A DNA stretch of 41,509 nucleotides, taken from assembly GCA_902760755.1 (NCBI GenBank), contig CACWHK010000014.1:1-41509 (forward strand), given 5' to 3'. The notes beneath the pieces are model-generated. The model was not told the origin of the DNA. It saw nothing but the letters and a program-made list of their open reading frames with translations, and ran no database searches. This stretch comes from an uncultured Lachnospiraceae bacterium. GTDB taxonomy: Bacteria > Bacillota > Clostridia > Lachnospirales > Lachnospiraceae. Positions 1 through 41,509 of this stretch are shown one piece after another (within the stretch, counting starts at the first letter, position 1; each line of letters opens with the position of its first letter). Made by a program: the position numbers and the translations under genes.

Positions 1-31
1 CTTTATTGAATGTATGTATACTTTGGTTTGT

Positions 32-1417
32 TCAGACACTTGCCATGATCTCGTTCAGTGTCAGTTCCGGATTCGAGATCCCCATGAAGAGGATCCGCAT
101 CATATAGTAATACAGCAGCTCCATGTCATGCTCCTCGAGGCTGACTGTCTGATAGTGATACGAGAAGTTCATACCGCCGTTCTCCAGATGAGAAACGGTG
201 AGGTACATCTTCTTGGTGGCTGCGCCGTTGGCGAACCACTTGTTGTGCATCTGCAGGCTCTGCAGGTACGGATTCTCGGGGCGGACCGGAAGGGGCTGGT
301 AGGTAAGGTAGCAGCTCTCGTAGGTGGTGTCCTTCGGTGTCTTGTAACGCTTCCGCATCTCCTCCCTGATCAGCTCCGGATCGTAGTTGCTGTGCATGTA
401 GATCCGGTTCTGTACATTCTGGATCTCATAAGCTGCGGACATGAAGTCCGTGTCGCCGCTGATCACGGTCCGGCAGGGGAACATGATGGTCCGGCTTCCT
501 CCGGAGGTCCACTCATCATGGGTGGATCTTCTGGAGATGAAGTTCTCTATGGTGATATCCTCCTGACCGCCGTTTACCTTCGAGAGGTAGGTACGGATTC
601 CGAGAAGCAGCAGGTTCGTCATGGACAGCTGATGATTCATGCAGAAGTCGATCAGACCCTTTGTGGGCTCCGGCTCCAGCTGATAATCCTTCACTGCCAC
701 GAACAGCTCCTTTCGCTCGATATCTGCGGCGCGAAGGTTTTTCTTTTTATGCTTCTTTCTGGAAGCCTCCAGAACCGAGGGGCCCTGGATGTCGGAGTAG
801 AGGGGCTCTCCCAGCTGATCCAGCTGATCATCCCAGAACTTTTTATCCTTTGCGAAGCGCTTCTCGTTGCTTGCCTTCGCCAGGTCATTTGCGAGGACGG
901 TTTCGAAGTCCGCCAGATCTGCCGGGAACTCCGTGCCGAACCGGTAGTGTGTGTAGAGCGCCATCAGGTCGCTTACCATCACTACCAGGCCGCAGGAATC
1001 TATGAGCCGGTGATCCATATGGATGAAGAAGCCGTTGTAGCCCTCTGGCAGCTTCATCATGTAGACCTCACACATGGGGCGGTTGTCACCGTCCAGTGTC
1101 TGGTATGCCCACTGCTGCATCAGGTCGTCAGCTTCCTTCAGGGTCATACCCGTAAGGTCCTTTAAGGGGATATCCCTTGTATCCTTCTTTACAAGATACT
1201 GCTTCACATCGCCCTTCTCATCCGGCTTTGTAAACCGTAACCGGAGGCACCCGTAACGCTCCATTTCCATCTGGATACATTTCTTCAGAAGTCCGAAGTC
1301 CAGTTCAACCTTCAGGGATGCTACGATGCTCACGCCGGACACCTGCTGAGTGTTGTACTCCCGGATCCATTGATGATGCATGTTCTGTGCCGCGGTCAGC
1401 GGATACTCTTTTCTCAT
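32..1417 (-). CDS. Free-standing condensation-domain-like protein
   Basis: A 461-residue protein with the overall look of one NRPS condensation or acyltransferase domain (CoA-dependent acyltransferase fold): an N-terminal PLTAAQNMHH segment like core motif C1, and later a YLTVSHLENGGMNFSYHY segment typical of the C-terminal half. The expected HHxxxDG active site reads DHRLIDS at about residue 133-139. The second histidine and the aspartate remain, but the first histidine is Asp and the glycine is Ser. It has no adenylation or carrier domain and no signal peptide. A GAGGAGG Shine-Dalgarno sequence sits about 8 bases before the ATG. It is separated from the operon upstream by a terminator and a palindrome. 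It could acylate or condense a product of the synthetase at 13167-24980, act as a degenerate regulatory or binding protein, or be an unrelated acyltransferase. Family is fairly sure; substrate is unknown. Confidence 0.75.
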   Translation of the reverse strand: MRKEYPLTAAQNMHHQWIREYNTQQVSGVSIVASLKVELDFGLLKKCIQMEMERYGCLRLRFTKPDEKGDVKQYLVKKDTRDIPLKDLTGMTLKEADDLMQQWAYQTLDGDNRPMCEVYMMKLPEGYNGFFIHMDHRLIDSCGLVVMVSDLMALYTHYRFGTEFPADLADFETVLANDLAKASNEKRFAKDKKFWDDQLDQLGEPLYSDIQGPSVLEASRKKHKKKNLRAADIERKELFVAVKDYQLEPEPTKGLIDFCMNHQLSMTNLLLLGIRTYLSKVNGGQEDITIENFISRRSTHDEWTSGGSRTIMFPCRTVISGDTDFMSAAYEIQNVQNRIYMHSNYDPELIREEMRKRYKTPKDTTYESCYLTYQPLPVRPENPYLQSLQMHNKWFANGAATKKMYLTVSHLENGGMNFSYHYQTVSLEEHDMELLYYYMMRILFMGISNPELTLNEIMASV

Positions 1418-1468
1418 GAGTGATTTCCTCCTCGCTCTTTCCTTGCTTTGCCTCTTGTCGTGAGAGAG

Positions 1469-1494
1469 ATTATCACAAAAAAAAGGAAATGCAA
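1469..1494 (-). promoter_or_regulatory. Tentative promoter of the condensation-like gene
   Basis: On the minus strand GATAAT (1469-1474) is preceded by TGT, giving an extended -10 box (TGTGATAAT). A TTGCAT (1489-1494) lies upstream, though the spacing is short for this -10 register (14 bases) and fits better with TAATCT as -10 (16 bases). A run of T separates the two. Call made by eye. Confidence 0.4.
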
Positions 1495-1540
1495 TACCCC
1501 CTTCGACTTAATGAACACATTACAAAAAAGTGACTTCAAC

Positions 1541-1573
1541 ATATCAAACACTTCCGGGAAATGTGTTTGATAT
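1541..1573. repeat. 33-bp inverted repeat, candidate operator
   Basis: Two perfect 11-base arms (ATATCAAACAC at 1541-1551 and GTGTTTGATAT at 1563-1573) flank TTCCGGGAAAT, which itself holds the small palindrome TTCCGGGAA. It lies between the terminator of the upstream operon and the likely promoter of the condensation-like gene, where an operator would be expected. On the minus strand a T-run follows only after 13 bases, so a second terminator is less likely but possible. Confidence 0.6.
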
Positions 1574-1581
1574 CGTGAGAT

Positions 1582-1623
1582 TCCGAAAAAGAAAGAGGAT
1601 CCGAAATCCCTCGAATCCTCTTT
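1582..1623 (-). terminator. Intrinsic terminator of the 6675-1643 operon
   Basis: On the minus strand a perfect 9-base stem (AAAGAGGAT at 1615-1623 pairing with ATCCTCTTT at 1592-1600) is followed by CTTTTT. It begins about 20 bases after the hydrolase stop codon at 1643. Confidence 0.8.
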
Positions 1624-1642
1624 GAATCGTCCGTGTTTTAAG

Positions 1643-2695
1643 TTATCCGTCATACCTTCGGAAGAAGGTAAGCAGCTTTTCTTCAAAAAGCGGTGCATCC
1701 ACGTAAGAGCAGCAAAGATGCCGCGCCCCGGGAACCAGTACCAGCTCCTTCTCTGCCCTGCAGAGCTCATAGTTCTTCTTTGTATTCTCCGGCCAGACGT
1801 AGGTGTCCTCCTCCCCGTGGAAGAAAAGCACCGGACGCCGGTTCTTCTCCAACGCGATCCTGGTGTTTGTATCCCGCATGGAGAAGCCGGCGAAGATCCG
1901 GCAGAAGATCTCCATGCTAAAGATCAGAAGATTGATCCTCTTAAAATGAAACCACCCGGATGCGATATCCATCAGCTGCTGCTTCATGGAGTGGAAGCCG
2001 CAGTCTGCAATGATCCCCTTTACCTCCGGCGGGAGTGCATGTCCCGACGCCAGCAGCACCGTGGTGGCACCCATGGACTGCCCGAAGAGATAGATGGGAA
2101 GCCGTGCAGCATTTTCCTCCTGAAGGCGCTCCAGCCAGAGAGTCACATCGATCTTCTCCCTGGCACCGAAGGTGATATACTTTCCTTCGCTCTCCCCGCA
2201 GCCCCGCATATCCAGCATCAGAAGACTGCAGCCGTTCTCATGCAGAAACCGGGCCATATGTCCCATACTTCCGTACCAGGTCCCCCGGTATCCGTGGCAC
2301 ATTACCACGAAACGCTTCGGATCCTCCGCAGGAAGGTAGGACGCATGCAGGTGATTTCCGTCCACGCTGTAGATATACCAGTCCTGCACCGGCTGGGCCT
2401 GACACCAGGCCTTGCCCCGTTCGTACTCCTCCTCATGCTCATAGCGCGGATGGTTGATGGTGGTATGCTTCAGGGAGAACCACTTCATCCAGTTCTTGTT
2501 CTCACTGTCCTTCTTCTTTGGCTTTTCAGCGGGAGTATCCGCCAGCACCTGCTTCTTCCCGCTCTTCTTCTTTCCCGCATAGGTGATAAACCGGAAGAAG
2601 GGCCATCCCATCAGGAACAGGCCGCCACCCGCAAAGGCAAGGCCTGCCGCCGCCCTTCGCAGGAGCTTCAGTTTTCCGCGGTTTTCTCTACTCAT
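1643..2695 (-). CDS. Membrane-anchored alpha/beta hydrolase (S33-like)
   Basis: A 350-residue alpha/beta-hydrolase. An N-terminal hydrophobic segment at about residues 13-35 is a signal anchor, so the catalytic domain probably faces outward. The oxyanion region is CHGYRGTWYG. The nucleophile elbow GQSMG is near residue 205, and the acid in HGEEDTYV (near 294) and the histidine in GARHLCC (near 326) complete the triad. It most resembles the serine aminopeptidase/lysophospholipase-like group often labelled alpha/beta hydrolase of unknown substrate. It starts 3 bases after the stop codon of the SulP gene, with only a weak GAAG site, so it is probably translated by coupling as the last gene of its operon. 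Fold and triad are clear; substrate cannot be read from sequence. Confidence 0.85.
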   Translation of the reverse strand: MSRENRGKLKLLRRAAAGLAFAGGGLFLMGWPFFRFITYAGKKKSGKKQVLADTPAEKPKKKDSENKNWMKWFSLKHTTINHPRYEHEEEYERGKAWCQAQPVQDWYIYSVDGNHLHASYLPAEDPKRFVVMCHGYRGTWYGSMGHMARFLHENGCSLLMLDMRGCGESEGKYITFGAREKIDVTLWLERLQEENAARLPIYLFGQSMGATTVLLASGHALPPEVKGIIADCGFHSMKQQLMDIASGWFHFKRINLLIFSMEIFCRIFAGFSMRDTNTRIALEKNRRPVLFFHGEEDTYVWPENTKKNYELCRAEKELVLVPGARHLCCSYVDAPLFEEKLLTFFRRYDG

Positions 2696-2698
2696 CTT

Positions 2699-4366
2699 CT
2701 ATGCTTCGACCTCTTTCTTCTTTTCCAGCGATGTTGCCCAGGCTATGGCATCATCGATATGCGGACGGAAGTTCTCCCGTCCCACCCGGTCTACGAAACC
2801 GCTTTTCTCCATGGTCTTCATGGGCTGCTCATTTACATGGGAGAACACAAGCTGGATGCCTGCCGCCTCACAGCGGTCACAGAGCTGCTCCATGGCATGC
2901 ATGGCCGTGGCATCCAGAGCCGGAACCCCACGCATACGCATGATGATCACCTGTGTATAGTCCTTGAAATGGACTCCCGCCAGACGGTCCGCATCTCCGA
3001 AGAACATGGGTCCGCTGATCTCATATACACGCACATACTTCGGAACCTCCTTCAGGTCGATTCCGTCCGGGTCCTCCTCCGGATCATAATACTTCCAGCC
3101 GGAGACCACGGAGACATCGCTCATCCGCTTCATGAAGAGCACACAGGCCATGATCATGCCCGCCTCGATGGCAACCACCAGATCGAATACAACCGTCAGG
3201 ATAAATGTGATCACCAGCACGAGGATATCACTCTTCGGTGCAGTCTTGCAAAGATGCACGAAGGTCCTCCACTGACACATATTGTAAGCCACCATAAAGA
3301 GGATGGCCGCAATGGTCGGCATGGGGATCATGCCCGCATAGGGCATAAGCAGGATCAGCACCAGCACCAGAACGATGGAGTGAACGATACCCGCGATGGG
3401 AGTCCGTCCGCCGTTCTTGATATTGGCTGCCGTACGCGCGATGGCACCCGTGGCCGGGATACCGCCGAACAGCGCGGAGCCGATATTTCCGGCCCCCTGT
3501 GCGATAAGCTCCATATTGGGGCGGTGATGGGAGTTGATCATACCGTCTGCCACCACGCAGGAAAGCAGGGATTCAATGGCAGCAAGGATCGCGATGGTGA
3601 AGGCGTCCGGTGCCACCTCCTTGATCATGCCGAGAGAAAAGTCCGGCATGGTAAAGCTCGGCAGGGAATTGCTGATGCTGTAAAGATTTTCGATGGTATT
3701 CACGTCCATCTTCAGGAACTTCACCATGCAGATACCCACCAGAACCGCGATCAGGGAACCCGGGATCCTCTTTGAGATCAGGGGCCATACGATGAGGATC
3801 AGCAGGCTGACCGCACCCACCGCCAGGGCCTGCCAGTTAATGGTGGAAATGTTGGCTCCGATGGCCTTCGCCTTATCCATGGTCTCCACCGTCACCGTAC
3901 CCGCCGGGTACGTAAGTCCGAGGAAATCCTTCACCTGTCCCACCAGGATCGTTACTGCGATACCTGCCGTAAAGCCCACGGTGATGGTATAGGGGATAAA
4001 CCGGATCAGCGATCCCAGTCGAAGGAATCCCATGATGATCAGGAGCACGCCGGCCAGCACCGTTGCCAGCGCCAGACCTCCCATTCCGTTTTTCGCCACG
4101 ATCCCTGCAACGATGGTTGCAAAGGCCGCGGTGGGACCCGCGATCTGCACGCGGCTTCCTCCCAGGAAGGATATGATGAATCCGGCGATGATGGCCGTGT
4201 AGATTCCCTGCTCCGGTCCGACACCCGAGGCCAGGGCCAGGGCGATGGACAGTGGAAGCGCAATGATGGCTACGATGATACCGGACACGATATCCGTCAC
4301 GCATTTCTTTGCGTCATAGGTTTTCATCACGCTGAACAGCATGGGTTTCAGTTTGTCTTTTTTCAT
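2699..4366 (-). CDS. SulP-family anion transporter with STAS domain
   Basis: A 555-residue SulP (SLC26-like) permease. The membrane part, about residues 20-405, begins with the family pattern around DIVSGIIVAIIALPLSIALA and contains the conserved GSRVQIAGPTAAF stretch. A cytosolic STAS domain fills about residues 430-545 (from YVRVYEISGPMFFGDADRL onward). Family substrates include sulfate, bicarbonate, chloride and dicarboxylates; which one is moved here is not evident. The gene follows the phosphatase/ATPase gene by 19 bases with GGAG before its ATG. A STAS domain on a transporter, in one operon with a free STAS protein and an RsbW-like ATPase domain, suggests the transporter may be a target or sensor of that signalling. 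That last point is inference. Confidence 0.92.
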   Translation of the reverse strand: MKKDKLKPMLFSVMKTYDAKKCVTDIVSGIIVAIIALPLSIALALASGVGPEQGIYTAIIAGFIISFLGGSRVQIAGPTAAFATIVAGIVAKNGMGGLALATVLAGVLLIIMGFLRLGSLIRFIPYTITVGFTAGIAVTILVGQVKDFLGLTYPAGTVTVETMDKAKAIGANISTINWQALAVGAVSLLILIVWPLISKRIPGSLIAVLVGICMVKFLKMDVNTIENLYSISNSLPSFTMPDFSLGMIKEVAPDAFTIAILAAIESLLSCVVADGMINSHHRPNMELIAQGAGNIGSALFGGIPATGAIARTAANIKNGGRTPIAGIVHSIVLVLVLILLMPYAGMIPMPTIAAILFMVAYNMCQWRTFVHLCKTAPKSDILVLVITFILTVVFDLVVAIEAGMIMACVLFMKRMSDVSVVSGWKYYDPEEDPDGIDLKEVPKYVRVYEISGPMFFGDADRLAGVHFKDYTQVIIMRMRGVPALDATAMHAMEQLCDRCEAAGIQLVFSHVNEQPMKTMEKSGFVDRVGRENFRPHIDDAIAWATSLEKKKEVEA

Positions 4367-4385
4367 GATGTTTCTCCGTCAGTAA

Positions 4386-6368
4386 CTATAGTTGAAAGCT
4401 GAGCCACAGGACGTTCTTTCCGTCCTTATACTCATAGCGATAATCGTCCGCCAGCGTAAATGTAAGGAAGCGTCCGAGTCCTCCGACCGCCTTGTCGTAG
4501 TCGTACTCATCCAGTTCCACCACATCCTTCGATGGATCGAAGGGACGTCCCGAATCCGTAAATGTAAGCTCTGCCGTATCCTTAAGAGCGATCCGGACCT
4601 CAACCTCTCCGCCCTGCTCGTACGCATAGGCGCAGACGTTAATAAACATTTCCTCTGCCACAAGGTAGAGTTTCTTCTGCATATCCTCATCCACGGGAAG
4701 CGCCAGGATCGCATCCTTCACCTTCGGAAGCTCCTTTGCATCCGCAGGAAGTAAAAGCACCGTTTCCTTCGGATCCGCATCTGCAGGGATGTCCAGCACC
4801 TTCAGCGTAAGCATGGTGATATCATCACTCTGCTCCGCGCCCTCCGTGTACTGATGAAGATCCGACGCGATCTCCTCCAGCGGACTTGCTTCATCCGCAC
4901 CAAGACACTTAGACAATTTCTCCTCCAGACGTTCATTTGTATAAAGCTTTCCGTCGGCGCTGACTGCCTCATTGACGCCGTCCGTATAGAGGAAGACCAC
5001 ATCTCCCTTCTTCAGGCGCACCACGGTCTCCTCGTAATCCTCTCCCGGGAAGAGCCCCGCTGCCATACAGCGTGCGCCGTCCAGCTGTGTCAGCTCATCC
5101 GAAAGAACATAGGGGATGTTATGACCGCCGTTGGAGTAGGTAAGCTCCTGCGTCTTTGGATCATACACCGCCACAAATGTGGTGATAAAGAGGCCTCCCG
5201 GATTGTTCTCCGAGAGCGTATCATTATACTGCTTCAGGATCTCCGCCGGGGAGTATCCCATTTTCGCATAAAGATGAAGCAGCGTTACGGCGCGGGACAT
5301 AAAGAGAGCTGCCGTGATCCCCTTGCCGGACACATCCGCCACTGCAAGGAAGACGCGTCCGTCCTCCAGGATCTGATAGTCGTAGAGGTCCCCGCCCACA
5401 TCTCTTGCCGGGTGCATCCTGGCATCGATCCGGACATAATCCCGCTCCTGATGGGGCTTTCCTAAAAGACCCAGCTGAATATCTCCTGCGATATCCAGTT
5501 CCGCCTGCCTGGTTGCCTTTTCGTGATTCAGCTTCTGGATGCTGTCCACATAGGTATGGATATTCTCCGCCATGGTATTGAAGGAGCGGGACATTTCCGC
5601 GAACTCATCCTCTCCCTTCACGGGAAGGGGCTGGATCCCACGCTCATAGTCCTCCACAAAACGGCTCATCCGATGGCTGATCATACGGGCCGGCCGCGAG
5701 ATCTTCCGGTACAGGATCACTGCCACTGCCAGAACGATGGATACGGATAGTCCGACCAGCAGCACGGTCATGATGTTGAAGGAGCTCCGCAGCTCCTCCA
5801 TCACGCTGGAGAGGGAAACATCCACACCGATCACGACGGGATTCTCATCCACATCGATCAGTTTTCCTGATTCTTTATCGTAACGCTTCCAGATTCCCAG
5901 ATAATAGATCAGCGTATCTCCGTAGCTGTTCTTCACATGCTGTACGGCGTGATCCGCCCGCTTCTCATACACGTCCAGCAGCTCCTCCGAGAGCTTCAGA
6001 TGCTCAACATATCCGGGAGCCAGTGTATCTCTTCCTTTCTGCGTTGCTTCCTTGCCGAACCCGATGGCTATATACTTGATAGACGAGCTTTGCTTATCCA
6101 CTTCGAAGGCATAAATGTAGGGCAGATCCAGATGCTCACAGTACAGTGTCATGGACGTGCTTATGGCGTCCGTTGAAATCACGGATGACTGCACTACAAA
6201 TTCCATCAGATCCACCATCATGTTCGCGGCGTTCTCCGCCCGATTCACGCAGGCATTATAGCTGCGGTTATAAGCAAGCCTGTAAGACACAGCAAGTAGT
6301 GCTGCATCAAAGAGCAGCACTACCAGCAGGATGATCAGAGTGATCTTCCGAAAGATAGATTTTTTCAT
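4386..6368 (-). CDS. Membrane SpoIIE/RsbU-type phosphatase fused to RsbW-like ATPase domain
   Basis: 660 residues. Membrane segment about 8-28, extracytoplasmic sensor-like region about 30-195, second membrane segment about 198-220, HAMP-like linker about 220-275, then a PP2C/SpoIIE phosphatase domain about 300-525. Metal-binding stretches are DVGGDLYDY, ADVSGKG, YTDGVNEA and SDDITML. The C-terminal domain (about 545-655) is a GHKL ATPase of the anti-sigma serine-kinase type, with N-box AEEMFINVCAYAY, G1 motif TDSGRPFDP and a GGLGRFL lid. Thus phosphatase and antagonist-kinase activities of a partner-switching system sit in one membrane protein. It starts 4 bases after the STAS gene stop, so the two are a matched pair. 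The expected chemistry is reversible phosphorylation of a serine on the STAS protein. The external signal is unknown. Confidence 0.9.
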   Translation of the reverse strand: MKKSIFRKITLIILLVVLLFDAALLAVSYRLAYNRSYNACVNRAENAANMMVDLMEFVVQSSVISTDAISTSMTLYCEHLDLPYIYAFEVDKQSSSIKYIAIGFGKEATQKGRDTLAPGYVEHLKLSEELLDVYEKRADHAVQHVKNSYGDTLIYYLGIWKRYDKESGKLIDVDENPVVIGVDVSLSSVMEELRSSFNIMTVLLVGLSVSIVLAVAVILYRKISRPARMISHRMSRFVEDYERGIQPLPVKGEDEFAEMSRSFNTMAENIHTYVDSIQKLNHEKATRQAELDIAGDIQLGLLGKPHQERDYVRIDARMHPARDVGGDLYDYQILEDGRVFLAVADVSGKGITAALFMSRAVTLLHLYAKMGYSPAEILKQYNDTLSENNPGGLFITTFVAVYDPKTQELTYSNGGHNIPYVLSDELTQLDGARCMAAGLFPGEDYEETVVRLKKGDVVFLYTDGVNEAVSADGKLYTNERLEEKLSKCLGADEASPLEEIASDLHQYTEGAEQSDDITMLTLKVLDIPADADPKETVLLLPADAKELPKVKDAILALPVDEDMQKKLYLVAEEMFINVCAYAYEQGGEVEVRIALKDTAELTFTDSGRPFDPSKDVVELDEYDYDKAVGGLGRFLTFTLADDYRYEYKDGKNVLWLSFQL

Positions 6369-6372
6369 ACAA

Positions 6373-6675
6373 TTATTCTTTCTCGATATTCAGCTTCTTA
6401 TCGAAACCGGTGAGACTGATGATATCTGTCACATTTCTGTTCAGATTGCGAAGATACAGTCCGCCCTTTCCTTCCATCTCTCTATGTGCACCAACGATCA
6501 CGCGGAGACCTGCAGAAGAGATATAGTCCACACCTGCCAGGTCGAGGACCAGCTTCTCGCACTCATCCACATATGCATTGATGGACTGCTCCAGCTCAGA
6601 TGCATTGGATGAATCAACCCATCCCTCAGGGAACAGGATGCAGGTATCCCCGGTCTTTGACACTTCGATCTTCAT
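6373..6675 (-). CDS. STAS-domain anti-sigma factor antagonist (RsbV/SpoIIAA-like)
   Basis: A 100-residue single STAS domain beginning MKIEVSKTGDT. The core LVLDLAGVDYISSAGLRVI carries the conserved DxxxISSAGL switch; its serines are the expected phosphorylation sites. The first in-frame GTG lies 18 bases further upstream, but AAGGAGG is placed 7-8 bases before the ATG at 6675, which decides the start. It is the first gene of an operon continuing into the phosphatase/ATPase fusion. In the family such proteins bind an RsbW-type kinase when unphosphorylated and so free its partner. No sigma factor gene is present in this window, so the output could be something other than sigma release. Confidence 0.9.
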   Translation of the reverse strand: MKIEVSKTGDTCILFPEGWVDSSNASELEQSINAYVDECEKLVLDLAGVDYISSAGLRVIVGAHREMEGKGGLYLRNLNRNVTDIISLTGFDKKLNIEKE

Positions 6676-6780
6676 AGTTTCGTCCTCCTTCACTTTTACT
6701 CTGCGCGGAAGAAATCCAGTCCTTCCAGTGCGCGGAATGCATTGATCAGATATAGTTGTTAGTGAAAATAACTCTAAATA

Positions 6781-6786
6781 ATTATA
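6781..6786 (-). promoter_or_regulatory. Likely -10 box of the STAS/phosphatase operon
   Basis: The minus strand reads GTATAGTATAATTATT here, with a perfect TATAAT at 6781-6786 in an AT-rich patch between the mazG stop (6809) and the STAS start. No good -35 hexamer was found, so only the -10 is called. No terminator was seen between mazG and this site, so readthrough from the upstream operon is possible. Confidence 0.5.
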
Positions 6787-6808
6787 CTATACTCTTCTGA
6801 ATGAGTCA

Positions 6809-7303
6809 TCATGAACTTTCGTCGAGGAAGCCCTTGCGCTTCTTCGCTTTGTTGAGGAGTTGGCCGGCTTCGTCAAGGGCCGCGCGGAGGTAGGGTTCCT
6901 GCCACTCTTTGCCGGCTTTTTCGGAGGCTTTGATGGCTTCCCAGGCGGCATGGCGGTCCTCGTCGGAAGCGAAGGTGGCTCCGGAGAAGACGTGGGGATG
7001 ACGGCGGATCATTTTCTCGGAAACGGTTCTTGCCACATCATCCAGGGTGAAGAGACCTTCTTCCTCGGCGATCACAGCGTGGAACATGATCTGCAGCAGC
7101 AGGTCTCCCAGCTCCTCCCGAAGGTTCTCCGGATCTCCGGTTTCATCGAGGATGTTGATCCCGCACACCACTTCGGCCGCTTCTTCCACACAGGTGGTTT
7201 TCAGCGTGGCATGGGTCTGGGCACGGTCCCAGGGGCAGCCGTCCTCCGCCCGCAGTCGTTCCACCACTTCCTTCAATCGCTTAATCTCGTCCATATCGTT
7301 CAT
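6809..7303 (-). CDS. mazG: MazG nucleotide pyrophosphohydrolase
   Basis: A 164-residue all-alpha NTP pyrophosphohydrolase. The family signature LRAEDGCPWDRAQTHATL opens the protein, followed by the metal-binding EEAAE and EELGD helices. It holds one MazG domain where the E. coli type has two. It hydrolyses NTPs or modified nucleotides to NMP and pyrophosphate in the cytosol, a house-cleaning role. An open frame extends further upstream, but conservation starts at MNDMDEIKRL, and that ATG lies 4 bases after the tautomerase stop codon, so coupling is likely. It is the last gene of the 10453-6809 operon. Confidence 0.9.
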   Translation of the reverse strand: MNDMDEIKRLKEVVERLRAEDGCPWDRAQTHATLKTTCVEEAAEVVCGINILDETGDPENLREELGDLLLQIMFHAVIAEEEGLFTLDDVARTVSEKMIRRHPHVFSGATFASDEDRHAAWEAIKASEKAGKEWQEPYLRAALDEAGQLLNKAKKRKGFLDESS

Positions 7304-7307
7304 CCCA

Positions 7308-7649
7308 CTAGAAGTTCCTTCCGTTCCAGCCCCAGTCTCTCGTGGTCTGATACTCCACGTAGATATGATCCCCGGGGATCCCCAGCTCCTCTGCATAGAT
7401 CTCGCAGATCTTCGCGGTCATCTTTTCAAATGCGGCAGAGTTCGGCGATCCCAGCAGGTCCACCGAAACGAAGGCTCCCTTCTCCAGCTTCTCGCCTGCG
7501 AAGTAGAGGCAGTACTCATCCTCAAAGCCGATCATCACATAAGCCTCCGGCTTTCCGATGATCCCACAGGCCTGTCCCAGCCTTGCCTTGATCGCATCTT
7601 TCTTCTCGTCACTCAGTTTCACTGTGATCCTGGAATTAATAAACGGCAT
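7308..7649 (-). CDS. MIF-like tautomerase
   Basis: A 113-residue protein of the macrophage migration inhibitory factor/phenylpyruvate tautomerase family. It starts MPFINSRITVKLSDEKK, leaving Pro at position 1 after removal of the initiator Met, which is the catalytic base in this superfamily. The length and the middle segment YVMIGFEDEYCLYFAG fit the MIF group rather than the 60-residue 4-oxalocrotonate tautomerases. AAGGAGG precedes the ATG. Its natural substrate in bacteria is usually unknown. It lies between the Hsp70-like gene and mazG in a tight operon. Confidence 0.85.
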   Translation of the reverse strand: MPFINSRITVKLSDEKKDAIKARLGQACGIIGKPEAYVMIGFEDEYCLYFAGEKLEKGAFVSVDLLGSPNSAAFEKMTAKICEIYAEELGIPGDHIYVEYQTTRDWGWNGRNF

Positions 7650-7677
7650 AACATTTCCTCCTTATATGGTTGTTCCT

Positions 7678-8730
7678 CTAGCTCAGCTTCCTTCTCGGAT
7701 AGATGATCTGTTTCTTTGCATCCAGCACAACGTACTCCACAAGTCCGTCTTCGTTCAGAGTGATCTTAAAATGAACCGTCTGCGTTCGGTACTGGTCCGG
7801 AATCCGGCAGGTTCCGATGGTATCATCATACTCCCGGTTCCTGTAATTCCCGGCATAGAAGCAGACCACATTATCATAGGACGTGGTAAGATCCACGGTC
7901 TTTTGTGCAGGCAGCGGCGTGTTCCGAAGGAAGACTTCCTTTAAGTCTCCACCCACGCCGGACCCGATGCTGATCCCTTCGATACAGCAGTCCACGGCAA
8001 AGCATTTCCGGATGGAATCATTGTTAAAGGACTCCAGCTTCATCAGGTGGTAGAACGCACCACTGGCAGGATCATTTTCGAAGATCACCGGTTCCTTTCC
8101 GAACATGGTGATCAGTGTCTCCAGGAAGAAACCCCGGAGGGAATCGGTATGCTCGTCATAGGTAACATACACCGCATCGCATGCCGCAGCACCGCTCATT
8201 CCCAGTTCGCCGTACAGGGCCTTCAGCTCTGACTGAAGCATGGCCTTCAGCTTCTCAGGCTCCTGCGGATTCTTCTCATACTGGAAGGAGGCAGAACCCT
8301 TTGCATCAAACACATCTCCGTCCACGTTGAAGATCAGAAGCTCCGTGTAGTCGGAATGTACGCCGCAGAGGACCGCTGTTTTCGTTCCAAGCTCCGTGGA
8401 CTGGAACAGCTGCATGGCTGATCCGAAGGAGCCCTTCACCATATGCCGGATCGTGAGACCGCACTCCTCGCCTGCCTTCCGGATCCGTTCCCGCTCCGGG
8501 AAGGTAAAGTACACCGGCACGGTGCAGATCGCTTCCGAGATCGTTGCGCCGATCGTCAGCTCGATCATATCCTTCACCATGCGGATCATTCCGTTCATCG
8601 CACCTTCCACACGAAGCAGATCCCTGGTCCGGAAGCCTATGGTGTTCCGAAGAACATCCGACTGAACCGTCCCTCCCTCGTAGTAAGCATACGAGATCAT
8701 ATCACCCGTAAGATCAATCGCAACGTACAT
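7678..8730 (-). CDS. Short divergent Hsp70-like protein
   Basis: About 350 residues, against about 600 for DnaK. The N-terminal part resembles the actin-like ATPase domain: MYVAIDLTG at the phosphate-1 strand, and ICTVPVYFTFPERERIRKAG matching DnaK's VPAYF segment. The C-terminal part resembles the beta substrate-binding domain (GISIGSGVGGDLKEVFLRNT, then HFKITLNEDGLVEYVVLDAK). The usual GTTNS loop after the first strand is absent, and the phosphate-2 position reads CGVHSDYTELLIF instead of DIGGGT, so ordinary ATPase action is doubtful. The helical lid is missing. AAAGGAGG sits 7-8 bases before the ATG at 8730, which decides the start over an in-frame TTG at 8751. It could be a co-chaperone-like or signalling pseudo-Hsp70. 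Confidence 0.7.
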   Translation of the reverse strand: MYVAIDLTGDMISYAYYEGGTVQSDVLRNTIGFRTRDLLRVEGAMNGMIRMVKDMIELTIGATISEAICTVPVYFTFPERERIRKAGEECGLTIRHMVKGSFGSAMQLFQSTELGTKTAVLCGVHSDYTELLIFNVDGDVFDAKGSASFQYEKNPQEPEKLKAMLQSELKALYGELGMSGAAACDAVYVTYDEHTDSLRGFFLETLITMFGKEPVIFENDPASGAFYHLMKLESFNNDSIRKCFAVDCCIEGISIGSGVGGDLKEVFLRNTPLPAQKTVDLTTSYDNVVCFYAGNYRNREYDDTIGTCRIPDQYRTQTVHFKITLNEDGLVEYVVLDAKKQIIYPRRKLS

Positions 8731-8767
8731 AGCAAATACCTCCTTTACCAATTACCAAAAAACCTTA

Positions 8768-9511
8768 TCACTTCACTTCCGGATGATGATACCGAAGCCG
8801 TCCCTCAGTGCCTCTGCCATATTCTATGGCCTGCATGGGACAACGGTTGATGCAGCCGGAGCATTTCGTGCAGCGGCTCTTCGTCCATACGGGCTTCCCG
8901 TTACGAAGCTCGATCGCGTGATCCGGGCAGAAGGCAGCACATTTTCCGCAGCCCACGCAACGATTGGTCGCCCGGAACTTCTTCGTTCCTCCTGCCAGGT
9001 GATACATGGCTCTCAGAGGATATCCCAGGAATGCAAATATGAAGCCTCTCCTCCGAATCCTTCCGCAGCTGATCTCTTCCCAGAGGTTCCCAAGCCGCAC
9101 CTCGCTGTCCGCCAGCCGCTTCTCGATCTTTTCCTGCGGACCGATATCGTAGTAATAGATGGTGTCATCCGGCATGAGCAGCGGGAAGACACAGTGCAGC
9201 CGAATCCCACGCTTCTTCAGCTCGTGACTCAGTACGCCTCCGGCGAAGCCGATCCCGCCTCCACAGGTGATCACGGCGTAGACATACCGCTGCCCCGTAA
9301 GCTCCAGGTGACGTACAAAGTCCATCACTACATCCCCCACGGTATACCAGTAGACCGGGAATACAAATCCCACCTTCTCACCTTTTTTTACTTCGTAACG
9401 AAACTCGCGGTTGTTTCTGGCCGCTGCCATATCCACCAGCCGCTCGCCGCGCACCGCCAGCCGCCTGGCCGCAACCAACGAATTCCCCGTACCTGAAAAA
9501 TAGAATATCAT
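8768..9511 (-). CDS. EFR1-type flavodoxin/ferredoxin fusion protein
   Basis: A 247-residue cytosolic redox protein. The N-terminal flavodoxin-like domain opens MIFYFSGTGNSLVAARRLA, with the FMN phosphate loop SGTGNS. The C-terminal part carries two ferredoxin motifs, CVGCGKCAAFCP and CTKCSGCINRCP, for two [4Fe-4S] clusters. This is the EFR1-family arrangement common in anaerobic Clostridia; the redox partner is unknown. It sits in the middle of the 10453-6809 operon. The start follows a purine-rich GAAGGGGAAGAAG. Confidence 0.9.
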   Translation of the reverse strand: MIFYFSGTGNSLVAARRLAVRGERLVDMAAARNNREFRYEVKKGEKVGFVFPVYWYTVGDVVMDFVRHLELTGQRYVYAVITCGGGIGFAGGVLSHELKKRGIRLHCVFPLLMPDDTIYYYDIGPQEKIEKRLADSEVRLGNLWEEISCGRIRRRGFIFAFLGYPLRAMYHLAGGTKKFRATNRCVGCGKCAAFCPDHAIELRNGKPVWTKSRCTKCSGCINRCPMQAIEYGRGTEGRLRYHHPEVK

Positions 9512-9524
9512 CTTCTTCCCCTTC

Positions 9525-9620
9525 TTATTCCGTACATTCGATGCTTCCGATCTCCGTGTAGATCATGCCGGCCCACTTCAGGTAAGCATATTCTCTTTTC
9601 GTTACCTTCTTTAACTCCAT
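9525..9620 (-). CDS. Possible 31-residue peptide
   Basis: Between the DUF3137 gene (stop at 9629) and the flavodoxin/ferredoxin gene (start at 9511) there is a complete small frame beginning MELKKVTKREYAYLKWAGMI and ending in TAA 13 bases before the next ATG. It fills an otherwise unexplained 117-base gap almost exactly and would couple translation across it. The ATG follows the previous stop by 8 bases, with only a weak GGGAT as ribosome site. No family was recognised. It could be a leader or chance frame. Confidence 0.4.
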   Translation of the reverse strand: MELKKVTKREYAYLKWAGMIYTEIGSIECTE

Positions 9621-9628
9621 ATCACGAT

Positions 9629-10453
9629 CTATCCCAGCAACACATCGATAAACATCTTGATATCGTCAATATCTCCCTGCACCTTTGCGATCTCCTGTTC
9701 GTAAACCACCTTGCCGATATTCACCTTGGCATCAAAGGCATCATTGTCCGGTTCATGGAGTGCCAGGATCACACAGTTTCCGACCACGCGCATGGCTATC
9801 GATTCAACCTTCCCTGCCATGGCCTGCAGCCGCTCCATCACGTGGGGCGTCAGCAGATAGAAGGCATCGTGAGGCGCCAGTGAGAAGACATCAAAGCTGT
9901 TGTTGAAGCCGACGCTTTCCATCTCCACCTTTAGGTCCTTCGCTTCCTTCTTCCCAAGGAATCTATGCTCAAAGTTCCTGTCATACACCGTCACCGAACT
10001 TACGATCTTGGACGGGAAGTTAAAGACCATGATCCTGCCTTTAAAAAAAGTAGTCGGCTGGGAGGAGTTTCCGACCTTCACTTCATTCCCCCGAAGCCAT
10101 ACCTGCGCTTCCTCGAACATGACGCCTCTATGAACCGCACGTATATAGTCTTCGGAATCAAAGATATCCCCCTGCTTACAGAGCTGAAAGGAAAGCACGG
10201 TTGGAAGAGAGAATCCCTTCGTCGGCTCGTACACAACCTGCTCAAAGTTCCGCGCCAGAGGCTCCCGAACGAAGGCGTCCTTGTACAGACTCTTCATATC
10301 CCTTTCGGCATCCTTCAGTTTGGAAAATCCGATCAGGATCAACAGAATTCCGACGGGCGGGACCAGCAGAAAAAACGCGCCCGCGATACACCATTTCATG
10401 GCATTTCCGACCTGAATCCGCTTCTCCTCATAACGTTTTGCCGCTTCGCTCAT
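9629..10453 (-). CDS. DUF3137-like membrane protein
   Basis: A 274-residue protein with a short cytosolic N-terminus and a hydrophobic region at about residues 20-45 (CIAGAFFLLVPPVGILLILI), followed by a soluble domain. The stretch PTTFFKGRIMVFNFPSKIV and the later pattern FDVFSLAPHDAFYLLTP match my recollection of DUF3137 proteins. Their function is unknown. It is the first gene of the operon leading to mazG, divergent from the protease gene at 10586, with a promoter at 10498. Confidence 0.65.
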   Translation of the reverse strand: MSEAAKRYEEKRIQVGNAMKWCIAGAFFLLVPPVGILLILIGFSKLKDAERDMKSLYKDAFVREPLARNFEQVVYEPTKGFSLPTVLSFQLCKQGDIFDSEDYIRAVHRGVMFEEAQVWLRGNEVKVGNSSQPTTFFKGRIMVFNFPSKIVSSVTVYDRNFEHRFLGKKEAKDLKVEMESVGFNNSFDVFSLAPHDAFYLLTPHVMERLQAMAGKVESIAMRVVGNCVILALHEPDNDAFDAKVNIGKVVYEQEIAKVQGDIDDIKMFIDVLLG

Positions 10454-10497
10454 AACACCCTCTCATCAGAACCAAAAAACACTCAGTATCCTTCCCG

Positions 10498-10503
10498 ATT
10501 ATA
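10498..10503 (-). promoter_or_regulatory. Extended -10 promoter of the DUF3137-mazG operon
   Basis: On the minus strand TGGTATAAT gives a perfect TATAAT (10498-10503) with a TGn extension, 45 bases before the ATG at 10453. No clear -35 was found, as expected for an extended -10 promoter. It lies back to back with the protease promoter at 10514-10542. Confidence 0.65.
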
Positions 10504-10513
10504 CCATAAACTA

Positions 10514-10542
10514 ATGACAGCCACCACTAAATAAGATATAAT
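10514..10542 (+). promoter_or_regulatory. Promoter of the papain-like protease gene
   Basis: ATGACA (10514-10519), a 17-base spacer, and a perfect TATAAT (10537-10542): an almost consensus housekeeping promoter. Transcription should begin near 10549, leaving a leader of about 37 bases that ends in the GGGGG ribosome site. Confidence 0.8.
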
Positions 10543-10585
10543 ATATACGTCGACGATCAACGACGTTCTATAGGGGGTACAATCT

Positions 10586-13108
10586 ATGAAGAGAAGGAAA
10601 CAAATTACCGCGGCTATGCTTGGCGTGGCCATGACTCTGTCCATGTCAGGCACCGGAGTCTTTGCAGCTGAAAACACATCCGAGGATACATCCGGCACTC
10701 CTCTCGCAAAGCTGGGAGAGCACGCCTCGGGAGATGATGCATATGCATTCCGACACGGCACGAAGACCACATCTGCCCCGTCCGAAAGCGGAAAGGCCTC
10801 TGCCTATCCGGAGACCTTTGATCTACGAAATGTAGATACCGACGGCGACGGTGTGGGCGATACCAGCTATGTCACATCCGTAAAGCTTCAGAATCCCTTC
10901 GGAACCTGCTGGGGATTTGCTGCCATCGCTGCAGCAGAAACCAGCATCCTTGGGAACCCGGATCTGCTTGTAGACGGACTGGATGCAACAACCATGGATC
11001 TTTCGGAAAAGCACCTGGCCTGGTTTGTCCGGAGCACCATAGATGATCCGAACAATCCCCAATATGGGGAAGGTCTGATCCACGTGCCGGGAACCGGGGA
11101 GCTCCCATCCGAACGTATGATGGGCGGGCAGCCATACTATGCCACCGGACTGTTCGCAAACGGTATGGGGCCGGTATTTGTCCATGAGACGGCAGAAAGT
11201 GATCCGGCATCCACTGATTACCTGTTCGCATATCACGGAAAACAAAAACTTGTCGAGTACAGGAATAATGACAATAAAACCATCAAGCAAACCGCACCAT
11301 TGGGCGAAACGCCGGAGGGGTTTACCGCCTTCTGCTACAGTGCTGAGGACGACTGGTCCATCGACGAACAGTATAAACACATGCAGAGCTGGAAGCTGAA
11401 GGAGTCCTTTATCCTTCCATCTCCTGCCACAGCTGACGATGAAGATTATGATGCAGCGAATAATGCGATCAAAGAGATGCTGATCAGCAAGCACGGAGTT
11501 TCGATCGGCTTCCACGCAGATACGTCCAGCCCTACCGATAACGCAGGAAACACCAAGGAAACCGAATTCATCAGCAAATACTGGGCACATTATACGTATA
11601 CAGAAGACGGGCCGAATCACGCGGTTGAGATCATCGGCTGGGACGATAATTATCCGAAAGAGAACTTCCGGCATTCGATCAAAGGTAAATCGGATGACGA
11701 AGCATACGAGCTGACAACCCCGGCGCAAAACGGTGCCTGGCTGGTAAAGAACAGCTGGGGATCCGGAGAGGAAGAATTCCCGAACTACGGTCCTGGTAAC
11801 TGGGGTTGTCTCAAGGGTCAGGATCTTCCGGGTTCCGATTATTCCGTGACCGAGGACGTCCATACCGGATACTTCTGGCTTTCTTACGAAGATAATTCAA
11901 TTCGAATTCCGGAAACATTCGATTTTGACGAGATTACCACCGAAGCGTATGCCATTTTTGAGTATGATTATATGCCGGTATACTCGACCGACGCCTTCTT
12001 CTTCCCGGTTGAATCAAAAATGGCAAATGTATTCCCGGCAGATCAGGATTACCTGCTTGAGCAGGTCTCCTGCCAAACCTTAACTCCCGGAACCATGGTG
12101 CATTATGAGATCTACCGCCTGAATGAGGAATCGGAGAATCCGACCGACGGAACTCTTCTTGCGGAAATGGATGAGACCTATAAGTACGGAGGGTACCACA
12201 AAGCCACCCTGCCCAAGGCAGTTCCCATCCATGAGGGAGATTACTTCTCCGTTGTCCTGACTGAGGTGACACCGGACGAAAACTATGCCGTCAGTATTCA
12301 GGCATCCTTCGGTCTCGACGAGAAAACAAAGGAAGCCATTGCAGCCGGGAAGGGCGGGGATTATGCAGTAGGTATCGTCAACGAGGGTGAAAGCCAGGCC
12401 ATGGTCGCAGGAAACTGGTATGATCTTACCTCAGACGAAGCTAAGGCTCTGATCCTATCCAGTTCCAAAGGCACCGCCTTCGACAACTTCCCCATCAAGG
12501 CCTATGCAAAGCCTGCAGACTTTTCAGGTGAGCCGGCCTACACCGCTCCGACAGCGAAGGCAGATCTCGTTTGCAACGGCCGCGAACAGGCACTGGTAAG
12601 CGCAGGCTCCACGGAAGAAGGCACCATGCTCTACGCGGTTGTCCGAAACATCAATGAGCAGCCGGCAGATTCCGCCTACAGCGAGACCATTCCCACAGGC
12701 AAGGACGGCGGAACCTATTATGTATGGTACAAGGTGATCGGTGACGATATGCACGGTGATACAGAGCCTCAGAAGCTGGCCGTGAAGGTATCCCCGGGCT
12801 GGCAGCAGAGCTCCAGGGGCTGGTACTATGTGATCGGCGCCAAGGCTCTGCGGAACACCTGGAAGAAAATTGACGGCAAATGGTACTACTTCAACAGCAG
12901 CGGCTACGCGGTGAAGAACCAGTTCGTAAAGGGCTGGTGGGTCGGCAGGAACTACGTACAGAGCGATCCCGTGAAGTATGGCTGGCATAAGACCAAGGCC
13001 GGATGGTGGTACGGAGTCTCCGGCGGATGGTATGCAAAGAATGCAACCTATGTGATCGACGGAAAATCCTATCACTTCGACTCCAAAGGATATTGTACGA
13101 ACCCATAA
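10586..13108 (+). CDS. Secreted papain-like (C1) protease with cell-wall-binding repeats
   Basis: 840 residues. A signal peptide (basic MKRRKQ, then a hydrophobic stretch, cleaved near VFAAE) is followed by a C1-family peptidase domain. The catalytic residues are Gln102 and Cys108 in QNPFGTCWGF, His345 in NHAVEIIGWDDN and Asn389 in VKNSWG. A beta-rich middle region runs to about residue 650, then a linker, and the last 110 residues are aromatic/glycine cell-wall-binding repeats (GKWYYFNSSGYA, GWWYGVSGGWYA). It is exported and held on the wall, where it would cleave proteins or peptides. It is the only plus-strand gene here and converges on the synthetase. The leader GGGGTACAATCTATG is almost identical to that of the gene at 35330. 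A paralogue lies at 29339-32068. Confidence 0.93.
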   Translation: MKRRKQITAAMLGVAMTLSMSGTGVFAAENTSEDTSGTPLAKLGEHASGDDAYAFRHGTKTTSAPSESGKASAYPETFDLRNVDTDGDGVGDTSYVTSVKLQNPFGTCWGFAAIAAAETSILGNPDLLVDGLDATTMDLSEKHLAWFVRSTIDDPNNPQYGEGLIHVPGTGELPSERMMGGQPYYATGLFANGMGPVFVHETAESDPASTDYLFAYHGKQKLVEYRNNDNKTIKQTAPLGETPEGFTAFCYSAEDDWSIDEQYKHMQSWKLKESFILPSPATADDEDYDAANNAIKEMLISKHGVSIGFHADTSSPTDNAGNTKETEFISKYWAHYTYTEDGPNHAVEIIGWDDNYPKENFRHSIKGKSDDEAYELTTPAQNGAWLVKNSWGSGEEEFPNYGPGNWGCLKGQDLPGSDYSVTEDVHTGYFWLSYEDNSIRIPETFDFDEITTEAYAIFEYDYMPVYSTDAFFFPVESKMANVFPADQDYLLEQVSCQTLTPGTMVHYEIYRLNEESENPTDGTLLAEMDETYKYGGYHKATLPKAVPIHEGDYFSVVLTEVTPDENYAVSIQASFGLDEKTKEAIAAGKGGDYAVGIVNEGESQAMVAGNWYDLTSDEAKALILSSSKGTAFDNFPIKAYAKPADFSGEPAYTAPTAKADLVCNGREQALVSAGSTEEGTMLYAVVRNINEQPADSAYSETIPTGKDGGTYYVWYKVIGDDMHGDTEPQKLAVKVSPGWQQSSRGWYYVIGAKALRNTWKKIDGKWYYFNSSGYAVKNQFVKGWWVGRNYVQSDPVKYGWHKTKAGWWYGVSGGWYAKNATYVIDGKSYHFDSKGYCTNP

Positions 13109-13122
13109 TACTAAACGAAAAA

Positions 13123-13152
13123 GGTGCCTCCCGACGATAGTCGGGAGGCACC
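13123..13152. terminator. Bidirectional intrinsic terminator between protease and synthetase genes
   Basis: A perfect 13-base stem (GGTGCCTCCCGAC at 13123-13135 with its complement at 13140-13152) around a GATA loop. The plus strand continues AATTATTTTAT, and the minus strand continues TTTTT from the A-run at 13118-13122, so it can serve both convergent genes. The outer GGTGCCT/AGGCACC matches the core of the dispersed repeat described elsewhere in the window. Confidence 0.9.
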
Positions 13153-13166
13153 AATTATTTTATCTT

Positions 13167-16100
13167 CTAAATCTTGTTGAAGAACTCCAGCGTATCCACA
13201 GCCTCGATCACCTTCTCCAGGTACGCATCATCGATGATAGGCCACTTGAAGTCCAGACGGTACAGGGCGTTGGTGGTAAAGAAGTTGTCGCTTCCCACCT
13301 GGATGATCCGCTCTCCGCCTCTCTCGTCGTAAGCCATCAGGGACATGATGGTCTCGCTCTCCGCTTCGTCCGTCATGGCTTCCTGCATGATACCGCGGAA
13401 CTCATTCTCGGTCACGATATTGATATTAAAGCCGTGGCGCTTCAGGGCGAAAATGATGTCCGCCTGAGTTACGGTGTGGTTGTTGTTGATGTTAAAGACA
13501 CTGAACTTCTTATTCACGCCCGCCAGCTTCATTACCACGGCTGCAGTTGCATCAATGGGTGAAAACTCCACCGTCTGCGCCAGCGCCGTAATGGGGCATG
13601 CACTCAGCTGGTTAAATGCCGCAAGGGACCGCATGAATGCATTCGTATTGAAGTTGATCTGGAACTCACCGTCGGTGTATCGTCCCATCAGATTTCCGGC
13701 ACGGAGGATGACCGCATCCAGTCCCTTCTCCACCCGGGCCTCCAGGATTGCCCGCTCCGCAAGGAACTTGGTGCGCGCATAATCATTGTCCACATACTGC
13801 CCGAAGTAGAGGGTATTCTCGTATACGGTTCCCGCCTGCTCCGCTTCCATGCTGCCTCCCACGGAAAGCGTGGAAACATGCACGAGACGCATATCATTTC
13901 GAAGGCAGACCTCGATCAGGTTCTCAACACCATGGAAATTGATCCGGTCCAGGATATCATCCTTTACGAAATGCTTTACGCAGGCCGCACAGTTGATGAT
14001 CATATCCGCCTTCACGGCATCGATCTGCTGCAGGGATTCCCTATCCGTAATATCTCCCTCGAGACAGAAGATCCGCTTGCCGAAGAGATCGATGCACGGA
14101 TTTCCATAATAGTACATGAGCAGGTTCTTCAGACGGTCCTCTACGGTCTCCGACTGTCCCTTCCGCATGAGGCAGGTGATCCTGCCGTCGGTCTGATCCA
14201 GGAACTCCTTCAGCACATGAATGCCCAGGAAGCCCGTGGCTCCGGCCAGCACCACATCTCCGACGGGTTCTGCCGAGATCTCCTCGATATTCTCCATGGA
14301 ATTGTAGGCGATCAGCTTGTCGATCTCCGTGTAGTCATAATTTGCCGCCTCCTCCGAGCGTCCCGCCAGGCTGCTGCCCGCGATCACCGCTGCCAGCTTC
14401 CGCGGCGTCGGATTGTCAAAGATGTCCTTGTAAACAATCTGATAGCCCTTTCCGACGGCAAAGGTAAGAACGCTGGCGGCAGTGATGGAGCTTCCGCCGA
14501 TCTCAAAGAAATCGTCCGTTGCGCCCACCTTCTCCAGTCCCAGGATCTTTGCAAATTCGTCGCAGATTTCCTTCTCGATGGGAGTTACCGGCGCGATATA
14601 TTCGCTCTGTATATCCCGCTTCTCCGGGATCGGAAGCATCCGCTTATTCACCTTCTGATTCTGGTTCAGCGGAATCTCGTCGATCTGCATAAATGCGGCA
14701 GGCACCATGTAGGACGGCTTCTTACTCTTGATGAACTCCACCAGCTTCTCCTGGTCCACCGGGGTATCCGATACCAGATACGCCGCGATGAACTTTCCGC
14801 TGCCGGAAGCCTCGTCAAAGGCCTGAACCGTAGCGTCCTTAATGCCTTCGAACTGGCGGATCACACCCTCCACCTCAGAAAGCTCGATCCGGAAGCCCCG
14901 GATCTTCACCTGTCCGTCATTTCGACCGATGATGTCGATGGCTCCGTCCGGCAATCTCCGCACAATATCTCCGGTACGGTACACCCGGTCGTACCCCGGT
15001 TCCTGCGTGAAGGGATTCGGGATAAACGCCTTCTCCGTCTGCTCCGGCAGGTTCAGATATCCGCGTCCCACACCGCGTCCTGCGATCCAGAGCTCGCCGA
15101 GAGCACCTACCGGAAGCTCTCTTCCATCCTTCCCCGTCACGTAGGTTCTGTAATTGTAAAGCGGCTGTCCGATGGGAACACGCAGCGCATTTTCCTCCAG
15201 ATGGTGCACCGTGGTGAAAATGGTACACTCCGTCGGCCCGTAACAGTTGTAGAACCGGAAGGTTCCTTCCGGCCGGAAGGGAACCAGCTTCTCGCCTCCG
15301 CCCATCAGATACTTCAGATGATTCTCCGGGATATTCGTTGCGAACATCCGCGCCATCTGTGTCGTCATAAACACATGGGTCACATGGTTCTTCTCATAGT
15401 ATTCATTCAACTCCGGAAGGTTGATGCGCATATCCTCGGGAACGATACAGAGGGTTGCTCCGCCGGTCAGTGCCGGGTACATATCCATCATGCAGGCATC
15501 AAAGCCAAAGCTTGCATATGCCGCAACCGTGGAATCCTGATCCAGTTCAAATGCATCCGCATACCATGTACAGAAATTCACAAGGTTTCCGTGGGTCAGC
15601 ATCACACCCTTCGGCCGGCCTGTGGTTCCGGAGGTATAAAGCAGGATGAAGAGTGACTCCGGTGTAAGCCCGGTCGGTGCCGGCTTCTTCTCCGGAAGCT
15701 TCGCGATCTCACTGGTAAGAAGCACCTCTCCCGCAAAGTCCGGGATCACGTCCGTAAGCGTGTCATCCACGATCATAGCCTTTGCTCCGGCATCCTGTAC
15801 CATAAATGCCAGTCGTTCCGGCGGATACGTGGGATCCAGAGGCTGATAGGCTGCACCCGACTTCAGGACACCGAGGGCCGTAACGGGCATGTATTCACTT
15901 CTCGGAATAAGGATGGAAACCGCATCCTCCGCATGGATCCCCTTCTCCTGCAGGCAGGCTGCCACACGGTCGGTGATCTCATCCAGTTCCCTGTACGTAT
16001 ATCTTGTATCTTCAAAGATCACGGCACATTTCTCCGGATCCTTTGAAGCAGCTCTCCGGAACAGTGTTACGATATCCGTATCCTCCACCGGATGCTCCGT

Positions 16101-19100
16101 CTCGTTGAAGCGATCCAGCTGCTCCTGCTCCTCCTTGCTGACAAGGGAGATATCTCCCAGCTTCTCATCCCGAAGCAGCGCTTCAAATACTCGTGCAGTT
16201 CCTTCCAGAAGCGCCCGGATACTCCACTCCTCATAATGCTTTGAATCAAACTCGCAGGCGATCTCGAAGGCGTCACCATTTTCAAAAATGTTGATGGTAA
16301 GCGTTGCCTTCACCGTATCCAGCTCCAGCTGTATATTCTCTGCCTTCTTACCGCCCACCGAGAGATAAGTCCCCAGCTGTCCCTGATAAACAAAGAGGAT
16401 ATTTGCCTTCACATCAAACTGTCTGGAGATCTCCGCAAAGGAGTAGATATCATGGGACATGCTGTCCATCAGCTGCTGTCCGATCTGCTTTGCATAGGCG
16501 ATACCCGTTGCTTCCCGGTCTGTCCGGATCACCACCGGAAGGGTATGCACGAACATACCGATACTGTCTGCAAGACGCGTATCATTTCTGCCGTTATATA
16601 CCGTGGTGTAGACACAGTCATCCCTGTACAGGAAGTGGGAAAGGGCCAGTCCGAAGGCCGCATTCCAGAGGGCGTTCATCGTAAGACTGCCGTCCCTTTG
16701 CGCATCCAGCACCAGCTGCTTCTCTGGTTCCACATCCACGAAACAGTACCCGATCTCTACGGATTCCTGATCCCGGTCGTAGACCGGAAGACAATCCGTA
16801 TCGATTCCTCCAAGCAGCTTCGTATAATAATCCTTTGCCTTCTCGTACTGATCACTCTTACGAAGCCGGTCCTCCAGAAGCGCTGCCTCATAGCCTGTGA
16901 AGTTCTCCTTCTGCAGCGCAACCCCAGCATAGGCGAAGTTGATATCCCGCATCAGAATCCGCATGGATTCACCGTCCACCACGATATGATGTCCGTCCAT
17001 GAAAAGATACCGGTTCTCTCCGTCATAAACGATGGAGATACGGAAGAGGCTCTCCCCGAGACGACGGAAGGGATAAACCAGGCTTGAGAAGCCGTGCTCC
17101 AGATTCGAAAACTCTATTTCGGTAATCTCCAGAACCGAATCGTCCCTTCGAAGCGCCATCACCTGACCGCTTGCATCTGCAGAAAGCTGCATCTTCATGT
17201 AAGGATGCGCATCTACGGTGGCAAGGATTGCCTGCTTCAGCCGGTCGATATCCAGCTCCGGATCCAGCTTCAGCAGTGTCGGAGAATTGTACATGGTTGT
17301 ATTGGGGTTGGCCATGCATTCCACATAGACACCCTGCTGAACCGAGGAAAGCGGATAGGAGCTCTGCAGCTCGTAGGTCTCCTCCTCCCCCTCGGTGTAA
17401 ACATATTCCGTGATCTTCCGGATGGTTCCGTATTCCTTAAGATCAGAGAGCTTGAAGCTCTTCCCGAACTCCCTGGAAATGAGCGCACTAAGGCGCATGG
17501 CTGCGATGGAGGTAAGTCCTTCTCTTTGCAGCTCCGAGGTAACTCCCACGGTTCTGCCGGAAAGCACCTCCTTCACCAGATCACTTACCTTCTGTTCTCT
17601 TTCATCCGCAGGAGCCACATAGTCCTCATCCTTAAAGACAGGCATGGCGCGGAGGGCCTTCCGGTCCACCTTACCGCCCGGAGTGATGGGCATGGCATCC
17701 ATCTGCATGTAAAATGTGGGAACCATATATTCCGTAAGGCTCTCTGCCAGACGACCGCGCAGGGCCTCGGTGTCGATCTCCCGATCTGCCGTGAAGAACA
17801 GTACCAGCTGCTCGGAGCAGATCTCCGCAACCGCATCCGAGATGCCCGGATACCGGCTGGCAACAGCCTCGATCTCCCCCAGCTCGATCCGGAAGCCCCG
17901 GAGCTTCACCTGGGTATCGATCCGGCCGAAATACTCCAGCTCGCCATCCTCGTTGTATCTTGCAAGATCGCCGGTGCGGTACATTTTCATATCCAGCTCT
18001 TCCAGGAAGGTGCAGGGAACGAACCGCTCATCCGTAATATCCTGTCTTCTCCAGTAGCCCTCCGCGATCTGCGGACCTGCCAGGCAGAGCTCGCCTGCAC
18101 ATCCCCGGGGCATCAGGTTTCCGTAGGCATCACAGATCAGCGACCAGGTATTCGGTACCGGCCGTCCTATGGGGATATTCTCCACCTCCTGATCCTTCTT
18201 CATATCCACGATATGATAGGAGGAAGCCACGGTAAACTCCGTGGGTCCGTATCCGTTCACAAACTGAATCTTCGTCTCCGGAACGTAGGACATCTTCTCG
18301 CCACCCACCATGATATACCGGAAGGGCATATCCGGATACTGGCTGACAAGGGCCATACCAATCTGCGTGGGCATGGTCATGCCGTTCACCTGATTCAGTA
18401 CAAAGTAATCCCGCATGCCTTCCAGATCCTTCCGGAGCTCCTCCGAAAGAATATGGATCTCCCCGCCGGCAGCAAGGGGCGGGATCAGGTCATTTACGGA
18501 AGCATCGAAAGAGAAGCTTGCCTGAACCGCATGGACGCTGTCCGGTCCCATCCGGAAATCCTTCAGCCACCACTCCGTAAGGGCACGTGCGGACCGGTGG
18601 GTCTGTACTACGCCCTTCGGCTTTCCGGTGGAGCCGGAGGTATAGATCATATAAGCACGGTGGGACGGTGTCGCACGGTTCACATGCTCTGCCTCCGGAT
18701 ACTCCGAAAGCGCCTCCGCCACTGTCTCTTCGGTAAGAACCACCCGGGAACCCGAATCCGTCAGCATGTACTCGATCCGGTCCTCGGGATAATCCGGATC
18801 GATGGGAACATACGCCGCTCCTGCCTTCTGGATACCGATCATGGCCGCGGAGAATTCCTTAACACGGTGCATGCGGATGGCAACAAAGCTGTTCTCCTCC
18901 ACGCCCTTTGCAAGGAGGTAGGCAGCGATACGGTCCGATGCATGGTCCAGCTCCGCATAGGTATAGCTTCCCTTATAATCCGTAACTGCCCGCTTCTCCG
19001 GCGTCTTTGCCGCATTTGCAAGGAAGAGGTCCAGCCAGGTTTCCGTAGTATCGTAGATCAGGGTTCTGCCCTTCGAGATGTCCAGGATCTCTCTTATCTC

Positions 19101-22100
19101 TTCTTTGCTGACAAGGGCGATCTCCCGCACCGTCTCAGCCTTTGCAAGGCCTTCCGCCACCCGTATAAATGCGCCGGCAAAGCGCTCGATCTCCTCGTGG
19201 CCGTAGATCCGTCCGTCATACTCAAAGAGCAGGGTGTAGCCCTCTCCCTCGGGGTAGGCATTCACTGCGATGGGCATCTTCACCGTATCAAGTCGAAGCT
19301 GGATCTGCTCCGCCTTCGGCATGCCCTCGGGCACATCCGAGATCCCTCCCTGATATGCAAAGAGAATCTCCGCACGAAGGTCCGTACGCTCCACGATCTT
19401 CGTGTAGGGATAAAACTCCTTCGCAAAGGTTTCCTGCAGCTCCTTATGGAAGGCCTTCACATAGTCCTCTGCGGAAAGGTCCTTACTCTCCGGCCCTGCC
19501 ACCGGAAGGGTCCGTACGAACATGCCGAAGCAGGCCTGCAGGGCCGTGCCGGCAGAACGTCCGTTGCTTATGGTTGCATACATGGGCTTTTCTTCCCGTG
19601 TGATCCGCTTCAGCGCCTCCGCAAAGGCTGCGGAGAGGTAGCTGCCCGGTGTTACGCCGGTGCGTCTGCAGAACTCGTTGATGGGCTCTGCCTCTACGGC
19701 AAATGTGGCTATGCAGCTGGCCGGGCCCTCCGGCTTCTTCTCAGCGGGAAGGCTTCCCACTGCAGCCCCTGCCAGGAGCTGATCAAAGTACTCCTCCGCC
19801 GCGGCATATTCCGGACTTCCCATCAGTTCCTTCTCATACAGCGCATAGTCGTAGGCGGTTACCTGCTCCGGCTCCGGCACATTTCCTCCCAGGATCAGTC
19901 CCAGATCTCTGAAGAAGATATCTCCGGAGATTCCGTCAAATACGCTGTGGTGAATATCCGTGAAGAGCCATACCCGCTCTCCCAGGGTATAAAGACGGAT
20001 CCTGTACAGGCGGTCCGCCATAAGATCAAAGGGCACCACAAGACTCTGGAAGAAGCCCTCCTCCGGCTCTGCTTCCAGTGCGATCACCTCTACCTCCGCC
20101 GGCTCCCCGTCCTTTCTCCGGAGCATCACATCCCCGTCTGCGTACTCAAAGCCCGCCTTCAGAATGGGGTGCAGATCGATCAGGGTGCGAAGGGCATCCG
20201 CAAGAACTGCTGCATCCATCTTCGGAAGGACCGTTACGGATGGGATATTGTACTGTGTGGTGGAGGGATTCATCTGCCAGTCGATGAAGAGTCCCCGCTG
20301 GTTCTCCGTCACGGGATAGAGCTCCTGCTTCGGATACGCCGTGATCTCCTTCGACGCTGTCTCCTCCGGACGGTCGATCAGCGCTGCGATCTCCCGGATC
20401 ACCGGAGCTTTCATGATATCAGCCACGGAGACTCTTACACCGCATGCGCGGCTGATCTCCGCCGAAAACCGCATGGCCCCGATGGAAGAAAGTCCGTGCG
20501 CCACCAGGTCGGAAGTCACACTGACGGTATCTGTCCCGAGGATAGCAGCAGCGATCCCGGCCAGGGTCTTCTCCGTCTCCGTGGAGGCTTCCACGAAATC
20601 CTCCGAATCTGTGATCCGCGGCTCCGGCAGCTTCTTCCGGTCGATCTTTCCGTTGGGTGTCATGGGCATGTCATCCATTTGCAGGAAGACCGTGGGAACC
20701 ATATACTCTGCAAGGCTCTCCGCCAGAAATGCACGAAGCGCCGTTTCATCAACCTCTGCTCCGGAGGAATAGTACAGCACCAGCTGATCCTTCTTCACCT
20801 CTGCCGCTGCCAGCCGGATTCCCTCGAACCTGGAGGCCGTACTCTCGATCTCTCCCAGCTCGATCCGGAAGCCCCGCAGCTTCACCTGGGTGTCGATACG
20901 TCCCTGATACTCCAGGTCTCCCTCCTCATTGTAACGGGCCAGATCTCCCGTATGATAGATCCGCACCTCCTTGTCACCGATCCGTACGGTGGGGAACCGC
21001 TCCTCGGTAAGCTCCGGCCGGTTCCAGTAACCCTTTGCAAGCTGCGGTCCCGCAAGACAAAGCTCACCCGAGCAGCCCCGGGGAAGCAGTCTGCCGCAGG
21101 CATCCATGATAAAGCCAACGCAGTTATAGAGAGGACGACCGATGGGGATCACCCTGTAGTCCCGCTCCTTATCCAGCTCATAGTACGTAGCATCCACCGT
21201 GAACTCGGTGGGTCCGTAGGTGTTATAGACATGACCCCTTGCCTTCGGCACCATGGTCATGGCCTCACCGCCGATATTGAAGTAGTCCACATCCAGAGGC
21301 TCATCCGCTGCCAGCAGCTGCCCGAACTGGGTGGAATAGCTTCCGCCGTTGATGGCGTAGGTCTTCAGGAACTCCTTCATTTCCGAGATATCACGACGTG
21401 CAGACTCCGGTACGATGAATACGGTTCCGCTGACGGTAAGCGCCGGGAAGATATCCTCCACCGAAGCATCAAAGGCATAATTCGTGTGCAGCGCGATCCG
21501 GCTGTTCTCGGAAAGACTCCAGCGGTCCCGGATAAAATGTACAAAGTTCAGCAGAGCCTTATGCTGGATCATAACGCCCTTCGGCTTTCCGGTGGACCCG
21601 GAGGTATAGATCATATAAGCCAGATGCTCCGGCGTACACCGGGGAACGAACCTTTCAGCCGGAGGATCCATGGCAAGGATCTTCGCCACCTTCTCATCGG
21701 TGAGCAGCAGTCCCGCTGCAGAGTCCGAGAGCATGTACTGCACGCGCTCCTCCGGATATTCCAGGTCGATGGGCACGTAGGCAGCGCCGGCCTTGTGGAT
21801 ACCAAGCACCGTTGCAAAGTACTCCTTCACACGACCCATGCGGATCGCCAGGAAGCTGTTCTCCTCGATGCCCTCGGAGACAAGGTACGCTGCGATCTGA
21901 TCCGAAGCTCGGTCCAGCTCCGCATAGGTAAAGCTACCCTGCACATCCGTCACGGCTGCCTTGTCCGGCGTCCGTTCCAGGCTCTCGAAGAAAAGATCCA
22001 GCCAGGTTTTCTCCGGATCGTATGCATAGGTCTCCCCTCCGGAAAGCTCCAGAATCTCATGCTGCTCCTCCTCGGAAAGAAGGCTTAGCTCCGTCAGCCG

Positions 22101-24980
22101 TTCCTTGGTCATCATGTCCGAAAGCACCTGATCAAAGGTCTTTGCAAACCTGCGGATATACGCCTCACTGAAGCGGTTATCCTGATACTGTACATGGATC
22201 ACCAGGTTACCGTCCTGAGGATACATTTCCACGGAGAAGGCATCTCCCGTGGCAACAAAGGGAAGCTCCTCTCTTTGCAGCTGCAGCTTACTGTCCTTCG
22301 GAAGGGTCAGAAGATCCGTCTGCCATGCAAACTGAACCTCACTGCTGACTCCGGTTTCCTCTGCCAGCTCCGCGAAGGAGTAGATATCATTCGCCATGGC
22401 CCCGAGCAGCTGTTCCTTCAGATCCGACAGATACTCCTCCACGGACATATCCGACCGGGTGCGACAAAGCACGGGAAGGGTGGTTACGAACATGGAAACC
22501 GTCCCATGGGTCCGGGGATCCCGACGTCCGTTGTAAATGGTGGAGAAAAGCGCCTCCTTCTTCATGGTGTAGGAGGTAAGCACATAGCCGAAGGCCGCTG
22601 TGGTAAAGATATTCTCCGTTGTCTTATGGGTCTCGCAGAAAGATCTTAAGGCATCCGCGGACACACTGAGGGTGATATACTGATCCGCAAAGCCGATCTC
22701 CTTCTCCTTCCGGTCACCCTCCGGAAGGGACTCCGTATCGGCACCGCCGTACTGCGCCAGATACCAGGCCCTGGCATCCGTCCATGCGCTGCCGCGTCTT
22801 GCGCTCTGCTCTGCAGCTGCAGCGTCATATGCGGTCCAGCGCTCCGGTTCGATGGCTGCTCCGCCCAGAGCCCTCTCCAGCTCACCCACCATGATCTGCA
22901 TGGAGGTTCCGTCAAATACCAGATGATGGAAATCCATGAAAAGATACTTCGGTCCTTCCGTCTCGATCAGCTTCATGCGGAAGAGGCGTTCGTTCCGAAG
23001 GTCAAATGCCTGAACCAGGGACCCCTTCTTCTCCTGCAGCTCTGCCTCCGTCCTGGTCTCCCGGGTGCAGACCTCCTGCTCCGCATACGCGCTCTGATAC
23101 TGAATGGCAGGATTTCCCTCCTCATCGGAAACCACTGCTGCAAAGAGCCCCGGATGCGCCTTCACCATGGTTCCGAGAGCCTCCGCCATCCGGTCCGTAT
23201 CCGTATCCGCCGGAAGCTTAAAGAGCATGGGGTTGTTATAAACCGCCTCTCCCTCGTGGCGCTCACACTCCAGGAAGATACCCAGCTGGGACTGTGTAAG
23301 CGGACAGGGGCGGGTCAGGTTCTCTGCACTTCCTTCCTCTGCCTCTCCTTCACCCTGCTCCGCCAGATAAAGCTCTGCGATCTTCTGCGGAGTTCTTCCC
23401 CGGAAGATCTGATTGATGGTAATGCCCGGAAGGCCCGTGGCTGCCACCACCTCCATGGAGGTAACGGAGCTGCCTCCCATCCGGTAGAAATCCTCCGTCG
23501 CACTGAAGCGGTCCAGCTTAAGCACAGATGCCATGGCGTCCGCGATGGCGCGCTCCGTATCATTTGCGGGAGCGACATAGACACCCCGCTCCTCCACCGG
23601 CTTTTGCAGCATGCGCCGGCTGATCTTCCCCGTAGCCGTACGCGGCAGGGCATCCAGTTTGATAAAATGGGACGGGATCATATAGTAGGGCAGAACGTTC
23701 TCCAGCTTCTTACGAAGGTCCTCCGTATCCAGCTCCACATCATCCGCATAGTAGAGGCAGATGAAGGCATCCTCCCCCTCTCCGAAGCCGCGGACCACCA
23801 CCTGCTGCAGTCCGGACACACGGGAAACCGCTACCTCGATCTCCGCCGGCTCGATCCGGTTACCGCTGATCTTGATCATTTCATCGATTCTTCCCAGCAC
23901 CTCGTACTGCCCGTCCGGCAGACGGCGGGCCAGATCCCGGGTGTGCAATTCTCCGTTTACGAAGGCTTTGGCCGTTTCCTCCGGGCGGTTCAGATATCCG
24001 CGAACATAAGGATTCTCCACGCAAAGCTCTCCCGCCTCTCCAGGAGGAACCGGATTCCCGGCTTCATCCCGAAGGGTGATCTTCAGAGAGGTGAAAGGTC
24101 TTCCGATGGGCGCGATCTCATTTGGCTTATCCAGATGCCCCATGGTAATACAGAAAGCACTTTCACTCATGCAGTATCCGTTCATGATCTGCACCTCAGG
24201 ATCATCCGACCAGATGCCGTTGGCAGGCTCCGAACCGACGAAGATCTTCCGGAGTGTGGGGATATTTCGGAAGAGACGCAGGATCGAGGGTGCGCAGAAG
24301 GTAGCATCCACCTCATGCTCCACGAAGGCCTGATACAGGGCAGGCGGATTCTTCAGGATGCTGAAGGGCACCACGCTCATCCTCGCGCCTGCATCCAGTC
24401 CGCCGAGGAAATCGATGACGATAACGATAAAGTAAAGGGGTGCGATCAGACCGAAATTCTGAATGCCCGCAGCCGTACTGATCCCGTTCTCCTTAAAGCT
24501 GGAAACGATGACGTCCAGATTCCCGTATTCATGGAGAACGCCCTTCGGCTTTCCCGTGGTTCCGGAGGTGTAGACCGCAAATGCGGCGTCATGGAGATCC
24601 ACCTCCGCATAGCCGGACAGGGGTTCGCATGCAAGCACCTCCTCCCAGGCTGCCCGGTCCAGAACCAGCTTGCAGTCACAGTCCTTCTGAATAAACTCCA
24701 CGCGCTCCGCCGGGTAGTCCTCCTCCAGCAGAACGAAGGCTGCACCGGCCTTCCAGACGCCCAGCATGGCGATAAAGGGATCCACCCCGCGGGGCAGCAG
24801 GATATTCACGAAATCCTCCCGTCCGATCCCCTTCTCCTTAAGATAACGGCAGACCTTCCCTGACAGAAGATCCAGCTCCCGGAAGGTAACATCCCGTTCG
24901 TTTTCACCCATGGAAGAAAGGATCACCTTCTCCGGCTCCTTCTCAACATGCTCTCTGACCGTTCTGAAAATCTCCATCAT
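13167..24980 (-). CDS. Four-module nonribosomal peptide synthetase with terminal reductase
   Basis: 3937 residues, order A1-T1-C1-A2-T2-C2-A3-T3-C3-A4-T4-R. Adenylation cores YTSGTTGKPKG, YTSGSTGKPKG (twice) and YTSGTTGRPKG lie near residues 135, 1125, 2113 and 3118. Carrier serines are in GGSSVTS (503), HGLSSIG (1493), GLTSIA (2488) and GGSSITA (3495). All condensation sites are intact: HHLVFDG, HHSVFDG, HHIVVDG (near 687, 1677, 2663). The C-terminal Rossmann domain (GATGFLGIHV near 3575; YARTK near 3733) is a thioester reductase, so the chain should leave as an aldehyde or alcohol, or cyclise. By-eye codes: A2 DAEGNGTVDK, A3 DANMMGGVAK, A4 DAMVMGCIFK. A1 lacks the Asp that binds the amino group, hinting at a non-amino-acid starter. 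Of three possible ATGs (24995, 24980, 24977), GGAAGG favours 24980, giving an ATGA overlap with the MATE gene. No carrier-protein activating enzyme or MbtH gene is in the window. Confidence 0.95.
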   Translation of the reverse strand: MMEIFRTVREHVEKEPEKVILSSMGENERDVTFRELDLLSGKVCRYLKEKGIGREDFVNILLPRGVDPFIAMLGVWKAGAAFVLLEEDYPAERVEFIQKDCDCKLVLDRAAWEEVLACEPLSGYAEVDLHDAAFAVYTSGTTGKPKGVLHEYGNLDVIVSSFKENGISTAAGIQNFGLIAPLYFIVIVIDFLGGLDAGARMSVVPFSILKNPPALYQAFVEHEVDATFCAPSILRLFRNIPTLRKIFVGSEPANGIWSDDPEVQIMNGYCMSESAFCITMGHLDKPNEIAPIGRPFTSLKITLRDEAGNPVPPGEAGELCVENPYVRGYLNRPEETAKAFVNGELHTRDLARRLPDGQYEVLGRIDEMIKISGNRIEPAEIEVAVSRVSGLQQVVVRGFGEGEDAFICLYYADDVELDTEDLRKKLENVLPYYMIPSHFIKLDALPRTATGKISRRMLQKPVEERGVYVAPANDTERAIADAMASVLKLDRFSATEDFYRMGGSSVTSMEVVAATGLPGITINQIFRGRTPQKIAELYLAEQGEGEAEEGSAENLTRPCPLTQSQLGIFLECERHEGEAVYNNPMLFKLPADTDTDRMAEALGTMVKAHPGLFAAVVSDEEGNPAIQYQSAYAEQEVCTRETRTEAELQEKKGSLVQAFDLRNERLFRMKLIETEGPKYLFMDFHHLVFDGTSMQIMVGELERALGGAAIEPERWTAYDAAAAEQSARRGSAWTDARAWYLAQYGGADTESLPEGDRKEKEIGFADQYITLSVSADALRSFCETHKTTENIFTTAAFGYVLTSYTMKKEALFSTIYNGRRDPRTHGTVSMFVTTLPVLCRTRSDMSVEEYLSDLKEQLLGAMANDIYSFAELAEETGVSSEVQFAWQTDLLTLPKDSKLQLQREELPFVATGDAFSVEMYPQDGNLVIHVQYQDNRFSEAYIRRFAKTFDQVLSDMMTKERLTELSLLSEEEQHEILELSGGETYAYDPEKTWLDLFFESLERTPDKAAVTDVQGSFTYAELDRASDQIAAYLVSEGIEENSFLAIRMGRVKEYFATVLGIHKAGAAYVPIDLEYPEERVQYMLSDSAAGLLLTDEKVAKILAMDPPAERFVPRCTPEHLAYMIYTSGSTGKPKGVMIQHKALLNFVHFIRDRWSLSENSRIALHTNYAFDASVEDIFPALTVSGTVFIVPESARRDISEMKEFLKTYAINGGSYSTQFGQLLAADEPLDVDYFNIGGEAMTMVPKARGHVYNTYGPTEFTVDATYYELDKERDYRVIPIGRPLYNCVGFIMDACGRLLPRGCSGELCLAGPQLAKGYWNRPELTEERFPTVRIGDKEVRIYHTGDLARYNEEGDLEYQGRIDTQVKLRGFRIELGEIESTASRFEGIRLAAAEVKKDQLVLYYSSGAEVDETALRAFLAESLAEYMVPTVFLQMDDMPMTPNGKIDRKKLPEPRITDSEDFVEASTETEKTLAGIAAAILGTDTVSVTSDLVAHGLSSIGAMRFSAEISRACGVRVSVADIMKAPVIREIAALIDRPEETASKEITAYPKQELYPVTENQRGLFIDWQMNPSTTQYNIPSVTVLPKMDAAVLADALRTLIDLHPILKAGFEYADGDVMLRRKDGEPAEVEVIALEAEPEEGFFQSLVVPFDLMADRLYRIRLYTLGERVWLFTDIHHSVFDGISGDIFFRDLGLILGGNVPEPEQVTAYDYALYEKELMGSPEYAAAEEYFDQLLAGAAVGSLPAEKKPEGPASCIATFAVEAEPINEFCRRTGVTPGSYLSAAFAEALKRITREEKPMYATISNGRSAGTALQACFGMFVRTLPVAGPESKDLSAEDYVKAFHKELQETFAKEFYPYTKIVERTDLRAEILFAYQGGISDVPEGMPKAEQIQLRLDTVKMPIAVNAYPEGEGYTLLFEYDGRIYGHEEIERFAGAFIRVAEGLAKAETVREIALVSKEEIREILDISKGRTLIYDTTETWLDLFLANAAKTPEKRAVTDYKGSYTYAELDHASDRIAAYLLAKGVEENSFVAIRMHRVKEFSAAMIGIQKAGAAYVPIDPDYPEDRIEYMLTDSGSRVVLTEETVAEALSEYPEAEHVNRATPSHRAYMIYTSGSTGKPKGVVQTHRSARALTEWWLKDFRMGPDSVHAVQASFSFDASVNDLIPPLAAGGEIHILSEELRKDLEGMRDYFVLNQVNGMTMPTQIGMALVSQYPDMPFRYIMVGGEKMSYVPETKIQFVNGYGPTEFTVASSYHIVDMKKDQEVENIPIGRPVPNTWSLICDAYGNLMPRGCAGELCLAGPQIAEGYWRRQDITDERFVPCTFLEELDMKMYRTGDLARYNEDGELEYFGRIDTQVKLRGFRIELGEIEAVASRYPGISDAVAEICSEQLVLFFTADREIDTEALRGRLAESLTEYMVPTFYMQMDAMPITPGGKVDRKALRAMPVFKDEDYVAPADEREQKVSDLVKEVLSGRTVGVTSELQREGLTSIAAMRLSALISREFGKSFKLSDLKEYGTIRKITEYVYTEGEEETYELQSSYPLSSVQQGVYVECMANPNTTMYNSPTLLKLDPELDIDRLKQAILATVDAHPYMKMQLSADASGQVMALRRDDSVLEITEIEFSNLEHGFSSLVYPFRRLGESLFRISIVYDGENRYLFMDGHHIVVDGESMRILMRDINFAYAGVALQKENFTGYEAALLEDRLRKSDQYEKAKDYYTKLLGGIDTDCLPVYDRDQESVEIGYCFVDVEPEKQLVLDAQRDGSLTMNALWNAAFGLALSHFLYRDDCVYTTVYNGRNDTRLADSIGMFVHTLPVVIRTDREATGIAYAKQIGQQLMDSMSHDIYSFAEISRQFDVKANILFVYQGQLGTYLSVGGKKAENIQLELDTVKATLTINIFENGDAFEIACEFDSKHYEEWSIRALLEGTARVFEALLRDEKLGDISLVSKEEQEQLDRFNETEHPVEDTDIVTLFRRAASKDPEKCAVIFEDTRYTYRELDEITDRVAACLQEKGIHAEDAVSILIPRSEYMPVTALGVLKSGAAYQPLDPTYPPERLAFMVQDAGAKAMIVDDTLTDVIPDFAGEVLLTSEIAKLPEKKPAPTGLTPESLFILLYTSGTTGRPKGVMLTHGNLVNFCTWYADAFELDQDSTVAAYASFGFDACMMDMYPALTGGATLCIVPEDMRINLPELNEYYEKNHVTHVFMTTQMARMFATNIPENHLKYLMGGGEKLVPFRPEGTFRFYNCYGPTECTIFTTVHHLEENALRVPIGQPLYNYRTYVTGKDGRELPVGALGELWIAGRGVGRGYLNLPEQTEKAFIPNPFTQEPGYDRVYRTGDIVRRLPDGAIDIIGRNDGQVKIRGFRIELSEVEGVIRQFEGIKDATVQAFDEASGSGKFIAAYLVSDTPVDQEKLVEFIKSKKPSYMVPAAFMQIDEIPLNQNQKVNKRMLPIPEKRDIQSEYIAPVTPIEKEICDEFAKILGLEKVGATDDFFEIGGSSITAASVLTFAVGKGYQIVYKDIFDNPTPRKLAAVIAGSSLAGRSEEAANYDYTEIDKLIAYNSMENIEEISAEPVGDVVLAGATGFLGIHVLKEFLDQTDGRITCLMRKGQSETVEDRLKNLLMYYYGNPCIDLFGKRIFCLEGDITDRESLQQIDAVKADMIINCAACVKHFVKDDILDRINFHGVENLIEVCLRNDMRLVHVSTLSVGGSMEAEQAGTVYENTLYFGQYVDNDYARTKFLAERAILEARVEKGLDAVILRAGNLMGRYTDGEFQINFNTNAFMRSLAAFNQLSACPITALAQTVEFSPIDATAAVVMKLAGVNKKFSVFNINNNHTVTQADIIFALKRHGFNINIVTENEFRGIMQEAMTDEAESETIMSLMAYDERGGERIIQVGSDNFFTTNALYRLDFKWPIIDDAYLEKVIEAVDTLEFFNKI

Positions 24981-26713
24981 ACTTCCTTCCCCCATTTCAT
25001 CGTTACGATATTCTGTCCGAATGAATAGCTGTAATCCGCATCATTCATGAACTCCTTCACTATGGTCAGTCCCGACCGTTCCCTGTCCGCTTCCACATGG
25101 ACCGGATCAAAGGGAACACCGTCATCCTTCACGAAGAGTGAAAGGCCTTCCGCATCCAGGATAAGACTGATGTCCATATAAGCCTTCTCCGACTTTCCGC
25201 TGTGCTGCGTATAGTTAAGCAGCAGCTCGTCGATACAGTGTGCAACTCCCATGATCCGCTCCTCGGAGCATTTCCCCTCCAGGAATTCTCTTACGGAGGA
25301 GATCACGCCCTCCGTCCTGTTTCTGTCGCAGGGAACGGAGAGGTCCAGTCGTTCTACCCCCTCCAGCCGCACGGGAATCAGATGGATGCGCCCTACACTA
25401 TTCCCTGCCTTCTTTCGCACCGGGATGGATATCAGCGGGATCAGCAGGATAGACAGCGCCGATCCGATGGGAAATGCGACCCATATATTTTTAATCACAT
25501 ACTTCGCGAGAATAAACCCAATGCCCAGATTGATCAGCAGGGACAGTGCCGAGATCATGGAGAGAACCGGATGCTCATTCAGCTGGAAGATGATCACCAT
25601 GGGCAGGATCACGCTCAGGGCGAAGTTGGTCATGGCGATCAGGGGCAGGCCCTGTCCCGTCATCTCGATCACCGCCGGATCCTTCGCTCCGAAGAGGGTG
25701 GCCAGGTGCTCCGCGATAAACCATACCGCCACATTGCAGAGCACGGCAAAGCCTATGGATATGGTAAGGCCCCGCCGAAGCAGTCTCCTGAGTCCGTCGT
25801 AGTCCCGCTGCCCCACCAGCATGCCTCCGATGCCCAGGAAGGCGCTCTCCACGCCGCCGGACACCATCTGTCCCAGGATCACGAGGGTAAGGCCTATGGA
25901 CATAACAAAAAGCCCCGTCTCTCCATGCACGGACTGAACGAAGAAATTGCACATGAAGATCATCAGCGTAAGCGCAAGGCTGCTGAGCATGGACGGGACT
26001 CCCATTTTCATATTTTCTCCAAGCATATGGCCAAAGCCCTTGAAATACGGGCGGATGCCCAGGGACCTCCTCTTCCGGAAGAGGAAAAAGAGGAACATAA
26101 ACGAAGCCACCAGATACCCGGTCAGGGTTGCCAGTGCCGCACCGCCGATATCCATGGAGAATACCTTAACATACAGGATATCACAGATTAAGTTTACGAC
26201 AACGGAGGTAAGCATGGAGACGGAAACCAGCTTCGGATAGCCGACCACCTCCACCAGACCTCCGGTTCCGTTCATGACGATCAGCAAAAATGCACCGCCG
26301 AGCATGACGGAGAGATACTTGTAGGTATTGTCATACAGGGCCGGATCCAGACAGAGCGCGGAGGTAAGGCCCGAAGAAAATGTAAGGGAAAGAAGGGAGA
26401 TCAGCACACCGAAGCCGAAGCAGGATACGATGGCCGTTGTAAGAGAGCTGCTGGCCTCGTCGAAATCCCGCCGGCCCAGGGCCTTCGCGATGATGATGGA
26501 GGCCCCGGCAGTAAGCAGCAGACTGATGCCTGCCAGAAGGCCCGTGACGGGCGATACATTTTGAATCGCCGACACAGCCTGTGGGCCGATCAGCTGTCCC
26601 ATCAGGATGCTGTCGACCACGTTATTGATGTTCACGATTGCCATGGTTGCGATGGACGCAAAGAGGAACCGTCCCAGACTTTTATTGATCAGATAACTGT
26701 TTCTGTCTTTCAT
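24977..26713 (-). CDS. MATE efflux transporter fused to an RsbW-like ATPase domain
   Basis: 578 residues; ordinary MATE proteins have about 450. Residues about 5-440 are a full MATE transporter (twelve hydrophobic segments; start region GRFLFASIATMAIVNINNVV). Residues about 455-575 are a GHKL ATPase domain of the anti-sigma-kinase type: N-box DELLLNYTQHS, with Glu, Asn and His at the family spacing; G1 motif KDDGVPFDP; then SGLTIVKEFMNDADY and a closing strand FGQNIVTMKW. The start at ATG 26713, preceded by GGGGGAG, is preferred over a longer frame. The stop codon overlaps the synthetase start (ATGA), so export and synthesis are coupled. The role as exporter of the peptide is inferred from this. 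The ATPase domain could bind or phosphorylate a STAS protein and gate the transporter. Confidence 0.9.
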   Translation of the reverse strand: MKDRNSYLINKSLGRFLFASIATMAIVNINNVVDSILMGQLIGPQAVSAIQNVSPVTGLLAGISLLLTAGASIIIAKALGRRDFDEASSSLTTAIVSCFGFGVLISLLSLTFSSGLTSALCLDPALYDNTYKYLSVMLGGAFLLIVMNGTGGLVEVVGYPKLVSVSMLTSVVVNLICDILYVKVFSMDIGGAALATLTGYLVASFMFLFFLFRKRRSLGIRPYFKGFGHMLGENMKMGVPSMLSSLALTLMIFMCNFFVQSVHGETGLFVMSIGLTLVILGQMVSGGVESAFLGIGGMLVGQRDYDGLRRLLRRGLTISIGFAVLCNVAVWFIAEHLATLFGAKDPAVIEMTGQGLPLIAMTNFALSVILPMVIIFQLNEHPVLSMISALSLLINLGIGFILAKYVIKNIWVAFPIGSALSILLIPLISIPVRKKAGNSVGRIHLIPVRLEGVERLDLSVPCDRNRTEGVISSVREFLEGKCSEERIMGVAHCIDELLLNYTQHSGKSEKAYMDISLILDAEGLSLFVKDDGVPFDPVHVEADRERSGLTIVKEFMNDADYSYSFGQNIVTMKWGKEV

Positions 26714-26731
26714 ACCTTCTCCCCCGGACAG

Positions 26732-26742
26732 ACCTGTCACCC
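26732..26742. repeat. Variant of the GGTGACAGG repeat before the MATE gene
   Basis: On the minus strand GGGTGACAGGT lies 18 bases before the MATE start codon, in the 89-base gap after the glycine-rich gene. It keeps the GGTGACAGG half of the dispersed repeat but not the GCACC half, so membership is uncertain. Confidence 0.4.
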
Positions 26743-26802
26743 TTAAGAATATGACTCATCTGCCGTAACCCCTTACAGACAGATGTCATTTTGATTTCGA
26801 TT

Positions 26803-27972
26803 TTAGAGATAGAAATCGTCGCGTGCGCCGAGATTAAGACCTCCCTCGTCCCCCAGACCGGAGGAGCTTCCCCCGCCGAGGCCGCTGCCATCGCGGTCCG
26901 CAAGGCTGAAGGATCCGCGAGAATCCAGCGCATCCCGGTTGCCGAGAGTCATGCCGTCATCCGAGCCGCCTCCGCCAAGAAGGCTCTCCCGTTCGCCCAC
27001 CTGAAAATCATCCGAAGTTCCGAGGCCCTGACGTACATTCTCGCTGGTCTTCGGCTTGTCGCTGCTACTGCCCGGGAAATCGATCCCCTTTGAGAGGTCG
27101 CTTCCGCCACTCGGGAAATCAATCCCCTTTGACAGGTCGCTGCCGGAGCCGGGCATGTTGATCCCGCCGGAACCCGGCATGTTGATCCCACTGCTGCCGG
27201 GCATATTGATCCCGCCGCTCAGAGGATTCTCGAAGTCATCCGCTTCCTGCCGCACCGGCAGTCCGAAGTAGGGACTTCCGGTCTCACCCTTCCGGTACGG
27301 ATCCATGGTGTGGAACAGCCGGTTCTCCCGGAGGTAATTGTTCAGCATGATGATATATTCCGTGAGACGTCTGATCTCATCGGGGCTCACTCCGCCGAAG
27401 GAGATATAGCAGTGTCCCAGCTCGCGGAAGGTATTTACAAGAAAGCGGGACATGCTGAGTCCGGAATTGATGGGACCCGAACCGCCGCTTTGCTCATCCT
27501 TCACGTAGTACTTCACGGATTCCGGTACCCGGTTCGGGAACTCCGGATCCATACTGTTCTCATTCCTCATCTGGAAAAACATCTGCGTGGTAAGATTCAG
27601 CCGCAGCATTCCATTTACCATGGCTACCTGCTGCACCGGATCTGCCTGCGAAGGATTGTGCAGGTATCCGAGAAATGTAAGATAATCCTTCCGAAGCTGA
27701 TCGTCGGGCCGGACCGCGCCCTCCTCCGGGCTCTCCAGACGGGATGACATTTCCAGGGCATAGCGAAGGGACTCTGCCACCGCATCTCCCAGCGCCATGG
27801 TCTGGGGGCCCACCGGCTCCGGCATGGAATTATCCACGCCCCGCATACCCAGAGTCCGCATGGTCGTTGCAGCCATCATGTTCTCCCGCTGCCGGCTGGC
27901 GATCGCGTCCTCCTCTGCCTTATCGACGATACCACCGATCCTCCCAAATAAACTCCTGTTCAACCTAGACAT
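26803..27972 (-). CDS. Unrecognised protein with glycine/serine-rich repeat tail
   Basis: 389 residues, no signal peptide or membrane segment, no family recognised. The N-terminal 250 residues look folded and mostly helical (MSRLNRSLFGRIGGIVDKAE, then SMSRFLVNTFRELGHCYISF). From about 250 the chain turns to short repeats: GINMPGS-type three times, GSDLSKGIDFP-type twice, then a long Gly/Ser/Asp-rich tail ending ARDDFYL. GGAGG touches an ATG at 27978 but is 6 bases from the ATG at 27972, so the latter is chosen. It has its own good promoter and no clear terminator before the MATE gene 89 bases on, so it probably heads the transporter-synthetase operon. It may be a scaffold, secretion or regulatory protein; nothing in the sequence decides. 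Confidence 0.8.
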   Translation of the reverse strand: MSRLNRSLFGRIGGIVDKAEEDAIASRQRENMMAATTMRTLGMRGVDNSMPEPVGPQTMALGDAVAESLRYALEMSSRLESPEEGAVRPDDQLRKDYLTFLGYLHNPSQADPVQQVAMVNGMLRLNLTTQMFFQMRNENSMDPEFPNRVPESVKYYVKDEQSGGSGPINSGLSMSRFLVNTFRELGHCYISFGGVSPDEIRRLTEYIIMLNNYLRENRLFHTMDPYRKGETGSPYFGLPVRQEADDFENPLSGGINMPGSSGINMPGSGGINMPGSGSDLSKGIDFPSGGSDLSKGIDFPGSSSDKPKTSENVRQGLGTSDDFQVGERESLLGGGGSDDGMTLGNRDALDSRGSFSLADRDGSGLGGGSSSGLGDEGGLNLGARDDFYL

Positions 27973-28015
27973 AACCATCCTCCAACATCATGTTTTTTGT
28001 TACAATACCATTTCT

Positions 28016-28044
28016 ATTTTACATTATTTAGGGCTTCCCATCAA
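28016..28044 (-). promoter_or_regulatory. Promoter of the glycine-rich gene and probably the NRPS operon
   Basis: TTGATG (28039-28044), a 17-base spacer and TAAAAT (28016-28021) on the minus strand, 44 bases before the start at 27972. This is the best promoter match upstream of the synthetase operon. Confidence 0.75.
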
Positions 28045-28067
28045 CGAAAAAGCACGCAAATACACAC

Positions 28068-28107
28068 AAAAAAAGTGCCTGCCGCCTACGATAGAGGCAG
28101 CAGACAC
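28068..28107 (-). terminator. Intrinsic terminator after the 28117-29289 gene
   Basis: On the minus strand GTGTCTGCTGCCT pairs with AGGCGGCAGGCAC through 13 positions with two G-T wobbles, followed by a T-run (28068-28074). Because of the wobbles the plus-strand version would be weaker, so it acts on the minus strand. The outer GTGTCTG/CAGGCAC again resembles the dispersed repeat core. Confidence 0.85.
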
Positions 28108-28116
28108 CCTTAGTTA

Positions 28117-29289
28117 TTAATCCATATCTGCCGGTAAGAACCGTGTTTGTGATATAACGTACGGATCTTCATCCAGAGGTTCATATACCTCCACAGCTGC
28201 AAAGCCTTCCTCCGGCTCAAGCGTGATGGTCTTCACATAGCTGAGCACCACATAATTCATTCCCGAAACTTCCTGCGTCGCAAGGACTGCCAGCGGCTTA
28301 TACGAAACGCCTTCCACCCTCGTTGCAATGTCATACGCTTTCAGTGCCTTATCGATCACGATATCATCGCTGTCAAGGAAGATGGATACCGGCTCCTTAT
28401 ATCCGCCGGGCAGTGTCGAAATACTAAACGCCCGCAGGCAATTATCCCAACCGGTGATCGTAGCATTTCCTTCCAGATCGTAGTATACCGTTAGGATCAC
28501 AAACATATACTCGGTATCACCGGAAAGCTTGCAGAGGAATCGGTAATTCGTACCTGCCACCACCTGAGATCCGAGGCATGCCATACCCTCGATCCCTTCT
28601 TCGGGAAGATATTCATCCGCATCAATCGCCTTCCGCAGGATTTCCTTCTCCTCCGCGGTCATGCGAGTTGCCACAGGATCCGTCCAGCTTCCGCCGATTC
28701 CGCTCTCGATCAGGGCCCCGTCATCGTCGAAGATATAATCGACACCGTCGATGGTGATCTCGCCGGTGACCATTTCACCGTCTTCGTTAAAGTAATAGGT
28801 GTTCTCGTCCCACTCCAGCCAGCCGACGGTCATCTCGCCGGTTTCTTCAAAGTGATACCAGTTTCCGCTGATCTTCTTCCATCCGGTCACCATGGCATAG
28901 TCACCGCCCAGATAGTACCAGTTGTCGCCGTACTGCTTCCAGCCCTTGTGCAGCGTTCCATTTGCCTTGAAGAAATACCACTTACCGTCGATCTTCTTCC
29001 AGCCGGTCACCATGGCACCGTTCTTTCCGAAGTAGTACCACTGTCCCTTGTACTGAACCCATCCGGTGGCCATGTAGCCATCCTTCTTGAAATAGTACCA
29101 TTTTCCGCCGTCCTTTACCCACTCGTCCTGCGCATACTTGCCTGCCGAGTAAGAGTACCACCAGCCGTTCTTGTCATGCTTCCAGGTGCCGGTTGCCGCA
29201 TCCGCTTCGGATCCTGATCCGATCACGACTGCAGGCAGCATCAGCCCGACTGCAAGCGTACCACAAAGTGCTTTCTTAAACCTTCTCAT
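28117..29289 (-). CDS. Secreted cell-wall-binding-repeat protein with C-terminal domain of unknown function
   Basis: 390 residues. The signal peptide (MRRFKKALCGTLAVGLMLPA, cleaved near ADAATG) is followed by about eight aromatic/glycine repeats of roughly 20 residues (units such as GWKKIDGKWYFFKANGTLHK) to about residue 195. The last 190 residues form a separate domain with no recognised family, dense in beta-strand-like stretches. The repeats resemble choline-binding/glucan-binding modules and should hold the protein on the cell surface. Start at ATG 29289 is fixed by GGGGGTAG. Its leader resembles those of the genes at 10586 and 35330. A terminator follows. Its product pairs in design with the gene at 34521-35330 (same repeats, different C-terminal domain). 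Confidence 0.85.
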   Translation of the reverse strand: MRRFKKALCGTLAVGLMLPAVVIGSGSEADAATGTWKHDKNGWWYSYSAGKYAQDEWVKDGGKWYYFKKDGYMATGWVQYKGQWYYFGKNGAMVTGWKKIDGKWYFFKANGTLHKGWKQYGDNWYYLGGDYAMVTGWKKISGNWYHFEETGEMTVGWLEWDENTYYFNEDGEMVTGEITIDGVDYIFDDDGALIESGIGGSWTDPVATRMTAEEKEILRKAIDADEYLPEEGIEGMACLGSQVVAGTNYRFLCKLSGDTEYMFVILTVYYDLEGNATITGWDNCLRAFSISTLPGGYKEPVSIFLDSDDIVIDKALKAYDIATRVEGVSYKPLAVLATQEVSGMNYVVLSYVKTITLEPEEGFAAVEVYEPLDEDPYVISQTRFLPADMD

Positions 29290-29318
29290 AGAGCTACCCC
29301 CTATCATTATGATTATTG

Positions 29319-29348
29319 ATTATACATTATTCGCCTGACTATCTGCAA
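29319..29348 (-). promoter_or_regulatory. Promoter of the 28117-29289 gene
   Basis: TATAAT (29319-29324) on the minus strand with TTGCAG (29343-29348) 18 bases upstream, the latter inside the 3' end of the preceding protease gene. The start codon follows 29 bases after the -10. Confidence 0.6.
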
Positions 29349-32068
29349 TAGCCATTCGTGTCGAAGGTATACTTCACCCCGTCGATCACGTAGGTTGCGT
29401 TCTTTGCATACCATCCGCCGGAGACTCCGTACCACCAGCCCTTGGCGGTCTTATGCCAGCCGTACTTCACCGGATCACTCTGAACGCAGTTTCCTCCGAT
29501 CCACCATCCCTTTACGAATTCATTCTGTGCAGCGTATCCGCTCGACTTAAAGAAGTACCACTTGCCGTCGATCTTCTTCCAGGTGTTCCGTAGTGCTTTA
29601 GCGCCGACCATATAGTACCAGCCCTTATCGCCCTGCTTCCAGCCGGGAACCTGCTTCTCGCCGGACCGTGCACCGTCTGACCCAAGATAATACCCGTCAC
29701 GGTACGCATCCGTCTCCAGGTAGCCGTCCTTTCCGAAGAAGTACCATGCACCGTCAATCTTCTGCCAGCGGTTCTTCGGGTACCAGCCGGAGGTGTCAGC
29801 GAACCATTTGCCCTTCTTATTGGACTTCCAGGAGCCGGTAGGCAGGTAGGTCTGCTGACCGTCCGCGTCATACCACTTCCCGTCGACCCATTCCGAGCAG
29901 GGCAGGGATTCCTCCGGAATCGAAGCATAGGCCTTGATGGGGAAGTTGTCCACCTGAACGCCCTTTACGCCTTCCGGGACAACCTTCAAGGCTTCTTCAC
30001 TCCCCAATAAATCCACATTCACCTGCCACACCTTCTCTTCAAACTCATCCTTCAACTCCGAAGCATCCTTCCATCCATTCTGATCAGAATAATACCAGGA
30101 CTCTCCGGGGTTGATACGGGAATTCAAAGTAATCTCGTGAACATTAAGACTATTATAATTAATGGCAAACGTCACCCCGTTCTTCGACTCTCCGTCTTCC
30201 TCATAACACTCCCTGATCACCACTGAGTAGACATTTCCCTTCGGCACGGCTACCGGCTCCGAGAGATCGATTCTGTGATACCCCCCATAACGGAACACCT
30301 CCTGTGAAGCCGTTGTATCCAGCAGGGGCTTTCCGCTTTCCGGATTCCCTTCTTCCGGATTCAGGTAGATCTGCCAGCTTGCCGTCGTATTCGGCTTATT
30401 GGTGGCAAACGCAATGGAATGGATCAGCAGGTCCTCTTCTGCCGAGAATACATTTGCCATCCGTTCATTTCCGTATTCCTCTACATTCGGAAGGGCAGCA
30501 TACTCCTGGCATCCTGCCAGATCATACTGTGCGATCACATCATCCTGCGGTACGTCATCATATGGATAGAATGTGAAGGCCTGCAAGGAGAAAATAGACA
30601 TGTCATAGTATGACAGGTAGAAATACCCGGAATTGTCGATTCCCCATTCGCCGGCGTCCGGTGTGTTCCACTGGATGATAGTTCCTTCTTCGTCCTTGTC
30701 TGCTTTTTCCACGTCTGTCGCAGTGATCCCGCCCCAGCTGTTCTTGACTATAAATGCACCATCTCCCGGAGGAGTACTTCCCTCAACTGTTTTCCCCTGA
30801 TATACCCTTGTAAAGTTCTCCTTGGGATAGTTGTCATCATAGCCTATAATGCACACGGAATGATCCGCATCCAGCCCCTCGACATTCACATACTGTGCCC
30901 AGTTTTCAAGATTCATGTACCCATCTTCCTGCACTGTATCATTCGGATCAGACTGATCGGCATGATACGATATCTGTATAGCATGCCCCTTTGAGATTTC
31001 CAGCTTTACTGCTTCAGTGCCGGCGGCATTATACTCACGGTTTTTCTCGTTCGGATCTCCGTATGGATTCGGAAGACTGACCGCATCCTTCAAAACCGCC
31101 TCGCATTCATACGTATGATATTCCTTGCTGTCCGGGATCGACCAGTCATCAAACTCTGCATACTCATTATAAGTGTACACCTGATCTCGGATAAAATCCG
31201 TTGACCAGTTTTGGTCGAAATAATCGTTGAACCATTCGTCAAAATCCATGCCATCCTCGTAGCCCTTGGCACAGATCATATCCTTTGTGGCATCATCCTG
31301 AAAATACTTCAGATAAGCATCATGGAAGAGTTTACGGTAATATTCCTTTCTGGCAGCCTGCGCTTCGTCATCCTCGTTCCGGTTGTTTCCCGTCCATCCG
31401 TGCTTCCCCTTGTATTCAAAGGGCTGCCACCCATCAACAATCTGATCCTCGGAAATAGGTCCTCTGCCGGACATGAACAGTGCGGCCACCTCAACTCCAT
31501 GACCTCCGCTATTATAGACTATATTGGAGTTATTTTTTTCCGGAACGCTGAAATCATACCCTTCTCCAAGTTGCGATACCGGAAGCAATCCGTTAGTAAC
31601 ATCATCTTCGGTTATCGGATGATGGGCAAACCAGTTCACAGCCTTCTCCGAAAGATTCAGATTCGTATTCTCTTCTCCGGCCGGGACTCCGAGATCATTG
31701 TCATACAAAATAGAAACCTCTGCCGCCGCAATCCCCCCAAAAGCCCAGCAGGTTCCATACGGATTCTGACTCTTGATCCGAGTAACATAGTTTTTCCCGT
31801 TATAATCCCTGAGATCGATCTTGGAGGGAAGGCCCTCTGCCTCCTCCAGGATCTCCTGTTCCGCTGCTGCGGATCGTGTCGTCTGTAACGATTGCACGCT
31901 GCAAAGACCGGTCTTCCATGTCTGATCCGTCAGTTCATCGATCTCGATCTCACCGGTAACCTCCGGCTCCTCCACCTGTCCGGTGGTCTCTGCCAACGCC
32001 TCTGCAGGGAAGCTTCCCAGAATCATCGCTGCACATACAAATGCTGCGGATAGTCTTCTCTTCTTCAT
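29339..32068 (-). CDS. Secreted papain-like (C1) protease with cell-wall-binding repeats (paralogue)
   Basis: 909 residues. The signal peptide (MKKRRLSAAFVCAAMILGSF, cleaved near ALAET) precedes an acidic propeptide-like stretch and a C1-type peptidase domain: Cys107 in QNPYGTCWAFGG, His403 in DHSVCIIGYDDN, Asn443 in VKNSWGG. After a beta-rich region the last 190 residues are cell-wall-binding repeats. Its last 95 residues match those of the protease at 10586-13108 at about four positions in five, although the catalytic halves are more diverged and differ by insertions. GAGAGGAGGG precedes the ATG. A repeat copy (core GGTGACAGGCACC) lies just before that site. It probably acts as a wall-held protease. 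Confidence 0.93.
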   Translation of the reverse strand: MKKRRLSAAFVCAAMILGSFPAEALAETTGQVEEPEVTGEIEIDELTDQTWKTGLCSVQSLQTTRSAAAEQEILEEAEGLPSKIDLRDYNGKNYVTRIKSQNPYGTCWAFGGIAAAEVSILYDNDLGVPAGEENTNLNLSEKAVNWFAHHPITEDDVTNGLLPVSQLGEGYDFSVPEKNNSNIVYNSGGHGVEVAALFMSGRGPISEDQIVDGWQPFEYKGKHGWTGNNRNEDDEAQAARKEYYRKLFHDAYLKYFQDDATKDMICAKGYEDGMDFDEWFNDYFDQNWSTDFIRDQVYTYNEYAEFDDWSIPDSKEYHTYECEAVLKDAVSLPNPYGDPNEKNREYNAAGTEAVKLEISKGHAIQISYHADQSDPNDTVQEDGYMNLENWAQYVNVEGLDADHSVCIIGYDDNYPKENFTRVYQGKTVEGSTPPGDGAFIVKNSWGGITATDVEKADKDEEGTIIQWNTPDAGEWGIDNSGYFYLSYYDMSIFSLQAFTFYPYDDVPQDDVIAQYDLAGCQEYAALPNVEEYGNERMANVFSAEEDLLIHSIAFATNKPNTTASWQIYLNPEEGNPESGKPLLDTTASQEVFRYGGYHRIDLSEPVAVPKGNVYSVVIRECYEEDGESKNGVTFAINYNSLNVHEITLNSRINPGESWYYSDQNGWKDASELKDEFEEKVWQVNVDLLGSEEALKVVPEGVKGVQVDNFPIKAYASIPEESLPCSEWVDGKWYDADGQQTYLPTGSWKSNKKGKWFADTSGWYPKNRWQKIDGAWYFFGKDGYLETDAYRDGYYLGSDGARSGEKQVPGWKQGDKGWYYMVGAKALRNTWKKIDGKWYFFKSSGYAAQNEFVKGWWIGGNCVQSDPVKYGWHKTAKGWWYGVSGGWYAKNATYVIDGVKYTFDTNGYCR

Positions 32069-32085
32069 AGTTTCCCTCCTCTCCA

Positions 32086-32099
32086 GGTGCCTGTCACCG
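32086..32099. repeat. Copy of the GGTGACAGGCACC palindromic repeat
   Basis: On the minus strand CGGTGACAGGCACC lies in the 38-base gap between the GDSL hydrolase stop and the protease start, ending 17 bases before the ATG. Relative to transcription it runs opposite to the copies near 38.6, 39.0 and 40.4 kb. Confidence 0.75.
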
Positions 32100-32106
32100 T
32101 TTTGCG

Positions 32107-32739
32107 CTATTTCCTTATCGCTACCGCAAATGCCTCCGCCAGTGCGATATGCCCTTCCGCGGTGAGATGCAGCGAATCCAGTGTTGACGGCTGTGCGTAG
32201 TCTGCTGCGTTCAGGAACTCGCAGCCGTACTTCTCCGCCACCTTCCGGTAGCAGGCCGGGAATTCCCGAGAACGCGTGATGGCGCTCTCGGTGAAGCTTC
32301 CGTAGAACGGTGAGCCGGGAAGACCCTCCCCCAGCTCCGTCGGTGCCACAAGAAGGATCCGCGGGATAAAGCCCTGCTTCTCCTCCGTGAACTCACGGAT
32401 GATCCGAACCAGGGTCGCTGCGCCCTCCGCGATCTCCTCCGCCGTAAGGTGGAACACCTCCTTCAGGTCATTGGTGCCCAGCATCAGGATCACGATATCC
32501 ACCGGCTTATGGGAATTAAGGCAGGGCTTCAGATAGTCCAGCCCGCTCTTCCAGCCCTCCACCGGATCATCGAAAATGGTGGTCCGCCCGTTGCAGCCCT
32601 CCTCGATCACGCGGTACTCATCTCCCAGCAGCATCTGCAGCCGCCCGGTCCACCGCACATCCGCCGGATACCGAAGATCCGTCGCCGGATTATACCCATA
32701 TGTATTCGAATCACCATAGCACAAAACTGATTTGTACAT
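32107..32739 (-). CDS. SGNH/GDSL-family hydrolase
   Basis: A 210-residue single-domain esterase-like hydrolase. Block I is CYGDSNTYG with the nucleophile serine, the block III region is MLGTNDLK, and block V is DSLHLTAEGH with the catalytic Asp and His. No signal peptide, so cytosolic. It resembles arylesterase/acyl-CoA thioesterase I-type SGNH proteins. AAGGAGG lies before the ATG and overlaps the stop of the acyltransferase gene region (12-base gap), so the two are one operon. An acyl-adding membrane enzyme next to an acyl-removing hydrolase suggests work on the same ester, but this is inference. Confidence 0.9.
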   Translation of the reverse strand: MYKSVLCYGDSNTYGYNPATDLRYPADVRWTGRLQMLLGDEYRVIEEGCNGRTTIFDDPVEGWKSGLDYLKPCLNSHKPVDIVILMLGTNDLKEVFHLTAEEIAEGAATLVRIIREFTEEKQGFIPRILLVAPTELGEGLPGSPFYGSFTESAITRSREFPACYRKVAEKYGCEFLNAADYAQPSTLDSLHLTAEGHIALAEAFAVAIRK

Positions 32740-32751
32740 TTCCGTCCTCCT

Positions 32752-33879
32752 TCAATTTAAGGGTAATTGTGGACTTGTTAGTTTATGTAAACCAAAGTGA
32801 ATGATCCATGCTGCGACCGCAGAACATGCGTAAACCAGGAAAACGTACAGAACATCGGGAAGGCCGTGGTTCAGCACGCTCCGGAAGAGCCCGTGGATCA
32901 GGAAGATCTCGTAGCTGATGCCGCCGAGAAACAGGAGCACCCTGTTGTGGAACTCCACCTTCAGGTTCACCAGCAGCAGGACGCTGAGGAACAGCATGCA
33001 GAGCACGATCTGCACCACCAGCGTGAGAAGCTTCTCGGGATAGCCCGGATGCCCCGGCCACTCCTTATAGTAGCCGAAATGCCCATCCACATACTGCTCC
33101 AACACATACCATCCGATGAGCAAAACCACCGACAGCGGAAGGAGCAGCTTATACCGCTTCTCCATCCACGCCTTGACCTGCATTTCATATTTCGCAAAAA
33201 ACATGCCGACAACAAAGAAGATCGTGGTGTTGTACCACCACTCCCCCATGAACCAGCGCCGGGTAACGGAGGTGCTGTCATGCCCGAGGAGCAGGGAAAA
33301 TGTGATCATCAGCACCGTAAAAAGCGTAACCACGAGCATCGCCGCCCACTCGGATTTTATGAACCGGAAGCAGACGTAAAATGCGACATACAACAGGAGA
33401 ATCTCCAGCACAAACCATGCATTACTGTTAAGGAGCGGCGTTCCGAAGATCGCCGTAACCCCCTGCCACGCGCCGGACAGCTTGCCGCCGGAAACAAAGC
33501 ATAGATAGATGACATTTGTTAAAAGAAACGGGAGCAGAACCTTCGTAAGTCGGTGCTTCCAGAAGGTCCCGAGATAATTCTCCCTGGTCTTATAGCTCTT
33601 AAAAAGGCCGAAGCCCGAGAAGAAAAAGAAGACCGTGGTGAAGAGGATCCCGAAGGAATTCCAGAGAGTCACCGGGCCCTTCACCACATTTCCGTAATTC
33701 GTAATGGTCTGCACCAGGTGATGCAGGATGATCATCAGCGCAGCAAAGGCCTCCAGCGCCTTCGCCTGCCCAAGACCCCATGCCTCGTGGCTGAATTCGC
33801 CCCGCCGCATCACACCGGCCCCGAACACCAGGATCGTGACGATTGCCACGGGAAACAGAAACAAACCAAACTCCGTCAT
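32752..33879 (-). CDS. Membrane O-acyltransferase (acyltransferase 3-like)
   Basis: 375 residues with about ten hydrophobic segments spanning nearly the whole chain. The pattern KALEAFAALMIILHHLVQ near residue 40-57 matches the conserved N-terminal helix of the acyltransferase-3 family, with the typical histidine pair. Members move acetyl or other acyl groups onto cell-surface sugars, antibiotics or lipids across the membrane. The acceptor is not evident here. The start follows an AGGGGGGAAG site. It is cotranscribed with the GDSL hydrolase. Confidence 0.85.
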   Translation of the reverse strand: MTEFGLFLFPVAIVTILVFGAGVMRRGEFSHEAWGLGQAKALEAFAALMIILHHLVQTITNYGNVVKGPVTLWNSFGILFTTVFFFFSGFGLFKSYKTRENYLGTFWKHRLTKVLLPFLLTNVIYLCFVSGGKLSGAWQGVTAIFGTPLLNSNAWFVLEILLLYVAFYVCFRFIKSEWAAMLVVTLFTVLMITFSLLLGHDSTSVTRRWFMGEWWYNTTIFFVVGMFFAKYEMQVKAWMEKRYKLLLPLSVVLLIGWYVLEQYVDGHFGYYKEWPGHPGYPEKLLTLVVQIVLCMLFLSVLLLVNLKVEFHNRVLLFLGGISYEIFLIHGLFRSVLNHGLPDVLYVFLVYACSAVAAWIIHFGLHKLTSPQLPLN

Positions 33880-33915
33880 CTTCCCCCCCTAAAGAAAAAT
33901 CTGTGAACTCTTCCC

Positions 33916-34467
33916 TCAGTCCCAGCCGAAGGGACCGTCCACAACGATGCGCTTCCCTTCCGCGCGGAACTTTTCGTTCATTTCCGCAAATGTAAGAGGC
34001 GGATTCTTCAGGCACTCCTCTGCCTCGGCGGCAAAGGGGCCCTTTTCGCGGATCATTTCACTGCAAAATGCGCTTACCTTCTCCGGTGTCATTCCGGGAA
34101 GACGCCCGCAGTAATAGGTTCGGTGCATGTAGGCGCTGCCCTCCGAAACCGGAAACTGATACGCGGTGAGCCTGCTGAAGGCAAACCGTGCCTCCAGGCT
34201 GTCTTCGGCCAGCGCCCTGTCGCGGAGCCATCCGAAGTCCTCCTCAGACCGCACCTTACCGCAGGCCGTCCAGTACTCCGGATCCTCCATGAACCACTCG
34301 TCCATTTCGCCACCCAGGAGCTCCAGTGCCTTATCCACGGCGCGCCCGTGTTTCAACATGTGCACAAAGTAATTCAGGTAGATCCGGTCCTCCTCCGGGT
34401 CCGCATGCAGCACGGCGGGCACCGAAAGCCCCTCCCAGTCCGCACGCGTGATCTTCTTATGCTTCAT
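33916..34467 (-). CDS. Protein of unknown function
   Basis: 183 residues, cytosolic, not recognised. The chain is rich in charged and aromatic residues and probably helical: DRIYLNYFVHMLKHGRAVDK, then MDEWFMEDPEYWTACGK, and a C-terminal VVDGPFGWD. An AGAGGGG site lies before the ATG at 34467. The gap to the acyltransferase start is 36 bases, so it may be in the same operon. No key residues of a known enzyme family were seen. Confidence 0.75.
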   Translation of the reverse strand: MKHKKITRADWEGLSVPAVLHADPEEDRIYLNYFVHMLKHGRAVDKALELLGGEMDEWFMEDPEYWTACGKVRSEEDFGWLRDRALAEDSLEARFAFSRLTAYQFPVSEGSAYMHRTYYCGRLPGMTPEKVSAFCSEMIREKGPFAAEAEECLKNPPLTFAEMNEKFRAEGKRIVVDGPFGWD

Positions 34468-34520
34468 GATTATCTGGCCCCTCTTTCCTACATTTCCGTA
34501 AGGGGGAACGCCCCCTACGC

Positions 34521-35330
34521 TTATTTCCAGGTAAACTCCGGATAATCCCCATATCCGGACAAAGTGAACTGTGTGGCGTAGTCCGTATTAGCGTACGGTA
34601 GATTCATGTAATCATTATCCCAACCGAAGAACCAGATCTGATAGCCCACACGAGCAATCTCATACGCATCCTTATTGATCTTCAGTGTCTTCTTTTCTCC
34701 CTTTGCACAACTGTCGGAATAAATCCATTTATACTCCTCATCCGTCTTATTCCAGACCTGCACCTCCAGCCGGGCAACATACCACCCATCCTGGATAAAT
34801 GTAAGCAGTATCTCGTTTTCGGACTCTATCTCCTGCTCCGTCGGCTTTCCACCCGTAGCCCCCGGAATATCCATGATCGTCACGCCGTCCCATGCACCGT
34901 TCTCATCAACAAAATACTTGCAGTCGATATACGAGTTCGTGTACAGGCGGCCCTGCTTGTCGAAGTAATACCAGGTGCCCCGGATCTTCTTCCAGCCCGT
35001 CGCCATCTGGCCGTTGTTCTTCAGGAAATACCACACATCCTTATAAAGCTTCCATCCCTTATGCATGGCACCGTTGATGAAGTAGTACCACTTGCCGTCA
35101 ATCTTCTGCCAGCCGTTCACCATGTAACCCTTGGCATCGAAATAGTACCACCGGTTGTTGTACTCCACCCACGCACTCTTCGCGTAGGACCCGTCAGAAT
35201 ACGAGTACCACCAGCCCTTGTCATCCTGCTGCCATGTCCCGGTTGCAGCCTCCGCCGTATCCGGCACCGCCTGCAGCAAAAATGCAGCCAGCAGCAACGC
35301 AACCATCAGCTTCTTCATACATTTCTTCAT
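34521..35330 (-). CDS. Small secreted cell-wall-binding-repeat protein
   Basis: 269 residues. Signal peptide MKKCMKKLMVALLLAAFLLQ, cleaved near AEAATG; about six aromatic/glycine repeats to about residue 145 (for example GWQKIDGKWYYFINGAMHK); then a 110-residue C-terminal domain of unknown family ending YPEFTWK. The first repeat (GTWQQDDKGWWYSYSDGSYA) closely matches the first repeat of the gene at 28117-29289, showing common origin, while the C-terminal domains differ. Leader GGGGTACAAGCTATG differs from that of the protease at 10586 at one base in 15. It should be attached to the wall outside the cell. The job of the C-terminal domain is unknown. Confidence 0.85.
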   Translation of the reverse strand: MKKCMKKLMVALLLAAFLLQAVPDTAEAATGTWQQDDKGWWYSYSDGSYAKSAWVEYNNRWYYFDAKGYMVNGWQKIDGKWYYFINGAMHKGWKLYKDVWYFLKNNGQMATGWKKIRGTWYYFDKQGRLYTNSYIDCKYFVDENGAWDGVTIMDIPGATGGKPTEQEIESENEILLTFIQDGWYVARLEVQVWNKTDEEYKWIYSDSCAKGEKKTLKINKDAYEIARVGYQIWFFGWDNDYMNLPYANTDYATQFTLSGYGDYPEFTWK

Positions 35331-35422
35331 AGCTTGTACCCCTTTCTTTCCAAACTATCCCCGGGGCATCGCGCCCCATTGTTCACAAAAACTTCACCTT
35401 TTTATAGCACCTTTTATGTAAA

Positions 35423-36442
35423 CTACTGGTATATATACTCGTAATACACCCGCTCGTCGTAGGTGCCGGCGTCGCGCAGGGAATCAAAGCACATGTTGTG
35501 CTCCCACGCGATGTCCCCGTAGTCGTTGTATCCCAGAAAGTTTTCATATCCCCTGGGGCTTGTAAAATGTACCAGCCGCCCGTCCGCATCATATTCCCAG
35601 CGCCCGGTCTCCGTCTCCTCCCCGTCCGCATTCACGTTGACAGTGCGGGTACGCAGTCCATTTTCATAATAGGTCCTGCCGTGGCTCCGCTCACTCCCGT
35701 CCGGCTTGGTCACAACGGTTTCCTCGATCCCGTATTCCCCGTAGGTATTCACATATACGCCCGAGAGCTCATCCCGGAAGAAATGCTCCTCGCGGACCAC
35801 CTGCTCCCGGTCATCGTAATACTCGATGTTCCTGTGCTCGTGATACGTATCCGTCATCTTCGCGAGCCTCCCGGCGGAATCGTATTCGTAGTCCCAGGAC
35901 CGATACACGTACCCGTCGGGCAGGATGTTGGTCTTTCGCACCAAAAGCCCGTTCTCATACTCATAATCATAGGTGTGGTCGACCGAACCGTCATCCTCGT
36001 AATACGTCTCCTGCATTAAGAGACCGCCCTCGTACTTTAATTCTCTTTTCAGCGTAAGGGAGTCCTCGCTGCTACCCTCCAGCACCCGCAGCAGATTCCC
36101 GTCCGCATCATATTCCTGCTTCTTGAGTCGGATCGTGCCATCCGCCTTCTCCGTCACAGCGCTGATCTGATTCCGATTCCCATCATACGTATAGGAAAAT
36201 GTCGTCCTCACAGCCCCATCTGCATCATAAAACGTAGACTTCAAAACCAGGTCATCTGCATTATACTCCTCTACCCGGTAGCTTCCGTCCTTCTGCACGG
36301 TCTTCTTCAGTTTCTGACTGTATGACGGCTTCTCCTGCACGGCCGCCGGGCTCAGGCCCTCGGTACTATCCTCCGAAGGCGTCTTCACGCAGCCGGTCAG
36401 TGCAAGCAAACCAATCATGGCCATGACGAACTTACGCTTCAT
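35423..36442 (-). CDS. Lipoprotein with YD-type repeats
   Basis: 339 residues. The N-terminus MKRKFVMAMIGLLALTGCVK is a lipoprotein signal with lipobox LTGC, so the protein is lipid-anchored on the outer face of the membrane. The body is made of short beta-type repeats of the YD/RHS sort, such as YDADGNLLRVLEG, YENGLLVRKTN and YDSAGRLAKMTD. Such repeats build open or closed beta shells in RHS proteins, but this chain is far shorter and has no toxin tip. GAGG lies before the ATG. It follows the small zinc-ribbon-like gene by 12 bases. Function unknown. Confidence 0.85.
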   Translation of the reverse strand: MKRKFVMAMIGLLALTGCVKTPSEDSTEGLSPAAVQEKPSYSQKLKKTVQKDGSYRVEEYNADDLVLKSTFYDADGAVRTTFSYTYDGNRNQISAVTEKADGTIRLKKQEYDADGNLLRVLEGSSEDSLTLKRELKYEGGLLMQETYYEDDGSVDHTYDYEYENGLLVRKTNILPDGYVYRSWDYEYDSAGRLAKMTDTYHEHRNIEYYDDREQVVREEHFFRDELSGVYVNTYGEYGIEETVVTKPDGSERSHGRTYYENGLRTRTVNVNADGEETETGRWEYDADGRLVHFTSPRGYENFLGYNDYGDIAWEHNMCFDSLRDAGTYDERVYYEYIYQ

Positions 36443-36454
36443 TTCCGAACCTCA

Positions 36455-36712
36455 TTATTTCTTTTTCTTCCGCATCTTCTCCAGAAAACGCTCCGCCTGT
36501 TTATACTCCTCCGCGGATATGTCCAGATAGTCCTCGATCTCCCCCTCGTTCGGCGTTCCCATATAGCCCTTCTTCACATCTCCGCAGATTTCGCACACAT
36601 AGAGCGTCACGGAAAACTCCTCCCCCGGCCCTCCACCGGAGAAATAAGTGCTGTCCCCATAGGTTGTCGTATCAATTGCCACGTAGCTGTGGCCGCATTT
36701 TCCTGGTTCCAT
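36455..36712 (-). CDS. Small zinc-ribbon-like protein
   Basis: 85 residues, cytosolic, with Cys-x-x-His near the N-terminus (KCGHSY) and CEICG in the middle, a likely four-ligand zinc site. The C-terminal 30 residues are a charged helix ending MRKKKK. Family not recognised. AAAGGAG precedes the ATG, and part of the dispersed repeat (AGGCACCTAT) lies just before it. It is probably cotranscribed with the lipoprotein. Confidence 0.7.
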   Translation of the reverse strand: MEPGKCGHSYVAIDTTTYGDSTYFSGGGPGEEFSVTLYVCEICGDVKKGYMGTPNEGEIEDYLDISAEEYKQAERFLEKMRKKKK

Positions 36713-36752
36713 TTGTTTTCTCCTTTCCTCTGATAGGTGCCTTTGGGATTGA

Positions 36753-37990
<1,238 letters not shown>

Positions 37991-38012
37991 AAAGCGTCCC
38001 TTTCTTTTTATA

Positions 38013-38107
38013 GGTGCCTGTAATATGTATTGCCCCCTCACTCCGTTCGGCGGCGCGTCGGTCGGTGCGATTCATATGTCATGACCGCTCCTCCCTGTCA
38101 CCGTGAA
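38013..38107 (-). repeat. Longer intergenic element bounded by repeat halves, with a 14-codon frame
   Basis: This fills most of the 133-base gap before the gene at 37990. On the minus strand it begins TTCACGGTGACAGGGAGG and ends TTACAGGCACC, so the repeat core seems split by about 75 bases. Inside, GGAGGAGCGGTC stands before an ATG that opens a 14-codon frame (MTYESHRPTRRRTE, stop TGA). The first 27 bases recur with one change at the window end (41483-41509, plus strand). Confidence 0.6.
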
Positions 38108-38123
38108 TTTATTTATAAACAAT

Positions 38124-38585
38124 CTACATTCCGAACTCTTCGCAGAGTCTCTCGAACCGTGCCTGTTCCTTCTCCTTAATGGGCTTGGAAATGTCGTTCA
38201 TGCAGTGGTGGATCACGTCCGCGTCCTTCAGGACCTCATCCATCGGCGCGTCCGTCGCAAGCTTGTCATCGTGATGGTAGATCGCCGAGCAGATCATTTC
38301 CGTCTCCGCCTCATCCGTCAGCTGCAGCTCGCCCAGGATCTCCCGCGCCAGCTCGGCCCCCTTGTGCGCGTGATCATCATAGGAGCCGGTCTTGTAGGCG
38401 TGGAGGTCATGCAGCATGGCCGCCATCGACGCGATCTCCGGATCCAGCCCGCGCTTCTTCGCGATCATCGTTGCCGCCAGCGAAACCCCGTACAGATGCA
38501 CGATCGCACCCGTCCGCTTGTCCGCGTCCGCCATACGGTTCAGTTCAGCGTCCACGTAGTTACGAAGTTGTTTAAGTCTGCTCAT
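38124..38585 (-). CDS. HD-domain phosphohydrolase
   Basis: 153 residues. The HD metal site is visible as IVHLYGVS, then AAMLHDLHAYK, then a YHHDD segment, and ADVIHHC near the end. HD proteins hydrolyse phosphate esters of nucleotides or similar compounds; the substrate is unknown here. GGGGGG lies 7 bases before the ATG at 38585, chosen over an in-frame TTG at 38591. Its leader is almost the same as that of the ArsC-like gene upstream. Confidence 0.85.
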   Translation of the reverse strand: MSRLKQLRNYVDAELNRMADADKRTGAIVHLYGVSLAATMIAKKRGLDPEIASMAAMLHDLHAYKTGSYDDHAHKGAELAREILGELQLTDEAETEMICSAIYHHDDKLATDAPMDEVLKDADVIHHCMNDISKPIKEKEQARFERLCEEFGM

Positions 38586-38597
38586 GATCAATCCCCC

Positions 38598-38628
38598 CGT
38601 TCACATTTTCTTCACGGTGACAGGCACC
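38598..38628 (-). repeat. Copy of the palindromic leader repeat (HD gene)
   Basis: On the minus strand GGTGCCTGTCACCGTGAAG is followed by AAAATGTGAACG, ending 12 bases before the HD gene ATG. The same block, with one base changed, lies before the ArsC-like gene. Confidence 0.85.
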
Positions 38629-38635
38629 AATACAT

Positions 38636-38977
38636 TTACTCCCACACCTTCCACACGTCCGGCTGGTAGCCGACCGTCGCTTTCTTTCCGTTCCGTACGA
38701 TCGGCTGCTTCAGCAGCTGCTGGCATTCCAGCAGTTTCTCTTCCTTGTCCTCTTCCGCGATATACTTCAGCAAAGCAAGTGCATTTTTGTCCTTGGCATT
38801 TTCATCGATCATCGCGTCCAGTCCGCCCACGGCCTGCTTCACGGAGGCAAGCTCGCCCTTGCTGAGGCCCTTCTCGTCCAGATTCACGTACTGGAACTTG
38901 ATGCCGCGCTCCTTGAAGAACCGCTCCGCCTTGCGCGTATCCGCACTCTTCTTCGTCCCGAAGATTTGTATGTTCAT
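38636..38977 (-). CDS. ArsC/Spx-family thioredoxin-fold protein lacking the active cysteine
   Basis: 113 residues. The start MNIQIFGTKKSADTRKAERF matches the ArsC/YffB-type family, where the position after GTKK is normally the catalytic cysteine; here it is serine. The C-terminal PIVRNGKKATVGYQPDVW, including the family arginine, is kept. The fold is thus clear, but thiol-based arsenate or glutathione chemistry is unlikely unless the remaining cysteine (ECQQ) takes over. ATG 38977 is chosen because GGGGGG is 7 bases before it. A role as a binding or regulatory protein, as with Spx, is possible. Confidence 0.85.
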   Translation of the reverse strand: MNIQIFGTKKSADTRKAERFFKERGIKFQYVNLDEKGLSKGELASVKQAVGGLDAMIDENAKDKNALALLKYIAEEDKEEKLLECQQLLKQPIVRNGKKATVGYQPDVWKVWE

Positions 38978-38989
38978 CTGCAATCCCCC

Positions 38990-39026
38990 CGTTCACACTT
39001 TCTTCACGGTGACAGGCACCGTGAAG
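38990..39026. repeat. Copy of the palindromic leader repeat (ArsC-like gene), fullest palindrome
   Basis: CTTCACGGTG (39002-39011), ACAGG, CACCGTGAAG (39017-39026): a perfect 10-base inverted repeat. An extra CACCGTGAAG follows at 39031-39040, a direct repeat of the right arm. On the minus strand the block runs through AAAGTGTGAACG into the ribosome site of the ArsC-like gene. Confidence 0.9.
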
Positions 39027-39051
39027 TTGGCACCGTGAAGTTTTGTGAATT

Positions 39052-40419
39052 CTACTCTATATACACACCATCAGCATCAAACCTGTAGGTTTTTCCGTCG
39101 ATGGTCCTCGTTCCGGTAACGATATACCCACTCTTATCGAAGTAGTACCATTTGTCATCGATTCTTTGCCACTGGCTCTTTGCGAACCAGCCGGAGCAGC
39201 CGTACCACCAGCCTACGCTGTCCTTATGCCAGGACGCTTTCTTTTTATAGGTCCAGGTTCCGTTCTTGTTCAGCCAATAGCCCTTACACCACTCATTCGA
39301 CGCCATTTCACCGGAGGTCTTGAAGTAATACCACTGATCATCAATCTGCTTCCAGCCGGTCTGCTTCTTTCCCTTCACATAGTAGTACCACTTTCCATTT
39401 TCCTTGAGCCAGCCGTTCTTCACCAGCTTCGGAATAACCTCCTGCTTCCTGATCACCGCTCCGCAAACGGAACAATGGCTGCCCTCCGTAAGCCCGGTCT
39501 TCGTAGTTGTCGCTGCAACCGCTTTATCCGTAACGACTGTGTGCCCATTTGCCGGAATCACCTCCTGCTCCCTGATCACCTTATTACACACGGAGCAGTG
39601 GCAGCCTTCCGTAAGACCCGTCCCCTCACACGAAGGAAGAACCCCCGGGTCAGTCACCTCAACATGCTTCTCAAGCAGCTTCGTGAACTTAGCGTCCATA
39701 CTGCCGGAAATGTTGACCTTGGAAGAACAAACGCCGCTATATTCCACATTTTTGAGTCCACAGTCCGAAAAAGCATGCGTCCCTATCGTCAGACTCTCAG
39801 GAAGTATGATCACATGCTCCAGCGCGTCGCAATGATAAAATGCATAGTTATCAATGAAGGTTACAGTTGCAGGAATCGCTACCTCCGACAGCGAACCGCA
39901 CCCCTGGAAGGCACTGTTCCCTATGTAATCCAAACCTTCGGGAAGTGTTATGCTTCCAAGACTGCTGCACCCCTCGAATTCCAGCGATTCTATTCTCTTC
40001 AACGCCTTCGGCAGTTTCACCTTTGAGAGCTTTTTGCAATACGGAAATGCGCTTTTGTCCATTTCCGTCACCGTATCCGCAATCGTCACTTCCTCCAGCG
40101 ATTTCAGGTTGCTAAAAGCAAAACTTCCGATTGCAGTGATCCCGTCCTTGATCTCCACCCGTATGATCTTATCCCGGTTTTCGTAAGCTACGCAGTTGGC
40201 AAAATAGGAACCCAGGGCACCTTCCCCTGACACTTCCAACAATCCGTCTTCGTAAAGGCACCAGTGCACCGAACCGCTGTCACCCTCAACAAAGATCTCT
40301 TCCTCCGCCCTGGAGGATATCGACGGATAAATGCAGATAAAAACCACCGAAAGAAGGATAGCCATAAAATGCCGAAAGCCACATTTTCGTATATTATTTC
40401 TCCCCGAGTATCTTCCCAT
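39052..40419 (-). CDS. Leucine-rich-repeat surface protein with cell-wall-binding repeats
   Basis: 455 residues. The signal peptide is atypically long (MGRYSGRNNIRKCGFRHFMA, then hydrophobic ILLSVVFICIY). Residues about 75-235 are BspA-type leucine-rich repeats (units such as IGSFAFSNLKSLEEVTIADT). Next come two copies of a GLTEGxHCSVCxxVIRxQEVIP module at about 265-325. The last 130 residues are aromatic/glycine cell-wall-binding repeats ending FDADGVYIE. It is exported and wall-attached; LRR proteins of this sort often bind host or microbial ligands. AAGGAG before ATG 40419 is formed by the end of a palindromic repeat copy. Confidence 0.9.
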   Translation of the reverse strand: MGRYSGRNNIRKCGFRHFMAILLSVVFICIYPSISSRAEEEIFVEGDSGSVHWCLYEDGLLEVSGEGALGSYFANCVAYENRDKIIRVEIKDGITAIGSFAFSNLKSLEEVTIADTVTEMDKSAFPYCKKLSKVKLPKALKRIESLEFEGCSSLGSITLPEGLDYIGNSAFQGCGSLSEVAIPATVTFIDNYAFYHCDALEHVIILPESLTIGTHAFSDCGLKNVEYSGVCSSKVNISGSMDAKFTKLLEKHVEVTDPGVLPSCEGTGLTEGCHCSVCNKVIREQEVIPANGHTVVTDKAVAATTTKTGLTEGSHCSVCGAVIRKQEVIPKLVKNGWLKENGKWYYYVKGKKQTGWKQIDDQWYYFKTSGEMASNEWCKGYWLNKNGTWTYKKKASWHKDSVGWWYGCSGWFAKSQWQRIDDKWYYFDKSGYIVTGTRTIDGKTYRFDADGVYIE

Positions 40420-40430
40420 AACTCGCTCTC

Positions 40431-40449
40431 CTTCACGGTGACAGGCACC
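40431..40449 (-). repeat. Copy of the palindromic leader repeat (LRR gene)
   Basis: On the minus strand GGTGCCTGTCACCGTGAAG runs directly into GAG, so the repeat's last bases form the AAGGAG ribosome site of the gene starting at 40419. Confidence 0.85.
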
Positions 40450-40470
40450 CACCATCAATGTAGTCCGCCT

Positions 40471-40701
40471 CTACTTCACGTACCCGCACTCGCCCTTCGT
40501 CGGGCCGTCGTCGCCGGACTCGTAGTGCGCGCGGAACTCGGCGTTGATCTCGCGGATTTCCTTCTTCCCATCGATATAGTCCTGGTACATCTCCGCCAGC
40601 CCGGCCATGCAGCCGTCGCAGGAGCCGCTGACATTTCCTATGGATTCCGCGACGATCCGCTCCCGCTCTTCCCTCGTTGTCTCACTGATCAAAATTCCCA
40701 T
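40471..40701 (-). CDS. Small conserved-looking protein with a Cys-x-x-Cys
   Basis: 76 residues starting MGILISETTREERERIVAES, with CDGCMAGLAEMYQDYIDGKK in the middle and a C-terminal GECGYVK. I recall similar small proteins in Lachnospiraceae genomes, with no known function. The Cys-x-x-Cys plus a third cysteine could bind a metal. The ATG at 40701 lies 7 bases after GGAGGGT; ATGs at 40707 and further upstream are too close to or before it. It follows the AlkZ-related gene by 53 bases. Confidence 0.7.
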   Translation of the reverse strand: MGILISETTREERERIVAESIGNVSGSCDGCMAGLAEMYQDYIDGKKEIREINAEFRAHYESGDDGPTKGECGYVK

Positions 40702-40754
40702 GCGCATACCCTCCGCTGCTTCCATCCTCGTTGCGGTGCAACCCGTTCCATCCA

Positions 40755-41453
40755 TCAGTTCAAAATCTTTCGGATCAACGCTTCGTCCGCGTCCGGGAGG
40801 ATCTTTGTGAAATGTCGCACCAGCCGGTCATAGGACTCCTCCGGCGTGCGTTTATATACATTCTCCGTAAACTTCTTTCCGAGAAACTGCTCCGGCGTTG
40901 TGTACTCTGCAACGCCCCAGCCGTAGCGGTTCCCGGATTTATCCGTCATGTAAATGAAATCGCTGATGATCACGTACCCCTGCCGCTGCAGCCGGGTGAT
41001 GGAGCCCTCGAAGCCCTTCCTTCCGCCCTTTTTGTAGTTGCCCAGCTGCTTCAGGGACTTCGAGAGGATCGGCGCATTTTCGCTGATCATGTTGTAGAGA
41101 TCCAGGTCGTCCCTGGATGCCAGACCGTCATCGTACCGTGCGTCGAAGTCGTAGCCGTCGCGACGGTAGTTGGCAAAGTCGTAGAACCACTTCTGACTTA
41201 TGTAAACCGCTTTGTTGCAGAGAAACTTGCCGTAAGCACATTTCATCTTCTGAATGACCGGGCCCTTCCACTCCCACGCGGACCAGAAGTCCTCGGAGTC
41301 ATCATACCAACAGCCCGGCGCCACATGCTCCTCCAGCGAGAACCCCGGAATGTCATTCTCAAAAAATGGAACAAAGCCGAAATCGTTTACAGCCCGGATA
41401 AGCTCCTCCTCGGAACCGATCGTGAAATTGTCGGAATACGTTCTTGTTACCAT
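40755..41453 (-). CDS. AlkZ-related protein
   Basis: 232 residues. The pattern PGFSLEEHVAPGCWYDDSED, then AWEWKGPV and FANYRRDGYDFDARYDDG, matches proteins annotated as AlkZ-related in Lachnospiraceae, as I recall them. True AlkZ is a winged-helix DNA glycosylase for interstrand cross-links. This protein is shorter, and I cannot see AlkZ's catalytic motif, so DNA repair is not assured. The start follows AAAGGGG. A palindromic repeat copy lies upstream. Confidence 0.65.
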   Translation of the reverse strand: MVTRTYSDNFTIGSEEELIRAVNDFGFVPFFENDIPGFSLEEHVAPGCWYDDSEDFWSAWEWKGPVIQKMKCAYGKFLCNKAVYISQKWFYDFANYRRDGYDFDARYDDGLASRDDLDLYNMISENAPILSKSLKQLGNYKKGGRKGFEGSITRLQRQGYVIISDFIYMTDKSGNRYGWGVAEYTTPEQFLGKKFTENVYKRTPEESYDRLVRHFTKILPDADEALIRKILN

Positions 41454-41469
41454 CTCCGGCCCCTTTATT

Positions 41470-41509
41470 CGTTCACACTTTCTTCACGGTGACAGGGAGG
41501 TGCGGTCAT
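41470..41509 (-). repeat. Copy of the palindromic leader repeat at the window edge
   Basis: On the minus strand CCTGTCACCGTGAAG is followed by AAAGTGTGAACG, as before the ArsC-like gene. On the plus strand the same bases begin a copy of the longer element at 38013-38107 (ACGGTGACAGGGAGG, then TGCGGTCAT), cut off by the window end. Confidence 0.75.

Follow-up and report, generated by a model that had tools for sequence, protein, structure and literature searches.

The closest described counterparts of the locus analysed here are the RsbU/RsbV/RsbW and SpoIIE/SpoIIAA/SpoIIAB partner switches, which share with it a SpoIIE-type phosphatase, a STAS protein with its serine in place and an RsbW-like HATPase. 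RsbW and SpoIIAB are by family anti-sigma factors. Here, in contrast, an HATPase-like domain of a kind that mostly lacks the lid/G2 GxG motif is fused to a transporter, and no sigma factor occurs among the 20 neighbouring ORFs scanned. In the SiaABCD system of Pseudomonas, the target of the switch protein is likewise not a sigma factor but the diguanylate cyclase SiaD, which SiaC binds and activates (PMC8457831); the client there is an enzyme, whereas here an exporter is proposed. The BtrU/BtrV/BtrW proteins of Bordetella are partner-switch components that act on a secretion process, but a fusion of an HATPase to a transporter is not described in the consulted part of that account (PMC8256260). 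SulP/SLC26 transporters also bear one half of a STAS/HATPase pair, although there the STAS domain is on the transporter and here it is the HATPase-like partner. All of the protein families involved are known, and we found no description of a transporter as the client of an Rsb-type switch in the open-access literature searched; two papers in it that mention HATPase_c_2, MATE and NRPS alike do not, judging by their titles, deal with such a fusion.

The window, by which we mean the whole stretch of 41,509 nucleotides that was analysed (contig CACWHK010000014.1 of an uncultured Lachnospiraceae bacterium), carries the following features.

24977 to 26740, minus strand: MATE transporter with a C-terminal RsbW-like HATPase_c_2 tail, assigned by Pfam, 587 amino acids
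24977 to 25405, minus strand: tail region of that protein, residues about 446-587, with N-box and G1 kept, a short lid and no G2 GxG
13167 to 24995, minus strand: non-ribosomal peptide synthetase (NRPS), 3942 amino acids, with four AMP-binding, three condensation and three PP-binding stretches and a C-terminal reductase-type NAD_binding_4 domain
6373 to 6693, minus strand: STAS protein, 106 amino acids, the proposed switch protein, with Ser60 aligned to TM1442
4386 to 6368, minus strand: HAMP - SpoIIE phosphatase - HATPase_c_2 protein, 660 amino acids, the proposed STAS phosphatase and kinase

Two stretches of the transporter match the Pfam model MatE (6.6e-32, 110.9 bits against a cut-off of 24.9), and residues 475-583 match HATPase_c_2 (4.9e-10, 39.9 bits against a cut-off of 27.4). 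These matches confirm the initial annotation, which had read a MATE domain and a GHKL-type tail in a single protein, and the N-box DELLLNYTQHS (E505 and N509) and G1 motif KDDGVPFDP (D539 and G541) that it had picked out are present in the tail. The gene had been placed at 24977 to 26713, with no strand given; the ORF is the same but extends to 26740, and position 26713 is an internal in-frame ATG that offers an alternative start. Because the protein does not reach the thresholds set for the MATE models of NCBIfam (TIGR00797, 121.2 against 147.4 bits), we regard it as a divergent MATE. A frameshift or misassembly joining two genes had been named beforehand as grounds for abandoning the reading. 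We found no evidence in support of such an event, and full-length relatives of 62% identity are encoded upstream of NRPS genes in Butyrivibrio and Oribacterium genomes. Tailed MATEs recur across further genomes, and 91 tailed proteins could be aligned, which makes an artefact of this kind exceedingly improbable. The fusion of MATE and HATPase_c_2 is a real architecture and not an accident of assembly.

As had been noted, the TGA stop codon of the MATE gene overlaps the ATG of the NRPS gene as ATGA on the coding strand (GAAGTATGATGGAG); the ORF list also holds an alternative NRPS ATG 15 bases upstream. The MATE protein is probably the exporter of the NRPS product, a cargo that we infer. The best NCBIfam match of the NRPS is the aureusimine synthetase AusA (residues 2395-3931), with which it shares the C-terminal reductase-type domain, but the window NRPS has four A domains and its 1835.5 bits fall below the AusA cut-off of 2500. 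Co-occurrence of tailed MATEs with reductase-ended synthetases, named beforehand as a point to check, is seen for tailed MATEs of the window's kind, which regularly have such a synthetase as a neighbour. It did not carry over to the order-wide set, in which R domains lie near 5 of 60 tailed and 1 of 40 untailed MATEs, a difference that is not significant.

A gene for a STAS protein, a SpoIIE phosphatase or a separate HATPase lies within 9 kb of 19 of the 60 tailed MATEs and of none of the 40 untailed MATEs, a comparison whose p-values are optimistic because some genera are represented more than once among the 60, and in which the tailed counts are lowered because contig ends clip some regions. 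The tailed set comprises nearly all new tailed proteins among the matches listed, with no more than three candidates scored per genome; G666:C413, which is truncated at the end of its contig, and G701:C20 were left out. The untailed MATEs were hand-picked among the matches listed, and most of them lie at a distance from contig ends. Of the 19 positives, two depend only on an unusual STAS, namely a STAS-APH fusion at locus L119 and a STAS just under the Pfam cut-off at L121. In both close orthologous loci, those of Butyrivibrio and Oribacterium, a STAS gene follows the NRPS gene, with gaps of 61 and 75 bases. The gene run at L105 reads HATPase, SpoIIE, STAS, tailed MATE and NRPS, while at L053 and L056 the tailed MATE, NRPS, STAS and SpoIIE genes stand together. 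STAS, SpoIIE phosphatase and HATPase genes are all linked to a tailed MATE at L105, L053, L143 and L154. This linkage of tailed MATEs to the remaining parts of a switch suggests that the switch turns export itself on and off.

The tail might instead have a role of its own, such as nucleotide sensing, folding or dimerisation, and never meet a STAS protein, in which case the neighbourhood would reflect a shared use of partner switches in biosynthetic clusters. The 41 of 60 tailed MATEs with no partner-switch gene in reach speak for such a role and against a partner switch, and NRPS genes adjoin STAS genes in the absence of a tailed MATE at G258 and G114. However, partner-switch neighbours are absent from all 40 untailed MATEs and the fold of the tail is the STAS-binding fold of RsbW and SpoIIAB, and we consider a STAS-independent role unlikely. 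Information could also flow in the reverse direction, with the MATE protein acting as a sensor of flux or substrate whose tail holds or releases a STAS protein or another regulator, so that expression follows export. The counts above and the runs at L105, L053 and L056 fit this arrangement too, and the anti-sigma family of RsbW and SpoIIAB favours it. On the other hand, Pfam detected no sigma factor among the 20 scanned of the 72 neighbouring ORFs, and the sensor-like HAMP-SpoIIE part already supplies an input to the system. We grant this direction of control a modest chance at best.

Ser60 of the window STAS aligns with the D-S-A-G serine of TM1442, which we take to be the phosphorylated position (Ser58 of SpoIIAA), and a serine stands at this place in 35 of 36 aligned STAS rows. 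The window STAS groups with seven other STAS proteins, all of them from MATE/NRPS loci (92/92, under the tool's star threshold); four further STAS proteins encoded beside NRPS-type genes (L041, L051, L105 and L143) lie outside this group. The SpoIIE-HATPase protein of the window is closest to its counterpart in the MATE/NRPS/STAS run at L053 (408 bits, the next match scoring 200). Its best relatives in Butyrivibrio and Oribacterium are 31-33% identical and are encoded on contigs other than that of the MATE. Because the STAS gene lies 6.5 kb beyond the end of the NRPS gene, with an opposite-strand gene between, the window STAS pair is outside the MATE-NRPS operon, and as an alternative this STAS could serve something other than the MATE. 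A SulP/SLC26-type transporter is encoded at 2699-4366 of the window.

Motifs were counted in 91 of 94 rows, as three (L133 1631-3337, L145 13358-15025 and L147 8942-10645) did not align as HATPase tails. The N-box Glu is kept in 91 of 91 tails, the N-box Asn is lost in 30, and the full set of N-box Glu and Asn and G1 Asp and Gly is found in 25; the window tail and 20 of the 27 tails labelled NRPS-linked keep all four. When any GxG no more than 34 residues after G1 was accepted as G2, it was found in 6 of 91 tails, whereas among the HATPases of the examined loci that are not part of a MATE 18 of 18 have it, and these keep every scored motif. Stricter scoring for GGxG gave 0 of 91 tails, although SpoIIAB itself has SGMG. 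In the window tail, ERSGLTIV stands against ERSGMGFTI in SpoIIAB and the lid has 10 residues versus 16-20, and a G2 GxG with a full ATP lid is absent. The best PDB relatives of a tail profile built from 21 rows are RsbW and SpoIIAB; a search of PDB chains with the single tail sequence gave no match up to E 1.

Export gated by partner switching had been put forward with the tail as the STAS kinase. The gating part draws support from the gene context and from the grouping of the window STAS with those of MATE/NRPS loci, but phosphorylation of STAS by the tail is weakened because 85 of 91 tails lack the GxG that all 18 other HATPases have. An active, ATP-bound RsbW-type kinase that binds and phosphorylates STAS would accord with the four residues kept in the window tail and most NRPS-linked tails, with the kinship of the profile to RsbW and SpoIIAB, and with L052 and L045, where no separate HATPase of such kind was found in reach. 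Against this stand the rarity of GxG, the short lid of the window tail, the loss of the N-box Asn in a third of tails and the presence at several loci of a separate HATPase besides the tail, and we think an active kinase improbable. Judged from these motifs, the tail appears to descend from an RsbW-like kinase of whose activity little or nothing probably remains. A better candidate for the STAS kinase is the HATPase end of the protein encoded at 4386-6368. We read the tail as a domain that receives STAS and does not phosphorylate it.

On the preferred reading, for which we see roughly an even chance, the cytoplasmic tail of the MATE exporter would receive the output of an Rsb-type partner switch. 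An RsbW-like HATPase, probably the C-terminal domain of the 4386-6368 protein, would phosphorylate the STAS protein, and the SpoIIE-type phosphatase part of the same protein would dephosphorylate it. In one of its phosphorylation states STAS would bind the MATE tail, and the STAS-bound tail would open, close or place the exporter. More tentatively, and at somewhat less than an even chance, the tailed MATEs may form a class of exporters, mostly in Clostridia, gated after translation. In this class STAS would move back and forth between a kinase of the RsbW type and a receptor domain that derives from such a kinase and is fused to the transporter, and a SpoIIE-type sensor phosphatase would switch the export of small natural products (those of NRPS and perhaps of GH3-type enzymes) with no sigma factor involved. 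If true, this would mean post-translational on/off control of natural-product export in Clostridia, would give a role to STAS and SpoIIE genes that adjoin biosynthetic genes, and would offer a means of activating peptide clusters that are silent.

The initial annotation described a MATE transporter with an RsbW-type ATPase tail, coupled to a peptide synthetase (NRPS; 13167-24995, minus strand). Its gene is as follows.

24977-26740 (in-frame ATG at 26713), minus strand: MATE transporter with HATPase_c_2 tail, 587 aa (ORF and Pfam)

Both domains exceed their Pfam cut-offs, two MatE halves being followed by a C-terminal HATPase_c_2 domain, and the NCBIfam MATE models match only below their own cut-offs. 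The ORF and Pfam bear out the single-frame fusion, and the quoted tail motifs are present (N-box E505/N509; G1 D539/G541). At the junction, the coding strand has the sequence GAAGTATGATGGAG: the stop codon of the MATE gene and a start codon of the NRPS gene do overlap as ATGA, as had been noticed. The upstream neighbour of the MATE gene encodes a 391 aa protein (26803-27978) that matches nothing in Pfam or NCBIfam and contains repeats of the types GGINMPGSG and SDLSKGIDFP. Elsewhere in the window, a standalone condensation-domain protein (461 aa, 32-1417) lies 12 kb beyond the NRPS end, and 28117-40458 and 10586-13108 encode several surface-type proteins with choline-binding repeats; among the surface-type proteins, two have papain-like and lectin-like domains and one has BspA-type leucine-rich repeats.

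A search for this architecture across genomes, as the annotation had suggested, found it real and recurrent. A scan of named genomes gave two full-length relatives, one from Butyrivibrio sp. VCD2006 (locus L016) and one from Oribacterium sp. KHPX15 (L017), both with 62% identity over their best segment; a long NRPS is the next gene after the MATE in both. In the family, a protein search of 397 genomes (E 1e-30) matched 23 places in 18 genomes. Identities outside the window are 23-29%, and 20 of the 22 non-window matches extend into the last 20 residues, the tail end; the other two stop short, one (G334) cut by the contig end and one (G012) at residue 475. When a profile of 23 tailed proteins (A1) was searched against 392 genomes of the order, the matches listed were mainly of two kinds, ending near position 580 (tailed) or 440 (untailed) of the model. 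At E 1e-92, 25 of 371 genomes drawn class-wide and 6 of 378 drawn phylum-wide match, own genome counted in each. On these counts, the fusion is centred on the window's class and is less common outside it. Three further tailed MATEs are encoded in the window's own genome.

C29:15090-16835 (L048): tailed MATE; SpoIIE gene 1.4 kb off
C4:40304-42022 (L057): tailed MATE; NRPS-type ORFs and two STAS-APH-type ORFs farther along the contig
C7:108949-110694 (L062): tailed MATE

Gating of export by partner switching had been proposed, and gene context lends this real support. For 60 tailed and 40 untailed MATEs from the order search listing, the ORFs of both flanks (at most 9 kb each) were scanned with models that took proteins of the window as seeds. 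STAS genes lie near 12/60 tailed MATEs, SpoIIE genes near 16/60 and separate HATPase genes near 10/60, each against 0/40 for untailed MATEs; for any of the three the count is 19/60 versus 0/40 (Fisher p 1.7e-05), with two of the 19 positives depending solely on unusual STAS genes, a STAS-APH fusion (L119) and a STAS slightly below the Pfam cut-off (L121). The association may instead be indirect, and for 41/60 tailed MATEs none of the three genes is within reach (up to 9 kb each side). No Pfam match to a sigma factor was found in the 20 ORFs scanned of 72 candidates near partner-switch loci. A condensation domain lies near 8/60 tailed and 0/40 untailed MATEs. An earlier family set of 22 places was selected for resemblance to the window protein, which biases it towards the window's kind; it has an NRPS (C or R domain) at 15 places, any partner-switch gene at 12 and both at 8. 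Examples of gene order, in the coding direction, are:

L105: NRPS, MATE-tail, STAS, SpoIIE, HATPase
L053: SpoIIE-HATPase, STAS, NRPS, MATE-tail
L056: MATE-tail, NRPS, STAS, SpoIIE
L086: STAS, HATPase, MATE-tail

HD-model matches occur in 6/60 tailed and 0/40 untailed regions; the matching loci include L123, L125 and L136, whose ORFs of 884-889 aa (8132-10786, 8136-10790 and 8143-10812) combine MATE and HATPase tail, that of L123 with an HD-CE domain. GH3-model matches occur in 7/60 versus 0/40 regions (p 0.04), and GH3-family (acyl-amide forming) enzymes adjoin tailed MATEs with partner-switch genes at L122 (7477-9078), L140 (7415-9013) and L129 (6920-8677). Fusions of STAS with an APH-type phosphotransferase lie near tailed MATEs at L054 (3087-4262), L119 (86-1258), L143 (11786-12979), L060 (15726-17306, with an additional HATPase) and L154 (4070-5590); in the STAS tree, these STAS-APH ORFs cluster with comparable ORFs from L214, L218 and L220 in a single nine-member group (99/98).

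The best PDB relatives of a profile of 21 tail rows (A4) are RsbW (6m36, 4.5e-07) and SpoIIAB chains (1.4e-06 to 1.7e-06), followed by VraS (5.2e-06). Motifs were compared between 91 tails (three of 94 rows dropped) and 18 HATPases of the same loci that are not fused to a MATE. The N-box Glu is present in 91/91 tails, the N-box Asn in 61/91, the G1 Asp in 72/91, the G1 Gly in 49/91 and the GxG after G1 in 6/91, and each is present in 18/18 of the other HATPases. E, N, D and G are all kept in 20/27 tails labelled NRPS-linked versus 5/64 others. From the G1 proline to the G2 glycine there are 10 residues in the window tail versus 16-20 in the 18 HATPases; SpoIIAB ERSGMGFTIMENFMDE and the window tail ERSGLTIVKEFMND are alike, the window's GxG being two residues short. 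By these profile relatives, motif counts and short lid, the tail resembles an RsbW-type fold whose lid has been cut short, which favours binding over catalysis, and the window tail may yet bind ATP. An active kinase tail is one of the rival readings, and a kinase role appears doubtful from the motifs; the partner-switching proposal keeps its contextual support, but its kinase part is in doubt. The G1 glycine is missing in 42/91 tails, among them L101-L104, L106-L108 and L110, and many have cysteine there (DNC or DDC), a large subgroup.

Co-occurrence with reductase-ended synthetases, also suggested initially, stands in part. The C-terminal reductase-type (R) domain of the window NRPS matched 47 places in 42 of 397 family genomes. 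By position, deduced for the most part from coordinates and the lengths of open frames, a MATE adjoins 19 of the best 20 places (at least 240 bits, own included), and at 14 of the 20 its match extends into or through the tail. At G334 the MATE is cut by the contig, and G233:C253 has no MATE match on the contig. Four NRPS-adjacent MATEs (G135:C63, G080:C22, G079:C2 and, in G252, L133 1631-3337) are ORFs of 567-572 aa, and the profile leaves their last stretch unaligned; in the sole such tail read, that of L133, the motifs are gone. Ten of the best 20 share their contig with a STAS gene, which adjoins the NRPS or MATE or is no more than about 11 kb away. Among nine of the 27 weaker places inspected, a tailed MATE is present at G269, a STAS lies directly upstream of the NRPS at G258 and G114, where no tailed MATE adjoins the NRPS, and six have neither; the genomes of the other 18 give no match to the window MATE protein at E 1e-30. 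Order-wide, by contrast, R domains near 5/60 tailed and 1/40 untailed MATEs do not differ significantly.

In a quick tree of tailed MATEs (91 rows), the window protein groups with L016 and L017 and next with L112; all of these are linked to an NRPS. The tree requires 9 changes of the NRPS label, against about 23 after shuffling, so NRPS linkage is clustered, yet was gained or lost several times. Partner-switch genes occur near tailed MATEs on either side of the drawn root. The window has such genes of its own.

6373-6693: STAS protein
4386-6368: HAMP-SpoIIE-HATPase protein

In both close orthologues, STAS lies 3′ of the presumed NRPS (read apart from about 2 kb in its middle), with gaps of 61 (L212) and 75 (L214) bases; the window NRPS is instead followed by an opposite-strand protease-like gene. 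In a STAS tree of 35 rows (L121 omitted), the window STAS falls together with seven others (L045, L052, L053, L055, L056, L212, L214), every one from a MATE/NRPS locus (support 92/92, under the tool's star). Outside this group of eight fall the six other own-genome STASs included in the tree and four more adjoining NRPS-type genes (L041, L051 and L105, labelled beforehand, and L143, unlabelled). The best identities of the window STAS are 43% (L053), 41% (L055) and 40% (L052). For the window's SpoIIE-HATPase, the top match among fetched-locus ORFs is the one from L053, with 408 bits and 36% across 644 residues, and the runner-up reaches 200 bits. The tree grouping, identities and SpoIIE match tie the pair to the MATE/NRPS system; against this tie, the best SpoIIE-HATPase relatives in the Butyrivibrio and Oribacterium genomes, 31-33% identical, lie on contigs other than the MATE's. 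Next to the SpoIIE-HATPase gene, 2699-4366 encodes a SulP transporter that carries a STAS domain itself and is a possible other client of the pair.

In the literature searched, mainly open-access, no paper listed for MATE together with SpoIIE, STAS, RsbW, partner-switching, HATPase_c_2 or NRPS seemed to deal with this architecture. A review of STAS-only proteins says that BtrU and BtrW of Bordetella act on secretion, and the words MATE and export are absent from its main text (PMC8256260). SiaC binds SiaD, a client other than a sigma factor (PMC8457831).

With architecture, linkage and motifs as observed, control of the exporter by partner switching is supported by context and its function is putative. 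On a rival reading, the transporter might itself act as a sensor. In the most likely mechanism, an RsbW-like kinase and a SpoIIE-type sensor phosphatase would control the phosphorylation state of a small STAS protein, which in one of its states may bind the MATE tail. The STAS-bound tail would then alter export by the MATE, probably of the NRPS product; the binding, the cargo and the direction and sign of control are inferred.
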